Below, in pieces: positions 1 to 64,000 of a stretch of 64,000 bases of DNA. Each line of letters starts with the position of its first letter. Within the stretch, counting starts at the first letter, position 1. The notes under the pieces were generated by a model. The model was given only the letters and a program-made list of their open reading frames with translations, did not search any database and was not told where the DNA came from. Made by a program: the position numbers and the translations under genes. Source of the stretch: an uncultured Sphingomonadaceae bacterium (lineage in GTDB: Bacteria; Pseudomonadota; Alphaproteobacteria; Sphingomonadales; Sphingomonadaceae); assembly GCA_902806235.1 (NCBI GenBank), contig CADCVW010000030.1, forward strand, positions 21,187 to 85,186, read 5' to 3'.

Positions 1-525
1 GCCGAGCTGGCCGAGTTGAGGCGCGTGCTCGATTTTTCTCGTTACGGCATGATCGCCGACATCGGTGGTGGTCGCGGCCATACGCTAGCGAACGTACTTG
101 AAGCGGCGCCGGAAGCTCGCGGCATTTTGTTCGATTTGCCGGATGTGATTGCGGCCGCGCCGGACCATCGCCGTATCGAGAAGCAAGCAGGAAGCTTCTT
201 CACCGACCCGCTGCCTGCGGCGGATGCCTACATCCTGAGCAACATTCTCCACGACTGGCCCGACCCCGAGTGCATAGCGATCCTGAAGGCGATCAAGCAG
301 GCTGCGCCCTCCCATGCCGAACTGCTGATTGTCGAGAACCTGCTGTTCGAAGGCGAAGGGCCACACCCTTCCAAGGTGCTGGATATCGTCATGCTCGCGG
401 CCACCGGCGGACGCGAACGGACGGAGGGTCAGTATGATGAGCTGTTGCGCGCCGCCGGCTGGACGCTCGGCCGCGTGCTGCCGACGAATGCACCCCTGTC
501 GGTTATCGTCGCGAAGCCAAATTAG
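1..525 (+). CDS. SAM-dependent O-methyltransferase (plant-type family 2), C-terminal part, 5' truncated by window
   Basis: MIADIGGGRGHTLANVL SAM motif, LSNILHDWPD and IVENLL motifs typical of O-methyltransferases; frame open to window edge. Confidence 0.8.
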   Translation, partial: AELAELRRVLDFSRYGMIADIGGGRGHTLANVLEAAPEARGILFDLPDVIAAAPDHRRIEKQAGSFFTDPLPAADAYILSNILHDWPDPECIAILKAIKQAAPSHAELLIVENLLFEGEGPHPSKVLDIVMLAATGGRERTEGQYDELLRAAGWTLGRVLPTNAPLSVIVAKPN

Positions 526-729
526 GGCCGACTACAACCTGCCAACAGCATCCTGCTGAGAAGTAGACGGTCGGCCTTCGGCCATCACGTGGAACAGGAC
601 AGGCTGTTCGCATCGCGCCCACGAGGGCTCCGACCGCGACGGCGACTCCAATCCGCGGCGTTGCGTCCGCCACCGCTCGCGCCCATGCTCTCGTTGCCCG
701 ACCCAGGGGTGCTGCGAAGGAGGAGCACG

Positions 730-1734
730 ATGCGCGCGATGGTCCTGCGGCAGCCCGGCGGACTCGACCGGCTCGAGCCCGCCCAACTACCTGACGCGGG
801 CGAGCCTGGCCGCGGCGAAATCCTGGTCCGTCTCGCCGCCAGTTCGCTCAACTACCACGACTACGCCGTGGTCGTCGGTGCCATCAAGACGCCCGATCGC
901 CGCATCCCCATGTCGGACGGCGCGGGCGAGGTGCTCGCCGTGGGCGAGGGCGTGACGGAGTTCCGGGCCGGCGACCGCGTGGTCTCTACTTTTTTCCCCT
1001 TCTGGCTCGACGGTCGGCCGGACGAGCGGCTGCTGGCCGGCGTGCCGGGCGACTCCGCCGAGGGCTACGCGCGCGAGCTGGCGGTCGCGCCCGCCACCGC
1101 TTTCACCCGCGCGCCGGCCGGCTACGATCACCGGGAGGCCGCGACGCTGCCCTGCGCCGCACTGACCGCGTGGCGCGCGCTGGTGCCCAACGGTCCGCTC
1201 AAGGCCGGCGACCATGTCCTCGTCCAGGGCACGGGCGGCGTGTCGGTCTTCGCGCTCCAGTTCGCCAAGGCGATGGGCGCGACGGTAATAGCCACCTCCT
1301 CGTCCGACGACAAACTCGAGCGGCTCCGCGCGCTCGGCGCCGACCACCTGGTCAACTACAAGGCGGAGCCCAAGTGGGGCGCCAAGGCGCGCGAGCTGTC
1401 GAACGGTGGCGTCGACCACGTGGTCGAGATTGGCGGCGCGGGCACGCTGCCGCAGTCGATCGCCGCCGCGCGCCTGGGCGGCCACATATCCTTGATCGGC
1501 GTGCTCGCTGGGCTTGCCGGGCAAGTGCCGACCGCCCTGCTCATGCAGAAGCAGGTCCGGCTCGAGGGCATCACCGTCGGCACGCGCCGCCAGCAGCTCG
1601 ACATGATCCGCGCGATCGAGGCGACCGGCATCCGTCCTGTGATCGACCGGAGCTTGCCGCTCGCCGAACTGGCCGATGCCTTCCGCTGGCAAGAGACGGG
1701 GCGGCACTTCGGCAAGATCTGCATTGACATCTAG
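730..1734 (+). CDS. Zinc-independent NAD(P)-dependent alcohol dehydrogenase / quinone oxidoreductase (MDR family)
   Basis: ORF 589-1734; ATG at 730 preceded by GGAGGAG; SLNYHDYAVV, GDRVVSTFFP, VLVQGTGGVSVFALQFAKAMGA nucleotide-binding motif. Confidence 0.85.
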   Translation: MRAMVLRQPGGLDRLEPAQLPDAGEPGRGEILVRLAASSLNYHDYAVVVGAIKTPDRRIPMSDGAGEVLAVGEGVTEFRAGDRVVSTFFPFWLDGRPDERLLAGVPGDSAEGYARELAVAPATAFTRAPAGYDHREAATLPCAALTAWRALVPNGPLKAGDHVLVQGTGGVSVFALQFAKAMGATVIATSSSDDKLERLRALGADHLVNYKAEPKWGAKARELSNGGVDHVVEIGGAGTLPQSIAAARLGGHISLIGVLAGLAGQVPTALLMQKQVRLEGITVGTRRQQLDMIRAIEATGIRPVIDRSLPLAELADAFRWQETGRHFGKICIDI

Positions 1735-1757
1735 GCCCGCGCAGGGACGGCTCTCCT

Positions 1758-2105
1758 TTACACGCTCAGAAAGGCCGTGACCGTATCGGGTTCGCGCCCA
1801 TGCCGGTCTTTAGCGACGACCCAGGGCTTGCCTGAAAGCTGACGTCTTACGCGTAGCTTCGGCCTTGCTCCGAACGTCCGCTCATGGTGGAAAGCGGACC
1901 TATCGCGGTTGCGACAACTTTCGCCAACCCATACGCCGAAACCGATGCCGTAGAGCGCAAACAGGGCCGAACAGGCCAGAGCATCGTAAGTAAGCGTCAG
2001 AGACGACAGCGAGGTAGCTAACCCGTACAGCGTGGTGAGCAGAAATGTTCCAATCCAGAGAGGGACTGAAGCCTTCATGACGGCACGGTTCGGCTCTTGC
2101 ATCAC
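1758..2105 (-). CDS. Small putative membrane protein; C-terminal half appears derived from a dispersed repeat
   Basis: Hydrophobic N-terminal half; the SAFHHERTF stretch is encoded by the GGTGGAAAGCGGAC-type repeat. Confidence 0.3.
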   Translation of the reverse strand: MMQEPNRAVMKASVPLWIGTFLLTTLYGLATSLSSLTLTYDALACSALFALYGIGFGVWVGESCRNRDRSAFHHERTFGARPKLRVRRQLSGKPWVVAKDRHGREPDTVTAFLSV

Positions 2106-2245
2106 AGTCTTCCAGTTGACGCTTGCATTGTCTCACTATGGCCGAATGTCCGCAATGTGTCGGAAGCGGACCGCCGCCGAACGTGCGCTAAGGGTATATA
2201 GCGGACACTGCAGGCTGGTATGCCTCGCTGACAAGGGGGAACTCC

Positions 2246-2740
2246 ATGGGTCGCGACTGGCATAAGCTCTGGTTCAACGTCGCAGCTTTGGTGGTTGGGG
2301 CCGTCGGGCCTGTCTTCTTTCTCGGGGCAGCAGGTATTCCAGAGCCCGCGCGCCTCACTCTCGACCTACTCAGCTAGCCAATCGACGGCAACATGAGCTA
2401 TCGGGAACCTACCGTCCGGTTTGTGTCGGCTCTGGCAGGAGGGTTTCTCCTAGGATGAGGTGTCACCATCTGGTGCCTCGGCAAATACATCTACCCCATT
2501 GCACCCGGACCGGCTCGCAAGACTGTAGTTTATGGTCTGCTCAGTTGGTTCGTGCTGGACAGCGCCGGGTCGGCACTTTCGGGCAATGAGCCGAACATTT
2601 TGTTCAATATCACCGTTCTACTCACCGCTGTGGGGCCGCTTTGGAAGGCAGGCAGAGCAGAGCACGCCGCCGTGAAAGCAAGCAACCCTGAATGTCAGCC
2701 ATGGGTGGAAAGCGGAGATCAACCTTCCTCGCAGCCATAG
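2246..2740 (+). pseudogene. Small integral membrane protein gene interrupted by two in-frame stops (TAG 2375-2377, TGA 2456-2458)
   Basis: Continuous frame MGRDWHKLWFNVAALVVGAVGPVFFLGAAGIPEPARLTLDLLS*PIDGNMSYREPTVRFVSALAGGFLLG*GVTIWCLGKYIYPIAPGPARKTVVYGLLSWFVLDSAGSALSG...; both stops are one transition from TGG. Confidence 0.65.
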
Positions 2741-3060
2741 CTGTGCAGAAACGCGGAAGGAGATACGCCAGTGCCGCTGTTCGTGAAGGTCCGCTTACCA
2801 CCACGAAGGACGGTCAACCGGAGGTCGGCTTATGATCCAGCCACACACGGGTTCGACGTCTTTGGCACTCAAGCAGTACCACGTTTGGCAAAAGGTCCGG
2901 GGCGATGCGCAGCGGATCGTGAACACCGAAGTGCACGATCAGGGAGGCATGCATGATACGGTCGCGCTGGCTCCTTGCTTGCAACAGCCGCGGATGCGGC
3001 GCTTAACAGGGTGATAGGGGGGACCAGAACGGCTTTCCCTCCGTTCGGAGAGGAACAGTC

Positions 3061-3666
3061 ATGAAGACCAGCAAGCGACTATTGGCCGTTCTCACAGCTG
3101 CGGTCGCGATCCCGTCAGCCGGCAACGCTGCAACCGTGGTTCTCAACGCAAATCTGACCGGCGCCCAAGAGTTTCCGCCCGTGGCGACCCCGGGAGCAGG
3201 AGTTGCAACCGTTACCTTTGACGACGCAACCAATCTGCTGACCGTTCAGGCGAGCTTCGCAAATCTGCTGGGGAACACTTCGGCCGCGCATATTCATTGC
3301 TGCACGCTGCCGGGAGCCAACGCGGGAGTCGCGACGCCCGTGCCGAGCTTTCCCGGGTTTCCCACGGGCGTGACGGCGGGGTCGTACCTGCGCACTTTCG
3401 ACCTGACGCAGGCGGCGAGCTACAATCCGGCCTTTGTCACGGCCAATGGCGGGACGGTAGAGTCAGCGCGGCAGGTCTTTGTGGGCGGGCTTCTGTCCGG
3501 GCGGACTTACTTCAACGTCCATACCAGCTTGTTCCCGGGCGGCGAGATCAGGGGGCAGTTGGCGGCAGTGCCCGAGCCTGCAACCTGGGCGATGATGCTA
3601 CTCGGCTTCGGGGCGGTCGGCTTCAGCCTGCGCCGTCGGCCGATGGAGGCTGCACTCACAGCATAG
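3061..3666 (+). CDS. CHRD-domain secreted protein with PEPxxWA-CTERM sorting signal
   Basis: Signal peptide; LTGAQEFPPVATPGAGVATVTFD...HIHCC...FNVHTSLFPGGEIRGQL (CHRD); C-term VPEPATWAMMLLGFGAVGFSLRRR. Confidence 0.9.
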   Translation: MKTSKRLLAVLTAAVAIPSAGNAATVVLNANLTGAQEFPPVATPGAGVATVTFDDATNLLTVQASFANLLGNTSAAHIHCCTLPGANAGVATPVPSFPGFPTGVTAGSYLRTFDLTQAASYNPAFVTANGGTVESARQVFVGGLLSGRTYFNVHTSLFPGGEIRGQLAAVPEPATWAMMLLGFGAVGFSLRRRPMEAALTA

Positions 3667-4250
3667 TCAGGAAGCCCCGGAGAGCCCCGCCCAGGGCCTT
3701 CGGGGCACTTCCGCAGTGGCTGGGTGCCCGCGCGATCGCGATGCACCTGAGGTTTGGCTGGCGCGTCCGCACCTTGGCTTGCAGTCCAGTTCTCCCGTTC
3801 TTCGCCTTACCCCCACGCGTGGCGCTGTAGCGGGACGCTCGGCGGGCAGCAGTTGGGATACCTTGCCGCCTGCCCAAGAGAGGCGCGGACTGGGTCCTCG
3901 CTGCTCACCGTGGACCTGTCGGACTGTTCTTTGGCGGACCGGCGGACTTTCTCACGCATGCGCTGTTCGCGCTCGTTGGCAGCGGGCAACGGCCGGCGCT
4001 CGTGGCGAAAGGGTGGGAGTTGGGGAATGCCGGACAGCAGGACGGGCAGCCCGCTGCCTCAAGCCGCCCGCCCCTACCCGTAGGGCACCACCGGGGAAGA
4101 AGTGGCGCGCCCTGCGCCGCTTATGGGCGCTACTGGTTGAGAGTTGGTGAAGGCCGGCCCGCTTCCGGTGGGGCGCAAAGTCTGCACGGCTGCCGATGCT
4201 ACGTTCGCGCGCCTTGAGCTCCGCTAACCAAGGCGCGACACGTGCAAATA

Positions 4251-4436
4251 ATGATCGACGTGCCCATCCCACCTGATCGAGTTAAGACTGTGCCAGCCAC
4301 GGAGTGCGCGGACTAGGTGGTCGAGCGCGCGAACGGGTCGGTGACCGGCTACGAGAAGGGCGGCGCCTACTGCGTGTGCTTCACGGACCAGCGCACCGCC
4401 GATGCTTTCCGCGCTCGGTGGCTCCAGGCCACGTAG
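4251..4436 (+). pseudogene. Small hypothetical protein with in-frame TAG (4314-4316)
   Basis: MIDVPIPPDRVKTVPATECAD*VVERANGSVTGYEKGGAYCVCFTDQRTADAFRARWLQAT*. Confidence 0.45.
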
Positions 4437-4548
4437 GGGCCGCTTTGAGGCCCCGTAGAGCGTGGGCACGGGCGGCCCCGCCGAACCTGATGAAGAGCAC
4501 CTCACACGGTCGTTCATACATTGTCGTCAGGCATGCAGGCTAACAAGC

Positions 4549-4707
4549 ATGAAAACCGCCCAGGCCAAAAATGGGTAGCCTGAGCTGACTGGTGAGCGGC
4601 ATTCCACTGACCGGCGGTGTGGTCAGTCGCTTGATAAAGGGATGGAGCCAAAGCGACTGACCACGACGAGGTACTTGATCGATCCGGACCGACAAGCAAG
4701 CCGGTGA
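4549..4707 (+). pseudogene. Small hypothetical ORF with in-frame TAG at codon 10 (4576-4578)
   Basis: MKTAQAKNG*PELTGERHSTDRRCGQSLDKGMEPKRLTTTRYLIDPDRQASR*; its TGA overlaps the GTG of the next ORF. Confidence 0.25.
4619..4664. repeat. 14-bp perfect inverted repeat with 18-nt spacer
   Basis: GTGGTCAGTCGCTT (4619-4632) / AAGCGACTGACCAC (4651-4664). Confidence 0.85.
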
Positions 4708-4901
4708 TCTCCTGCCGTCTCGATGTGGCGCAGGCGCGCGAGAACTGGGCAAAGGCGGCAGTGCTGGCGGCTGCGGCTAAGGGCGAGGACATGCCGGATG
4801 AGGCGGGCCGGGTGATGGCGCTCCTGACGGCACACAAGGCCATCGTGGAAGCGGGCGACTTGGAACGACGGATTGCGGCACTGGAAGGCAAGCCGCGGTG
4901 A
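4704..4901 (+). CDS. Small hypothetical protein, coiled-coil-like C-terminus
   Basis: GTG start overlapping upstream TGA; VISCRLDVAQARENWAKAAVLAAAAKGEDMPDEAGRVMALLTAHKAIVEAGDLERRIAALEGKPR. Confidence 0.45.
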   Translation: MISCRLDVAQARENWAKAAVLAAAAKGEDMPDEAGRVMALLTAHKAIVEAGDLERRIAALEGKPR

Positions 4902-4903
4902 GC

Positions 4904-5140
4904 ATGCAACGACGGGTCGCGAAGCTGGAAGCGGCAATCACCTCCGGCGCTTGGGAATAGGTGCATTAAGTCATCAAGGAGGAGTACCAGTCGGAGAACG
5001 ACGCGTTGGCATTGTGTGGGCGTGACCGGATTGGGCCCAACGATCTGGTCATCATGCACCACATCGTCTGCCCAAAGTTCGATGCCGACGGCACGCTCAT
5101 CCCAGCGCCTGATCAAATTTTGGAGCTGCTCTTGGAGTGA
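4904..5140 (+). pseudogene. Small hypothetical gene with two in-frame stops (TAG 4958-4960, TAA 4967-4969)
   Basis: MQRRVAKLEAAITSGAWE*VH*VIKEEYQSENDALALCGRDRIGPNDLVIMHHIVCPKFDADGTLIPAPDQILELLLE*. Confidence 0.45.
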
Positions 5141-5201
5141 AGCTCCGAACCCGCTGAAAGAACGAAGGCTGGTGCCGGTCTATGCACACTAGCGTCCGAT
5201 T

Positions 5202-5315
5202 TCAGCGAGCCGCCGCTTCTGTAGAGTCTAAATCGCCAGCGGCCTCTAGCTCGCGCACGGCGGCGCGGAAACGCTCGCTCTGCGCTTCCGGGCTGTCCGA
5301 CTTCTTCTTCGCCAT
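5202..5315 (-). CDS. Small hypothetical protein (37 aa)
   Basis: ATG at 5315: MAKKKSDSPEAQSERFRAAVRELEAAGDLDSTEAAAR*; not in the ORF track (too short). Confidence 0.45.
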   Translation of the reverse strand: MAKKKSDSPEAQSERFRAAVRELEAAGDLDSTEAAAR

Positions 5316-5515
5316 CGCTATCAGGACTTACACTAGCCTCTTCATAGGTGAGCCACTTGCCGACGATACCCTGCAACAGCGCGTGGGCGCGGACGCTGTC
5401 CTTGAAGCAGTTGGCAAACCGGTTGGGCTAGCGGAACTCGACTAAGCCGAGCGGTGGTACAAGTGCTTCCCCGCGCATTGCTGGTAGTCGCGAACGTTCT
5501 GGTGCTCAACAGGCC

Positions 5516-6325
5516 TCAAAAGGGCTGCCCGGCCGCCCGACGATCACGAATGGTTTCCGGTGCCAGTGCGACTTCCTGAACAAGATCGGTAAGCTCGTGC
5601 GGCACGTAAATGTGCAGCTTTTTACCGGTGTATGCGGCCCATGCCGCTTCCGCGACTGAGCGAGCAGATAATGGCCGCCACATACCTTCTTTGGGCAACA
5701 TAGCTTTGTCTCCGGCAGTCAGCATACCTGTGTCGATTATGCCTGGTACCAGATCGGCCGCTCGCACACCTGCAGACGCGAACTCCACACTTAGTGCCTC
5801 AGTCAGACCCTTGATTGCATGCTTGGTTGCCGAATAGACCGCCATGCCGGGAACTCCGACAATGGCTGATGCCGACGCCGTGGAGAGACACAATGACCCT
5901 TCTGTCCGCGATAGCAACGGGTAAGCCGCTTGGATAAGGGCCATCACGCCCAGCAGATTGACTGAGACAAGGCGCTCTATTCGGCTCCACTCCATTTCAG
6001 AGAACTGGCCCTTGGCGTCGATTCCGGCATTTGCAAAGAGCATGTCCAGCTGCCCACCGGTAACGAAGCTAAATTGCTCGACCGCCGCTTTGATCGCGGT
6101 TGGCTCGCTAACGTCAAGGCACTCAAATACACCTTTGCCGATTTTTGTTTGCAGGGATGCAAGTCCAGCTGCATCGATATCATAGGCTCCGACGAACCAT
6201 CCGTTCTCTGCGAACAGCTCAGCGGTGGCGCGCCCAATGCCTGAGGCTGCACCGGTGATGAGAATGCACTTTTGGTCTACTTGCATGAGCTTGTCGCCTC
6301 TTTTCATGTCGTACAATTCGTCCAT
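5516..6325 (-). CDS. SDR family oxidoreductase
   Basis: ILITGAASGIGRATAELFAENG (TGxxxGIG), NAGI, YSATKHA (YxxxK). Confidence 0.9.
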   Translation of the reverse strand: MDELYDMKRGDKLMQVDQKCILITGAASGIGRATAELFAENGWFVGAYDIDAAGLASLQTKIGKGVFECLDVSEPTAIKAAVEQFSFVTGGQLDMLFANAGIDAKGQFSEMEWSRIERLVSVNLLGVMALIQAAYPLLSRTEGSLCLSTASASAIVGVPGMAVYSATKHAIKGLTEALSVEFASAGVRAADLVPGIIDTGMLTAGDKAMLPKEGMWRPLSARSVAEAAWAAYTGKKLHIYVPHELTDLVQEVALAPETIRDRRAAGQPF

Positions 6326-6518
6326 TTGAAGATGGTTAGCCCAGGCAGATTAGCGCGACACAAGTAGGCTCAACCAACGACAGGCAGATCGCAATCTCGG
6401 CCGGTTCAGTGAAGCTTGAAGAGAATTCAGGTTCACCGAGTCGATGCACGCTTCAACTCCGAAACGAGCAGTCCAGTGCCTGCAGTAGTTCGACAGCGGA
6501 CTCACGACGAACGTCGTT

Positions 6519-6538
6519 ATGGGTCGAAAGCGGACATT
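6519..6538. repeat. Copy of dispersed ATGGGT(C/G)GAAAGCGGAC motif
   Basis: ATGGGTCGAAAGCGGACATT; related copies near 1885-1900, 2150-2172, 2701-2716 and (inverted) 2788-2806. Confidence 0.6.
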
Positions 6539-6572
6539 GCTCCCCGCCGCCCCGCGCCCTAGCACGCCGCCC

Positions 6573-7865
6573 ATGCCCACCCCTCTCATGATCGGCCTCG
6601 CCGGGCTCGGCACCGTCGGCGGGGGCATGCTCAAGCTGCTCGACACGAACCGCGCGCTGATCGAACGCCGCGCGGGGCGGCCGATCCGGGTCGTTGCGGT
6701 GAGCGCGCGCGACCGGCATCGGGCGCGGGACGTCGACCTGTCGCCCTACCAGTGGACGGACGACGCCGCCGCGCTCGCGGCGCGCGACGACCTCGGCGCG
6801 GTGGTCGAGCTGATCGGCGGCGCGGACGGCCCGGCGCTGGTTATCGCGCGGGAGACTCTGGGGCGCGGCACCCCGCTGATTACCGCCAACAAGGCGATGC
6901 TCGCTCATCACGGGATGGAGCTCGCCGCGCTCGCCGAGGCGCGGGGCGCGGCGCTCAAATACGAAGCGGCGGTCGCCGGCGGGGTGCCCGTGATCAAGGC
7001 GCTCCGCGAGGGCGCGGCGGCGAACAGGGTAGCGCGGGTCCAAGGCATCCTCAACGGCACCTGCAACTACATTCTGAGCGCGATGGAGAGCGAGGGCGTC
7101 AGCTTCGATCGAGCGCTCGCCGCGGCGCAAGGACGCGGCTTCGCCGAGGCGGATCCGTCGTTCGACGTCGACGGGACGGACGCCGCGCACAAGCTGGCAA
7201 TCCTTGCCGCGCTCGCCTTCGGGACGCGGCTCGACTTCGGTGCCGTCAGGATCGAGGGCATCCGCCGCGTCACCGCCGCGGACATCAGTGAAGCCGCCGC
7301 CCTCGGCTACCGCGTGCGCCTCGTCGGCCAAGCCGAGGCGGGGCCGGTCGGGCTGTTCCAGCGCGTCGCGCCCTGCCTCGTGCCGCTCGGCCACCCGCTC
7401 GCCCACGCGACCGGCGCGACCAACGCGGTGGCGGTGGAGGGCTCGCACCTCGGCCGCCTGCTCCTCCAGGGGGCCGGGGCGGGGGAGGGGCCGACCGCCT
7501 CCGCCGTCGTCGCCGACCTGATCGACGTCGCGCGCGGCGAGGCCGGCCCCGCCTTCGCCATGCCGAGCGACCAGCTCGCGGTGCTTGCCGCAGCCGACGC
7601 GGGCGCGCGGCGCGGGCGGGCCTATCTCCGCTTCACGGTGGCCGACCGCCCCGGCGTGCTCGCCGAGATCACCGCCGCCACCCGCGACGCGGGGGTGAGC
7701 ATCGCCTCGCTCATCCAGCGCGGAGCGGGGCCGGACGGCGCGGTGACGCTGGTCATGGTGACGCACGCGGGCGAGGAGCGGTGCGTGGCGGACGCGCTGC
7801 GTCGGCTGGCGGGGTCGGCGGGGCTGCTGAAAGAGCCAATGCTGATGCGGATCCTGGGCGAGTGA
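6573..7865 (+). CDS. hom: Homoserine dehydrogenase
   Basis: MIGLAGLGTVGGGMLKLL, NGTCNYILSAME, EADPSFDVDGTDAAHKLAILA, C-terminal ACT domain. Confidence 0.95.
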   Translation: MPTPLMIGLAGLGTVGGGMLKLLDTNRALIERRAGRPIRVVAVSARDRHRARDVDLSPYQWTDDAAALAARDDLGAVVELIGGADGPALVIARETLGRGTPLITANKAMLAHHGMELAALAEARGAALKYEAAVAGGVPVIKALREGAAANRVARVQGILNGTCNYILSAMESEGVSFDRALAAAQGRGFAEADPSFDVDGTDAAHKLAILAALAFGTRLDFGAVRIEGIRRVTAADISEAAALGYRVRLVGQAEAGPVGLFQRVAPCLVPLGHPLAHATGATNAVAVEGSHLGRLLLQGAGAGEGPTASAVVADLIDVARGEAGPAFAMPSDQLAVLAAADAGARRGRAYLRFTVADRPGVLAEITAATRDAGVSIASLIQRGAGPDGAVTLVMVTHAGEERCVADALRRLAGSAGLLKEPMLMRILGE

Positions 7866-7870
7866 GGCGG

Positions 7871-8015
7871 TAGCCCTTTCCCCTTCAGGGGAGAGGGGCC
7901 GAGCAGCAGGCTCGGTCCTCTGCTCGCTTCCGGCACAGCCCCTCTCCGCTGCGACTAAGGCCTGCTTCCCAGACCTAAGTCTCGCTCGTCTCCCCTGAAA
8001 GGGAGAGGGAAGGCG
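7871..8015. repeat. Intergenic palindromic repeat element (CCCCTTCAGGGGAGAGG family)
   Basis: ctttccccttcaggggagagggg ... gtctcccctgaaagggagaggg; related sequence recurs after glpX. Confidence 0.65.
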
Positions 8016-8078
8016 CACGCTCGACAAGCTCCCGACCTCGCCTTATCCGCCTTCTACAAAGCAACAGGGAGATTCCAC

Positions 8079-9065
8079 TTGGCCACGCAGACTTCGGCGC
8101 TCGACCGCGTCCTCGTCCTGGAGATGGTGCGCGTCACCGAGGCCGCGGCGCTCGCCGCCTCGCGTCTGATCGGCCGCGGCGACGAGAAGGCAGCGGACGC
8201 GGCCGCCGTGGAGGCGATGCGCGCCGCGCTCAACACGCTCGACATCGACGGCACGGTGGTGATCGGCGAAGGCGAGCGCGACGAGGCGCCCATGCTCTTC
8301 ATTGGCGAGCGAGTCGGCACCGGCCAGGGTAGCGGCCCCGCCATCGACATTGCGCTCGACCCGCTGGAAGGCACCACCATCACGGCCAAGGCGGGCCCGA
8401 ACGCCTTGGCGGTCCTCGCCATCGCCGAGCAGGGCGGCCTGCTGAACGCTCCGGACGTGTACATGGACAAGCTCGCGATCGGCCCCGGCTACGCCAAGGG
8501 CACCGTCTCCCTCGACCGCTCGGCTTCCGAGAACGTCCGCGCGCTCGCCGCGGCGAAGGGCGTGGAGCCGGGCGAGATCATCGCCTGCGTGCTCGACCGC
8601 CCGCGCCACGAGAAGCTGATCGCCGAGCTCCGCGCGCTCGGCTGCGGCATCATGCTGATCCCCGACGGCGACGTGGCTGGGGTGATCGCCACAACCGACC
8701 CGGAGACCACCGTCGACATCTACTTAGGCAGCGGCGGCGCGCCCGAAGGCGTGCTCGCCGCGGCGGCGCTGCGCTGCGTCGGCGGCCAGTTCCAAGGTCG
8801 CCTCCTGTTCCGCAACGACGACGAGCGCGGCCGCGCGCGCAAATGGGGGATTGAAGACCTCGACCGCATCTACGAGCTGGAGGAGCTCGCCAAGGGCGAC
8901 GTGATCTTCGCCGCGACGGGCGTGACCGACGGCTCGCTGCTCGACGGCGTGAAGCGACTGCGGGGCGGCACGATCACCACCGAGTCCATCGTGATGCGCG
9001 CGAGTTCCGGCACCGTGCGGCGGGTGCGCGGGCGGCACAGCCGGCTGCCGGAAGGGGCGGCTTAA
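8079..9065 (+). CDS. glpX: Class II fructose-1,6-bisphosphatase
   Basis: DIDGTVVIGEGERDEAPMLFIGE, DPLEGTTITAKAGPNALAVLA; TTG start. Confidence 0.95.
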   Translation: MATQTSALDRVLVLEMVRVTEAAALAASRLIGRGDEKAADAAAVEAMRAALNTLDIDGTVVIGEGERDEAPMLFIGERVGTGQGSGPAIDIALDPLEGTTITAKAGPNALAVLAIAEQGGLLNAPDVYMDKLAIGPGYAKGTVSLDRSASENVRALAAAKGVEPGEIIACVLDRPRHEKLIAELRALGCGIMLIPDGDVAGVIATTDPETTVDIYLGSGGAPEGVLAAAALRCVGGQFQGRLLFRNDDERGRARKWGIEDLDRIYELEELAKGDVIFAATGVTDGSLLDGVKRLRGGTITTESIVMRASSGTVRRVRGRHSRLPEGAA

Positions 9066-9072
9066 CCTTAAC

Positions 9073-9245
9073 TTCCCTCTCCCCTTCAGGGGAGAGGAGC
9101 GAGACTTAGCAGCTTGCTGCTTAGTCGCAGCGGAGAGGGGTTGCTGCGCTCAAATAGAAGGGACCGAGCCTGTCGGCTCGGCCCCTCTCCCAACCCTTAG
9201 CGGCCCGGGAAGCTCGTCCCTGCGCCCCTGAAAGGGAAAGGTCTA
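9073..9245. repeat. Second intergenic palindromic repeat element, same family as 7871-8015
   Basis: ccctctccccttcaggggagagg ... gcagcggagaggggttg ... cccctgaaagggaaagg. Confidence 0.65.
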
Positions 9246-9250
9246 AAGCC

Positions 9251-10573
9251 TCACCGCCCCGCGGCGCGCCGCCCGCCGCCGCCGCTGGAGCTGCCGCCCC
9301 GCCGCGGCCCGCGCGAAGCGCCCATCGGCGTCGGCTGGAAGCGGCGGCGGTCGGGACGCCCGCCGCCGTGCTCGCGCCGCTCGGGACGGGCGTCCTCGAC
9401 CGGCGGGCCAATCCGGCTGTTCCTGATCCGCTCGGCTTCCGCCGCGAAGCTCGCCGGCAGCGGCACCGCCGCGATCTTGCGTCGCGTCAGCTTCTCAATG
9501 TCGCGCAGGAACGGCCGCTCGTCGTCCGCGCAGAAGGCGACGGCGATGCCGTCCGCGCCCGCCCGGGCGGTGCGCCCGATGCGGTGGACGTACTGCTCCG
9601 GCACGTTGGGCAACTCGAAGTTGAAGACGTGGGACACGCCGGGCACGTCGATGCCGCGCGCGGCGATGTCCGTCGCCACCAGGATCGGCGTCTGTCCGGA
9701 ACGGAACGCGCCCAGCGCGCGCTCGCGCTGCGGCTGGCTCTTGTTACCGTGGATGGCGTTGCTCTCGATGCCGTTGGCGGCGAGCAGCTTCACCACACGG
9801 TCCGCGCCGTGCTTGGTCCGGGTGAAAATCAGCGCCCGCTCGATCTCCTCGCGCTGGAGGAGGAGGGTGAGCAGCGCCTGCTTCTCCGCCTGATTAACGA
9901 AGGTCACGCTCTGGTCGACGCGCTCGGCGGTCGTCGCGGTCGGCGCCACCGACACTTCGGCCGGATCGCGCAGGTACTTGTCGGCCAGGTCTTTGATCGC
10001 CGGCGGCATGGTGGCGGAGAAGAACAGGCTCTGCCGCTCCTTGGGCACCAGCCGGCTGATCGCGCGCAGCGCGTGGATGAAGCCGAGGTCGAGCATCTGG
10101 TCGGCCTCGTCGAGGACGAGGATCTCAACGTGGCGCAGTTCCAGCGCGTTCTGCTCGACGAGGTCGAGCAGGCGGCCGGGCGTGGCAACGAGGATGTCGA
10201 CGCCGCGCAGCAGCGTCTGCCGGTCGCGGTGGACGGAAGTGCCGCCGACCACGGTGGCGACCGAAAGGTTGCCGAATCGGCCGTAAGCGCGCGCGCTGTC
10301 GGCGATCTGCCCGGCGAGCTCGCGGGTCGGCGCGAGCACCAGCATCCGGCAGCTGCGCGGCATCGGCTTCTTGGCGGACGCGACGAGCCGCTCGATGGCG
10401 GGCAGCACGAATGCCGCGGTCTTGCCGGTGCCCGTCTGCGCGATGCCGAGCAGGTCGCGGCCGCTCAGGATCGGCGGGATCGCTTGGCGCTGGATGGGGG
10501 TGGGGACGATGTAGCCCTTGGCGGCGAGCGCCTGGAGCGCGGGCTGCGACAGCCCGAGTTGGTCGAAGGACAT
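9251..10573 (-). CDS. DEAD-box ATP-dependent RNA helicase (RhlE-like)
   Basis: AQTGTGKTAAF, PTRELAGQI, DEADQMLDLGF, SAT, HRIGRTARAG motifs. Confidence 0.95.
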   Translation of the reverse strand: MSFDQLGLSQPALQALAAKGYIVPTPIQRQAIPPILSGRDLLGIAQTGTGKTAAFVLPAIERLVASAKKPMPRSCRMLVLAPTRELAGQIADSARAYGRFGNLSVATVVGGTSVHRDRQTLLRGVDILVATPGRLLDLVEQNALELRHVEILVLDEADQMLDLGFIHALRAISRLVPKERQSLFFSATMPPAIKDLADKYLRDPAEVSVAPTATTAERVDQSVTFVNQAEKQALLTLLLQREEIERALIFTRTKHGADRVVKLLAANGIESNAIHGNKSQPQRERALGAFRSGQTPILVATDIAARGIDVPGVSHVFNFELPNVPEQYVHRIGRTARAGADGIAVAFCADDERPFLRDIEKLTRRKIAAVPLPASFAAEAERIRNSRIGPPVEDARPERREHGGGRPDRRRFQPTPMGASRGPRRGGSSSGGGGRRAAGR

Positions 10574-10892
10574 GGAAGAACTCGCATAAAGTCCGGCGCT
10601 CCGCGGCGGCCGAAGGCGCGCGCACGAAGGGCGGGGTCATGAATGACGACCCGCGTGATAGGGAAGCCGGGAAAGCGACGCGGAGCCGAGGCCGCACGGG
10701 CCCGATCACGCTGCACGATGTGCGTCGCTGGTGGAGAGATGGCGGTTTCGTCGTCGCACGTCAAGGCGGACATTCGCGCGGCCTTGTCCCTGGGCTATTC
10801 ACGTATATACAAGATATCGGGACAACCGGAGGAAGGCGTCATGAACCATCGGACTCGTTCCCCGATCGGGGAGTCTTCCAGAGTGGATAGGA

Positions 10893-11174
10893 ATGAACGT
10901 CAGCTTCGACCCGGCCAAGCGCGAGGTCGTCCTGCGGGAGCGCGGACTCCACGTCGCTGACGTTGAAGCGATCTCTGTCGGCTTTCATCTCACCCGCCGC
11001 GACGACCGCCACAGCGAGGCGGAGGAGCGGTTCATTTCCGTCGGCGCGCTGCGCGATGAAGTCGTGATGGTCGTCTGGACGGAGCGGGAAGGCGGACGCC
11101 GCATCGTCACCATGTGGAAAGCCAATGAACGCGAACGAACAGCTTATCACCGGCAACGCGAGCGATCCGGCTGA
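10893..11174 (+). CDS. brnT: BrnT family toxin
   Basis: FDPAKREVVLRERGLHVADVEAI...RFISVGALRDEVVMVVWTEREGGRRIVTMWKANERER; overlaps BrnA-like ORF. Confidence 0.85.
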   Translation: MNVSFDPAKREVVLRERGLHVADVEAISVGFHLTRRDDRHSEAEERFISVGALRDEVVMVVWTEREGGRRIVTMWKANERERTAYHRQRERSG

Positions 11175-11385
11175 GACCAAGCCAGAGCTCGACGAGGCGT
11201 GGTTCGAGAAAGCTGACGCTTTTTTCGGTCCCAAGCTCGTCCGCCGCGGGCGGCCCCGCTCGGAGAGCCCGAAGCGAGCCGTGTCCCTGCGGCTCGACGC
11301 GGAGGTGGTGGACTGGTTCAGGCGTTCCGGCGCGGGCTGGCAGACGCGCATGAACGACGAGCTGCGCAAGGCAGCGGGGCTCTAG
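11125..11385 (+). CDS. brnA: BrnA family antitoxin
   Basis: AWFEKADAFFGPKLVRRGRPRSESPKRAVSLRLDAEVVDWFRRSGAGWQTRMNDELRKAA. Confidence 0.88.
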   Translation: MNANEQLITGNASDPAETKPELDEAWFEKADAFFGPKLVRRGRPRSESPKRAVSLRLDAEVVDWFRRSGAGWQTRMNDELRKAAGL

Positions 11386-13142
11386 GCCTCCACCGCGCCG
11401 AAGTCCGACGTCCGCCGCCGCGGCCCGTCGCGCGTGCGGTTGAGCGACTGGCGCACCCGGTCGAGCAGCTCGGACCGGCGGTAGGGCTTGCTGAGCACGT
11501 CCGACGAACGCCGCCGCGCGTCGTTTACCACCAGCTCCTCGTTGTAGCCGGTGGTGAGCAGCACGGGCATCTTCGGATCGCGCTCGGTCACCCGATCGGC
11601 GAGCCTCAGCCCGTTGATGCCGCCGGGCATAATAAGGTCGGTGAACAAGAGATCGAACCGCTTCCCCGCGTCGTGCGCCTCCTCAAACGCGGCCAGCCCC
11701 CGCTCGCCGTCCTCGGCGCAGGTCACGCGGTAGCCCGCGCCGCGCAGGATCTCGCAGGCGAGCTCCAGCACCTCAGCGCTGTCCTCTACCACCAGGATGT
11801 GCTCGGCGGGCGCTTCGTCCAGCTGGGCGATCGCCGGATGGTACTCGAGGCCGGTCGGCTCCTCGGCGGTGCGCGCGGCGGGCGCTTCGCGGGCGACCGG
11901 GAACAGCATGCGTACAGTGGTCCCGCGGCCGACCGCGCTGTCGATCTCCAGCCTGCCCCGCGACTGCCGCATGAAGCCGCTCGCCATCGCGAGCCCGAGA
12001 CCCGTGCCCTTGCCCACGCCCTTGGTGGTGAAGAAGGGCTCGGTCGCGCGCTCGATCACTTCCGGCGGCATGCCCGATCCCTCGTCCGCCACCTCCAGCG
12101 CCAGATAGTCGCCCGGCTGCAGGTCGCCGGCAGAGCCATCGGCTAGCCGCGTCCGCCGCGCGCGCACCGCGACCGGGCTCCCGCCCGGCGACGCGTCCCG
12201 CGCGTTCATGACGATGTTGAGCAGCACCATCTCCAGCTGGTCGGGGTCGATCACCGCCGTCGGCAGCTCGGGCTCGACCTCCACGCTCAGCCGCACGTCG
12301 TTGCCGACCGAACTCTCCATCACCTCGCCGAAGTCGTCGAGCAGCGCGGCCATATCGGTCAGCCGCGGCTCCAGCCGCGTCTTGCGCGCGAAGGCGAGCA
12401 GCTGGCGGGTGAGCTTAGCCCCGCGCTCGGCCGCCGCCCGCGCGTTCTGCACGTAACGCTGCGACCGCGGGTCGTCCGTGCGCATGCCCAGCAGTTCGAG
12501 GTTGCCGTTCACCACCTGCAGCAGGTTGTTGAAGTCATGAGCGAGCCCGGCGGTGAGCTGGCCGATCGCCTCCATTTTCTGCGCCTGGCGGAAGCTTTGC
12601 TCGATGTTGCGCCGCCGCGTCACGTCCAGCTGGCTGGCGAAGAAGTAGAGGAGCTTGCCGCAGGTGTCGTGCACCGGGCCGATGAACACAGCGTTCCAGA
12701 AGGGCGAGCCGTCGCGGCGGTAGTTCAGCATCTCAAGCGCGATCGAGCCCTTGGCGGCGACGGCGTCGCGCAGGTCGGCCACCGCGTTGCGGTCGGTCTG
12801 CGCACCCTGCAGGAAGCGGCAGTTGCGCCCGACCACCTCGCGCTCCTCGTAGCCGGTGAGGTCGAGGAACGCCTTGTTGGCGAAAACGATCGGGTTGTCG
12901 GGGATGTTGGGATCGGTGAGGATCATCGGCATCCGCGTCATCTCGATCGCGGCGAAGAACACGTTGCCGCGCGCCTCCAGCCCCGGCTCGGTGATCGTGC
13001 TCTCGCGCCAATGGTGCAGGCCCGACCGCTCGGTGGGCTCGTTCGCTCCCGTGTCCGCCGCGCCCATCGCGGGCACGCCCATGCTCCCCCCGCCGCCCTC
13101 GACGTCGAGGCGCGGCGTCTCCGGCTCGTCCTGATCCTTCAT
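11382..13142 (-). CDS. LOV-domain hybrid sensor histidine kinase with C-terminal receiver domain
   Basis: LOV signature GRNCRFLQG; HisKA GLAHDFNNLLQ; HATPase GTGLGLAMASGFM; REC LLFTDLIMPGG; start placed at internal ATG 13142. Confidence 0.92.
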   Translation of the reverse strand: MKDQDEPETPRLDVEGGGGSMGVPAMGAADTGANEPTERSGLHHWRESTITEPGLEARGNVFFAAIEMTRMPMILTDPNIPDNPIVFANKAFLDLTGYEEREVVGRNCRFLQGAQTDRNAVADLRDAVAAKGSIALEMLNYRRDGSPFWNAVFIGPVHDTCGKLLYFFASQLDVTRRRNIEQSFRQAQKMEAIGQLTAGLAHDFNNLLQVVNGNLELLGMRTDDPRSQRYVQNARAAAERGAKLTRQLLAFARKTRLEPRLTDMAALLDDFGEVMESSVGNDVRLSVEVEPELPTAVIDPDQLEMVLLNIVMNARDASPGGSPVAVRARRTRLADGSAGDLQPGDYLALEVADEGSGMPPEVIERATEPFFTTKGVGKGTGLGLAMASGFMRQSRGRLEIDSAVGRGTTVRMLFPVAREAPAARTAEEPTGLEYHPAIAQLDEAPAEHILVVEDSAEVLELACEILRGAGYRVTCAEDGERGLAAFEEAHDAGKRFDLLFTDLIMPGGINGLRLADRVTERDPKMPVLLTTGYNEELVVNDARRRSSDVLSKPYRRSELLDRVRQSLNRTRDGPRRRTSDFGAVEA

Positions 13143-13197
13143 CGGAATTGCCTTGCCGCCGCTGCGGCACCGGCGCAAGCGCCAGTCCAGAGCCGTC

Positions 13198-13524
13198 TTA
13201 GCCGCTAAACGCCGCCCGCGCCCGCTCCGCTTCCCGCCTGAGCGCCCCCGGCTCGCTTTCCGGCACCATGCGCCGGGTCTCGAACACCTCCACCGTTTCG
13301 AACAGCTCTTCGCGGAAATAAGGGTCGTCGGCGAGCGCGGCGTCCAGCGCGGCGCGGTCGGGCAGGTCGAACAGAAACAGGCTGCCCACCATGCGCCCGT
13401 CCTCCAGCAGCGGGCCGGAATAGATGATCGCGGCCTGCCGGTCGGCGATGAATTCAAGATGCTCGGCACGCAGCCGCAGCCGGAGGCTCGCGTCCTTGTC
13501 CCGCCCGATCACGACGAAGTGCAT
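13198..13524 (-). CDS. YciI family protein
   Basis: MHFVVIGRDKD...RLRAEHLEFI...YSGPLLEDGRMVGSLFLFDLPDRAALDAALADDPYF. Confidence 0.85.
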   Translation of the reverse strand: MHFVVIGRDKDASLRLRLRAEHLEFIADRQAAIIYSGPLLEDGRMVGSLFLFDLPDRAALDAALADDPYFREELFETVEVFETRRMVPESEPGALRREAERARAAFSG

Positions 13525-13574
13525 GGGAACGGCTCCTCTTTCCTACAGCCCCGCCGAGCGGTTATGGTCGCGGC

Positions 13575-13703
13575 ATGGCGCAGCGCACCGACTCCCGCAA
13601 CCCGGCCCCCCGCGGCGCCGGGCGGGGGGAGAGTTTCATTCCTCCCTGGACCTTCGGGACCGTCGTCCCGGATCGGGACGCGGTTCGCGCGGAGCTTCCG
13701 TGA
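13575..13703 (+). CDS. Candidate 42-aa small protein translationally coupled to recJ
   Basis: MAQRTDSRNPAPRGAGRGESFIPPWTFGTVVPDRDAVRAELP*; TGA 13701-13703 overlaps recJ GTG 13700 (GTGA). Confidence 0.4.
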   Translation: MAQRTDSRNPAPRGAGRGESFIPPWTFGTVVPDRDAVRAELP

Positions 13704-15469
13704 GCCACGTCGTCGGCGTTACCGCCTCCATCCTCGGCCGGGCATGGCGCTGGCGCGGCGCGGCTGCCGACGGGCGCGACGAGGGCTTCCGCCCCGACGA
13801 CCTCGTCGACCAGTTGCTGCTCGCCCGCGGCGTCGAACGGGGCGCGCTGGACGCCCACCGGACGCCCACGCTGCGCTCCTTCATGCCCGACCCGTCCTTG
13901 TTCCGCGACATGGACCGCGCGGCCGAGCGGATTGCCGACGCGCTCGCGCGGGCTGAGCGGGTCACGGTGTTCGGCGACTACGACGTGGACGGCGCGACCT
14001 CGGCGGCGCTGATGGTGCGCCTGCTCCGCGCGCTCGGCGGGGATCCGGGAGTCTACATCCCCGACCGGCTGACGGAGGGCTACGGCCCCGGCGGCGCGGC
14101 GCTGGTCGCGCTCAAGGCCGCGGGCACCGACCTCGTCGTCACCGTCGATTGCGGCGCGCAGGCCTTCGACGCGCTGCAGGAGGCGAAGGCTGCAGGGCTC
14201 GACGTGGTGGTGGTCGACCACCACAAGTGCGCCGCCGCATTGCCGGTCGCCCACGCGCTGGTGAACCCCAACCGGCTCGACCAGTGCGACGAGGGCGCGA
14301 GCCACGGCCACCTAGCCGCGGTGGGCGTTGCCTTCCTGCTCGGCGCCGCACTGCTGCGGGTGCTCCGCGGGCGGGGCTGGTTCATGGACCGGCCGGAGCC
14401 CAAGCTCCTCGAGCTGCTCGACCTCGTCGCCTTGGGCACAGTCGCCGACGTCGCCTCGCTCCGTGGCCTCAACCGCGCCTTCGTCACTCAAGGCCTCAAG
14501 GTCATGGCGAACCGCCGCAACGTCGGGCTGGACGCGCTGATCACCGCCTCCAGGCTCACCCGCGCGCCGCTCTGCTCCGACCTCGGCTTCGCCTTGGGGC
14601 CGCGCATCAACGCCGGCGGCCGCGTCGGCCGGTCGGACCTCGGGGTCCGCCTGCTCACCACCGACGACCCCGACGAGGCGCGCGCCATCGCGAGCGAGCT
14701 CGACCGCCTGAATGAGGAACGGCGCGGGATCGAAGCGGTGGTGCTGGAGGAAGCGCTGCGCGCTGCCGAAGGGCAAGGGAACAGGGCGGTCGCGCTCGTC
14801 GCCGGGCGCGGCTGGCACCCCGGCGTGATCGGCATCGTCGCCAGCCGGCTCAAGGAGAAACTCGACCGCCCGGCGCTGGTCGTCGCGCTCGGCAACGACG
14901 GGCTAGGCAAGGGTTCGGGGCGGAGCATCGCGGCCGTCGACCTCGGCGCCGCCGTGCTCGCCGCCAAGGAGAGCGGGCTGCTTTTGGCAGGCGGCGGCCA
15001 TCCGATGGCCGCGGGCCTCACCGTCGAGGCGGGGCGGGTGGACGCGCTCCAAACCTATTTGGAGGAGCGGCTAGAGGCTGACGTGGCTGCCGCCCGGACA
15101 GGCAAGAGCCTGTCCTTCGACGCCGTGCTCAGCGTGGGCGGCGTCACCCCCGAGTTCGCCGACGCCCTTGAGCGCGGCGGCCCTTACGGCCAGGGCTGGC
15201 CCGCGCCGCGCGTCGCCTGCGGGCCGGTGCAGGTGGTCAAGGCGGACGTGGTCGGCAACGGCCACCTCCGCGCGATCGTCGCGGGCCGCGACGGGCGGCG
15301 GCTGAAAGCGGTCGCCTTCCGCCAGGCGGATACACCGCTCGGCCACGCCGTGCTGGGCGCGGGAAGCACCCGACGCCTGTGGCTTGCGGGCAAAGTGAAG
15401 CGCGACGACTGGAACGGGCGGGTCGGGGCCGAGCTGCACATGGACGACGCCGCCTGGGCTGACGCTTGA
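13700..15469 (+). CDS. recJ: Single-stranded-DNA-specific exonuclease RecJ
   Basis: VFGDYDVDGATSAAL, VDHHK, LGPRINAGGRVG, GGGHPMAAGLTV. Confidence 0.95.
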   Translation: MSHVVGVTASILGRAWRWRGAAADGRDEGFRPDDLVDQLLLARGVERGALDAHRTPTLRSFMPDPSLFRDMDRAAERIADALARAERVTVFGDYDVDGATSAALMVRLLRALGGDPGVYIPDRLTEGYGPGGAALVALKAAGTDLVVTVDCGAQAFDALQEAKAAGLDVVVVDHHKCAAALPVAHALVNPNRLDQCDEGASHGHLAAVGVAFLLGAALLRVLRGRGWFMDRPEPKLLELLDLVALGTVADVASLRGLNRAFVTQGLKVMANRRNVGLDALITASRLTRAPLCSDLGFALGPRINAGGRVGRSDLGVRLLTTDDPDEARAIASELDRLNEERRGIEAVVLEEALRAAEGQGNRAVALVAGRGWHPGVIGIVASRLKEKLDRPALVVALGNDGLGKGSGRSIAAVDLGAAVLAAKESGLLLAGGGHPMAAGLTVEAGRVDALQTYLEERLEADVAAARTGKSLSFDAVLSVGGVTPEFADALERGGPYGQGWPAPRVACGPVQVVKADVVGNGHLRAIVAGRDGRRLKAVAFRQADTPLGHAVLGAGSTRRLWLAGKVKRDDWNGRVGAELHMDDAAWADA

Positions 15470-15508
15470 CCGGGCGGGGGCAGGGTGGTTATGCCCGCCC
15501 GCGCTGAC

Positions 15509-15583
15509 GGCCCCTTCGTCTAGCGGTTAGGACGCGGCCCTTTCACGGCTGAAACACGGGTTCGATTCCCGTAGGGGTCACCA
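15509..15583 (+). tRNA. tRNA-Glu (anticodon TTC), CCA encoded
   Basis: GGCCCCTTCGTCTAGCGGTTAGGACGCGGCCCTTTCACGGCTGAAACACGGGTTCGATTCCCGTAGGGGTCACCA; acceptor, anticodon and T arms fold by eye. Confidence 0.95.
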
Positions 15584-15593
15584 GGGCGTTAGC

Positions 15594-16616
15594 TCAGCCC
15601 AGCAGGAGTAGCGCCGCCCCAGCTGACAGCGCCAGCGCGGCCGAGGTGGCGAGCGCGATCACCAGCAACGGCTTCGGCCCCGCCTTCAGCAGCTCGCCCA
15701 TCGGCGACAGGATGCCCGTCGCCGCCACCGCGCACGCCAGCAGCGCCGCCGCCGCCTGGCCTGCCGCGACGCCGGCCGCCGCGGGCACCGCCCCCATGGA
15801 GTTGGCGGCCGCGACGAGGAAGAAGCCCACCACGAACCACGGCAGGCCGATGCCGCGCGTCGTCCCTCGCTCGCCGCGCGGCAGGAAAAGCGCCACGATC
15901 GCCAGCACCGGCGCGAGCAGCGCCACCCGCGCCAGCTTGACGATCGCCGCCGTCTCCCCGGCTTCCGTGCTATACGAGTAGCCCGCCCCCAGCGCCTGCG
16001 CGACGTCGTGGATCGCCGCGCCGAGCATAAAGCCGGCGGCGCGGTCGCTTAAGCCGAGCTGCAGCGCGAAGGCGGGGTAGGCAACCATCGCCAGCGAGCT
16101 CGCCGCCGAGATGCCGACCAGCACCAGCGCCAGCCGCGCCTGCCCCGCGCGGCGTTCGCCCAGCGTGGTGGCGAGCGCGAGCGCGGCCGAGGCCCCACAG
16201 ATCGCCACGGCCCCGCCCGCGAGCGCGCCGAACGCGCTCCCCTGGCCGAGCGCGCGGCTCGCCGCCACGCCCGCGCCCATCGTCAGCGCGACGATGAGGA
16301 GGATGGCGATCAGCGCCTCCGGCCCCAATGCGAGCATGTCGCCCAGCGTCACCCGCGCGCCCACCAGCACGATCCCCGAGCGCAGCAGCGTCCGCGACGC
16401 GAAGCCGAGCCCCACCCGCAGCCGCTTGTCGTGGCCGAGGAAGTTTAGCGCCAGCCCGATCAGCAGGCTCATCAGCGTCAGCGGCGCGCCGTAGTGCTCG
16501 GACAGGTAGGCCGCGGCCAGGGTCGCCAGTGCCGCCACGATCAGCCCGGGGACGTAGTCGCGCCACGTCGTCTCGGGCGGCGGCGCGATGTCGCCGTACA
16601 AGTCCGCGGCCATCAT
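15594..16616 (-). CDS. YeiH family putative sulfate/sulfite exporter (PSE family)
   Basis: Polytopic; GLALNFLGHDKRLRVGLGFASRTLLRSGIVLVGARV, GGAVAICGASAALALA, AAIHDVAQALGAGY. Confidence 0.88.
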   Translation of the reverse strand: MMAADLYGDIAPPPETTWRDYVPGLIVAALATLAAAYLSEHYGAPLTLMSLLIGLALNFLGHDKRLRVGLGFASRTLLRSGIVLVGARVTLGDMLALGPEALIAILLIVALTMGAGVAASRALGQGSAFGALAGGAVAICGASAALALATTLGERRAGQARLALVLVGISAASSLAMVAYPAFALQLGLSDRAAGFMLGAAIHDVAQALGAGYSYSTEAGETAAIVKLARVALLAPVLAIVALFLPRGERGTTRGIGLPWFVVGFFLVAAANSMGAVPAAAGVAAGQAAAALLACAVAATGILSPMGELLKAGPKPLLVIALATSAALALSAGAALLLLG

Positions 16617-16675
16617 TGTCCCGGTCCCCGGCGCGGCCGGCCGCGTGCTCGTCTCCAGGCGACCCGCTCCGCTCG

Positions 16676-17938
16676 CTACGCTTCCGCCCTGACGATCCGC
16701 GGCAGGAGCAGCCGCAGCCAGCCGAAGGCGAGCAGGTAGGAGACCGCGGCGAAGGCGAACAGCGGGGTGTACCCGACGTCCGCCGTCAAGGCGTTGCCCG
16801 TGATCCACACGATCGCCATGCCGCCGAGGTTGCCGACGAACGCGCCCAGCGCGGTGACGCGGCCGACGGCGGCGCGCGGGAAGACGTCCGTGATGATGGA
16901 GAACAGGGTCAGGCTGAAGCCCTGGTGGCCGGCGAGCACCACGCCCATCATCACCGCCACCGGCCAGAAGCTGTTCAGCGCCAGCACCGCGGGCACGGGC
17001 AGCACGATGAGGGCGGAGACGAGGAGCACGCCCTTTCTGACGCGGTCCACGGGCACGCCGCGCTCCAGCAGGCGGGTGGACAAAGAGCCGGCCAGGAGCG
17101 CGCCGAGCGCCGAGCCCGCGAAGGCGATGGCGAGCGGCACCGCGAGATCCGTCGTGGAGAGCCCGAACTCGCGGCGGTAGAAATCGGGCAGCCAGAAGTT
17201 GAGCAGCCACCAGGTCGCGTCCGAGAGCGCCTTGGCGCCCAAGATCGCCCAAGTCGCACGCTGCGCGAGGATGCGGCCGATCGGCTCCCGCCGGTCATCG
17301 TGCGCCTGCCCGTCGCTCGCGACGTCGCCCGCGTCGAAGCGGACGCCGCGGGCGACGACGAGCCAAGCCGCCAGCACCACGAAGCCCGCAACCCCGGCGA
17401 CAACCAATGCGCCGCGCCAGCCGTAGGCCGCGGCGAGCGGCGGGATGAGGAAGGGCATGGCGATCGTGCCCGCGCTGGCGAGCGCGGTGCCCAGCCCGAT
17501 GGCGAGCGAGCGGCGGTTCGGCGCGAACAGGGTAGCGACCGTCTTGATGCTCAGCGGCGTCTGCACCGCCTCCGTCGCACCCAGGCCCACGCGGGCCGCG
17601 ACCACCTGCGCGCCCGTCCGCGCCCAACCGTGCAGCAGCGCGGCGAGGCTCCAGGCGGCGACGCCAACCACCATCGCCCGGCGCACGCCCAGTCGGTCGA
17701 TGAGCCAGCCGGTGAACAGGAAGGACATGGCCGCCGAGAACTGCGTCAGCGCCGCGAGCCGGCCGAAGTCGGCGTCGGTCCAGCCGAAGTCGGCGGACAT
17801 GTCAGGTTTCAGGATGGCGATGATCGGCCGGTCCATCGCGTTGAACACGCCCGCCACGCACAGCAGCCCGAACAGAATCCAGGCGCGCAACCCGGGGACG
17901 GCCTGCGCCGTTCCCGGGCTTGAGATGTTCGTGGCCAC
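16676..17938 (-). CDS. MFS transporter
   Basis: 12-TM pattern; GWLIDRLGVRRAM, NAMDRPIIAILKPDMSADFGWTDADFG. Confidence 0.88.
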   Translation of the reverse strand: MATNISSPGTAQAVPGLRAWILFGLLCVAGVFNAMDRPIIAILKPDMSADFGWTDADFGRLAALTQFSAAMSFLFTGWLIDRLGVRRAMVVGVAAWSLAALLHGWARTGAQVVAARVGLGATEAVQTPLSIKTVATLFAPNRRSLAIGLGTALASAGTIAMPFLIPPLAAAYGWRGALVVAGVAGFVVLAAWLVVARGVRFDAGDVASDGQAHDDRREPIGRILAQRATWAILGAKALSDATWWLLNFWLPDFYRREFGLSTTDLAVPLAIAFAGSALGALLAGSLSTRLLERGVPVDRVRKGVLLVSALIVLPVPAVLALNSFWPVAVMMGVVLAGHQGFSLTLFSIITDVFPRAAVGRVTALGAFVGNLGGMAIVWITGNALTADVGYTPLFAFAAVSYLLAFGWLRLLLPRIVRAEA

Positions 17939-17945
17939 CGCTACG

Positions 17946-20273
17946 TCACCGCCCGAAGTTTATCCGCCCCGTCACGCCGAAGTAGCGGTCCGCCTCGCGC
18001 GGAATGATGTAACGGTAGCCGCCGCCCGGCCCGCCGTTGGTGATCTGCGCGGCGAAGCTCGTATCGAGCAAGTTCCTGACCTGAAAGGTGAGCTTGAACC
18101 GGTCGTCGGCGTCGACGATGCCGGCCGACAGGTCGATGAGCGTGTAGCCGTCGATCTCGCCCGCCGCGCGGACGACGGGACTCGGGTCGAACAGCGATAG
18201 CTGGTCCGACTGGTAGGAGCCTTGCGCGCCGAAGGTGAAGTCGATCCCGCCGCCCGTCCGCGCCCGGTAGTCGAGACCCAGCGTGCCCTTGTGCTTGGGC
18301 GCGAAGGCGAGCGGGGTGCCCGACGGGATCACCTGCGTCGGCAGGCCGCCCGGCGGCAGGCGGAATTCATCCACTTGCGCGTCGGTGTAGGCGTAACCGC
18401 CCGAGATGTTGAGATCGCGCGCCGGCTGGAAGATCAGGTCCAGCTCCGCGCCGCGCGTGGACACGTCGCCCGCGTTGGTGAAGCGGGTGACCACCACCCC
18501 AGCCACCACGTCCGGATTGTTGGCCTGGAAATTCTTGTACTTGGCGTAGTAGCCGGCGAGGTTGAGCACGAGCCGCCCGTTGAGCAGGCTGTTCTTGAGG
18601 CCCACCTCGAAGCTGTCCGCCGTTTCCGCCTCGATCACGTTGGTGCCGATGGCGGTCAGGTTGAAGAACACGTTGTACGCCGGGCCTTTGTAGCCGCGGG
18701 CGTAGGTGGCGTAGAGCGTGTTGTCCTCCGACAGGTCGACCTGCGCGCCGACGCGCCCGGACAGGTTGTCCTTCGTCGTCGAGTCGCGGAACGGGCCGAA
18801 GCTCGGCTGGATGCCCGGCCCGGCGAGCGCGGTCGTGCGCTGGTGAAAGACGCTGAGCTTGTCGTGGGTGTACCGCAGCCCCGCGATCAACCGGAAGGCG
18901 TCGGACAAGGACAGGGTCGCTTGGCCGTAGGCGGCGAGGTTGTTGAACACGGAGCCGAAGCGCGCGGTGCCCGTCGGGAAGGTCGTCGCCGGCGCGCCCG
19001 GGCTGCCGCAGGGAATCAGGGTGGTCACCGCGGGGCCGTTGCAGACTACGTCGTCGCGGGTGAACACGCGCAGCGACTCGGCGCGCGAGTAGAAGCCGCC
19101 CAGCACATATTCGAGCGTGCGATTGTCGGGCGAGGTGAGGCGCAATTCTTGGCTGAAGGTGTCGCCGTCCTGCGGGCCGACGTCGTGCAGCTGGTTGGCG
19201 CCGACGTAGGCGCGGTAGAGGAAGTCGCCGTAGCGGATCTCGACGTTCTCATACTCGCGATACGCTGTGATGGAGGTGAAAACGTGCTCGCCGACGTCCA
19301 CGTCGAACTGGCCGGAGAAGCCGAACGACTTCTCCCGCGTCCGGGTGACGAGGTTCTGGCGGACGCGCCGTGTGCGGTCGCCGCGCGGCTCGGGCAGCGC
19401 GCCGGCGGTGAAGTTGCTCGGCGGCGTGCCGATCACCTCCGCGCAGCAATCGTCGTTCGCGCGGCGGTAGTCGGCGATGAAGGTCGCCTGGATCGACGGC
19501 GACAGCTCGGACACGAAGATGCCGCGCACGCCGTAGCGCCGGAAGCCGTTAACGTCGCGGCCGACCGTCTCGTTGCGGATGTTGCCGTCGAAGTTCGAGT
19601 AGAAGCCGACCACGCGCGCCGCCGAACGATCGTCCAGCGGCACGTTCAGCGCGAGCCGCGCGCGGTACTCGTCGGGGTCGAAGAACGCCGCTTCCGCGTA
19701 GCCGCCGAACTCGTCGGTCGGCCGCCGGCTGACGATGTTGACTACGCCGGCCGACGCGTTCTTGCCGAACAAGGTGCCCTGCGGCCCGCGCAGCACTTCG
19801 ATCCGCTCGATGTCGACGAGGTCGGCGAAGGCCTCGCCCGAGCGGCTGAACACCACGCCATCGAGCACGGTGGAGACCGACGGCTCGCCCGCGATGGAGA
19901 AGGTGGAGGTGCCCACGCCGCGCAGGAACAGCGACTGGTTGAGCGAGGTGCCCGACTTGCGGATGGTGAGGGTGGGGACGAGGTACTGCGCTTGCTCGAT
20001 GTTGACGCCGCCCTGCGCTTCCAGCGCCGCGCCCGACACGACGGACACCGCGACCGGCACGTCCTGCAGTCGCTCCGACCGCTTCTGCGCGGTGACGATG
20101 ATCTCGGCCGGCGCCTCGTCGGCGAGGGCGGGCGACTCGGACTGCGCCTGATCCGGCCCCTGGTCGGCGGCGGGCTCTTGGCCCGGCGGCAGGCTGTCCT
20201 GCGCGAGCGCGGGCGAGCCGAGCAGCGCACCCAGCGCGAGCAGGCTCGTCGTGGTCGTCAACAAAGCGCGCAT
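17946..20273 (-). CDS. TonB-dependent receptor
   Basis: Signal peptide; ADEAPAEIIVTAQKRSERLQDVPVAVSVVSG, plug ERIEVLRGPQGTLFGKNASAGVVNIVSRRP, beta-barrel repeats. Confidence 0.93.
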   Translation of the reverse strand: MRALLTTTTSLLALGALLGSPALAQDSLPPGQEPAADQGPDQAQSESPALADEAPAEIIVTAQKRSERLQDVPVAVSVVSGAALEAQGGVNIEQAQYLVPTLTIRKSGTSLNQSLFLRGVGTSTFSIAGEPSVSTVLDGVVFSRSGEAFADLVDIERIEVLRGPQGTLFGKNASAGVVNIVSRRPTDEFGGYAEAAFFDPDEYRARLALNVPLDDRSAARVVGFYSNFDGNIRNETVGRDVNGFRRYGVRGIFVSELSPSIQATFIADYRRANDDCCAEVIGTPPSNFTAGALPEPRGDRTRRVRQNLVTRTREKSFGFSGQFDVDVGEHVFTSITAYREYENVEIRYGDFLYRAYVGANQLHDVGPQDGDTFSQELRLTSPDNRTLEYVLGGFYSRAESLRVFTRDDVVCNGPAVTTLIPCGSPGAPATTFPTGTARFGSVFNNLAAYGQATLSLSDAFRLIAGLRYTHDKLSVFHQRTTALAGPGIQPSFGPFRDSTTKDNLSGRVGAQVDLSEDNTLYATYARGYKGPAYNVFFNLTAIGTNVIEAETADSFEVGLKNSLLNGRLVLNLAGYYAKYKNFQANNPDVVAGVVVTRFTNAGDVSTRGAELDLIFQPARDLNISGGYAYTDAQVDEFRLPPGGLPTQVIPSGTPLAFAPKHKGTLGLDYRARTGGGIDFTFGAQGSYQSDQLSLFDPSPVVRAAGEIDGYTLIDLSAGIVDADDRFKLTFQVRNLLDTSFAAQITNGGPGGGYRYIIPREADRYFGVTGRINFGR

Positions 20274-20378
20274 GAGCGTTCCCCCCGATCCGTCCCGCCC
20301 CGCCGCGGGTCTTCGCGGAGGAGCTACCATAGTGCGCGGCGCAGCGCCAAGGCCGCGCCGTGGCCCGGAAGCCACAGG

Positions 20379-21464
20379 TCAGAGGACTTCGCTCATCTCC
20401 ACCGCCCGGCGCTCGCGCGCGCTGATCTCGGCGGCCATGCCCATCGCCACCGCGCGCAGCCCGTCGTCGGCCGTCACCTCGACGGGCCCTTCGCCGCGCA
20501 CGGCGCGCAGGAACGCCTGGTGCTCGTAGAAGGTCGCGCCGTGGTGATGGCCTGCTCGGAGCGCCACTTCGTCGACGCCCACGTGGGTGCGCTCGGGCGC
20601 CTTCAGTTTCATGAAGCCGGTGCGCGGGCTGCGGACGAGGGTGCCGTCGGGAATGAAAACGTCGAGCCGGGCGGCGTTGCCCACCGCCGTCATTTCCTCC
20701 TGGTTCTCCGCTCCTTCAGCGAACATGCATAGGTCGAGCATGGCGCGCGTGCCGTCCGCGAAGTCGACGGTAGTATAGCTGTTGTCGATGATGTCCGGCC
20801 GCTCCCCCTCGTAGCGCTCGTCAACGTGGTTCACGTCCATCGCGCCCGAGCAGTAGACGCGCACCGGCTCCGACCGCACGATCAGGCGCATCAGGTCGAA
20901 GAAGTGGCAGCACTTCTCCACCATCGTGCCGCCTGTGTTGCGGTTGAACCGGTTCCAGTCCCCGACCTTGGGCAGGAAGGGGAAGCGGTGCTCGCGGATC
21001 GACAGCATCCGGAGCGCGCCGACGTCGCCGGCGTGGACGCGCCGGATGAACTCGGCGGCCGGCGGCATGTAGCGGTATTCCATCGCGGTCCAGAACACCC
21101 GTCCGCTGCTCGCCGCCGCTTCCGCCACCCAGCGCGCGTCCGCCACCGTGGTCGCCAGCGGCTTTTCGCACAGGATATGCACCTCGGCGTCGAACAAGGG
21201 CTCGAGCACCTCGCGGTGCGTGTGGTTCGGCGAGGCGACGACCACCGCGTCCACGTCGCCGCTCTCCGCTAACTCGGCCGCGCCCGCGTAGACGCTGATC
21301 CCGTCCGCCGCGTCGCCGAGCGCCTTGCGGGCCCAGCCCAGCGAGCGCTCCACCGGGTCGGCGATGGCGACCAGCCGCGCGCCGGGGGTAATCGCCAGGT
21401 TATTGATGTGCTCCACGCCCATCATGCCCGTGCCGACCAGGCCGTAGCGCACCACCTCTCCCAT
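20379..21464 (-). CDS. Gfo/Idh/MocA family NAD-binding protein (candidate NAD+-dependent glycosidase/dehydrogenase)
   Basis: VRYGLVGTGMMGVEHINNLA, CEKPLATTVADARW, NTGGTMVEKCCHFFDLMRLI. Confidence 0.9.
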   Translation of the reverse strand: MGEVVRYGLVGTGMMGVEHINNLAITPGARLVAIADPVERSLGWARKALGDAADGISVYAGAAELAESGDVDAVVVASPNHTHREVLEPLFDAEVHILCEKPLATTVADARWVAEAAASSGRVFWTAMEYRYMPPAAEFIRRVHAGDVGALRMLSIREHRFPFLPKVGDWNRFNRNTGGTMVEKCCHFFDLMRLIVRSEPVRVYCSGAMDVNHVDERYEGERPDIIDNSYTTVDFADGTRAMLDLCMFAEGAENQEEMTAVGNAARLDVFIPDGTLVRSPRTGFMKLKAPERTHVGVDEVALRAGHHHGATFYEHQAFLRAVRGEGPVEVTADDGLRAVAMGMAAEISARERRAVEMSEVL

Positions 21465-21492
21465 CGCGTCCCACCTCGTGTATGAGCGGCGC

Positions 21493-22410
21493 ATGGCCGA
21501 CCTCCTCCCTTCGCCCGAACCCCGCCCGCTCGGCAAGAGCGGCATCACCGTATCGCCCCTCGCCTGGGGCATGTGGCGCTTTGCCGGCGAGGACCTCCGG
21601 TCGGCGCAGGAGAAGGTTGAAGCGGTGCTGGAGGCAGGCGTTACCCTGTTCGACACCGCCGACATCTACGGCCCGGACAACGGCGAGCGGTTCGGCGCGG
21701 CCGAGCTGCTGCTGGGCCGGGTGTTCGCAGCGGCGAAGGGCCTGCGCAAGCGCATGGTGCTCGCCACCAAGGGCGGCATCGTCATCGGCACGCCCTACGA
21801 CTCGTCGGCCGACTATCTCGCCGCGGCAATCGATGCGTCTTTGAAGCGGCTCGGCGTCGAGCGGGTCGACCTGTGGCAGATCCACCGGCCCGACATGCTC
21901 ACCCACCCGCAGGAGGCGGCGCGCGCGCTTGAGAGCGCGATGCGCGCTGGCAAGGTGCGCGCGGTGGGCGTCTCCAACCACACGCCCGCGCAGACGCGGG
22001 CGCTGGCGAAGTACCTGCGCGAAGCGTCGGTGCCGCTCGCCTCCACCCAGCCCGAATTCTCGGCGCTCGCGCTCCAGCCGCTCGTCGATGGCACCCTCGA
22101 CCTCGCGATGCAGCGCGATATCGCCGTGCTCGCCTGGTCGCCGCTCGCGCAGGGGCGCATCGCCGCTCCGCAGGACGATCGCGCGCTGGCGGTGGCGGAG
22201 CTGCTCGACCGCAAGGCGGAGGAGGCGGGCGTGGAGCGCTCCGCCGCGGCGTTCAGCTGGATCATGGCGCACCCGTCGCGGGCGATCCCGATCGTCGGCA
22301 CGCAGAACGTGGCGCGCATCCGCGAGATCGGCGACGCGCTCAAGCCGCGCTGGACGCGGGCGGAATGGTACGAGGTGCTGCAGGCGTCGATGGGGGAGAA
22401 ACTGCCGTGA
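21493..22410 (+). CDS. Aldo/keto reductase
   Basis: FDTADIYGPDNGERFGAAELLLG, VLATKGG, VDLWQIHRPD, AWSPLAQGRI. Confidence 0.92.
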   Translation: MADLLPSPEPRPLGKSGITVSPLAWGMWRFAGEDLRSAQEKVEAVLEAGVTLFDTADIYGPDNGERFGAAELLLGRVFAAAKGLRKRMVLATKGGIVIGTPYDSSADYLAAAIDASLKRLGVERVDLWQIHRPDMLTHPQEAARALESAMRAGKVRAVGVSNHTPAQTRALAKYLREASVPLASTQPEFSALALQPLVDGTLDLAMQRDIAVLAWSPLAQGRIAAPQDDRALAVAELLDRKAEEAGVERSAAAFSWIMAHPSRAIPIVGTQNVARIREIGDALKPRWTRAEWYEVLQASMGEKLP

Positions 22411-23477
22411 GCGACGGGGCGAAGGGGTGCGAGGTCAGCTGGTTCTCGGCGCTGTGCGACGACGACTACGAGTTCCTGGGCGTCCCCGACGATAAGCTGA
22501 AGTCCAGCTGGGAGCACTGCCGTGACATCGTGCTCCAGGCGGAGACGAGCGGCTTCGATAACATCCTGCTGCCCAGCGGCTACCAGCTCGGCATCGACAC
22601 CGCCGCTTTCGCCGCGGCGATCGCGCCGATGCTGAAGCGCATGCGCCTGCTGATGGCCGAGCGGATCGGCGAAACCTGGCCGCCGCAGCTCGCGCGGCGC
22701 ATCGCCACCATCGACCGCATCCTCGGCGGGCGGCTGACAGTGAACGTTATCTCGTCGGACCTGCCCGGCGAGCAGCTGGCGTCGGCCCCGCGCTACCAGC
22801 GGACGCTCGAGGCGATGCTCATTCTCAAGACGCTGCTCAACGGCGAGCCGCTCGACCACCAGGGCGAGGCGTACAAGATTAAGGTCGATCCGCCGCGGGT
22901 AGGGACGGTGAGCGGCAGATGCCCGCAGCTCTACTTCGGCGGGCTGTCGCCGGATGCGCGCGAGGCCGCGGCGCGGGGCTGCGACGTTTATCTGATGTGG
23001 CCCGACCGCCGCGAGGCGGTCGCCGACATCATGGCCGACATGACGGCGCGCGCGGCGAAGCACGGGCGCACCCTGCGCTTCGGCTACCGCGTCCACGTGG
23101 TGGTGCGCGATACAGAAGCCGAAGCGCGCGCCGCGGCCGACCGGCTCCTGTCCAAGCTCGACGAAGGCGCGGGCGCGGCGATCCGCGCCAAGTCGCTCGA
23201 CTCGGCTTCGGCGGGCGTCGCCGCGCAGGCCGCGCTGCGCGAGACGGCGGCCGACGACGGCTACGCGGAAGAGAACTTGTGGACCGGCATCGGCCGCGCG
23301 CGCTCGGGCTGCGGCGCGGCGATCGTCGGCGATCCGGATCAGGTGCTGGCGAAGCTCCGCTTGTACCAAGACATGGGAATCGAGGCCTTCATTCTGTCGG
23401 GCTACCCGCATGCGGCGGAGGCCGACCTGTTCGCGCGCCACGTGCTGCCGAAGCTGGAGCACGGGCCGCTGGCCTGA
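22407..23477 (+). CDS. LLM class flavin-dependent monooxygenase, SsuD/SmoC-like
   Basis: GTG start overlapping AKR stop; CEVSWFSALCDDDYEFLGVPDDKLKSSWEHCRDIVLQAE, GRLTVNVISSDLPGE, LYFGGLSPDAREAAA, LRFGYRVHVVVRDTE, ENLWTGIGRARSGCGAAIVGDPDQV. Confidence 0.9.
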   Translation: MSDGAKGCEVSWFSALCDDDYEFLGVPDDKLKSSWEHCRDIVLQAETSGFDNILLPSGYQLGIDTAAFAAAIAPMLKRMRLLMAERIGETWPPQLARRIATIDRILGGRLTVNVISSDLPGEQLASAPRYQRTLEAMLILKTLLNGEPLDHQGEAYKIKVDPPRVGTVSGRCPQLYFGGLSPDAREAAARGCDVYLMWPDRREAVADIMADMTARAAKHGRTLRFGYRVHVVVRDTEAEARAAADRLLSKLDEGAGAAIRAKSLDSASAGVAAQAALRETAADDGYAEENLWTGIGRARSGCGAAIVGDPDQVLAKLRLYQDMGIEAFILSGYPHAAEADLFARHVLPKLEHGPLA

Positions 23478-23510
23478 CAGCGTTGGAGGACGGGTCGTTT
23501 CGACGCTGAT

Positions 23511-23613
23511 CCGTCACCCCCGCGAAGGCGGGGGTCTATGACCTTCCACGGTCGTGAGCGCGCACCGAGCCGGCGTCGGGGTTTATGAATTCCCGCTTTC
23601 GCGGGAATGACGG
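23511..23613. repeat. Paired palindromic intergenic element (BIME-like)
   Basis: CCGTCA + CCCCCGC-GAAG-GCGGGGG (23517-23534) ... TTCCCGC-TTTC-GCGGGAA (23590-23607) + TGACGG; between convergent genes. Confidence 0.8.
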
Positions 23614-23641
23614 GCTGGAGGAGGCGTCGCTCTTCCTCGCT

Positions 23642-25120
23642 TCACGCCAGCGCCCGCGCGAGCGCGCCGCGCCAGCCGTCAAGCAGCGCCGTCCGCTCCG
23701 CCGCCTCCATCCGCGGGGCGAAGCGCTCCGCCTTGCCCGCGAGCCTCGCCACCTCGTCGAGCCCGCTCCACAGCCCGACGCCGATCCCGGCGAGGAACGC
23801 CGCGCCGAGCGCGGTGCTCTCCAGATCGGCGCGCCGCTCGACGGGCGCATCCAGCACGTTGGCGAGGAACTGGAGTAGCCAGTCGCTCGCCGCCATGCCG
23901 CCGTCAACGCGGAGGACCACCGGTCGCGGCGCGCCGTCGCGCGCCGTGGCGTCGAGCAGGTCGGCGGTTTGGTAGGCGACCGCCTCCAGCGCGGCGCGCG
24001 CGAGGTGGGCGCGGGTGGTGGCGAGCGTCAGCCCGCTGAGGAGGCCCCGCGCGTCCGGCCGCCAGTGCGGCGCGCCGAGCCCCGTGAAGCCGGGCACCAT
24101 AAAAACGCCGCCGTTGTCGGGCACGGAGGCGGCGAGCGCGCCGGTTTCGGCCGCCTCCGCGATCAGGCCCAGGCCGTCGCGCAGCCACTTCACTGCCGCG
24201 CCCGCGACGAAGATGGAGCCTTCGAGAGCGAAGCAGGGCGCCCCGGCCAGCCGGTAGGCAGTGGTGGCGAGCAGCCGGTTGGTCGAGGGGAGCGGCTGCG
24301 CCCCCGTGTTCACCAGGAGGAAGCAGCCGGTGCCGTAGGTCGCCTTGGTCGCGCCCGGCGCGAAGCAGCCCTGGCCGACGAGCGCCGCCTGCTGGTCGCC
24401 CGCCACGCCGGCGATGGGGATGGCGCGGCCGAACAATCCGGGGTCGGTCTCGCCGAACGCCCCCGCGTTGTCGCGCACCTCCGGCAGCACCGCCATGGGT
24501 ACGTCGAGCAGGCCGCACAGCTCCTCGTCCCAAACTTGCTCGCGCAAGTCGAACAGCAACGTCCGGCTCGCGTTCGTAGGGTCCGTCGCGTGGATGCGCC
24601 CGCCCGTCAGCCGCCACAGCAGGAAGCTGTCGATTGTGCCAAAGGCGAGCTCGCCCGCCTCGGCGCGCGCGCGCGCGCCCGGGACGTGGTCGAGCAGCCA
24701 AGCGAGCTTGGTGCCAGAGAAATAAGGATCGAGCAGCAGCCCGGTGCGCGCCTGAACCAGCGGCTCGTGGCCCGCGGCGCGGAGCATCGCGCACTGGTCG
24801 GCCGTGCGCCGGTCCTGCCAGACGATCGCGCGGTGGATAGGGACCCCGGTCGCGCGATCCCAGACCACGGCCGTCTCGCGCTGGTTGGTGATGCCGATCG
24901 CCGCCACCGTGTCCGCGCCGACGCGGCCGACGACCTCGCGCGCGGTGGCCAGGACGTCGCGCCAGATATCTTCCGCGTCGTGTTCGACCCAACCGTCGGC
25001 GGGGTAGTGCTGCGGCAGTTCGGCTTGGGCGGCGGCGACGGCGCGGGCTCCGCGGTCGAACAGGATGCTGCGCGTCGACGTGGTGCCCTGGTCGATGGCC
25101 AGGATGTACCGTCCGCTCAC
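23642..25120 (-). CDS. glpK: Glycerol kinase
   Basis: [47 protein letters not shown]. Confidence 0.95.
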
Positions 25121-26616
25121 GCGCCCGCCTCCGCCGTCGCTCCGCTCATCCGCTTCTCCACCCTCGCGACTTCCGCCGCGCTCATGTGCAGCCCGAGCTT
25201 GGTGCGTCGCCACAGCACGTCCTCCGCGGTCAGCGCCCACTCCTCCTTTTCGAGGTAGGCGAGCTCGCGCTCGTGCAGACCCGCGCCGTAATGCGGGCCC
25301 AGGTCGTCCAGGTCGGCCGCGTCGCCCAGCACCCGCTCGAGCCGCGACCCGTAGGCGTGGGCCAGCCGCCGGGCGAGCGGCGCGGGCAGAAACGGCCAAC
25401 GCGCGCGCGCCGCGGCCAGAAAGGAGTCGAACGCGCCGATGTCGCCGCCGGGCAGCGGGGCCGCGCCCGTCCAGGCGGCGCCCGCGTCGGGCAGATGCGG
25501 GCGGAGCTTGTCCACCGCCTGCTCGGCGAGCCGGCGAAAGGTGGTGATCTTGCCGCCGAACACCGACAGCATCGGCGCGCCCGGCCCGTCGCTTAATTCC
25601 AGCACGTAATCGCGCGTCACCGCCGAGGCGTCGTCCGCGCCGTCGTCGAACAAGGGGCGCACGCCCGAATAGCTGTGCACCACGTCGCCCGGCCCGATTT
25701 CGCGGCGGAGGTAGCGGTTCGCGCTCTCGCATAGGTAGGCGACCTCGTGCGCGTCGATCCGCGCTGGGCCGTCCGCGGTGGTCCAGGGCACGTCGGTGGT
25801 GCCGATCAGCGTGTAGTCCCCTTCGTACGGGATGGCGAAGACGATGCGGGTGTCCGGGTTCTGCAGGATGAAGGCGTGGTCGCCGGCGAAGAGGCGGGGC
25901 ACGACGATGTGGCTGCCCTTCACCAGCCGCGGGTGGCGGCCGGGGGTCCCCGCCGCCTCCAGCAGCGCGCCGACGGACGCGCCGGCGGCGTTGACGACGG
26001 CGCGGGCGGCGACCTCGCGCCAGCCCTTCTCGTCACGCAGGGTGGCGGTCCACGTCCCCGGCCCGCGGCGCAGCGCCGTCACGCGCGTCCGCGTGAGCAC
26101 TTCCGCCCCCCGCTCGCGCGCGTCCAGCGCTAAGAGCGCGACGAGCCGCGCGTCGTCTACCCAGCAATCGGCGTAGGAGAAGCCGCGGGCGACGTGCGGC
26201 TTCAGCCCCTGCCCGAGCGGCGTCCCCGCGAGCTTCACCCCGCGCGAGCCGGGCAGCGTGCGCCCGCCGCCTAAGTTGTCGTAGAGCAACAGCCCGAGCC
26301 GGATCAGCCAGCCCGGCCGCCCGTTCGGCGGCCGCGGCAGCACGAAGGTGAGCGGGTAGACGAGGTGCGGCGCGACGCGGAGCAGCCGCTCGCGCTCACG
26401 CAACGCCTCGCGCACCAGCCGGAACTCGTAATATTCGAGGTAGCGTAGCCCGCCGTGGATCAGCTTGGTCGACGCCGACGAGGTTTGCCCGGCGAGGTCG
26501 CCGGCCTCCGCCAGCAGCGCGCGCAGGCCCCGCCCGGCCGCGTCGCGCGCGATCCCCGCGCCGTTGACGCCGCCGCCGACGATCAGCAAGTCGTATGGGG
26601 GTGCTTCCCTGATCAT
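25117..26616 (-). CDS. glpD: Glycerol-3-phosphate dehydrogenase
   Basis: [39 protein letters not shown]. Confidence 0.95.
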
Positions 26617-26658
26617 CCGCCGCGCTCCATAGCGCGGCGGATGGCGGAGAGGAACGGC

Positions 26659-27255
26659 ATGGCGAGGCCCCTGGTGGTCGGCATCGGCGGCACGGTCGCG
26701 ACCAATAGCTCGACGGAGCAGGCGCTGCGCCTCGCGCTCGCCGCCGCGGCGGAAGCAGGGGCGGAAACGCGGCTGTTCGGCGGCGGATATCTCGCGCAGT
26801 TGCCGCACTACATGACCGACTCCGACGCGGCCTGCACCAAGTGCGCCGAGCTGATCGAGGCGGTGCGCGCGGCGGACGGGCTGGTGATCGCCAGCCCGGG
26901 CTACCACGGCTCGATCTCCGGTCTGGTCAAGAACGCTATCGATTACCTGGAGGAAACCGCCAAGGACCCGCGCGTGTACCTGGACGGGGTGCCCGTCGGC
27001 CTGATCGCCACCGCCTACGGCTGGCAGGCGACCGGATCGACGCTGGCGACGCTCCGCTCGATTGTCCACGCGCTCCGCGGCTGGCCGACGCCGCTCGGCG
27101 CGGCAATCAACAGTTCGGGCGGCATCTTCCGCGACGGGGATTGCACAGACGCGGGGGCTGCGGGGCAGCTGCGGCTCGTCGGCCGCCAAGTGTTCGAGTT
27201 CGCGCGGCTGCGGCGCAGCGACCCGGCCGTGATGGAAACCGGCCCGCAGGCCTAG
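26659..27255 (+). CDS. NAD(P)H-dependent FMN reductase (flavodoxin-like fold)
   Basis: VVGIGGTVATNSSTEQALRLAL, ADGLVIASPGYHGSISGLVKNAIDYLEE, GVPVGLIATAYG. Confidence 0.87.
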   Translation: MARPLVVGIGGTVATNSSTEQALRLALAAAAEAGAETRLFGGGYLAQLPHYMTDSDAACTKCAELIEAVRAADGLVIASPGYHGSISGLVKNAIDYLEETAKDPRVYLDGVPVGLIATAYGWQATGSTLATLRSIVHALRGWPTPLGAAINSSGGIFRDGDCTDAGAAGQLRLVGRQVFEFARLRRSDPAVMETGPQA

Positions 27256-27259
27256 CGTC

Positions 27260-28324
27260 ATGCGCGTCTTGCTCACGGCCGACGCGGTCGGCGGGGTGTG
27301 GACCTACGCACTCGACCTCGCCCGCGCGCTCGCGCCGCTCGACGTAGAGGCGGTGGTCGCCGTGATGGGTCCGTCGCCCGGCCCGGCGTTGCGGGAAGCG
27401 GGAAGCGGTATCCAGCTGATCGACACGGGGCTGCCGCTCGACTGGCTGACTGACGACCGCTCGGCCGCCCGGCGCGCCGGCGAGGCGCTGGCCGCGCTCG
27501 CCGCGGAGGAGCGCGTGGACCTCGTCCACCTCAACGCCCCGCCGCTGGCAGTCGCGCCCTTCCCCGTCCCCGTGCTCGCCGTCGCGCACAGTTCGGTCGC
27601 GACCTGGTGGACGGCGGTGAAGGGTGCGGAGTTGCTGCCGGCCGACTTCGCATGGCGCGCGGCGCAGTTCGGCGAAGGGCTGCGTGTCGCCGCCCGCGTC
27701 GCTGCGCCGAGCGCCGCCTACGCCGACGCGGTGGCGCGAACCTACGGCCTGCCCGCGCGTCCGACGGTCGTCCACAATGCCCGCGCTCTGCTGTCCCTGA
27801 CGCCCACCGTCGCGCCCGCGTCCCACGCGTTCACCGCCGGCCGCCTATGGGACGAGGGGAAAGGGACGGCGACCCTCGACCGCGCGGCCGCGCTCGCCGC
27901 GGTACCGGTCCTCGCCGCGGGCCCGCTTCTCGGACCGAACGGCGTACGGGCCGAGGCGCCGCACCTCTGCTGCATAGGCAATCTCTCCGAACCCGAGCTG
28001 TTGGCGCGGCTGGCTGAGCGCCCGATCTTTGTCTCCGCCGCGCTATACGAGCCTTTCGGCCTGTCAGTGCTGGAGGCAGCGCACTTTGGCTGCGCGCTGG
28101 TTCTATCCGAAAATTCTACCTTTCGCGAGTTATGGGACGGAGCGGCACGCTTCGTGCCAGCGCGCGACGCGGAAGCCTATGCCGCGGCGCTGGATGCGCT
28201 GGTGGCCGACAGGCCGGAACGCGCGCTACTCGGGGCGGCGGCGCGGGCGCGGGCCGGGCGGTTCACGGTGGAACGACAGGCGCGGGCGTATCTGACGCTG
28301 TACCGGGAAATGCTCATCGAGTAG
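27260..28324 (+). CDS. Glycosyltransferase family 4
   Basis: MRVLLTADAVGGVWTYALDLARAL; YEPFGLSVLEAAHFGCALVLS. Confidence 0.88.
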   Translation: MRVLLTADAVGGVWTYALDLARALAPLDVEAVVAVMGPSPGPALREAGSGIQLIDTGLPLDWLTDDRSAARRAGEALAALAAEERVDLVHLNAPPLAVAPFPVPVLAVAHSSVATWWTAVKGAELLPADFAWRAAQFGEGLRVAARVAAPSAAYADAVARTYGLPARPTVVHNARALLSLTPTVAPASHAFTAGRLWDEGKGTATLDRAAALAAVPVLAAGPLLGPNGVRAEAPHLCCIGNLSEPELLARLAERPIFVSAALYEPFGLSVLEAAHFGCALVLSENSTFRELWDGAARFVPARDAEAYAAALDALVADRPERALLGAAARARAGRFTVERQARAYLTLYREMLIE

Positions 28325-28391
28325 CACCAACGAACAAGGGCCCATGTTCCCTGCTTGCGGGCGCGCAACGAATCGGCCAAGCCGTCGCGCC

Positions 28392-29483
28392 ATGAAGATC
28401 GTCGTCTTCGGCCTCACCGTCAGCTCCTCTTGGGGCAACGGCCACGCGACGCTCTGGCGCGGGCTGATCCGCGCGCTCGACCGGCTCGGGCACCGGGTGG
28501 TCTTCTTCGAACGCGACGTCGACTACTACGCCCATTTCCGGGATCTCCGAGCGTTGCCTGGCGCGTCGGAGCTGGTACTGTACCCCGATTGGACGGCTGC
28601 GCGCGAGCGCGCGGCGCGGGAAGTGGCGGACGCCGACGTGGCGATGACCACCTCCTATTGCCCCGACGCGGTCGCCGCCGCCGCGCTGATCGCGGAGCGC
28701 GCGCCCGCCGCCAAGCTGTTCTACGATCTCGACACGCCGGTGACGCTCGCCAAGCTGGCCGCGGGCGAACATCCCGCCTACTTGCCAGCGCACGGGCTGG
28801 GCGACTTCGACCTCGTGCTCAGCTATACAGGGGGCGCGGCGCTCGATGCGCTGCGCGACCGGCTCGGCGCGCGCGAGGCGGTCCCGCTTTACGGCCATGC
28901 CGATCCCGAGCAGCACCGCCCCGGCCCCCCTGACGCGCACTTCGCGGGCGACCTGTCCTACCTCGGCACCTACGCCGGCGACCGGCAGAACGCCTTGCGG
29001 GAGCTGTTCATCGAGCCCGCAAAGCTTCGCCCGGCGCAGCGATTCGTTCTCGGTGGCTCGGGCTACCCAGAAGACTTTCCCTGGACGGACAACATCTTCT
29101 TCGTCCGGCACTTACCGCCGCCCGACCACCCGAGCTTCTTTTCTTCGTCGAGGCTGACCCTCAACATCACCCGCGCCGACATGGCGGCGATGGGTTGGTG
29201 CCCGTCCGGCCGCCTGTTCGAGGCGGCGCTGTGCGGTTGCCCGCTGCTCAGCGACGATTGGGAAGGGCTCGATCGCTTCTTCGTCCCTGGCGAGGAGCTG
29301 CTGATCGCCCGTACCCGCGAGGACAGCGTCGCCGCCCTCGACCTCGGCGCGGCGGAGCTCGCCGCCGTCGCCCGCCGCGCCCGCGAGCGGGTGCTCGCCG
29401 AGCACACGAGCGAGCACCGCGCGCGCGCGCTGACCGAACTGGTCCGGGGCATCGCCGCGCCGCAGCGCGCGGCGGCGGAGTAG
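28392..29483 (+). CDS. CgeB-like glycosyltransferase
   Basis: SSSWGNGHATLWRGLIRALDRLGHRVVFFERDVDYYAHFRDL; GRLFEAALCGCPLLSDDWEGLDRFFVPGEELLI. Confidence 0.82.
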   Translation: MKIVVFGLTVSSSWGNGHATLWRGLIRALDRLGHRVVFFERDVDYYAHFRDLRALPGASELVLYPDWTAARERAAREVADADVAMTTSYCPDAVAAAALIAERAPAAKLFYDLDTPVTLAKLAAGEHPAYLPAHGLGDFDLVLSYTGGAALDALRDRLGAREAVPLYGHADPEQHRPGPPDAHFAGDLSYLGTYAGDRQNALRELFIEPAKLRPAQRFVLGGSGYPEDFPWTDNIFFVRHLPPPDHPSFFSSSRLTLNITRADMAAMGWCPSGRLFEAALCGCPLLSDDWEGLDRFFVPGEELLIARTREDSVAALDLGAAELAAVARRARERVLAEHTSEHRARALTELVRGIAAPQRAAAE

Positions 29484-29488
29484 GCGAC

Positions 29489-30247
29489 ATGTGGGGCATC
29501 ATCCCGGCCGCCGGCAACGGCACGCGCATCCAGCCGCTCGCCTTCTCTAAGGAACTGCTGCCCGTAGGCGCGCGCGAGGGCGTCGGCGCGGGCGTCGCAG
29601 AGCGTCCCAAGGCGGTGAGCGAATATCTCGTCGAGCGCATGGTGGCGGGCGGGGCGACCAAGATCGCCTTCGTGATCTCGCCCGGCAAATCGGACATCAT
29701 GGAATATTACGCGCGGCAGGAGGGCGGGCCGAGCATGGCCTACGTCGTCCAGCCGAAGGCGGTCGGCCTGTGCGACGCGATCTTCCGCGCCCACCCAGTG
29801 ATCGGGGCGGACGAGCCGGTGATCGTGGGGTTGCCCGACACCATCTGGTTCCCGGAGGAGGCACTGGCGTCGCTGCCGGACGACCGATTGAGCTTCCTTC
29901 TCTTCCCGGTCGAGCGGCCGGAGCTGTTCGACGCGGTGCGGACGGACGACGCGGGCAACATAAGGGAGATCCAAGTCAAGCAGGCGGACGCCGCGACGCG
30001 CTGGATTTGGGGCGCGTTCAAGATGCCCGGGCGCTTGTTCCACGAGCTGCGCGCCTTCTGGGCCGCGCGGCCGGAGCCGGACGAATATGTCGGGACGCTG
30101 GTGAACGCCTGGCTGGCGCAGGGCGGTTCGGCGGTCGGCGTGCGCGCGGGCGAGAGCTACGTGGACGTCGGCACGCTCGATGGGTATCGCTCGGCAATAC
30201 AGCTGCTGCGGCCGGAGCCGGCGGCGGGAGCGGGCCGGGCCGCGTGA
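29489..30247 (+). CDS. Sugar nucleotidyltransferase family protein
   Basis: MWGIIPAAGNGTRIQPLAFSKELLPVG; VIVGLPDTIW. Confidence 0.88.
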   Translation: MWGIIPAAGNGTRIQPLAFSKELLPVGAREGVGAGVAERPKAVSEYLVERMVAGGATKIAFVISPGKSDIMEYYARQEGGPSMAYVVQPKAVGLCDAIFRAHPVIGADEPVIVGLPDTIWFPEEALASLPDDRLSFLLFPVERPELFDAVRTDDAGNIREIQVKQADAATRWIWGAFKMPGRLFHELRAFWAARPEPDEYVGTLVNAWLAQGGSAVGVRAGESYVDVGTLDGYRSAIQLLRPEPAAGAGRAA

Positions 30248-31026
30248 TGGACCTCCCCGCCCGGCTCGCCGCCGGGGAGCCGATCACCGAACCCGTGCTC
30301 CTCGTCGTCGGGCATCCCGACGACGAGACGGTGAGCCTGGGCGCGGCGCTGCCGCGCTTCGCCGACCTGACGATCCTGCACCTCACTGATGGTGCGCCGC
30401 GCGACGGGGTAGACGCGCGGCGGCACGGGTTCGCCCGAGTGGACGACTATGCGGCGGCGCGGCGGTGCGAGCTGGATGAGGCGCTCCGCTCGCTCGGCGT
30501 CGCTCCGCGCCGGATCGCGCTCGGCCTGCCCGACCAGGAGGCGCTGGGCGGGTTGCCGGCGATCCTCGACGTGCTCCGGGCCGAGCTACCCCGCCACCGC
30601 GCAGTACTCACCCATCCTTACGAGCACGGCCACCCGGATCATGACACTGCCGCCCTCGCCGTCGCGCTCGCGACGCGGGAAGCCGACATCAACTATGTCG
30701 AGTTCGCCTCCTACCATCGCGGCCCGGACGGCGACGTCTTTGGCCGGTTCTGGCCGGACTTGGCGAGTCCCGAAGTCGAGCTGCCTATCGATGCCGCTGC
30801 GCTGGAGCGCAAGGCGGCGGCGCTCTCCTGCTTCCGCACCCAGCAGGGCACGCTGGCGCTGCTCCCGCTCGCTCCCGAACGGCTGCGGCGCGCGCCGGCC
30901 TACGACTTCGCCGCGGCCGCGCCGCCGGGCGAGGCGTGGTACGATCGCCTCGGTTGGGCGACGACGGCCGAGCGCTGGCGGTCGGAGGTCGCGGAGCTTC
31001 TGCGTGCCGCAGCGGAGCCCGCGTGA
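30247..31026 (+). CDS. PIG-L (LmbE-like) deacetylase
   Basis: VLLVVGHPDDETVSLGAAL; LTHPYEHGHPDHDTAAL. Confidence 0.93.
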   Translation: MDLPARLAAGEPITEPVLLVVGHPDDETVSLGAALPRFADLTILHLTDGAPRDGVDARRHGFARVDDYAAARRCELDEALRSLGVAPRRIALGLPDQEALGGLPAILDVLRAELPRHRAVLTHPYEHGHPDHDTAALAVALATREADINYVEFASYHRGPDGDVFGRFWPDLASPEVELPIDAAALERKAAALSCFRTQQGTLALLPLAPERLRRAPAYDFAAAAPPGEAWYDRLGWATTAERWRSEVAELLRAAAEPA

Positions 31027-32048
31027 GCCTGACGGTGCTCAGCGTCGCCTACCCGTTCGCCCCGGTATCGCCCGATCCGGTGGGCGGGGCGGAGGCCGTG
31101 CTCGCCGCGGTCGACGCGGCGCTGGTCGCCGCGGGCCATCGCTCGCTGGTGATCGCGCAGGAAGGATCGCGGGTGGCGGGGGTGCTTCTGCCTGTGCCCG
31201 CCGTCCGCGGCGAGATCGACGACGCGGCGCGCGAGCGCGTCCACGCCGTCGTTCGCGCCACGATCAGCGATGTCCTCGCGCGCGAGCGGGTGGACGCGGT
31301 CCACCTCCACGGGATCGACTTCGGCGCCTACCTGCCGCCGCCGGGCCCGCCCGCGCTGGTCACCCTGCACCTGCCGCTCGATTGGTATCCGGCGGACGCG
31401 CTCCGCCCTGCTCGGCCGCGGACCTTCCTCCACCCCGTTTCGCCGAGCCAGGCGCGCGCCGCGCTTCCCGGGGCGGCGCTCGAGTCGCCGATCGAGAACG
31501 GCGTGGCGCTGCCGCCGCGCGCGCCGACCAAGCGGTGCTACGCCTTCGCGCTCGGCCGCATCTGCCCGGAAAAAGGCTTCGACGACGCGCTGGACGCCGC
31601 GCGTGCGGTCGACGCGCCCTTGCTGCTGGCGGGCGAAGCGTTTCCGTATGCCGAGCACCAGGCTCACCTGCGTAACGCGATCTTACCCCGGCTGGACTCG
31701 CGCCGCCGCTGGCTCGGTGCGGTCGCGGGCGCGCGCAAGCGGCGGCTCCTAGCCGGCGCGCGCTGCCTGCTCGTGCCGAGCAAGGCGCCCGAAACCTCGT
31801 CGCTCGTCGCCATGGAAGCGCTCGCCGCGGGCACGCCAGTGATCGCTTACCGGGCCGGCGCGTTGCCCGACATCGTGGAGGACGGCGTGACGGGGTATCT
31901 GGTGGACGGGCCGGCGGAGATGGCGGCGGCGATCGGGCGGGCGGGTGAGATCGGCTCCGCCGCGTGCCGCGCCGCCGCCGGCGCGCGCTTCTCGCGAGAG
32001 CGCATGACGGACGCCTACCTCGCTCGCTACGCGGAGCTCGCCGCATGA
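31023..32048 (+). CDS. Glycosyltransferase family 4
   Basis: GRICPEKGFDDALDAA; PSKAPETSSLVAMEALAAGTPVIAYRAGALPDIVEDGVTGYLV; GTG start overlapping upstream TGA. Confidence 0.9.
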   Translation: MSLTVLSVAYPFAPVSPDPVGGAEAVLAAVDAALVAAGHRSLVIAQEGSRVAGVLLPVPAVRGEIDDAARERVHAVVRATISDVLARERVDAVHLHGIDFGAYLPPPGPPALVTLHLPLDWYPADALRPARPRTFLHPVSPSQARAALPGAALESPIENGVALPPRAPTKRCYAFALGRICPEKGFDDALDAARAVDAPLLLAGEAFPYAEHQAHLRNAILPRLDSRRRWLGAVAGARKRRLLAGARCLLVPSKAPETSSLVAMEALAAGTPVIAYRAGALPDIVEDGVTGYLVDGPAEMAAAIGRAGEIGSAACRAAAGARFSRERMTDAYLARYAELAA

Positions 32049-32896
32049 GCAACGTTGCGGCCCTTCCCCTGCGTTGGGAGCGGGCGCTCGCCCGTCATCG
32101 CGCGGGCGAGCTGTCCGCGCCCGTGGCACTGGCGCAACTGCTGCTGGCCGGGGAAGAGGCGAACGTGGCGGAAGCGCTCGCCGGCCGGCCAGGCTGCGAG
32201 GAGATCGTCGCGCTCGCTCGCGCCAACGCGGGGCGGCTCGACGTGTTGCGCGAACTCGTCGCCGACCTGGGCGGCGCGGACGCGTCCGTAGAGGGGACGC
32301 GCGCGCTGTTCGATCACCTGGCCGCGCGCGCGCCCGAAGCGGGGGTCGCCATCTACTCGCTCGGCGACCCGGCGCTGCTCGACGCGGCGACCGCCGAGCT
32401 CGTGGAGGTCATCGAGCGCTGGGCGGGGCTGGCCGGACGGGACCTGTTCGACTTCGGCTGCGGCATCGGCCGGGTGTCGGTCGCCGCCGCGTCCCGCGCG
32501 CGATCGGTGCTCGGGCTGGACCTGTCGCCGGGCATGCTGGCGGAAGCGCGCCGCCGCGCGGCCGGGCTCGCCGACGTGCGCTTCGTGCTCGGCGACGGGC
32601 GCGGTCTGGAGCCCGTGCCGGACGCGAGCGTCGACGTGGCGATCGCCGCCGACAGCGTGCCTTTTCTGGTGAGCGCGGGCGACGATCTGCTCGACCGCCA
32701 TTTCGGCGAGTTCGCCCGCTCACTGCGGCCCGGCGGCGACCTGCTCGTGTTCAACTGGTCCTACCGCGGCAATCCGGCCGCCGACATCGCTGACGCGCGT
32801 CGGCTGGCCGCCGCGCACGGCTTCGCCGTCCTGCGCGCGGGCGAAGCGCCGTTCCGTCTCTGGGACGGCGTCGGCTTCCACCTGCGCCGCGCGTGA
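32045..32896 (+). CDS. Class I SAM-dependent methyltransferase
   Basis: LFDFGCGIGRVSVAAASRARSVLGLDLSPGMLAEAR. Confidence 0.9.
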   Translation: MSNVAALPLRWERALARHRAGELSAPVALAQLLLAGEEANVAEALAGRPGCEEIVALARANAGRLDVLRELVADLGGADASVEGTRALFDHLAARAPEAGVAIYSLGDPALLDAATAELVEVIERWAGLAGRDLFDFGCGIGRVSVAAASRARSVLGLDLSPGMLAEARRRAAGLADVRFVLGDGRGLEPVPDASVDVAIAADSVPFLVSAGDDLLDRHFGEFARSLRPGGDLLVFNWSYRGNPAADIADARRLAAAHGFAVLRAGEAPFRLWDGVGFHLRRA

Positions 32897-33843
32897 TCGA
32901 CCCTGCCGAGCACTGGGCGCTGTGGCGTCGCGACCCGCGCGCGACGCCGTTCCAGTCTCCCGCGTGGCTGGGTGCCTGGTGGAAGCATTTGGGCGGCGGC
33001 GAGCGGATCGACCTCGCCGCGCGCAAGGCCGACGGCGCGCTCGTCGGTCTGCTGCCCGCCTTCGTCTGGGTGGACGAAGGCACGCGCAAGCTCGTGCCGG
33101 TCGGCGCGGGGCACAGCGACTACCTCGATGCGCTGATCGATCCAGCGCATGACGGTCGCGCGCTCACCGGCTTGGCCGCCGCGCTCGACGCGGAGCGCGC
33201 GCGCTTCGACGAGGTATTCCTGCCCGACCTGCGCGCCGACTCGCCGCTACTGCGCCTGAGCCGGAGCTGGGCGGTGCGGGACGAGCCGGGCGAGGTCTGC
33301 CCGGTGGCGCGCTTCGATGCGGGCGCGCCGCTGCTCGCGCAGCTGAGCAAGACGCGCCGCCGCAAGGTGGTGCACGACCGGCATCGCGCCGAGGCTCTGG
33401 GCGGCGTGTCCGTCGCGCTGGCTGCGCCGGACGAGGTCGACGGCGCGCTTCATGCGCTGTTCGCGCTCCACGCCACGCGCTGGGCGACGGTGGGAGCAGT
33501 CGGCGTGCTCGCCGACCCCAAGGTGCAAGCCTTCCACCGCGCCGCCGCGCCCGCGCTAGCGGGGGCGGGGCTGCTCCGGTTGGTGCTGGTGCGGCGCGAG
33601 GGGCGGATCGTCGCGGTGCTGCTCGGCTTCGCCGACGGGCGGCGCGGCTATTCCTACATCAACGGCGTGGATCACTCGGCGCCCAAGCAGAGCTTCGGCA
33701 CGCTAGCCTTCGAAGCGCTGATCGAAGACGCGCTGCGCGGCGGCGCGACCGAGTTCCACTTCCTGCGCGGGGAGGAGCCGTACAAATACGGCTGGGGCGC
33801 GGAGCCGACGCGGACGGTGCGGCGGGTAATGCGATCCGCCTAG
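32893..33843 (+). CDS. GNAT/CelD-like (FemAB-type) acyltransferase
   Basis: DPRATPFQSPAWLGAWWKHLGGG; LSKTRRRKVVHDRHRAE; FLRGEEPYKYGWG. Confidence 0.83.
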   Translation: MIDPAEHWALWRRDPRATPFQSPAWLGAWWKHLGGGERIDLAARKADGALVGLLPAFVWVDEGTRKLVPVGAGHSDYLDALIDPAHDGRALTGLAAALDAERARFDEVFLPDLRADSPLLRLSRSWAVRDEPGEVCPVARFDAGAPLLAQLSKTRRRKVVHDRHRAEALGGVSVALAAPDEVDGALHALFALHATRWATVGAVGVLADPKVQAFHRAAAPALAGAGLLRLVLVRREGRIVAVLLGFADGRRGYSYINGVDHSAPKQSFGTLAFEALIEDALRGGATEFHFLRGEEPYKYGWGAEPTRTVRRVMRSA

Positions 33844-35186
33844 ATGACGAGGTTCGCGTCGCGCAGAAGGCCTTGGAGCTGATTGAGCAGCCGGTCGCGC
33901 CCGGCCTCGCTCCACCCTTCAACCCGCGCGGTAAGCTTGGGCTCGGTGCCGGAACTCCGCAGTAGCCACCAGCCGTCGGGGGTGGAGACGCGCAGCCCGT
34001 CCGTGCGGTCGGCGTCCGGGGCGCGCGCCGCGACTGCCGAAAGCACTCGCGCCTTGTCCTCGTCGGGGCAGGGAAGGCGCAGTTCGGGCGTGGCGTAGGT
34101 GGCTGGGAGCGCGCGGCGGAACTCGGCCAGACTTCGCCCCGAACGGTGCAAGGCGCCCAGCGCACGCATCGCGACGTACAGGCCGTCGTCGGCGTGATGC
34201 CAGCGGTCGCCGAAGAAGATGTGACCGCTCATTTCGCCCGCGAGCGGCGCGCCCTCCGCCAGCATCCGCTCTCGGACGAGGACGTAGCCGGACGGGCCCA
34301 TCACCGCCCGCCCGCCCGCCGCGGCGACGCCGTCGAACAGCACGGCGCTCGACTTCACGTCGGCGACGACCGGCGCGCCCGGTCGCTCGGTGAGCACGTC
34401 GCACGCGAGCAGCAGGATCAGCTGGTCCGCCCAGACAATCGCGCCCTCCTCGTCCACCATGCCCACTCGGTCGCCGTCACCGTCGAAGGCGAGACCGAGG
34501 TCGGCGCGCTCAAGGACCACCGCGGCGCGCAAATCTTCCAAGTTCTCCGGCACCGACGGGTCGGGGTGATGGTTCGGGAAGCGGCCATCGATTGCCGTGT
34601 GCAGCAGGACGTGGTGGCCGGGCATCGCGCCCGCGAGCCGTTCCACCATGGCGCCCGTTGCCCCATTGCCGCTGTCCCAGGCGAGCCGTCGCGGGACCGG
34701 CGGCGCTTCGGCGAGTAGCGCTCCCAAGTAAGCATTGCTCACGTCGCGTTCCGCGACCGAACCGCCGGTTCGCTCCTCCACCGCGACCTCCCACAACTCG
34801 CCCAGCGCCGCCCCGTGGACGGGCGCGCCGCCGAGCAGCAACTTGAAGCCGTTCTGGTCCGGCGGGTTGTGCGAGCCCGTCACCATGATCCCGCCGTCGA
34901 GCCCGAGCCGGTGGACCGCAAAGGAGACCGTCGGCGTCGGCCCGAGCGGCAGCCGCACGACGGGCAGCCCGCCGCGAACGAGCCCATCGACCAGCGCCGC
35001 TTCCAGCGTGGGCGAGCTCAACCGCCCGTCGCGCGACACGGCAACGCCTCGCACGCCGAGTCCCCGCGCGCGCGCGAGCGCGGCGAAGCGCAGGCCCAGA
35101 GCGCGGGCGTCGTCCTCGTCCAGCGTGCTGCCGACGGTGCCGCGCAGGTCGTAGGCGCGGCGGAGCTTCGGGTTAAGCGGGTGCAA
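33840..35186 (-). CDS. Phosphomannomutase/phosphoglucomutase
   Basis: YDLRGTVG, VTGSHNP, DGDGDRVGMVDEEG, RSSGTEPK. Confidence 0.94.
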   Translation of the reverse strand: MHPLNPKLRRAYDLRGTVGSTLDEDDARALGLRFAALARARGLGVRGVAVSRDGRLSSPTLEAALVDGLVRGGLPVVRLPLGPTPTVSFAVHRLGLDGGIMVTGSHNPPDQNGFKLLLGGAPVHGAALGELWEVAVEERTGGSVAERDVSNAYLGALLAEAPPVPRRLAWDSGNGATGAMVERLAGAMPGHHVLLHTAIDGRFPNHHPDPSVPENLEDLRAAVVLERADLGLAFDGDGDRVGMVDEEGAIVWADQLILLLACDVLTERPGAPVVADVKSSAVLFDGVAAAGGRAVMGPSGYVLVRERMLAEGAPLAGEMSGHIFFGDRWHHADDGLYVAMRALGALHRSGRSLAEFRRALPATYATPELRLPCPDEDKARVLSAVAARAPDADRTDGLRVSTPDGWWLLRSSGTEPKLTARVEGWSEAGRDRLLNQLQGLLRDANLVI

Positions 35187-35261
35187 GCGATGACCTTGGA
35201 CGTGGGTGACCCTACCGCTCCATCGTCAGCGCTGCGCTTGCCGAAGGACGCGCCGTCCCGC

Positions 35262-36086
35262 CTAGCCCGGCAGGCGCCAGCTGATCGACTGCTCGTTGCT
35301 GCCGGAAACGGGGCGGCCGTCCGCGTCCGTGGCGGGGCGGAAACGCGCGCGGCGCTGGAAGATGCGGCAGGTCTCGGCGTCTAGGCTGTTCGACCCGCTC
35401 GACAGGATCACCGAACAGTCGTCGACGCGGCCGTTCGGGTCGACAGACAAGCGCACGCGGACCGTGCCCTGCTCGTCGTTGCGCAGCGCGGAGGCGGGAT
35501 ATTCGAGCCCGGCGAGCCACGACGCTTTGGAGCCCACGGGGGCGGGGGGCGCGGCGCGGCCCCCCTCGCGCCGCAGCACGGCCGGTTCCGGGGCGGGCGG
35601 GGCGGCTTCGGCCAGCCGCGCGGACGGAGCATCGCCGCGCAGCGCGTCGATGCGCTCGCGCAGGCGGCGCGCCGCGGCGCCGCTGCCGGCGAGCGGCAAG
35701 GTGCGCAACGTCGCGCCGTTCACGTCGAGCACGCGCAGCTCGCTCGCGGTAGCAAAGCCGTCCAGGAACTCGGCCGGCATGAGGGTGACGAGGCCGTCGC
35801 TTGCGCTGACCGACTCGCCGCCCTCGAACTGCTGGCCGTCGAGGCCAAAGGCGAGCCGTTGAACGCTGCCGGGCGCGGCGCGGCCGCGGCGGTCGATGAT
35901 CAAGGCGACGCGACCGTCGGTACCGAGCCCTAGCGCGACGTAGCCGCCCCCCGCGGCATCGAGCGTGCGGCCCGCGATGCACAGGTCGCGACCGCTGCGG
36001 CCGACCTCCCAGACGGACGCGGCGCTCTGCGCGGCGATGGGCGTGACGGGGAGGGCGAGCAGGGTGAGAGCGGCCAAGCGGTTCAT
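35262..36086 (-). CDS. TonB C-terminal-domain (energy transducer-like) secreted protein
   Basis: Signal peptide; EYPASALRNDEQGTVRVRLSVDPNGRVDDCSVILSSGSNSLDAETC. Confidence 0.82.
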   Translation of the reverse strand: MNRLAALTLLALPVTPIAAQSAASVWEVGRSGRDLCIAGRTLDAAGGGYVALGLGTDGRVALIIDRRGRAAPGSVQRLAFGLDGQQFEGGESVSASDGLVTLMPAEFLDGFATASELRVLDVNGATLRTLPLAGSGAAARRLRERIDALRGDAPSARLAEAAPPAPEPAVLRREGGRAAPPAPVGSKASWLAGLEYPASALRNDEQGTVRVRLSVDPNGRVDDCSVILSSGSNSLDAETCRIFQRRARFRPATDADGRPVSGSNEQSISWRLPG

Positions 36087-36129
36087 AAGCGAAAGGCTTC
36101 CGCCAAGCGCCGGGCCGCTGTCAATCCTA

Positions 36130-37206
36130 CTACACGGGACGCGCGCCGATCCGCGTCAGCCGCGCGGCGACGGACGCTGCGCCGGGGACGAAGCGCAGCA
36201 GCCGCGCGGCCACCCCGCTCGCGGCAGGCGCTTCGGCGAGCGACTTGATCGCCCCCGCGACGGCAAGCGGCCGGGCGGCGCGGCGCGCGAAGCGGCGCTG
36301 GAATGCGGGCGCGGACGGTCCGCCCCGCGCGACGCCCAGCCCGCTGGCGAGGGCGATGGCGACGCCGTCGCCCGCCAGGCTGGCGATCACCGCGCCTTGG
36401 TCGCCAAGCCTGAATAGGCCGGGTTCCGTGCCGCGCGCGCGCCAGCCGTAGGGCACGCCGGCGATCGCGGCCCAGCCGTCCTCGGCCTGCTCGATCCAGC
36501 GGCCGAGCGCGCGCGCCTCGCGCGCCAGGTCGGCGAGGAGCTTGGCCGAGCCGCCCGCCATGCGCTCCTGCGCGACCGAGAGGCAGAGGTTGGCGGAGCC
36601 GTCCTCCTGCAGCAGCAGTCCGGCGTAGCCGTCGGGCAGCGGGTGGAGCTCGATAAAGCCCGCGAGCCGGTCGCGGTCGGCGGGCCGCGGCATCATCGCC
36701 GCTCGCAGGCCAGCGGCGAGCGGGCGGTCGGCGATCGGGCGAGCCGCGCCGCGCAGCTCGTGCTTGCCGGTGGCGAGGTAGAGCCGGTCGGCGACGATCT
36801 CCTGCCCGTCGGAAAGGCGCACCGCGCGCTCGTCGGGATCGACGCTGCGCACCGAAACGCCCCGGCGCACGACGGCACCTTGTTCCGCCGCGCGGGCGAG
36901 CAACGCTTCATCCAGAGTCCGGCGTGACAGCCCTGCAGCGAGATGAGGTAGGTCCGCCTCGGCCGCGCCCGCGTTCGTCACCACGCGCAGCCGGGTGATC
37001 GGGTGCGCGCCGAGCGTGGCGGCGTTCAACCCACACTGGCGGAGCAACGATAGCGCGTCCCAGCCGAGGAAGCCACCGCAGACGAGGTCGCGCGGGCCAC
37101 GGCTGCGCTCGAGCAGCTCCACGGTGTCGCCCCGGCGCGCGAGGCCGATCGCCGCCGCCGCCCCGGCCGGCCCGCCGCCGACGATCAGCGCAGCCGTTCG
37201 ACGCAT
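36130..37206 (-). CDS. FAD-dependent oxidoreductase (geranylgeranyl-reductase-like flavoprotein)
   Basis: ALIVGGGPAGAAAAIGLARRGDTVELLER; GDGVAIALASGLGVARG. Confidence 0.87.
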   Translation of the reverse strand: MRRTAALIVGGGPAGAAAAIGLARRGDTVELLERSRGPRDLVCGGFLGWDALSLLRQCGLNAATLGAHPITRLRVVTNAGAAEADLPHLAAGLSRRTLDEALLARAAEQGAVVRRGVSVRSVDPDERAVRLSDGQEIVADRLYLATGKHELRGAARPIADRPLAAGLRAAMMPRPADRDRLAGFIELHPLPDGYAGLLLQEDGSANLCLSVAQERMAGGSAKLLADLAREARALGRWIEQAEDGWAAIAGVPYGWRARGTEPGLFRLGDQGAVIASLAGDGVAIALASGLGVARGGPSAPAFQRRFARRAARPLAVAGAIKSLAEAPAASGVAARLLRFVPGAASVAARLTRIGARPV

Positions 37207-37874
37207 AACCGGTAGGGGAAGCGGCGACCGACGCGCGCGCCGTGCACGCCCGCGTCGGCCAGGATGGCGCGCCATTCGTCGGCGCGGAAGGAGCGGGCGA
37301 TAGACAGCGTGCCGTCCTCGCGGACGATACGGTGTGCGCCGAGCATGCGGGCGAGCAGTGGATAGCCGCGGTGGGGCAGGTAACGGCGGTGGAGGTCATT
37401 GACGAACCAGCCGAGCCGCGCGGTGCGCTCCATGTGGCGAAGGAAGGCGCGCAGCTGTCCGGGCGTCATGTGGTGCGCGACCAAGCTGCTGACGACGAAG
37501 TCGAACGGCTCGGGCTGGTCAGTGTAGTCGCCAGTGCGGTAGTCGATCGGCAGCTCCGTGGGCGTGAGCGCGCGGGCGACGGCTACCGACTTGGGGTTAA
37601 GATCGACGCCGACGAGGCGGGCTTCCTTGTCCCGGCGCCGCGCCCAGTCGGCGATCTCGCGCAGCATGTCGCCGCTGCCGAAGCCGACGTCGAGGAGCGA
37701 GAAGGAGCGGCGTGGGCCCACCGCCCTGTCGAGAAACTCGAGCGTCGGTCGCGCGGCGAGCGTCCAGCGGTTCACGCGCGACAAGTCGCGGAGCACTTGA
37801 TCGTAGACGGCAGGGGGCAGCTCTGCCGCGTCCATCTGCTCCTCGGCGAAGCTGCGCCGGGCGAGGCTCGTCAT
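37185..37874 (-). CDS. SAM-dependent methyltransferase
   Basis: FSLLDVGFGSGDMLREIADWARRR; overlaps flanking genes. Confidence 0.88.
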   Translation of the reverse strand: MTSLARRSFAEEQMDAAELPPAVYDQVLRDLSRVNRWTLAARPTLEFLDRAVGPRRSFSLLDVGFGSGDMLREIADWARRRDKEARLVGVDLNPKSVAVARALTPTELPIDYRTGDYTDQPEPFDFVVSSLVAHHMTPGQLRAFLRHMERTARLGWFVNDLHRRYLPHRGYPLLARMLGAHRIVREDGTLSIARSFRADEWRAILADAGVHGARVGRRFPYRLCVERLR

Positions 37875-38947
37875 GCCGCGCTCCGGAAGCGGAAGCCCTC
37901 GGCGGCGAGGCCGGGGCCGAAGGCGACGGCGACGCCGGGACCCGGGGCGGGCTCGGCGAGCAGCTTTTGCAGCACGAACATCAGCGTCGACGAGCTCATG
38001 TTGCCGAAGTCGGCGAGCACCGCGCGCGACGGCTGCAGCGCGTCGCGAGGGAGCGCCAGCGCGCCCTCCACCGCTTCGAGGATCGAGCGCCCGCCGGCAT
38101 GGACTGCCCAACGCGAAACGTGGTGCGGTTCGGCCCCGTCGAGCACGCGTTCCAACAGCGCAGGGTCGCGCAGAGCGCCGGCGATGCGCTGCGGCACTTC
38201 GCCCGATAGGTGCATGGCAAAGCCGGTGTCGCCGATCACCCAAGTGATAAGCTCGGAGCTCCCCGCCAGGGTCGTCGCGAAAGGGCAGCTGATTTCCAAC
38301 CCGCGCGGTTCGGCGCTGACGATCGCGGCGGCGGCGCCGTCGCCGAACTGGAGCATGGCGAGCAGCGGCTCGATCTCGCGAGCTGGCTGGAGGTGCAGCG
38401 TGGACAGCTCGACGGTGACGACGAGCACGCGCGCTCCCGGTTCGGAGCGGACGAGGTGATGCGCGACGCGCAAGGCGGCGACGGCGGCGTAGCAGCCCAT
38501 GAAGCCGACCAGGGTGCGCTCGACGTGGGAGCCGAGGCCCAACTCGGCGGCGATGAGCTGGTCGACGCCGGGCGCGACGAAGCCGGTGCAGCTAGCGACG
38601 ACCAAATGGGTGACCTCGCCCAGGTCGCCGAGCTTGTCGATCGCGGCGAGCGCGAGACGCGGCGCTTCGGCCGCGTAAATGCGCATGCGGGCGGAGGTCG
38701 GCGGCGGATCGCCGTGGTAGAAGCCGCCGGGACAGACCGGCGAACCGCCGCCCGGCGCTGCGGGCAGCACCGACCAGCGGTGGCCGATGCCCGAGCGCTC
38801 CGCCATGCGGCGGAACAGCGCGCGGCGGCGCGAGTCGTCGATCTGCTCGGTCGCCCAATTGACGAAGGCTTCGTGCACGTCGTGGCCGGGCACGGCGGTG
38901 GCGACGGCGTTGATGTGCGCGGGGGCGGGCGGGCGGAGGCCGGTCAT
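37871..38947 (-). CDS. Type III polyketide synthase (chalcone/stilbene synthase fold)
   Basis: Candidate Cys-His-Asn triad in VVASCTGFVAPG, WAVHAGGRSIL, FGNMSSSTLMFVL. Confidence 0.92.
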   Translation of the reverse strand: MTGLRPPAPAHINAVATAVPGHDVHEAFVNWATEQIDDSRRRALFRRMAERSGIGHRWSVLPAAPGGGSPVCPGGFYHGDPPPTSARMRIYAAEAPRLALAAIDKLGDLGEVTHLVVASCTGFVAPGVDQLIAAELGLGSHVERTLVGFMGCYAAVAALRVAHHLVRSEPGARVLVVTVELSTLHLQPAREIEPLLAMLQFGDGAAAAIVSAEPRGLEISCPFATTLAGSSELITWVIGDTGFAMHLSGEVPQRIAGALRDPALLERVLDGAEPHHVSRWAVHAGGRSILEAVEGALALPRDALQPSRAVLADFGNMSSSTLMFVLQKLLAEPAPGPGVAVAFGPGLAAEGFRFRSAA

Positions 38948-39005
38948 CTCTAGCGGCGAGATAGGGAGGGAGGCGCCGTCGCGCCAGCGAAGGCCGGGCC
39001 AGCCC

Positions 39006-40583
39006 TCAGAACCGCAGCGCCTTGGCCCGCTTCACCCCCGGCAGGCGGCTCACCCGGTGTAGCAACTCGCCCGGCACCGCCCCGTCGACCGACAGGAGCA
39101 GCACCGCTTCCCCGCCTGCGTCGCGGCGGCCGAGGTGGAAGGTGCCGATGTTCACCCCCGCTTCCCCCAACGTCGTGCCGAGCCGGCCGATGAAGCCGGG
39201 CGCGTCCTCGTTGATCACGAACAGCATGTGGCCGGTCAGGTCCGCCTCAATCTTGATGCCGTAAAGCTCGACGAGGCGGGGCGCGCCCTGGCCGAAGAGC
39301 GTGCCAGCGACCGAGCGCTCGCCCTCCGGCGTTCCCGCGGCGACACGAATCAGTGTGTGGTAGTCGCCCTCGCGGTCGTGACGCACCTCACGCACATCCA
39401 GTCCGTGCTCGCGCGCGAGGTAGGGGGCGTTGACCATATTCACCGCGTCCGAGTGCACCCGCATCAGCCCGGCGAGCACGGCGCCAGTGATCGGCTTAGC
39501 GTTTAGCTGGGCCGCCGCGCCTTCGGTCTCGACGGATACCGTCGACACGCCGCCACCCTGCAGCTGGCCGACGAGGCCGCCCAGCTTCTCGGCGAGCGCC
39601 ATGTAGGGCTTAAGCCGCGGCGCTTCCTCAGCGGACAGGGACGGCATGTTGAGCGCGTTGGTGACGCCGCCCGTCGTCAAATACTCGGCCATCTGCTCGG
39701 CGACCTGGATCGCGACGTTGACCTGCGCCTCGGTGGTCGACGCGCCGAGGTGAGGAGTAGAGATGAAGCCGGGCGTGCCGAACAGCGTGGAAGCGGTGGC
39801 CGGCTCCTCAGCAAACACGTCGAGCGCCGCGCCGGCGACGTGGCCGCCGTCGAGCGCATCCTTCAGCGCGGCTTCGTCCACCAGCCCGCCGCGCGCGCAG
39901 TTGATGATGCGGACACCCTTCTTCGTCTTCGCCAGGTTCTCGCGGCCTAGGATGCCGCGCGTCTGGTCGGTCAGCGGCGTGTGAAGGGTGATGAAGTCGG
40001 CGCGGGCGAGAAGGTCGTCCAAGCCGACCTTTTCCACCCCCATCGCCAGCGCGCGGTCGGGAGTGAGGAAGGGATCGTAGGCGATCACCCGCATCTTGAG
40101 GCCCTGCGCGCGGTCGGCGACGATGGAACCGATGTTGCCCGCGCCGATCAGGCCGAGCGTCTTGCTCGTCAGCTCCACGCCCATAAAGCGGTTCTTCTCC
40201 CAGCGGCCGGCCTGGGTGGAGGCGTCGGCCGCGGGGATCTCGCGGGCCAGCGCGAACATCAGCGCCACTGCGTGCTCGGCGGTGGTGATCGAGTTACCGA
40301 AGGGCGTGTTCATGACAACGACGCCGCGGGCGCTAGCAGCCGGGATGTCGACGTTGTCGACGCCGATCCCGGCGCGGCCGATGACCTTGAGATTAGTCGC
40401 AGCGTCGAGCAACCTCTTCGTCACTTTGGTCGCGGAGCGGACGGCGAGGCCGTGGTAGTCGCCGATGATGGCGGCCTGCTCGTCAGGGGTGAGGCCCGGG
40501 CGCTCGTCCACTTCCAGCCCGCGGGCGCGGAAGATCTCGGCGGCCTTGGGGTCCATCTTGTCGGCGATCAGCACCTTAGGCAT
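39006..40583 (-). CDS. serA: D-3-phosphoglycerate dehydrogenase
   Basis: GRAGIGVDNVDIPAA, LGLIGAGNIGSIVADRAQGLKM, NCARGGLVDE, C-terminal ACT. Confidence 0.96.
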   Translation of the reverse strand: MPKVLIADKMDPKAAEIFRARGLEVDERPGLTPDEQAAIIGDYHGLAVRSATKVTKRLLDAATNLKVIGRAGIGVDNVDIPAASARGVVVMNTPFGNSITTAEHAVALMFALAREIPAADASTQAGRWEKNRFMGVELTSKTLGLIGAGNIGSIVADRAQGLKMRVIAYDPFLTPDRALAMGVEKVGLDDLLARADFITLHTPLTDQTRGILGRENLAKTKKGVRIINCARGGLVDEAALKDALDGGHVAGAALDVFAEEPATASTLFGTPGFISTPHLGASTTEAQVNVAIQVAEQMAEYLTTGGVTNALNMPSLSAEEAPRLKPYMALAEKLGGLVGQLQGGGVSTVSVETEGAAAQLNAKPITGAVLAGLMRVHSDAVNMVNAPYLAREHGLDVREVRHDREGDYHTLIRVAAGTPEGERSVAGTLFGQGAPRLVELYGIKIEADLTGHMLFVINEDAPGFIGRLGTTLGEAGVNIGTFHLGRRDAGGEAVLLLSVDGAVPGELLHRVSRLPGVKRAKALRF

Positions 40584-40615
40584 GGGTTCGGTCCTCGCTG
40601 CCAGTGTTCGAAGAA

Positions 40616-40640
40616 CCGTTCGCCCTGAGCTTGTCGAAGG
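40616..40640. repeat. Dispersed intergenic repeat CCGTTCGCCCTGAGCTTGTCGAAGG
   Basis: Related inverted copy at 45831-45853 (TTCGACAGGCTCAGCCCGAACGG). Confidence 0.7.
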
Positions 40641-40724
40641 ACTCCCTCTTTCCCCAGCGCGGCCGAAGGGAAAGGGAGGCCTTTGGACCAGCTCAGCCCA
40701 AACGGAGTGGTTGGAAAGGGGCGG

Positions 40725-41876
40725 CTATTCCGTCGCCCGCGCCTCCGCCCAAGCCCAGTCGAGCCAAGGGCCGAGCGCGTCGATGTCCGCCGTCTCTACC
40801 GTCGCGCCGCACCAGATGCGCAGCCCCGAGGGCGCATCGCGATACGCGCCGACGTCGTAAGCTGCGTCCTCTGCCTCCAAGAGCGCGGCTACGCGCTTGG
40901 CGAGCGCGGCGGGGTCGTGGCCCTGCAGGCCTGCTTCGCTGAAACGGAGGCAGACGCTGGTGTTCGAACGGGTGCGCGGGTCGGCGGCGAGGTGCTCGAG
41001 CCATGGTCGCGATCCCACGATCCGATCGAGCGCGGCGGCATTGGCGTCGGCGCGGGCCATCAGCGCGGATAGGCCGCCCAAGCCGTCGGCCCACTCCAAC
41101 GCGGCGATGTAGTCCTCGACGCATAGCATGGAGGGCGTGTTGATCGTGTCGCCCTTGAAGATGCCCTCGATCAGCTTGTCGCCGCTGGTCAGGCGAAAAA
41201 TCTTGGGGAGAGGCCGGTCGGGCGCGTAGCTCTCCAGCCGCTCCACCGCGCGAGGCCCCAGGATGAGGATGCCGTGCCCGCCCTCGCCGCCGAGCACCTT
41301 CTGCCAGGAGAAGGTCACAACATCGAGCTTGGGCCAGGGCAGGCTTTGCGCGAAGGCGGCAGAGGTGGCGTCGCAGATGGTGAGGCCTGCGCGGTTGTCG
41401 GCGATCCAGTCGCCGTTGGGCACGCGGACGCCGCTGGTGGTGCCGTTCCAGGTGAACACGACGTCGGTAGCGAGGTCCACCGATGACAAGTCCGGCAGCT
41501 CGCCGTAAGGCGCGCGGACCACGCGGGGGTCGAGCCTGAGCTGCCTCACGGCGTCGGTTACCCAGCCTTCGCCGAAGCTCTCCCAGGCCAGCGTGGTGAC
41601 GGGGCGCGCGCCCAGCATGGTCCACATGGCCATCTCCACTGCGCCCGTGTCGGAAGCGGGGACGATGCCGATGCGGTGGGTGTCAGGCACTTCCAGCACC
41701 CGCCGGGTCAGCTCGATCGCGCGGGCGAGGCGCGCCTTGCCGAGCTTGGAGCGGTGCGAGCGGCCGAGCACCTCGGTGGGGAGCGCCGCCGCGCTCCACC
41801 CGGGCGGCTTGGCGCAGGGGCCGGAGGAAAAGAAGGGGCGCGCCGGCTTGGATGCCGGGCGGGTGTTCGTCGTCAT
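40725..41876 (-). CDS. serC: Phosphoserine transaminase
   Basis: FSSGPCAKPPGWS, LGRSHRSKLGK, VPASDTGAVEMAMWTMLG, DVVTFSWQKVLGGEGGHGIL. Confidence 0.95.
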   Translation of the reverse strand: MTTNTRPASKPARPFFSSGPCAKPPGWSAAALPTEVLGRSHRSKLGKARLARAIELTRRVLEVPDTHRIGIVPASDTGAVEMAMWTMLGARPVTTLAWESFGEGWVTDAVRQLRLDPRVVRAPYGELPDLSSVDLATDVVFTWNGTTSGVRVPNGDWIADNRAGLTICDATSAAFAQSLPWPKLDVVTFSWQKVLGGEGGHGILILGPRAVERLESYAPDRPLPKIFRLTSGDKLIEGIFKGDTINTPSMLCVEDYIAALEWADGLGGLSALMARADANAAALDRIVGSRPWLEHLAADPRTRSNTSVCLRFSEAGLQGHDPAALAKRVAALLEAEDAAYDVGAYRDAPSGLRIWCGATVETADIDALGPWLDWAWAEARATE

Positions 41877-41960
41877 GTCGACTCTCCTCGCAGAGAGCGC
41901 GCGCCGCGTTGGGACGGCGTGGCCCGCCCGCGGCGGTAGAGGGCGGGACGGGGGAGTCAA
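41877..41960 (-). promoter_or_regulatory. Structured serC 5' leader: three hairpins, last one sequesters the SD
   Basis: On the minus strand: CCCGCC...GGCGGG, CGCCG-tcccaacg-CGGCG, then CTCTC-TGCGAG-GAGAG-tcgac-ATG. Confidence 0.45.
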
Positions 41961-42087
41961 GCGCGGGTTGATTACGTCCCGAAACCGGACGAAGGTCCCG
42001 AAAGTCCCGGGCGAAGTACAATTTTCGCTTCCCGCCGCGGTTGGCGCGCTGGCCGCGCCGGAGCCGGAAAAGCTAACCTTATAAAGT

Positions 42088-42117
42088 GCCGGGCGCGTTC
42101 CAACGGACGCGCCCGGC
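42088..42117 (-). terminator. Rho-independent-like hairpin
   Basis: GCCGGGCGCGT-tccaacgg-ACGCGCCCGGC perfect 11-bp stem, followed on the minus strand by ACTTTATAA. Confidence 0.6.
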
Positions 42118-42173
42118 TGTAGGACAGCGGAAATTGCGCGGGCCGCCGGAGACTCGCCCCGCCGGCCCCGCCG

Positions 42174-42659
42174 TCAGCGGCAGCGCACGTTGTCGCGCTG
42201 GATCGCCCGGCCGGCGAGCGCACCCGCCGCGCCGCCCAGCAAGGTGCCGAGCGTGTTGCTGCCGCCCGGCGCGATGAACCGGCCGAGCAGCCCGCCGGCG
42301 ACGCCGCCGACGATCAGACCGGTCGTGCCGTCGGAACGGCGGCAGTAGTAGCGCCCGTCTTGCCCGCGGTAGATGCGCTCGTTGGCGCTGAGCACGCGCG
42401 GCCGGTAGGACGGGTCGTCGCGGTAGTAGCGGTCAGCGTAGTAGCGGTCGTAGCCGGGCTCCGGCCGGTTGTAGTCGTAGCGCTGATACTCGCGGTAGTC
42501 GCGGCGCGCCTGGCGGACGTCCTGCCGGTACTCGCGCCGGGCTTCGCGCTCGGCCTTGCGGTAATCGCGCTCGGCGCGGGAGGACTGCGCTGCGGCCGGC
42601 GCGGCGACGGGCACGGCCATCAGCGACAGAGCGACGGCGGAAAGGATGGGGGTACGCAT
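42174..42659 (-). CDS. Glycine-zipper 2TM-domain protein, secreted
   Basis: Signal peptide; Arg/Tyr-rich middle; GLIVGGVAGGLLGRFIAPGGSNTLGTLLGGAAGALAGRAIQR. Confidence 0.88.
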   Translation of the reverse strand: MRTPILSAVALSLMAVPVAAPAAAQSSRAERDYRKAEREARREYRQDVRQARRDYREYQRYDYNRPEPGYDRYYADRYYRDDPSYRPRVLSANERIYRGQDGRYYCRRSDGTTGLIVGGVAGGLLGRFIAPGGSNTLGTLLGGAAGALAGRAIQRDNVRCR

Positions 42660-42935
42660 GGTACGACTCCTGAAACGGAAACTGCCGGAAGGAACGGAGC
42701 GGGGCGGGCGCAGGTTGCGTGAACCGAAAACAACCTGCGGTTCACCCCGCAGCAAGACGGTTCGCACTTCCAAGCAGCTTTGTGCGGCGTGGCCCGCCAA
42801 CCAAACGGAGCCCGCCGCCGTCGGACGCGGTGGAGCCGCGCCGGCCGGCGCAGGGCTCCGTTCACCGCCCGTTTTCCTCCGACCGGCTAACGCCTATATT
42901 CGCTCGCACACCCTCTCGCAGGACGCCCAGCCCCC

Positions 42936-44273
42936 ATGTCCAAGACCCTGCTCCGCTCCGCCGTCGCCCTGTCCGCGATCGCGCTCGTGCCCGCGACCAC
43001 CGCCGCGCTCGCCGCCGTGGACGCGAGCACCTATAAGGAGCTCGATCAGTTCATGAGCGTGTTCGAGCGCGTGCGCGGCGAGTACGTCGACACGGTCGAC
43101 GACAAAACGCTGATCAAGGGTGCGATCGACGGCATGCTGACGTCGCTCGACCCGCACAGCTCCTATCTGGACGCGCGCGACTTCCAGCAGCTGCGGACGC
43201 AGACAGAGGGCAATTACGGCGGGCTCGGCCTGTCGGTCACCCTGGAGGACGGCGTGGTCAAGGTGATCGCGCCGACGGAGGACACCCCCGCGGCCCGCGC
43301 CGGCATCAAGGCCGGCGACTACATCACCCACATCGACAAGAAGCTGATCTACGGCGGCACGCTCGACGAGGCGGTGGACCAGATGCGCGGCGCGCCGGGC
43401 GCGCCGATCACGGTGACGGTGGTCCGCGTCGGCCAGGAGAAGCCGTTCGACGTCACGATGCGCCGCGAGATCATCGAGCTCAAGCCCGTGAAATGGGAGA
43501 TCCGCGACCGGGTGGGCGTGATCAACATCAACACCTTCAGCAAGGCCACGGGCGAGAATGTGCTCGCCGCCATCGCCGCGATCGACAAGGCGACGGGCGG
43601 GCGGCCGCTCGGCTACATCGTCGACATGCGGTCGAACCCCGGCGGGCTGCTCGACCAGGCGATTGAGGTGTCGGACGCCTTCCTCGACCAGGGCGAGGTC
43701 GTTTCTCAGCGCGGGCGCCGGAAGGGCGACATTGAGCGCTATTACGCCAAGCCGGGCGACGCGGCGCACGGGCTGCCGATGATCGTGCTGGTGGACAGCG
43801 GTTCCGCCTCCGCCTCTGAGATTGTCGCGGGCGCGCTGCAGGACCACCGCCGCGCGATCGTCATGGGCGAGCGCAGCTTCGGCAAGGGTTCGGTCCAGAC
43901 GCTGCTGCCACTGACGGAGCAGAGCGCGCTGCGGCTCACCACCGCGCGCTATTTCACGCCGTCCGGCAAGTCGGTTCAGGAAGGCGGCATCCGGCCGGAT
44001 ATCGCCGTGCCGCAGCTCAGCGATCCCGACTACAAGGAGCGCCCGCGCTTCCGCGAGGCGGACCTCCAGCGCCACCTGGTGAACGAGGCGGTGGCGAAGG
44101 ACGACGTGCTGGAGGACGACGGCGCCAAGCCTGATCCTCGCTTCACGGACACGGCGGAGTCGCTGAAGAAGCGCGGCATTACCGATTTCCAGCTCCATTA
44201 CGCGGTGCAGACCATCGCGCGGCTTTCCCGCGCGGGCGGCGCGCCCGCGGCGGCGGGCGGCGGGGCGCGCTAG
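42936..44273 (+). CDS. S41 family C-terminal processing peptidase (CtpA-like)
   Basis: GLGLSVTLEDGVVKVIAPTEDTPAARAGIKAGDYITHI (PDZ); VDSGSASASEIVAGALQDHRRA, GERSFGKGSVQT. Confidence 0.95.
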   Translation: MSKTLLRSAVALSAIALVPATTAALAAVDASTYKELDQFMSVFERVRGEYVDTVDDKTLIKGAIDGMLTSLDPHSSYLDARDFQQLRTQTEGNYGGLGLSVTLEDGVVKVIAPTEDTPAARAGIKAGDYITHIDKKLIYGGTLDEAVDQMRGAPGAPITVTVVRVGQEKPFDVTMRREIIELKPVKWEIRDRVGVININTFSKATGENVLAAIAAIDKATGGRPLGYIVDMRSNPGGLLDQAIEVSDAFLDQGEVVSQRGRRKGDIERYYAKPGDAAHGLPMIVLVDSGSASASEIVAGALQDHRRAIVMGERSFGKGSVQTLLPLTEQSALRLTTARYFTPSGKSVQEGGIRPDIAVPQLSDPDYKERPRFREADLQRHLVNEAVAKDDVLEDDGAKPDPRFTDTAESLKKRGITDFQLHYAVQTIARLSRAGGAPAAAGGGAR

Positions 44274-44277
44274 GCTC

Positions 44278-44766
44278 GTGCTCGCGCCCACGGCCCCCTT
44301 GCCGGACATGCGGCCGCACCTGGCGCGGGCGCGGTTAGTCGCGCTGCTCGTCCCCGCGGCGCTGCTAGCGGGGGCCTACGGGTCGGAGCTGATTGGCGGG
44401 CTGGCGCCGTGCGAAATGTGCTGGTGGCAGCGCTACGCCCACTTCGCCGCGGTCGCCTTCGTGCTGGCGAGCTTCGCGCTCGCGCGCACGGCGCTGGGGC
44501 GGCCGCTCGTGATCCTTGCCGCGCTCGCTGTGGTGACCAGCGGCCTGATCGGGGGATACCACGCGGGCGTCGAGGCCGGCGTGTTCCAGGGACTGACCAG
44601 CTGCAGCGCCACCGCGGGCAGTTCCCTGGCGGACCTGCTGTCCACGCCGGTCGTGCGCTGCGACCAGGTGCAGTGGCGCTTCCTGGGTCTGTCGATGGCG
44701 GCGTGGAACGCGACCGTCTCCTTGGGAAGTGGCGGGCTCGCGCTGTGGCTGGCGGGCAGCCGGTGA
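44278..44766 (+). CDS. dsbB: Disulfide bond formation protein DsbB
   Basis: LIGGLAPCEMCWWQRYAH; four-TM pattern. Confidence 0.88.
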   Translation: MLAPTAPLPDMRPHLARARLVALLVPAALLAGAYGSELIGGLAPCEMCWWQRYAHFAAVAFVLASFALARTALGRPLVILAALAVVTSGLIGGYHAGVEAGVFQGLTSCSATAGSSLADLLSTPVVRCDQVQWRFLGLSMAAWNATVSLGSGGLALWLAGSR

Positions 44767-45275
44767 AGGAGGACACCGCCTCCATGATCCGCGTCGACCA
44801 GGCGGGCGAGTTCGGCGCGACGCGCATCTACGCGGGGCAGCTCGCGGTGCTCGGGCCGCGTCATCCTAAGACGAAGCTGATTGAGCACATGGCCGCCCAG
44901 GAGGCGGAGCACCGCGCGACTTTTGACCGGCTGATCGCCGAGCGCGGCGTGCGGCCGACCTTGCTCACACCCTTCTGGGACCGCGCGGGCTTCGCGCTGG
45001 GGGCGGTCACCGCGCTGATCTCGCCGGAGGCAGCGATGGCTTGCACGGCGGCTGTTGAGACGGAGATCGACCGGCACTACGAGGAGCAGCGCCGCGACCT
45101 GGGCGAGCGCGACCCGGAGCTGTCCGAGGTGATCGAGCGGTTCCAGGCGGAGGAGCTCGAGCACAAGGAGACGGCGCTCGCGCACGGGGCGGAGCAGGCT
45201 GTGGCCTATCCGGTCATGTCAGCGCTGATCCGGCTCGGCTGCCGGGCGGCGATCGGCCTGAGCAAGAGAGTCTAA
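44763..45275 (+). CDS. coq7: Demethoxyubiquinone hydroxylase family protein
   Basis: MIRVDQAGEFGATRIYAGQLAVL; AQEAEHRATFDRL; EELEHKETAL (di-iron motifs). Confidence 0.93.
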   Translation: MKEDTASMIRVDQAGEFGATRIYAGQLAVLGPRHPKTKLIEHMAAQEAEHRATFDRLIAERGVRPTLLTPFWDRAGFALGAVTALISPEAAMACTAAVETEIDRHYEEQRRDLGERDPELSEVIERFQAEELEHKETALAHGAEQAVAYPVMSALIRLGCRAAIGLSKRV

Positions 45276-45324
45276 AGGAGCCTCGGGCGAAGCCCGGCGT
45301 TGTTCACCCGAAGGAGTTCGAGCC

Positions 45325-45780
45325 ATGACCAAGGCGATCACCACGGCGGCGCTCGCTGCCCTCCTCGCGGGCAGCCCCGCCTTCGCCCAGACCGCGGTGC
45401 CCGAAGGGGCGACCGGGCAGGGCACGCTCGTCACCAACGACGGGCAGGCGAAGCGCTACGTTTCGGTGACGATCTTCGGCGACGAGCGCTGCCCGACGTC
45501 GAACGACCCGGAAACCATCGTCGTCTGCCGCAAGGGTGATCCCGACCGGCAGTTCCGCATCCCCAGCGACCTGCGCTCCAGCGCCAACCCGACCAGCAAC
45601 CGCACCTGGGGCCAGCGCTCGCGCGACGTGCGCACGGCGGGGCGGAGCGGGCCGATGAGCTGCTCGCCGGTCGGCCCCGCCGGGCAGAGTGGCTGCTGGG
45701 CGGACATGATGGAGAACTGGGCCGCCGACCGCACGGGCAACACCGGCGATGGCGTGGTGAGCCCGGTGGAGGACAATTAG
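45325..45780 (+). CDS. Hypothetical secreted protein
   Basis: Signal peptide KAITTAALAALLAGSPAFAQ; four Cys in the mature part. Confidence 0.75.
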   Translation: MTKAITTAALAALLAGSPAFAQTAVPEGATGQGTLVTNDGQAKRYVSVTIFGDERCPTSNDPETIVVCRKGDPDRQFRIPSDLRSSANPTSNRTWGQRSRDVRTAGRSGPMSCSPVGPAGQSGCWADMMENWAADRTGNTGDGVVSPVEDN

Positions 45781-45830
45781 GGCGAGACCACCTCATCTTC
45801 CTCAATCCCGTCCGCAGGGTAAGGGAAAGC

Positions 45831-45853
45831 TTCGACAGGCTCAGCCCGAACGG
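45831..45853. repeat. Dispersed repeat TTCGACAGGCTCAGCCCGAACGG
   Basis: Imperfect reverse-complement match to 40616-40640. Confidence 0.65.
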
Positions 45854-45880
45854 GGTTGGAGGGGTTAGCTGGTCGCCAAC

Positions 45881-47626
45881 TTAATCGTTTCCGGCCTTCT
45901 CCGTCGCTACCCACTTGTGCACCTGCCGCTCGAGTAGGTCCAGCGGCACCGCGCCCTGCGCCAGCACCGCGTCGTGGAAGCGGCGCAGGTCGAAGCGCGG
46001 GCCGAGCGCCGCCTCTGCCTCCCGTCGCAGCGCCGAGATGTGCAACTCGCCGAGCTTGTAGGCGAGCGCCTGGCCCGGCCAGCTGAGGTAGCGGTTCACC
46101 TCCGCGTCGATGTTCGCGTCGGAGAGCGCGGTGTGCCTGCGCATGAAGGCGACGGCGCGGGCCTTGCCCCAGCCCTTCGCGTGGAGCCCGGTATCGACCA
46201 CCAGCCGCGTCGCGCGCCACATCTGATAGCTGAGCTGGCCCATGCGCTTCTCGGGCGTGTCGTACAGGCCCATTTCCTCGCCCAGCCGTTCGGCGTAGAG
46301 CGCCCAGCCTTCGGTAAAGGCGTTAAACTGCGCGAGGTGGCGGCGGAAGGGCGGCAGGTCGAGCTCTTGGCTGAGCGCGATCTGCAGGTGGTGGCCGGGC
46401 ACCGCCTCGTGCAGCGACAGCGCGGGCAGCTCCCAAAGCGGTCGCTGGTCGAGCTTGGAAGTGTTGACGTAGTAGGTCCCGGCGAGCCCCGCTTCGGGCG
46501 TGCCCGGGCTGTAGTAGGCGGTAGTGGTGATCGCAGCGACCTCCGCCGGGATCGCGCGCACGCCGTAGGGCAGGCGGGGCAGGCGGCCGATCAGCGAAGG
46601 CAGCTTGCCGTCGATCAGCTTGGCGGTGAGCGCGGCTTGGGCGATCAGTTCGTCCGGGGTGCGGGCGAAGTGGCGCGGGTCGGTGCGGAGGCGGGTCGCG
46701 TAGGTGGTCCGGTCGGCGAAGCCCGCGCCCTTCGCTACCGCGTCCATTTCCCGCCCGATGCGCTCGACCTCTGCGAGGCCGACGCGGTGGACCTCGTCGG
46801 CGGACAGGTCGGTGGTCGTCTCCTGGCCGATGCGGAAGGCGTAAAAGGCCGCGCCGTCCGGCTGGGCCGAGACGCCGTCCGCCTTCGCGCAGTTCGGCAG
46901 GTAGCGGGCGCGGTAGAAGCTGAGGTGCTCGGCGAAAGCGGGGTTCACCCCCTCGGCGATCAGCCGGCGGGCGCGGGACTGCAGGGCGACCCAATCGGCG
47001 GCGGAAACGTCGGCGGGCCGGGGGCGGGTGAAGGGCTCGTACAGGCGCGAGCGCGCGGGGTCGGCGGCCTGGAGGCCCGCGATGCTCGCCTCGTAGCCGC
47101 CGAGCGCCGAGCAGGGCCAGGCGTAGCCGCCCGCGACCGCGCGCTCGCTGACGCGCAGCGCTTCCCTATTATAGGCAGGGTAGGCGGCGAGGCGGGAAAG
47201 ATAGCTGTCGTAGTCGGCGCGGCTGCGGAAGGCCGAGCGGCCAAGCAGGCCGACGAAGCCTTGGTGCCAGCCGTAGTAGGTGTTGAACAGCTGGGCGCGC
47301 TGGCCGAAGCCGTTGGCGCGGACCTGGCTGTCGAGCAGGCGGGCAAGAATGTCGCGGTTCGCGCGGTCGGCGGAGGAAAGTCCCGCGTCGGGCAGGGCGC
47401 GGAGGCGGGCGAGGAAGGCGGCCGCTTCCTTCGCTCGGCGGTCATCGGCAGCCAGGCTAAGATCGACGAGCTTGCCGTCGCCGCGCCGATCCCCGAGCGA
47501 GGAGGCGAGCACCGGGTCCTCGCGCAGCGCCCAAGCCCAGTGGTCCTGGAGGACGCGGGACAGGCTGTCAGGCGCGGCTTGGGCGGGGGCGGCGAGCAGG
47601 GCGGCGGCGAGAAGGAAGGAGCGCAT
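45881..47626 (-). CDS. DUF885 domain-containing protein (putative metallopeptidase)
   Basis: Signal peptide; ALSLHEAVPGHHLQIAL (HExxH-like HEAVPGHH), AFTEGWALYAERLGEEMGLY. Confidence 0.9.
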   Translation of the reverse strand: MRSFLLAAALLAAPAQAAPDSLSRVLQDHWAWALREDPVLASSLGDRRGDGKLVDLSLAADDRRAKEAAAFLARLRALPDAGLSSADRANRDILARLLDSQVRANGFGQRAQLFNTYYGWHQGFVGLLGRSAFRSRADYDSYLSRLAAYPAYNREALRVSERAVAGGYAWPCSALGGYEASIAGLQAADPARSRLYEPFTRPRPADVSAADWVALQSRARRLIAEGVNPAFAEHLSFYRARYLPNCAKADGVSAQPDGAAFYAFRIGQETTTDLSADEVHRVGLAEVERIGREMDAVAKGAGFADRTTYATRLRTDPRHFARTPDELIAQAALTAKLIDGKLPSLIGRLPRLPYGVRAIPAEVAAITTTAYYSPGTPEAGLAGTYYVNTSKLDQRPLWELPALSLHEAVPGHHLQIALSQELDLPPFRRHLAQFNAFTEGWALYAERLGEEMGLYDTPEKRMGQLSYQMWRATRLVVDTGLHAKGWGKARAVAFMRRHTALSDANIDAEVNRYLSWPGQALAYKLGELHISALRREAEAALGPRFDLRRFHDAVLAQGAVPLDLLERQVHKWVATEKAGND

Positions 47627-47689
47627 CGCGCGATGTGGCGCGATCGGGCGGCGGCTGTCCAGCCGTTCGACTCGACTCCCGCCGCACGC

Positions 47690-47704
47690 GAACATATATG
47701 GAAC
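47690..47704. promoter_or_regulatory. Candidate LexA/SOS box GAAC-N7-GAAC
   Basis: GAACATATATGGAAC, matches the alphaproteobacterial GTTC-N7-GTTC consensus (reverse complement), at the radical-SAM start. Confidence 0.7.
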
Positions 47705-48954
47705 GCATGGCGCAGCTTGGTACCGTAGAGAAGCTGGCGATCCTCGCCGATGCCGCGAAGTACGACGCGTCCTGCGCTTCTTCGGGAACGGCGAAGCGGA
47801 ACTCGCTGGGAGCGAAGGACGGCATCGGCTCGACGGAAGGAATGGGGGTCTGCCACGCCTACGCGCCGGACGGGCGGTGTATTTCGCTGCTGAAGATCCT
47901 GCTCACCAATAGCTGCATCTTCGATTGCCATTACTGCATCAATCGGAAGAGCTCCAACGTGCGCCGGGCTCGGTTCACGGCGAAGGAAGTCGTTGACCTC
48001 ACCCTGAGCTTCTACCGCCGCAACTACATCGAGGGGCTGTTCCTCTCGTCGGGCATCATCAGCACCCCAGACTACACGATGGAGCAGCTGGTGGAAGTGG
48101 CGCGATCCCTCCGGGAAGACCACGGCTTCCGCGGCTACATTCACCTCAAGACGATCCCCGACGCCGATCCTGCGCTAGTCGAGGCGGCGGGGCGGCACGC
48201 TGACCGAGTGTCGATCAATGTCGAGCTGCCCACGGTCGCCGGGCTGGAGAAGCTCGCGCCGGAGAAGAGTGCGCCGCGGATCGAGGGCGCGATGCGGCGC
48301 CTCAAACGGGCGATGGAGGACGGGGCGGACGCCTCGCGCCGGTTCAAGAACGCCCCGTGCTTCGCGCCGGCAGGGCAGTCGACGCAGATGATCGTCGGCG
48401 CCGACGCGGCGGACGACCGGGCGATCGTGGCTAAGGCCAGCGCTCTCTATAACCGTTTCGACCTGCGGCGAGTGTACTACTCGGCGTTCAGTCCCATCCC
48501 CGACGCGTCCGCCGTACTGCCGCTGCAGCGCCCCCCATTGATGCGCGAACACCGGCTGTACCAGTCAGATTGGTTGATGCGCTTCTACGGGTTCGAGCCT
48601 GCCGAAGTGGCGCAAGCTACGGGGGCAGACGGCATGCTGCCGCTTGACATCGACCCCAAGCTCGCTTGGGCGCTCCGCTTCCGCGAGCATTTCCCCGTGG
48701 ACGTGAACCGCGCCCCGCGCGAGGCTCTGCTCCGCGTGCCGGGGTTGGGCGTGAAAGCGGTGAATGCTCTGCTCCGCGCGCGGCGTTGGCGGCGGATGCG
48801 GCTGGAGGATGTGGGCCGGCTCACGGCGTCGGTGGCCAAGGTGCGGCCGTTCATCGAGGCGGAAGGTTGGCGACCCGCAGCGCTGACCGACCGATTGGAC
48901 TTGCGGGATAAATTAAAGCCCAGGCGGGAACAGCTCGAGCTGTTCGCCGCCTAA
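47698..48954 (+). CDS. Putative DNA modification/repair radical SAM protein (UdgX-associated type); true start may be ATG 47707
   Basis: LLTNSCIFDCHYCINRKSS (CxxxCxxC), SSGIISTPDYTMEQLVEVAR; C-terminal helix-hairpin-helix VNRAPREALLRVPGLGVKAVNALLRAR. Confidence 0.92.
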   Translation: MERMAQLGTVEKLAILADAAKYDASCASSGTAKRNSLGAKDGIGSTEGMGVCHAYAPDGRCISLLKILLTNSCIFDCHYCINRKSSNVRRARFTAKEVVDLTLSFYRRNYIEGLFLSSGIISTPDYTMEQLVEVARSLREDHGFRGYIHLKTIPDADPALVEAAGRHADRVSINVELPTVAGLEKLAPEKSAPRIEGAMRRLKRAMEDGADASRRFKNAPCFAPAGQSTQMIVGADAADDRAIVAKASALYNRFDLRRVYYSAFSPIPDASAVLPLQRPPLMREHRLYQSDWLMRFYGFEPAEVAQATGADGMLPLDIDPKLAWALRFREHFPVDVNRAPREALLRVPGLGVKAVNALLRARRWRRMRLEDVGRLTASVAKVRPFIEAEGWRPAALTDRLDLRDKLKPRREQLELFAA

Positions 48955-48996
48955 GCCGCATACGCTATGTAACTCGAAGTATCTCAGGACTAGACG

Positions 48997-49104
48997 TCAA
49001 CCATTCAACGGCGCGCCGGACTTCCCGCCGCCGCCGCCGCCGGGGAAGAGCCAATTCCAAAAGTCCCACTTGGTGGCCTGAGCAGCCGCTTTCACAGTTT
49101 TCAT
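48997..49104 (-). CDS. 35-aa Trp/Gly-rich peptide
   Basis: ATG 49104 with GGGAGG SD: MKTVKAAAQATKWDFWNWLFPGGGGGGKSGAPLNG*; absent from the supplied ORF track. Confidence 0.6.
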   Translation of the reverse strand: MKTVKAAAQATKWDFWNWLFPGGGGGGKSGAPLNG

Positions 49105-49119
49105 TATTCCCTCCCGTTG

Positions 49120-49142
49120 GCGGGCCGTCCGAGGCGGCCCGC
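49120..49142. repeat. Hairpin between CHASE2-EAL gene and the 35-aa ORF
   Basis: GCGGGCCG-tccgagg-CGGCCCGC, 8-bp stem. Confidence 0.7.
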
Positions 49143-49191
49143 AGGAAGAAATTTACAATTAGTTTAGATAAAGAAGCAAGGGAGAATCTAC

Positions 49192-51507
49192 TCATGCCGC
49201 GCTGCGTTGTTCCCTAGTCGCGAAAAAAGTCAGGAATTCCTGCAGAGCCATAGGTTTCGCAATAAGATAGCCCTGCGCGATGTCACACCCCATGGTGGTC
49301 AGCAGCTGCAACGCCTCCGCCGTCTCTACCCCTTCGGCTACAATGCGGCGCTCGAGCGAGTGGGCGAGCTGGATGGTGGAATTCACCATCAGGCGGTCAT
49401 GCTGGCTCTCGTGGAGCCCCTGCACGAAGCTACGGTCGAGCTTGATTTCAGTCGCTGGGATCTTGCGGAGGTACTCCAAAGTCGAGAAACCAGTGCCATA
49501 ATCGTCGATGGAGATTTGCACGCCTAATAGGCGTAGTCGTCGCAACACGTCGATAGGACCGTCGCCGCCGGCGAGCGTAGCAGACTCGGTCACCTCCAAG
49601 GTGAGTAAGCGCGGCGGCAGTCGGTGTTCGTCCAGCAAGTCGCTGACCGTCTGGATCAGACCGTCATTTTCGAGCAGGCGCGATGACAAGTTGACGGCGA
49701 TGCCGAACGTTACTCCGCGCTCATTGATTCGCGCGGCAGCGGCGATCGCGCGGTCCAGCACGAAACGGGTGAGCTTCTCGATACGGTTGTGCTGCTCGGC
49801 GGCGAGCACAAATTCCTGCGGGTTTATCGCCCCCTTCTCCGGGTGCGACCAGCGCACCAGCGCTTCCGCACCGGTGATCGCGCCGGTGACGAGGTCGAGC
49901 TTGGGCTGGAAGGCAACCCAAACCTCGCCGTCGTCAATGGCGTTGTCGAGCCTGCCCAGCAGCGACAAGCGCCATTCGGCGTCGTTGAGCCGCGCCGGAT
50001 CATAGGTCTTCCAGCGCAGCCCCTCCCGCGCCGCCTCGCCCGCGGCGACCAGCGCGCTGCCTATGCGACTTCCAAGCGGGCGCCCGCCGTCGGCGTCTAC
50101 GCCGAAGTTGACGTCGAGGTCGACCGAGCGATCCGCGAGTATCACGGGCGCGCGGAATAGGCCGTGCAGCGCGTCGAGCTGGTCGCCTAGCGCTGCTGTG
50201 TGCGTGCGCGGAACGAGCCAGCAGAACACGCCCGCGTCACCGTGGAACAAGCGCGTTTCTCCTAGCACGGACTTCATCCGGCCGACGATTTGGCGCACGA
50301 GCTCGCGCTCGTCCTGCGTAGGCAGCGTGGCGGCGATCTCCGCGTAGTTGCGAATGGATGCTGCGGCGAGCGCGGCGCCCGGCTCGTCTGCCGCGGCGCG
50401 GAGCGCGTTCATCGTTGGCAGGCCGGACGAGGGGTTGACTGCCGCTCGCTCTCGGAAACGCGCGCGCAGGGCGACCCACTCATTTCGCCCGACGATAAAG
50501 AATAGGCAAACAAGCGCAGGGGCAGCCGGTGCAATCAAGAACATATCCGATAGGTAGGGACCGACGATCAAGGCCGCCGTGCTCAAACCAAACAGCGCCA
50601 GCGCAAGAATGCGCCGTTTTACTTGTAGATAAGTCCAGGCGAGCAGCAAGGCAACGATGAGCAGAACCGACCAATTGATATGCCGCATCTCACCGGCTTT
50701 CAACGACTCCGCGCCGAGCACATGCAGGAGGCCATAAGGCACTTGTCCGCCGCGGGCGATATAGTATGTGTCATTGTACTGATCTGAAGTGACGGCGACG
50801 ACGACGTCCTTCGACTTTAGACGCGCGAGCGAAGCGCCCTCGCGCAGTGCTTCCGCGACGCTAATCTGCGGGATTGTCGCCGGATCCAAGGAGGCGTCAA
50901 TTACATATTCCTCGTCCGCGCGCCCGCCCCGTTCCGCAAGGTCGGCGCTGATCGTCGGGTAAATTGATCCGTCATATCTATGCGCGAGCGCCAATTGACG
51001 CACGGACCAGTCACCTAGCCAGTAAAAGGACCCGCTCACCAAGGAAACATATGGACGAAAAGGCGCGAAAGGAAACCAAGTCGCTAATCGGCGCCCTTTT
51101 GAGTCCACGTCGAAGTTAACTGGCATGAATACACGGCCGGGAGCCCGACGCAGCGAGTCCGCGAAAATCTTATCGTCGACCGGGTTTGAGAAAGTTGGGA
51201 ATCCCATGGTGAAATAGATGCGCCGCGCGCCCGCGCCGACCAGCTTATTCACCAGCCGCGCGTGTTGGCGGCGCGGCCAAGGCCAGCTACCGAGTTCACG
51301 GATGCTGCGGTCATCGATCGCGAGCACCACGACGTCACCGCTAACTGGGCGGCTGAGCAGGTTGCCGCGCGCTTTGGTGAGAAGGTCGTCGAGCGGCCGT
51401 CCCAAGTTGAACACGCCCGTCAGCAGCCCCAGCAGAGCGCCCCATAGCAGCAGGGCGCGGCACGGGCCGCGCAGGTGATCGAGAAAAGATACGCGACGAA
51501 GGGACAT
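49192..51507 (-). CDS. CHASE2 - degenerate GGDEF - EAL domain protein (putative c-di-GMP phosphodiesterase)
   Basis: CHASE2 SGDVVVLAIDDRSIRELGSWPWPRRQHARLVNKLVGAGARRI; three C-terminal TMs; EAL: EALVRWSHPEKG, DDYGTGFSTLEYLRKIPATEIKLDRSFV, AEGVETAEAL. Confidence 0.93.
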   Translation of the reverse strand: MSLRRVSFLDHLRGPCRALLLWGALLGLLTGVFNLGRPLDDLLTKARGNLLSRPVSGDVVVLAIDDRSIRELGSWPWPRRQHARLVNKLVGAGARRIYFTMGFPTFSNPVDDKIFADSLRRAPGRVFMPVNFDVDSKGRRLATWFPFAPFRPYVSLVSGSFYWLGDWSVRQLALAHRYDGSIYPTISADLAERGGRADEEYVIDASLDPATIPQISVAEALREGASLARLKSKDVVVAVTSDQYNDTYYIARGGQVPYGLLHVLGAESLKAGEMRHINWSVLLIVALLLAWTYLQVKRRILALALFGLSTAALIVGPYLSDMFLIAPAAPALVCLFFIVGRNEWVALRARFRERAAVNPSSGLPTMNALRAAADEPGAALAAASIRNYAEIAATLPTQDERELVRQIVGRMKSVLGETRLFHGDAGVFCWLVPRTHTAALGDQLDALHGLFRAPVILADRSVDLDVNFGVDADGGRPLGSRIGSALVAAGEAAREGLRWKTYDPARLNDAEWRLSLLGRLDNAIDDGEVWVAFQPKLDLVTGAITGAEALVRWSHPEKGAINPQEFVLAAEQHNRIEKLTRFVLDRAIAAAARINERGVTFGIAVNLSSRLLENDGLIQTVSDLLDEHRLPPRLLTLEVTESATLAGGDGPIDVLRRLRLLGVQISIDDYGTGFSTLEYLRKIPATEIKLDRSFVQGLHESQHDRLMVNSTIQLAHSLERRIVAEGVETAEALQLLTTMGCDIAQGYLIAKPMALQEFLTFFATREQRSAA

Positions 51508-51547
51508 GGTGCTCGCTCGAACTCTACGCCGAACTCGCACGGCGATG

Positions 51548-51564
51548 GTTACCGAAAAGGTAAC
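51548..51564. promoter_or_regulatory. Inverted repeat GTTACC-GAAAA-GGTAAC upstream of the CHASE2-EAL gene
   Basis: Perfect 6-bp arms, 5-bp spacer, in an AT-rich pocket (ggtaaaatatatctatgtta). Confidence 0.45.
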
Positions 51565-51631
51565 AATCGGCGGTAAAATATATCTATGTTAGCGCCAACC
51601 GGTAAAAGCCTCAGTCCGGGACGGAACATCG

Positions 51632-51904
51632 TCACAGTGCGTTACTGTCGTCCGGGTTGGCGGCCTGCGCCGCGGCTGCCTCGTTCATCGCGTTCTGCAC
51701 GGGGCCGCCGGGGGCGCTGAGCGAGACGTTATCCTGGCCTTCCAGCTGCTCCGCCGCGTTCTCCAGCACGGCGGCTGCGGCCGGGTCGCTGCGCTCGGCG
51801 GCGGCCTCCAGCTTCTCCGACGGGGTCTCGCCCGGATCGCCCGTGCCTCGCTCGCACGCGCCGAGGAACAGGAGGGGTAGGGCGATGAGTGCGGCGTTCT
51901 TCAT
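51632..51904 (-). CDS. Small Ala-rich lipoprotein
   Basis: MKNAALIALPLLFLGACERG lipobox. Confidence 0.75.
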   Translation of the reverse strand: MKNAALIALPLLFLGACERGTGDPGETPSEKLEAAAERSDPAAAAVLENAAEQLEGQDNVSLSAPGGPVQNAMNEAAAAQAANPDDSNAL

Positions 51905-51985
51905 GGGTCGGGAACCTCGGCTGGGCACGTCCGACGGCTAACGTCGGGCGGGTGCAACGGTTGCCGCCGCACCTATATCGGAACG

Positions 51986-53407
51986 ATGCGGACGGTGGAA
52001 CTCGCGCACGCGGAGGATTTCGACGGTTGGCGGGGGACGGCGCGCGCGCTGGCCTTGGCGGGCGTACCCGCGGACGAGGTGAGCTGGCGCGTGGCGGGCG
52101 AGCAAGCGGACCTGTTCGGCGCGGCCCCGGCGGAGGCGACGCCGCTGCCGGCCGCGAGCACCGCCGCCTTCTCCGTCCCGCGGCCGTTCGTGGAGCTCGC
52201 GTCCCAAGCGATCCACCACCGCGACCCCGAGCGCTTCTCGCTGCTCTACCGGCTGCTCCTGCGCCTGCGCGGCCAGCCCAAGGCGCTGGAGGACGCCGCC
52301 GACCCGCTCGTCCGTCGGCTGGACGAGATGGCCAAGGCGGTCCGCCGCGACGAGCACAAGATGCACGCCTTCATCCGCTTCCGCGAGGTCGCGACCGACA
52401 ACGGCTCTATCCGCTTCGTCGCCTGGTTCGAGCCGGAGCACCACATCGTGCGGCTGGGCGCGGGCTTCTTTCAGCGGCGCTTCGCGACCATGCAGTGGTC
52501 GATCCTGACGCCCGAGCTGTGCGCGCACTGGGACGGGGCGGAGCTGAGCTTCACGGTAGGAGCGACCAAGGCGGAAGCGCCGGACGGCGACCCCGTCGAG
52601 GAGACGTGGAAGACTTACTACGCCAGCATCTTCAACCCGGCGCGGGTCAAGGTCGGCGCGATGCTGCGCGAGATGCCGAAGAAATATTGGCGCAATTTGC
52701 CCGAGACCGCGTTGGTGCCCGAATTGGTCGCGGGGGCGCGCAGTCGGGAGCTGGCGATGATCGAGCAGTCACAGGTATCGGCCGGCACGGCGGCCGGGGA
52801 CAACCTCCGCGCGAGCTGGGAAGCGCTGCGCGACGAGGCGAGCCGCTGCACGCGCTGCCACCTGTACGAGTGCGCGACGCAGACGGTGTTTGGCGAAGGG
52901 CCGCTGGACGCGCCTTTGTGCTTTGTCGGCGAGCAGCCGGGCGACCAGGAGGACTTGGCCGGGCGGCCGTTCGTCGGTCCCGCCGGGCAGCTGTTCAACC
53001 GCGCGCTCGGCGAGGCGCGGATCGACCGCAGCCAAGCTTACGTCACCAACTCGGTCAAGCACTTCAAGTTCGAGCAGCGCGGTAAACGGCGCATCCATGC
53101 CAAACCGGACGCGCCGGAGATCGACGCCTGCCGCTGGTGGCTCGACGGCGAGCGCGGGCTGCTCAAGCCCGCGGTGACGGTGGCGCTGGGCGCGACCGCT
53201 GGCCGCGCTCTGACCGGCAAGACCGTAACGATCTCCAAGACGCGCGGCGCGCCGCTCTTCCTCGCCGACGGCGGCGAGTGCTGGATAACCGTGCACCCGA
53301 GCTTCTTGCTGCGCATACCTGAGCCCGACCGCGCGGAAGCGGAATACGTGCGCTTCGTCGAGGACCTCCGCACCATCAAGGCGCGGGTCGCGGAACTGGC
53401 GGGCTGA
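51986..53407 (+). CDS. UdgX-family uracil-DNA-binding protein fused to an N-terminal DUF4130/TIGR03915-like domain
   Basis: CTRCHLYECATQTVFGEGPLDAPLCFVGEQPGDQEDLAGRPFVGPAGQLFNRAL; KRRIHAKP signature; VHPSFLLR; N-term RFREVATDNGSIRFVAWFEPEHHIVRLGAGFFQRRFATMQWSILTP. Confidence 0.95.
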   Translation: MRTVELAHAEDFDGWRGTARALALAGVPADEVSWRVAGEQADLFGAAPAEATPLPAASTAAFSVPRPFVELASQAIHHRDPERFSLLYRLLLRLRGQPKALEDAADPLVRRLDEMAKAVRRDEHKMHAFIRFREVATDNGSIRFVAWFEPEHHIVRLGAGFFQRRFATMQWSILTPELCAHWDGAELSFTVGATKAEAPDGDPVEETWKTYYASIFNPARVKVGAMLREMPKKYWRNLPETALVPELVAGARSRELAMIEQSQVSAGTAAGDNLRASWEALRDEASRCTRCHLYECATQTVFGEGPLDAPLCFVGEQPGDQEDLAGRPFVGPAGQLFNRALGEARIDRSQAYVTNSVKHFKFEQRGKRRIHAKPDAPEIDACRWWLDGERGLLKPAVTVALGATAGRALTGKTVTISKTRGAPLFLADGGECWITVHPSFLLRIPEPDRAEAEYVRFVEDLRTIKARVAELAG

Positions 53408-53432
53408 GGCCCGGCCGCTCCCGCCGGGCCTC
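53406..53432. terminator. Hairpin terminator between convergent genes
   Basis: GAGGCCCGGC-cgctccc-GCCGGGCCTC, perfect 10-bp stem. Confidence 0.7.
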
Positions 53433-53440
53433 GGTCAAAA

Positions 53441-54178
53441 TCAGCTCAGCTCGGCCTGGAGCAGCGGCTCCAGCGTGTTCCAGGTGGTCGCGCCCTCCGC
53501 CACCTCGCCGTTGATTAGGAAGGTGGGCGTGCCCGGTATGTTGTACTGCTGGATCGCTCGGTTGTTGCCTTCGACGAGCTTGTCGATCGCCGCACGGTCG
53601 GACAGGCAGGCCTGCGCTTTGGCTTCCGGCACGCCGCGCTGGCGGACGAACTGGTCGAGGCCCGCGGCGCGGGCGAAGGTGGCCACCTGCTGCTCGGGCG
53701 CCATGCCTTGGAGCTGCGCCTGCTGATCGCGCGGCATCTGCTGGACGCGGCCGATCCACTCGCCCTGCGTCTGGTAGAGCTGCTCGGTGATCGGGAAGAA
53801 AGGCTGCGGGCCGTTGCAGCGCGCGAGCAGCACGGCGGCGAGGTCCAACCCGCTGCTGACGAATGGGCGGATCTCGTAGGACACGTTGCCGGTCGAAATG
53901 TAGCGCTGCTTCAGCGGCTCCGCGCCCGTGTTCGAGAAGCTCGCGCAATGGCTGCAGGTGAGCGAGGCGAATTCGACGATCTTAATGGCTGCGTCCGGGT
54001 TGCCCATGCGGAAGCCGCCTTCGGGCGTTTCCGCCACGCTGCTCACCCAGCCGCCCGCGGGCGCGGTGGTGGACACGGGGCCGGCGACCGCGGAACGGGT
54101 CTGGGCGGTCTCGCCGCCTTCGCCGCAGGCGGCCAGGGACAGGAGCGCCGCGACGGCGAGGTGGATCGGCTTGGTCAC
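53441..54178 (-). CDS. DsbA-family thioredoxin-domain lipoprotein
   Basis: SLAACGEG lipobox; KIVEFASLTCSHCASFSNTG; GTPTFLINGEVAEGA. Confidence 0.9.
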   Translation of the reverse strand: MTKPIHLAVAALLSLAACGEGGETAQTRSAVAGPVSTTAPAGGWVSSVAETPEGGFRMGNPDAAIKIVEFASLTCSHCASFSNTGAEPLKQRYISTGNVSYEIRPFVSSGLDLAAVLLARCNGPQPFFPITEQLYQTQGEWIGRVQQMPRDQQAQLQGMAPEQQVATFARAAGLDQFVRQRGVPEAKAQACLSDRAAIDKLVEGNNRAIQQYNIPGTPTFLINGEVAEGATTWNTLEPLLQAELS

Positions 54179-54759
54179 TCTTGATTCTCCGACAATCTGC
54201 CGAGGATGGGGATGCCCAACATAGGCACGGCGGCGGGCCGCGGGGAGGGCGCGTTCGCTTCGTCGCGCGCGGCGATCGCGCCGGCCAACGCCGAGAGCAC
54301 CTCGCGCAGCTCCGGGTCGGCGACGTCCCGCAGCGAGCCTTCCATGTTGGCGGGGGCGCGGCACGGCGCGCGAGGGGCGGAAGCGGCGGGCGGAACAGCA
54401 GGGCGGCCCTGGGTCAGGCGGAGCCGCGCGACCGCGGGGTAGCCGAAAAAGCGGTTCACCCGCTCGACGATCGCCGGCTCGACGTGCTGCATCATCGGCG
54501 CGTAGGCGCCTTCGACGATCAGGTGAAGCACGCCGTCCTGTCGGCGGCCGGCGGGGAAGCGGATCGATTCGGGGGAGGACACGGCGGCGTAGCGTTCTCC
54601 GACGATCTCGCGCCAGCGGCTGACGACCGAGCTCTGCACGAAGCCGAAGCGGCGGAACGCCGCCCCGCCCACCTGCGGCAGCATGGACGATACGGAGCGC
54701 GCGCGCCCGCCGCGCGGCGACTCGGGCTGCGGGCCCTCCGCTTTCGTCCTTTTGGTCAT
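54175..54759 (-). CDS. DUF721 / DciA-like protein
   Basis: VQSSVVSRWREIVGERYAAVSSPESIRFPAGRRQDGVLHLIVEGAYAPMMQHVEPAIVERVNRFFGY. Confidence 0.85.
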   Translation of the reverse strand: MTKRTKAEGPQPESPRGGRARSVSSMLPQVGGAAFRRFGFVQSSVVSRWREIVGERYAAVSSPESIRFPAGRRQDGVLHLIVEGAYAPMMQHVEPAIVERVNRFFGYPAVARLRLTQGRPAVPPAASAPRAPCRAPANMEGSLRDVADPELREVLSALAGAIAARDEANAPSPRPAAVPMLGIPILGRLSENQE

Positions 54760-54787
54760 GCTATCGCATTCATGGCATAGCCCGGCG

Positions 54788-55828
54788 GTGCGAGTCACCC
54801 TGTCCGCCGCCCTGCTCGCCTGGTACGACCGGCACCGGCGGCGGCTGCCGTGGCGAGCCGAGCGGGGCGCGGCAGCCGATCCTTACACTGTGTGGCTGTC
54901 GGAGGTCATGCTGCAGCAGACCACCGTGGCGGCGGTCGGCCCTAGGTTCGAAAGCTTTCGCGCACGCTGGCCGAGCTTCGCTGCGCTCGCGGTGGCGGAC
55001 GACGCGGCGGTGATGAGCGCCTGGGCGGGGCTCGGCTACTACGCCCGAGCGCGCAACATGCTCGCCTGCGCGCGGGCGGTGGCGGCGGAGCACGGGGGCG
55101 TCCTGCCCGATACCGAGTCGGCGCTGCGGCAGCTGCCGGGCGTCGGCGACTATACGGCGGCGGCCATCGCGGCGATCGCCTTCGGGCGGCGGGCGGCGGT
55201 GGTGGACGGCAACGTCGAGCGGGTGGTGTCGCGGCTGTTCGCGATTGGCGAGCCGCTGCCCGGCGCGCGAACGGCGATCAAGGCGCGGGTGGCCGAGCTG
55301 ACGCCGGCGGAGCGGCCGGGCGACTACGCGCAGGCGACGATGGACCTGGGTGCCATGATCTGCACGCCGCGCCGGCCCGCCTGCGCGCTGTGCCCCGTCG
55401 CCGAGTGGTGCGTTGCGCGCGCGACGGGCGAGCAAGAGCGCTACCCGGTCAAGCCGACGAAGCGCGAACGGCCGCGGCGCTACGGTACGGCGTATTGGCT
55501 GGAGGACGAGAGCCGCGTGCTGCTCGTGCGCCGGCCGGCCACGGGGCTTCTCGGCGGGATGCGCGCGCTGCCGACGGGGCCGTGGGAGGACGCGCCGCCC
55601 GGGCTCGTGGGCGCGCCTAGCGACGCGGACTGGGAGCTGCTGGCGAGGCGCGGCGTCGAACACGGCTTCACCCACTTCCACCTCACGCTGGCGCTTGCCC
55701 AGGCAACAGGGACGTCCGACATGGCGGGCGAGTGGTGGCCGGTCGGAGAGCTTGGCTCGGCCGGGCTGCCGACGGTGTTCCGCCGCGCGGCGGAAGCGTT
55801 CGTGGAGGAGTTGGGCGTTGTTGAATAA
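54788..55828 (+). CDS. mutY: A/G-specific adenine glycosylase
   Basis: RLPWRAERGAAADPYTVWLSEVMLQQTTVAAV; LPGVGDYTAAAIAAIAFG; C-x6-C-x2-C-x5-C cluster; NUDIX-like C-terminus. Confidence 0.95.
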   Translation: MRVTLSAALLAWYDRHRRRLPWRAERGAAADPYTVWLSEVMLQQTTVAAVGPRFESFRARWPSFAALAVADDAAVMSAWAGLGYYARARNMLACARAVAAEHGGVLPDTESALRQLPGVGDYTAAAIAAIAFGRRAAVVDGNVERVVSRLFAIGEPLPGARTAIKARVAELTPAERPGDYAQATMDLGAMICTPRRPACALCPVAEWCVARATGEQERYPVKPTKRERPRRYGTAYWLEDESRVLLVRRPATGLLGGMRALPTGPWEDAPPGLVGAPSDADWELLARRGVEHGFTHFHLTLALAQATGTSDMAGEWWPVGELGSAGLPTVFRRAAEAFVEELGVVE

Positions 55829-57122
55829 ACGGAACCGCGCGGGCGCCGCGCTGCTCGCCGGGCTCGCGCTGCTGGGCGCCGCGCCTGCCCCCGCGCTGGC
55901 GCAGGCCGCCCTGCGCGCGGCGGCGCAGCGGCAGAACGAGTACCCGCAGCTTCGCGCGCTGGCGCGGAGCTACGTGGGGAGCGGCAAGGTGCCCGGCATC
56001 GTCTTCGCCGTCGGCCGGCGCGGGCAGGCTCCGACCTTCGTCAGCGAGGGCCGGGTGACGCTCGACCGCGGCGCGGCGGCGGCGGGGCCGGACAGCCTAT
56101 GGCGCATCTACTCGATGACCAAGCCGGTGACGGGGATCGCGGCGATGCTGCTGGTGGAGGACGGCAAGCTCCGGCTCGATCAGGACATCGGCGATCTCAT
56201 CCCGGCGTTCCGCGACCCGCGGGTGCTGGTCGATCCGGCCAGGTCGCTCCAGTCGCGGCCGGCGAAGGGTCCGATCACCGTACGGCACCTGCTCACCCAC
56301 ACGAGCGGGCTCGGTTACTCCATCACCACCAAGGGGCCGTTGCTCGCCGAGTACGAGCGGCTGGGGCTGACCCCGTTCCAGGCGGGCGGCGCGGCCGAGC
56401 TGCTGCTGCGCTACCCGCGCGCGCCCTCGCTCCAGGCCTTCGCCGACCGGGCGGGAACCGTGCCGCTCCTGTCCGACCCGGGGACGCGGTGGAGCTATTC
56501 GATGTCGCTCGACGTGCTCGGGCGGGTGATCGAGGTCGCGTCCGGCGTGCCGTTCGATCGCTTCCTGGAGCAGCGGCTGTTCCGGCCGCTCGGCATGACG
56601 AGCACTTATTTCACGGTGCCGCAGGCAGAGCTGGGGCGCTTCGCCACCAACTACGTCCGGGCGGGCAACGGGCTGATCGCCTTGGACGCGGCGCGCTCGT
56701 CCATCTATCGACGCCCGCCCGCCTTTCCTTACGGCGGGGCGGGGCTGGTGAGCAGCGCGCGCGACTACGACCGGTTTCTGGCGATGCTGCACAGTGGCGG
56801 GCGGCTCGATGGGGTGCGGGTGATGAGGCCGGAGACGGTCAGGCTGGCGATGTCGAACCTGCTCTCGGCCGGGGTGCAGGGGCCTCGCGGGGGAAGCTTC
56901 GGCACCGGCGGGTTCGGCGCGGGCGGCATCGTCGCGCTCGCCGACCAGCCGACCGGGCAGGGAGCCGGGAGCTACGGTTGGGGCGGCGCGGCGGGGACGA
57001 TCGCCTGGGTCGATCCGAAGAACGATGCGCGGGTCACCGCCATGATCAACATTTTCCCGCCCGAACTCTACCCGTTGCGCCGCGAGCTGGAAGCCGCGCT
57101 CTACGCCGACCTGAAGCAGTGA
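55821..57122 (+). CDS. Serine hydrolase (class C beta-lactamase fold)
   Basis: LWRIYSMTKPVTGIAAMLL (SxxK), YSMSLDVLGRVIEVASG; TTG start overlapping mutY. Confidence 0.92.
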   Translation: MNKRNRAGAALLAGLALLGAAPAPALAQAALRAAAQRQNEYPQLRALARSYVGSGKVPGIVFAVGRRGQAPTFVSEGRVTLDRGAAAAGPDSLWRIYSMTKPVTGIAAMLLVEDGKLRLDQDIGDLIPAFRDPRVLVDPARSLQSRPAKGPITVRHLLTHTSGLGYSITTKGPLLAEYERLGLTPFQAGGAAELLLRYPRAPSLQAFADRAGTVPLLSDPGTRWSYSMSLDVLGRVIEVASGVPFDRFLEQRLFRPLGMTSTYFTVPQAELGRFATNYVRAGNGLIALDAARSSIYRRPPAFPYGGAGLVSSARDYDRFLAMLHSGGRLDGVRVMRPETVRLAMSNLLSAGVQGPRGGSFGTGGFGAGGIVALADQPTGQGAGSYGWGGAAGTIAWVDPKNDARVTAMINIFPPELYPLRRELEAALYADLKQ

Positions 57123-57982
57123 CAGGGTTCACGGGCGCGACGCTCGACCGGGCGGACAAGATCAGGGGCGACGCGGCGGCCTTCGCGGCGGCGCTGCGGA
57201 GCCCGCGCGCGCGACTGCTCCGGCTCGACGGGCTCGACCCGGCGGTGGGCGCGGACGGGCGGCTCGCCTGGGATAGCATCGCCGAACTGCCGAATGCGGC
57301 GGAGCCGATCCTGCTCGGGCTGGATGGCGAGATTCCGTGCTTCGTCGGGTTCGAGCGGGAGGCCGCGCGGGATGCGCCGGGCGGGCGCGGGCCGTGGCGG
57401 GCGCTGGGGCTGCTCCCGGCGGAGGACGCGGCGCTGTGGGGCGCGGCGCGCAGCCTGCTGCTGTGGCACGCGCGGCACGGTCATTGCGCGAACTGCGGAA
57501 CGGCGACCGTCGTCCATCGCGCAGGCTGGGGGCGGCGCTGCGGCGCGTGCGCGGCCGAGCACTTTCCACGGGTCGATCCAGTGGTAATTATGCTCGCCGA
57601 GCACGGGGGCCGGGTGCTGCTGGGCCGCCAGCCGCGCTTCCCGGCGAGCCGCTACTCGGCGCTCGCCGGCTTCGTCGAGCCGGGCGAGTCGCTGGAGGAG
57701 GCGGTGGCGCGCGAGCTGTGGGAGGAGGCCGGGGTGCGCGCGACCGCCGTGCGCTACGTCGCCAGCCAGCCGTGGCCGTTCCCGTCGCAGCTGATGATCG
57801 CCTGCGTGGCGACGGTCTCTGGGAACGAGATCACGCTGGACCGGGACGAGCTGGAGCACGCGATCTGGTGCTCCGAAGTGGAGGTGCGCGCAGCGCTGGT
57901 GGGGGACGAAGGCGCGCCGTTCCTGCCGCCGCCGCCCTACGCTATCGCGCACACGCTACTGACGCACTGGATCGGCGAGTGA
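57119..57982 (+). CDS. nudC: NAD(+) diphosphatase, Nudix family
   Basis: HCANCGTATVVHRAGWGRRCGAC zinc ribbon; GFVEPGESLEEAVARELWEEAGV Nudix box; SQPWPFPSQLM. Confidence 0.94.
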   Translation: MTGFTGATLDRADKIRGDAAAFAAALRSPRARLLRLDGLDPAVGADGRLAWDSIAELPNAAEPILLGLDGEIPCFVGFEREAARDAPGGRGPWRALGLLPAEDAALWGAARSLLLWHARHGHCANCGTATVVHRAGWGRRCGACAAEHFPRVDPVVIMLAEHGGRVLLGRQPRFPASRYSALAGFVEPGESLEEAVARELWEEAGVRATAVRYVASQPWPFPSQLMIACVATVSGNEITLDRDELEHAIWCSEVEVRAALVGDEGAPFLPPPPYAIAHTLLTHWIGE

Positions 57983-58129
57983 AGCCATTCATCTCGGTTC
58001 AGCGGAAACTACCTGCCCGACGGTAAAGAAGCGGCACGGGGAGCAAGGAACAATCATTCAGCTAATAGGCAAGTATAGTTGGCCCCCTGCGTCCGGACCC
58101 TTAACGTCCGGGGTGCGACGACGCGCTCC

Positions 58130-58171
58130 GCATGGATAAGCCATAGTGTAGCATGGATAAGCCATAGTGTA
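58130..58171. repeat. 21-bp perfect tandem duplication
   Basis: GCATGGATAAGCCATAGTGTA x2 (58130-58150, 58151-58171); each unit holds ATGG-ATAAG-CCAT. Confidence 0.9.
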
Positions 58172-58206
58172 AGAGCGGGCTGATAGGCCGGCCCGCTCCC
58201 CCCGAG

Positions 58207-59106
58207 TCAGTCCACCCCGCGCTTCCGCGCCTGCGCGTAGGTCCCCAGCAACCGCACCCATTTCGCGTGAAAGCGCAGCTCATCGAGCGCGCGGGCGACC
58301 GCCGGTTCGTCCGGCGCGCCTTCGACGTCGGCGAAGAACTCGGTCGCCGCGAAGCTACCGCCGCGCTGGTAGGATTCGAGCTTGGTCATGTTCACGCCGT
58401 TGGTCGCGAACCCGCCCAGCGCCTTGTAGAGCGCGGCCGTGACGTTCGGCACCTCGAACATCAGCGTGGTCATCGCCGGCCCTTCGATCGGCCTATGGTC
58501 CGCCACGCGCGCGAGCACGACGAAGCGCGTGGTATTATGCGCCGCGTCCTCCAGCCCTTCTGCCAGCGTGCGCAGCCCGTAGAGCTCGGCCGCGCCGGGC
58601 GGAGCGATGGCGGCGAGCGCGGGGCTTCCGCGTTCGGCGACCAGCGCCGCCGCGCCCGCCGTGTCGGGATAGTCGACGGGCGCGATGCCGCGCTTCGCCA
58701 GCCAGTGGCGGCACTGGCCGAGCGCCTGGGGGTGGCTCGCCGCTTCCGCCACGTCGGCGAGGTCGCCGACGCCCATGAGGCTGTAGCGGATGGGCAGGAA
58801 CCATTCGCCGGTGATGACGAGCCCGGACTCGGGCAGCAGGAAGTGGATGTCGGCGACGCGGCCGTGAAGCGAGTTCTCCAGCGGGATCAGCGCGCGCGCG
58901 GCGTGACCCAAGCGCACGGCATCGATCGCCTCGGCGAAGGAGAAGCAGGGCAGCGGTAGCCCGTCCCGGAAGGCCTGGCGCGCGGCGATGTGCGAATTGG
59001 CGCCGGGCGCGCCCTGGAAGGATATCGCGCGCGTCGACGCGGCGCGTGCGGCTTCGGTCATCGCCGCCACGAGCGGGCGGGCGGGCGCGGGGTAGCTCAT
59101 CAGCAT
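58207..59106 (-). CDS. pheA: Prephenate dehydratase
   Basis: ISFQGAPGANSHIAARQAF; IPLENSLHGRV; NTTRFVVLAR; ACT LESYQRGGSFAATEFFADVEG. Confidence 0.94.
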   Translation of the reverse strand: MLMSYPAPARPLVAAMTEAARAASTRAISFQGAPGANSHIAARQAFRDGLPLPCFSFAEAIDAVRLGHAARALIPLENSLHGRVADIHFLLPESGLVITGEWFLPIRYSLMGVGDLADVAEAASHPQALGQCRHWLAKRGIAPVDYPDTAGAAALVAERGSPALAAIAPPGAAELYGLRTLAEGLEDAAHNTTRFVVLARVADHRPIEGPAMTTLMFEVPNVTAALYKALGGFATNGVNMTKLESYQRGGSFAATEFFADVEGAPDEPAVARALDELRFHAKWVRLLGTYAQARKRGVD

Positions 59107-59220
59107 GGCCGCGCGGCTATCGGCGGCGCGGCCTCGCGGCAAGGTGCGCGGGTTGCGGGGCGGGAGCCGCGCTTATACATGAGCGCCGAGCGGAAACTTC
59201 TCACGAACAAGAAGGCGGAC

Positions 59221-59934
59221 ATGGACGATCGGACGAACACCATCGCGGGCTGGGTGCTGGCCGCGGCCGGCCTCGCGCTCGGCGCGTCGATCGTCAGCGG
59301 CAACGTGTTCAAGGGCGAGCGCCCGGAGACGATGGGCTACCCGATCGAAGGCGTCGAGCGCGAGGAAGGCGAGGGCGGGGCGGAGCCCGAGCAGCCGATC
59401 GCGAACCTGCTCGCCGCCGCCGCGTCCGACCCGACCAAGGGCGCGCAGGTGTTCAAGAAATGCGCGAGCTGCCATTCGATCGAGCAGGGCGGCGCCAACG
59501 GCATCGGCCCCAACCTGTACGGCACCATGGGCAAGCCGCACGGCCACGTCCCCGGCTTCGCCTATTCGGCTGCGCTGAAGGGCAAGGCCGCGACCTGGGG
59601 CTGGGAGGAGATGAACGCTTGGCTCCTGTCGCCGAAGAAGTACGCCGAAGGCACCAAGATGACCTTCGCCGGGCTGAGCAAGGGCGAGGACCGCGCGGCG
59701 TTGATGCTGTACCTCAACTCCATGTCGCAGAGCCCGCTGCCGCTGCCGGCCGCGACCGGCCCGACTGAAGCCGCGGGCGGGCCCGCGCAGCCGACCAACC
59801 CGGGCGCGGGCAAGGCGGAGAACGAGCCGGTCATCACCGAGGAGCAGGCGAGGCAGCAGCCGCGCGGCAACGTCGGCGGGGAAGGCGCGCCGGAAGCAGC
59901 GGGCGGGTCCGACCAGCAGCGGCCGCGCGACTGA
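59221..59934 (+). CDS. Membrane-anchored class I cytochrome c (c552-like)
   Basis: KKCASCHSIEQGGANGIGPNLYGTMGKPHGHVPGFAYSAALKGK; KMTFAGL Met ligand region. Confidence 0.92.
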   Translation: MDDRTNTIAGWVLAAAGLALGASIVSGNVFKGERPETMGYPIEGVEREEGEGGAEPEQPIANLLAAAASDPTKGAQVFKKCASCHSIEQGGANGIGPNLYGTMGKPHGHVPGFAYSAALKGKAATWGWEEMNAWLLSPKKYAEGTKMTFAGLSKGEDRAALMLYLNSMSQSPLPLPAATGPTEAAGGPAQPTNPGAGKAENEPVITEEQARQQPRGNVGGEGAPEAAGGSDQQRPRD

Positions 59935-59938
59935 CGCG

Positions 59939-60340
59939 GTGGGCGCGTCGAGCCCCGACGCGCTGCTCGCCGAACTGCCGCCCGATCGCGCCGAGCTGCT
60001 CGGCCGCGCCTGCGCGCTGGTGAACCGCCATCTATTGCCCGGTTTCGTCGAGAGGGTGAGCGGTGAGATGATTGCTTGGACCGCGGGCGATGGGCCGGGC
60101 GCTCCGATGTACGCCGCGCTGGCCAGCCAAAAGAACTACGCCGCGCTCTACCTGCAGGGCGTGTATGCCTCGCCGGAGGCGAGCGCGCGGCTGCGCGCGG
60201 CCTATGCGGCGGCAAGCCGGAAGCTCGACATGGGCAAGAGCTGCCTGCGCTTCCGCGCGGCGGACGAGCTGGACGAGGCGGCGCTGGGCGAGGCGCTACG
60301 GGCGTGGACGGCGGAGGGGTTTCGAGCAGCGGTGGGTTAG
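59939..60340 (+). CDS. DUF1801-like hypothetical protein
   Basis: YAALASQKNYAALYLQGVYASPEASARLRAAYAAASRKLDMGKSCLRFRAADELD. Confidence 0.7.
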   Translation: MGASSPDALLAELPPDRAELLGRACALVNRHLLPGFVERVSGEMIAWTAGDGPGAPMYAALASQKNYAALYLQGVYASPEASARLRAAYAAASRKLDMGKSCLRFRAADELDEAALGEALRAWTAEGFRAAVG

Positions 60341-60345
60341 GAATT

Positions 60346-60447
60346 GAGCCCACCCCTTACCGCCCGGAAATCCGGGGAGGGGGACCTATGGTGCGTGAAC
60401 CGCTAGTGGCCCCTCCCAGCTTTTTGGGAGGGGCTAGGGGTGGGCTC
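60346..60447. repeat. 102-bp intergenic element with 12-bp terminal inverted repeats and internal hairpins
   Basis: GAGCCCACCCCT ... AGGGGTGGGCTC; internal CCCCTCCCA...TGGGAGGGG. Confidence 0.75.
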
Positions 60448-60453
60448 TTCCAG

Positions 60454-61320
60454 TTAACAATACCACTCTAGCACGTGCGCCCAGGCTTCCTCCGCGCTCT
60501 CGCAGAAGCGGAACAGCGCCAGGTCGCTCCGGCCGATCACGCCCTCTTCCGCCAGCGCCTCGAAGTTCACCACGCGCTCCCAGAAGGCGCGGCCGAAGAG
60601 CAGGATGGGGAGCGGGGCCATCTTGCCCGTCTGGACGAGGGTGAGAAGCTCGAACATCTCATCGAAGGTGCCGAACCCGCCGGGGAATACCGCGACGGCC
60701 CGCGCGCGCAGCAGGAAGTGTAGCTTGCGCAGCGCGAAATAATGAAAGCGGAAAGAGAGCGAGGGCGTGACGTAAGGGTTGGGCAGCTGCTCGTGGGGGA
60801 GCACGATGTTGAGGCCGATCGACTCCGCCCCCGCATCCGCCGCGCCGCGGTTCGCCGCTTCCATAATCGACGGGCCGCCGCCGGAGCAGACCACGAAGTG
60901 CCGCCGCCCGTCCGGGTCGTGCACCGCGCCGCCGGCGCGCCGCGCGAGCGCGCGGGCGACGTCGTAGTAGTGCGCGTTGGCGACGAGCCGCTCGGCGATG
61001 CGCCGCTCCTCGTCGCTAGCCGCGCGGGCGAGCCGCTCCTGCGCTAACGCGGGCTCGGGGATGCGCGCGGACCCGTAGAAGACGAAAGTGGAGGCGATGC
61101 CCGCTTCGTCGAGCAGCACTTCGGGCTTCATCATCTCCAGCTGGAAGCGGACGGGGCGCAGGTCCTCGCGCAGCAGAAAATCCTGATCCTGGAAAGCAAG
61201 GCGGAACGCGGGGTCCTCCGTCTGCGGCGAGGAGGGCGTGTGGCGCGCCTGCTCGGCTTCCGCGCGCGCGGCGGGGAACATGCGGGACGGCGGCAGGGGT
61301 TCGTTCGAGGACAAGGTCAT
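60454..61320 (-). CDS. LOG family protein (TIGR00730-type)
   Basis: FVFYGSARIPEP; VVCSGGGPSIMEAANRGAADAGAESIGLNI; AVFPGGFGTFDEMFELLTLVQTGK (PGGxGTxxE). Confidence 0.92.
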   Translation of the reverse strand: MTLSSNEPLPPSRMFPAARAEAEQARHTPSSPQTEDPAFRLAFQDQDFLLREDLRPVRFQLEMMKPEVLLDEAGIASTFVFYGSARIPEPALAQERLARAASDEERRIAERLVANAHYYDVARALARRAGGAVHDPDGRRHFVVCSGGGPSIMEAANRGAADAGAESIGLNIVLPHEQLPNPYVTPSLSFRFHYFALRKLHFLLRARAVAVFPGGFGTFDEMFELLTLVQTGKMAPLPILLFGRAFWERVVNFEALAEEGVIGRSDLALFRFCESAEEAWAHVLEWYC

Positions 61321-61380
61321 GGTTCCTAGGCGCGCGGAGCCGCGCGACGACCGCGCGGGCGCAAAGCGGCGGCGATTAAG

Positions 61381-61642
61381 GCCTGTCCTCGACATCGGCA
61401 ATGGCTGGGACGGCGCGGAGAAGCCGCCCGGGTAGAAGCGATGAGCGAACGATGCTCCCGCATCGTGAGCGACGAGCGACGCCGCCGGGCGGCTCCTCCG
61501 CGCCGCCGCTTCGCGTTCGCCCGCAGAAGCCCGGCAGCTTCGTCGCCTGCTTGCGCGTAGCTTCAGCTACGCGGCTGCGCCACGCTCCTAGCTGCCAAGC
61601 TTCTGCGAGTGATCACGGCCGTTGCCGAGATTGAGGACAGGC
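61381..61642. repeat. 262-bp nested inverted-repeat element (closing stem plus two long hairpins)
   Basis: Outer 25-bp imperfect IR 61381-61405/61618-61642; hairpin A 61413-61431/61485-61503 (18/19); hairpin B 61522-61539/61590-61607 (16/18). Confidence 0.85.
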
Positions 61643-61705
61643 TCAAGCGCATCACGCGCGGGGACGCAAGGGGAACAGGGAGGGTCGCGCTTCATTGGGC
61701 GAGGC

Positions 61706-62299
61706 ATGAGCCCAGCCGCCGAGATCGCCAACACCGTCGCCCCCATCGCCACCGCGGTCGCCGCGATGATGACTGCCGCCAACCTGGGGCCGCGCGTCAC
61801 CGGCTGGGGGTTCGTGGTGTTCACCGTCGGCTCCGTTGCCTGGACGGTGCTGGGCTTGGCGACGGGGCAGGGGAGCCTGGTATGGGCCAACGGCTTCCTG
61901 TTTCTCGTCAACCTGGTCGGCATATACCGCTGGCTTGGGCGCGAGGCGAAGCTCGACGACGGGGCGCGCCTCGCGATGGAGCGCAGCGAGCGGTCGGCGG
62001 CGCCGACGCTGTTCTCCTCGTCGATCCTGCAAGGCTGCCCGATCCACGATGCCTCCGGTACCGTGATCGGCCACGCGTCGGGTGCGATGCTCGAGCAGGA
62101 AACTGGCCGCGTCTCCTACCTCCTCGCGCGCGAGGGCGGCGTGGCGGGCGTCGGCGAGAAGCTCCACGCGCTGCCTTGGGACGCGGTGGACGCACGCGAC
62201 GGGGTGCTGCACGCTCGCCTCGACGGGGCGGGGCTGGGCGGCCTGCCGGAGGTCGATCCGGAGCATTGGCCGACGCGAGCGCCGGCTCTGGCGTCCTGA
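61706..62299 (+). CDS. PRC-barrel-like membrane-associated hypothetical protein
   Basis: Two TMs, then DASGTVIGHASGAMLEQETGRVSYLLAREGGVAGVGEKLHALPWDAVDARDG. Confidence 0.65.
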   Translation: MSPAAEIANTVAPIATAVAAMMTAANLGPRVTGWGFVVFTVGSVAWTVLGLATGQGSLVWANGFLFLVNLVGIYRWLGREAKLDDGARLAMERSERSAAPTLFSSSILQGCPIHDASGTVIGHASGAMLEQETGRVSYLLAREGGVAGVGEKLHALPWDAVDARDGVLHARLDGAGLGGLPEVDPEHWPTRAPALAS

Positions 62300-62303
62300 C
62301 GCC

Positions 62304-63362
62304 TTACTGCGTTCGCACTTCCTCGCCGGAGATGGCGTAGGCGTCGTCGAGCCAGGCGACCACTTCGCGCGCTGCCGGATGATCGTGCGCAGACCAGCGC
62401 GCGCGGAGCGCCGCCCGGTCGGCGCGGTCGAGGCCGGAGTCGTGGAGTTGGAGCAGGTCGTGCTCGAGCAGGGCAGCGAGCGCCGGCCCGGCCACCGCCG
62501 CCGCGGCGTGGCGGAAGGCGGCCATGTAGCGGTAGGCGTCGCCCTCCGCGTAAGCAGCGGCCAAGGTCAGCGCGGGGATAAGGCTGAGCCGAGGCTGCAG
62601 CGCGGGGTTGATCGCGTGGGCGGCGACGAGCGGGGCGTTGGCGGCTGGCCGGCCGGTGAAGCCGCGCAGGTGGAGGTGGCGCGACATGCGCGGGCCGTCG
62701 TTGACCGGGTAGTTGTCCCACAGGAACGGGCGCCGGCCGAGCCGCGCGGCGACGTCGCGAAGGTGGCCGGGTGCGATCTCGCGCGAGCAGACCTCTTCGC
62801 CGGTCCAGAAGACCTCCACCGCTGGGTCGAGCAGTTCGCCGAGCCGCTCGAGGTAGCCAGGCGGGCGGGCGCCGAACACGCGGTCGAGCACGCGGTCGTC
62901 GGTGTAGTAGGTGGGGCAGACGACGACGCGCGACGCGGCGCTGCGCCCGCGCGCGAATGCGACGATCTCCGACTGGACGTCGGCGAGGCCGGGCAGGTCG
63001 CCTCGCATGTCATCGAACAGCAACGCGAGGTCATCGATGCCGATCGCGTCGAACTGCGCGAGCTTGTCGGCCAGCGCGTTCCGTGCGCCGGCGTCGAACC
63101 CGGCGTAAGCCTCGTAAGGGCTCAAGCCTACGCCGAAGCGCACGCCGGCCGCGCGGCAGGCGCCGCCGAACGCAGCAAGCGTGGCGGCGTGCTCCGGCGG
63201 CAGCGGCTCGCGCCAGCGGCGGCGGAGAAATGGGTCGGCCTTGGGCGCGTAGAGGAAGAAGCGGTAGTCGCGAGGGGCGAGGAAGCGCATGACGTCCTCG
63301 CGCTCCGCCCAACTCCACGGGCGGCCGTAATAGCCTTCAATGATGCCGAGTTCCGGGATCAT
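62304..63362 (-). CDS. GH84-type beta-N-acetylglucosaminidase / O-GlcNAcase-like glycosidase
   Basis: GIIEGYYGRPWSWAEREDVMRFLAPRDYRFFLYAPKADPFLRRRWREP; LLFDDMRGDLP; WDNYPVNDG. Confidence 0.88.
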   Translation of the reverse strand: MIPELGIIEGYYGRPWSWAEREDVMRFLAPRDYRFFLYAPKADPFLRRRWREPLPPEHAATLAAFGGACRAAGVRFGVGLSPYEAYAGFDAGARNALADKLAQFDAIGIDDLALLFDDMRGDLPGLADVQSEIVAFARGRSAASRVVVCPTYYTDDRVLDRVFGARPPGYLERLGELLDPAVEVFWTGEEVCSREIAPGHLRDVAARLGRRPFLWDNYPVNDGPRMSRHLHLRGFTGRPAANAPLVAAHAINPALQPRLSLIPALTLAAAYAEGDAYRYMAAFRHAAAAVAGPALAALLEHDLLQLHDSGLDRADRAALRARWSAHDHPAAREVVAWLDDAYAISGEEVRTQ

Positions 63363-64000
63363 CGGCTAGCGAGCGCGAGCAGGTCGAAGGGGCGGCCGCG
63401 GCGGCGCAGCTCGACGGTGACGCGCGAGGAGGCGAGGCCGAGCAGCGCGCCGCGGGGCACGGCTTGTCCGCGCGAAATGCGCAAGGCGGCCAGCCCAGTC
63501 ACCGTGCTGGTCCAGCCGCGGCCGTGGTCGACGATCGCGACGCGGCCGAAGCCGCGGAACGGCCCGGCAAAGGCCACGCGGCCCGCGGCGGGGGCGAGCA
63601 CGGGGGCGCCCGGCCGCGCGGCGAAGGTCGGCCCGCGGGCGCGGACGCCGGCGTCGCTCAGCTCGCCAAAACCTCCGACGAGCGGACCGGAAACGGGGAG
63701 GTGATAGGGCGAATGCTCCGCAGAGCGCGGCGCGGGTGGAGCGTCCGGCCGGGGCAGCGGGCCGTCGAGCACGGCGAGCTCGCGCTCGATCCGTTGGCGG
63801 ACGGGCAGTTCGGCAATCAGCGCCTGACGGTCGCGCGCGTCCTCAGCCAGCGCGAGGGCGCGGTCGCCCTCGTCCAGCGCATCGGTCCCCAGCCGCTCGG
63901 CGCGGCGGCGCGCCTCGTCCTCCAAGAGCGCGAGTCGCCGGCGCTCATCGCGCAGGACCTTGCGGGCGCGGGCCACGCCGGCGCTCGCCTCCGACGCTTC
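63359..64000 (-). CDS. M23/EnvC-like murein hydrolase activator, N-terminus beyond window
   Basis: Coiled-coil N-terminal part; PVSGPLVGGFGELSDAG...GAPVLAPAAGRVAFAGPFRGFGRVAIVDHGRGWTSTVTGL. Confidence 0.85.
   Translation of the reverse strand, partial: EASEASAGVARARKVLRDERRRLALLEDEARRRAERLGTDALDEGDRALALAEDARDRQALIAELPVRQRIERELAVLDGPLPRPDAPPAPRSAEHSPYHLPVSGPLVGGFGELSDAGVRARGPTFAARPGAPVLAPAAGRVAFAGPFRGFGRVAIVDHGRGWTSTVTGLAALRISRGQAVPRGALLGLASSRVTVELRRRGRPFDLLALASR

Follow-up and report, generated by a model that had tools for sequence, protein, structure and literature searches.

A probable sulfoquinovose-glycoside utilisation cluster of the sulfo-SMO type, with GH188 and TonB/MFS uptake genes, in a sphingomonad

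Introduction

Sulfoquinovose (SQ) production is estimated at 10 billion tons a year (PMC10755693), and stable-isotope incubations placed Sphingomonadaceae such as Novosphingobium among the main freshwater degraders (PMC13372026). In Novosphingobium aromaticivorans DSM 12444, a sulfo-ASMO cluster with SquD and SquF was found via its GH31 sulfoquinovosidase YihQ; a dedicated flavin reductase (SmoA/SsuE) is absent there and hence not obligatory (PMC9594981). A GH188 sulfo-SMO cluster of Sphingomonas sp. Leaf17 is shown among representative SQ clusters (Fig. 5c of Kaur et al. 2023, PMC10755693), and Roseobacter-clade sulfo-SMO clusters with GH188 are known from marine Rhodobacterales (PMC10755693). 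That is, the type of system considered here is already published, both as GH188 in a Sphingomonas sulfo-SMO cluster and as sulfo-ASMO in Novosphingobium.

Here, we analysed a 64,000-nucleotide stretch of DNA from an uncultured Sphingomonadaceae bacterium (the window). Judged by its gene content, the locus at 15594-27255 very probably encodes a sphingomonad SQ monooxygenase pathway (sulfo-SMO, also sulfo-ASMO) that would allow growth on the plant-derived sulfosugar glycoside sulfoquinovosyl-glycerol (SQGro), on free SQ, or on both. Like N. aromaticivorans, another sphingomonad, it combines a SmoC/SquD-type monooxygenase with a SquF-type aldo-keto reductase (AKR) and has no flavin reductase gene directly adjoining the two, but N. 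aromaticivorans has the GH31 enzyme YihQ, whereas the window encodes GH188 and no GH31 was found in its own genome. Sphingomonas sp. Leaf17 belongs to the same order and likewise has GH188 in place of GH31. The Roseobacter-clade clusters share the combination of GH188 and sulfo-SMO, but are those of marine Rhodobacterales. The sulfo-SMO cluster of Agrobacterium fabrum (Smo genes) comprises an ABC transporter with binding protein, a GH31 sulfoquinovosidase and an exporter of another family. Shared with the window are an LLM monooxygenase (55–57% identity between SmoC and the window protein), an AKR, a sulfoquinovosidase and an exporter for sulfur oxyanions; it differs in that the window has a TonB receptor plus MFS protein instead of the ABC transporter, GH188 instead of GH31, and a YeiH-type exporter.

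Results

All genes named in the original prediction (YeiH-type exporter, MFS protein, TonB receptor, MocA protein, overlapping AKR and LLM genes, glpK, glpD and FMN reductase) are present in the refined gene models (Table 1). Six of them form a divergon (15594-23477), with the GH188, TonB receptor, MFS and YeiH-type exporter genes on the minus strand and the AKR and LLM genes on the plus strand. The LLM gene has a GTG start and overlaps the AKR stop by 4 bases. SmoB and SmoC within 10 ORFs of each other serve as the criterion for sulfo-SMO (PMC13372026); here the two corresponding genes are adjacent. Recurrence was counted over 151 distinct related loci. The AKR gene adjoins the LLM gene in 142 and a TonB receptor is present in 122 of them, so the association of these genes is not due to chance. 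MFS homologues occur in 97 and YeiH-type exporter homologues in 53 loci. The GH188/AKR/LLM divergon is also present in cultured relatives such as Sphingomonas sp. Leaf230, S. echinoides and S. hylomeconis. Since the genome that contains the window is about 90% complete and consists of 112 contigs, all statements below on sole copies or absence within it are provisional.

Table 1. Features of the locus, with predicted functions (positions in the window)
Feature	Position	Strand	Evidence
YeiH-type (PF03601) transporter, probable sulfite/sulfate exporter	15594-16616	-	PF03601 1e-50; TIGR00698; synteny
MFS transporter, probable inner-membrane SQGro/SQ importer	16676-17938	-	PF07690 3e-41; synteny; operator in relatives
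TonB-dependent receptor, probable outer-membrane SQGro/SQ importer	17946-20273	-	PF00593, PF07715; synteny; operator in relatives
Predicted NAD+-dependent sulfoquinovosidase, GH188 (SqgA-like; Gfo/Idh/MocA)	20379-21464	-	8qc3/8qc2; nine residues; GH31 replacement
Divergent region, 28 bp, between GH188 and AKR start codons	21465-21492	.	without LacI-type operator
Aldo-keto reductase, SmoB/SquF-like (predicted 6-oxo-glucose to glucose)	21493-22410	+	7bbz/7bby; synteny
LLM-family flavin monooxygenase, SmoC/SquD-like, predicted SQ monooxygenase	22407-23477	+	7oh2/7olf; tree; discriminating columns
Glycerol kinase GlpK, plausible glycerol branch	23642-25120	-	TIGR01311; recurrence by SmoC
Glycerol-3-phosphate dehydrogenase GlpD, plausible glycerol branch	25117-26616	-	NF009906 698 bits; recurrence by SmoC
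NAD(P)H:FMN reductase (FMN_red), possible monooxygenase partner	26659-27255	+	PF03358 9e-26

The best PDB chains for the LLM protein were 7oh2/7olf, which we take to be SmoC (the entry names are generic), with 400 bits versus 190–224 bits for SsuD chains. Identities were 55–57% to the former and 34–37% to SsuD. In a 58-row tree the protein grouped with SmoC and was split from SsuD with 100/100 support, and among 119 columns that discriminate SmoC from SsuD it matched SmoC at 59 and SsuD at 15. Its score against the SsuD equivalog TIGR03565 was 245.7 bits, below the cut-off of 518.2. The motifs LMWPD (residues 196-200), FGYRVHV (225-231) and SGYPH (331-335), named in advance as features to look for in an alignment with SmoC and SsuD, are all present. 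Scores and tree rule out an SsuD-type alkanesulfonate enzyme. The proposed SmoC-type identity was thereby supported at the level of the SmoC/SquD family, and the protein probably acts as an SQ monooxygenase. SmoC homologues were detected in 106 of 401 sampled genomes of the family, i.e. in about a quarter.

For the AKR, chains 7bbz/7bby scored best (163 bits versus 120 for the next chain; 38% identity over 273 residues to the SmoB-type chain); these are presumably SmoB, although their PDB entry names are generic.

An alternative would be an SsuDE-like system that desulfonates alkanesulfonates in general to supply sulfur, with the neighbouring sugar enzymes as incidental company; the LLM protein, the AKR and the FMN reductase all belong to broad families, and the reductase weakly resembles MsuE/SsuE. 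However, the LLM protein sides with SmoC and stays far under the SsuD cut-off (246 versus 518 bits), a sulfoquinovosidase (GH188 or GH31) is kept beside the LLM gene in 135 of the 151 loci, and the locus has no ssuABC-type ABC transporter. We regard this explanation as extremely improbable.

The MocA protein matched chains 8qc3/8qc2 best (~366 bits, ~52% identity), which are crystallised NAD-dependent sulfoquinovosidases of GH188 (PMC10755693), versus at most 91 bits for inositol or sugar dehydrogenase chains. All nine published residues of ArSqgA are kept in the window protein and in every one of the 71 SMO-linked homologues. They comprise the catalytic and sugar residues K107, Y136, E163 (position 164 in the numbering used here), E189, H193 and H321, and the sulfonate-binding residues R166, L170 (backbone) and K172 (PMC10755693, PMC11465081), the latter three corresponding to R160, L164 and K166 of the window protein. 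With IolG (TIGR04380) the protein reached 128.9 bits, below the cut-off of 355. An inositol or sugar dehydrogenase is ruled out by this score, by the chain scores and by the residues; in the comparison of both groups the protein sided with GH188, as had been predicted. By its family and residues, it would hydrolyse SQ glycosides in an NAD+-dependent manner.

The distribution of sulfoquinovosidases points in the same direction. GH188 was present in 69 loci, GH31 in 66 and neither in 16; both together were found in none, compared with about 30 of 151 loci expected if they occurred independently. Of the 52 genomes of the family that encode a GH188 with ≥65% identity, 51 also carry a SmoC homologue (versus 106 of 401 overall). 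An alternative GH31 sulfoquinovosidase elsewhere in the window's own genome was searched for, and PF01055 gave no match in the ~90% complete sequence.

A sulfosugar pathway for a substrate other than SQGro, e.g. beta-linked SQ, lyso-SQDG or sulfofucose, would agree with the activity of GH188 enzymes on both alpha and beta SQ glycosides (PMC10755693) and with the large TonB receptor, which suggests a bigger or scarcer ligand. It would also fit a loop near L170 that, in 70 of the 71 SMO-linked homologues, is 8–10 residues shorter than in the crystallised enzymes. Yet all SQ-contacting residues are kept, GH31 sulfoquinovosidases replace GH188 in sister loci and glycerol genes recur by the cluster, as the SQGro reading predicts. 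We therefore consider another substrate unlikely.

Regarding transport, the exporter matched TIGR00698 (YeiH) with 5e-33, under the cut-off of that model. In related loci, a LacI-type operator (TGACANCGNTGTCA) was found with 90 matches versus 2 in the reversed control, located upstream of AKR, TonB receptor, MFS and GH188 genes. That is, the TonB receptor and the MFS protein share the operator of the catabolic genes in relatives, many of which have a palindrome at the divergent position between GH188 and AKR. Both this shared operator in relatives and the recurring synteny speak for the predicted roles in sulfur-oxyanion export and in TonB/MFS uptake. Regulator and operator were rejected as features of the window itself: no LacI regulator is encoded at its locus, and no such operator was found there, including the 28-bp region 21465-21492. 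Three LacI proteins, 29–47% identical to those of the clusters, are encoded in the own genome, none of them at the locus.

The original prediction of a complete SQ/SQGro pathway within 12 kb is supported for the six-gene divergon by scores, residues and synteny, but less so for the remaining three genes. A narrower unit, with glpK, glpD and the FMN reductase as unrelated neighbours of the divergon, is a serious possibility, though not the one we favour. In its favour, glpD-glpK point back at the LLM gene (convergent orientation), and most of the loci with the most similar SmoC have no adjacent glpKD. The FMN reductase gene lies beyond glpKD, 3.2 kb from the LLM/AKR pair and directly before a glycosyltransferase operon into which it leads; it is thus not co-transcribed with AKR-LLM, and the three parts are separate units. 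Moreover, the nearest relatives of the reductase (66–77%) reside elsewhere in their genomes without SMO linkage: for 20 of its nearest non-cluster relatives, the neighbourhood contained neither SMO core genes nor glpKD, nor the glycosyltransferase operon that follows the reductase gene in the window.

Against the narrower unit, 29 of the 151 loci have glpD and/or glpK next to SmoC (glpK in 15, glpD in 28), arranged in several different ways that include LLM-glpD-FMNred-glpK runs, and FMN_red genes adjoin SmoC in two separate lineages. GlpK exceeds the cut-off of TIGR01311 (654.8 versus 590.4 bits). Within the ~90% complete own genome, glpK was the sole copy found, GlpD the sole DAO_C match, and no glycerol channel (MIP) was found. 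Because of the recurrence in 29 loci, the sole copies and the missing channel, a role of glpK/glpD in handling glycerol from SQGro is plausible; the case for this part of the prediction is circumstantial, but stronger than a chance neighbourhood would give. The pathway is weakest at the FMN reductase. A PF03358 gene is indeed present as predicted, but in the tree it falls outside both SMO-adjacent lineages. Together with the non-SMO loci of the 20 relatives, this speaks against a cluster-specific SmoA; a partnership with the monooxygenase is possible.

Discussion

The window cluster is a well-supported instance of a pathway that was described only recently, in a gene arrangement that is widespread among sphingomonads. 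SQGro would cross the outer membrane through the TonB receptor and the inner membrane through the MFS protein. In the cytoplasm, GH188 would release SQ via transient C3 oxidation with bound NAD+. The SmoC-like LLM protein would then use reduced FMN, supplied by the reductase at 26659-27255 or another one in the genome, to cleave the C-S bond of SQ into sulfite and 6-oxo-glucose, which the SmoB-like AKR would reduce to glucose. GlpK would phosphorylate the glycerol released in the cell, and GlpD would oxidise the product to DHAP.

We lean slightly towards a sphingomonad-wide format of SQGro uptake, in which a dedicated TonB receptor and MFS protein, interchangeable GH188/GH31, the SMO enzymes and often glpK/glpD act as one unit, under a single LacI-type operator in relatives and with a TonB receptor specific for a sulfosugar glycoside. 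In a literature search of limited coverage, we found no description of the TonB/MFS/glycerol layout, nor of an outer-membrane TonB transporter specific for a sulfosugar glycoside. The locus and its relatives provide an explicit, testable part list for uptake and cleavage of SQ glycosides in sphingomonads; it includes candidates for the outer-membrane receptor and for the operator, and a proposed route for the glycerol.

The sulfur would leave the cell through the YeiH-type protein as sulfite or sulfate. A molybdopterin oxidoreductase, which may or may not act on sulfite, is encoded elsewhere in the same genome.

Gene layout of the locus

The genes of the original prediction, a sulfoquinovose (SQ) utilisation cluster of the sulfo-SMO type, are all real and lie in the order claimed. 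The host genome comprises 2.72 Mb (about 90% complete), and the window corresponds to bases 21187-85186 of contig 30; judging by its named relatives, the organism falls within or close to Sphingomonadaceae. The tight part of the locus is a divergon, in which the GH188 and AKR start codons are 28 bases apart. GH188, TonB receptor, MFS and YeiH-type exporter genes form the minus arm (intergenic gaps of about 105, 7 and 59 bases), while AKR and LLM, overlapping by 4 bases, form the plus arm. The glpD-glpK pair is distinct and directed back towards the LLM gene. The FMN reductase begins beyond glpD and reads into a glycosyltransferase operon immediately 3' of it.

Features of the locus in window coordinates
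Feature	Position	Strand
YeiH-type exporter	15594-16616	minus
MFS carrier	16676-17938	minus
TonB receptor	17946-20273	minus
GH188 (Gfo/Idh/MocA fold)	20379-21464	minus
AKR (SmoB/SquF-like)	21493-22410	plus
LLM monooxygenase (SmoC/SquD-like)	22407-23477	plus
glpK	23642-25120	minus
glpD	25117-26616	minus
FMN reductase	26659-27255	
Glycosyltransferase / sugar-nucleotide genes	27260-33843	

Predicted monooxygenase and sulfoquinovosidase

The LLM protein matched best the PDB chains 7oh2 and 7olf (~400 bits versus 190-224 bits for SsuD chains), which bear generic names and which we take to be SmoC of Rhizobium oryzae and Agrobacterium. Identity was 55-57% to SmoC and 34-37% to SsuD. Of 119 alignment columns in which both SmoC chains share a residue that sets them apart from the two SsuD chains, LLM follows SmoC in 59 and SsuD in 15. 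An assignment as SsuD was rejected, as the SsuD equivalog cut-off was widely missed and a 58-row tree separated SsuD from SmoC and all cluster proteins with full support. Alignment and tree bear out a SmoC-type enzyme.

The predicted sulfoquinovosidase is likewise upheld at the sequence level: the MocA-fold protein belongs to GH188, scoring 366 bits against 8qc3/8qc2, the crystallised enzymes of Kaur et al. (PMC10755693), versus at most 91 bits for other families, except for the GH188-like chain 8zn9. Every published GH188 residue (PMC10755693, PMC11465081) is kept, and these residues are invariant across 71 SMO-linked and 20 further homologues. The loop adjoining the sulfonate site comprises 25 residues in the window protein and 70 of the 71 relatives, versus 33-35 in the crystallised proteins; nearly all sphingomonad homologues are 8-10 residues shorter here and keep the Leu. 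A shortened loop has been described for Tyr-variant GH188 proteins, but the window protein retains Leu.

Conservation across related loci

Of 401 genomes sampled from the family, 106 encoded an LLM homologue. Deduplication of 80 loci from family genomes and 80 from named genomes left 151 distinct loci, encoding AKR (142), TonB receptor (122), MFS (97), LacI (90), GH188 (69), GH31 (66), YeiH type (53), FMN reductase (32), glpD (28) and glpK (15); GH31 and LacI assignments were confirmed by Pfam. GH188 and GH31 never occurred together (0 of 151 loci, about 30 expected under independence). That two unrelated sulfoquinovosidase families substitute for each other in this way is the best clue to the substrate that gene context offers. 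Among whole genomes, 52 encode a close GH188 and 51 of these also encode an LLM homologue, a count that ignores relatedness.

In many relatives a LacI-type palindrome with central CG, TGACANCGNTGTCA, overlaps the AKR start or lies just upstream. Cluster loci totalling 2.79 Mb contained 90 matches at ≤1 mismatch versus 2 in a reversed-sequence control, and the nearest genes were AKR (33), TonB receptor (13), MFS (12) and GH188 (12) in SMO loci L034-L193. In relatives, this candidate operator links the receptor and carrier genes with those for catabolism; with their recurrence, it supports a role of both in SQ catabolism, as predicted. The window locus contains no LacI gene and no match to the 16-base form at ≤3 mismatches.

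A PhyH-family 2-oxoglutarate dioxygenase adjoins the TonB receptor or MFS gene in 11 SMO loci (including L039, 3388-4140, L143 and L161). Five Rhizobium/Rhizobiaceae SmoC proteins (L146, L150, L155, L156, L158; 74-76% identical to the window LLM) nest within the sphingomonad clade, and in L155 and L146 apparent LacI and ABC transporter genes replace AKR/TonB, which suggests horizontal transfer into a different transport format.

Possible glycerol branch and flavin reductase

The predicted glycerol branch is supported in part. At 29 of the 151 loci, one or both of glpK and glpD adjoin the SmoC homologue, with varying order and orientation that includes LLM-glpD-FMNred-glpK runs, but the loci nearest in SmoC sequence mostly lack them. 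The window genes are the sole GlpK and GlpD matches in the host genome, where no MIP-type glycerol channel was found; this fits glycerol formed inside the cell, with the reservation that the genome is about 90% complete.

The FMN reductase, in turn, is best not named SmoA, the proposed counterpart. Two distinct FMN reductase lineages adjoin SmoC in relatives and it falls in neither. The closest proteins to it (66-77% identical) are encoded at unrelated genomic places, with SMO core genes or glpKD in none of 20 neighbourhoods examined. A role in the pathway is still possible, as the sulfo-ASMO pathway of N. aromaticivorans likewise has no dedicated flavin reductase (PMC9594981).

Precedents and a second GH188 clade

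GH188 with sulfo-SMO has been published, Sphingomonas sp. Leaf17 being among the representative clusters according to the Fig. 5 legend (PMC10755693), as has the N. aromaticivorans pathway (PMC9594981). Incubations with 13C-SQ led to labelling of Novosphingobium (PMC13372026). In a literature search that covered few subscription papers, no title or abstract treated a sulfosugar receptor. The transport and glycerol layout appears common among sphingomonads and is worth testing.

A second GH188 clade (49-56% identical) was detected in 28 of the 401 family genomes (loci L200-L219), none of which encodes SmoC. The TauD-family dioxygenases of these loci show no BLAST relation to the PhyH-family proteins of SMO clusters, and their top PDB matches are plant At3g21360 (1y0z) and 9yut. 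With its conserved AKR, TauD-family dioxygenase and SSF symporter, the cluster looks like a sulfo-SDO pathway, a type described as characteristic of Gammaproteobacteria (PMC13372026).
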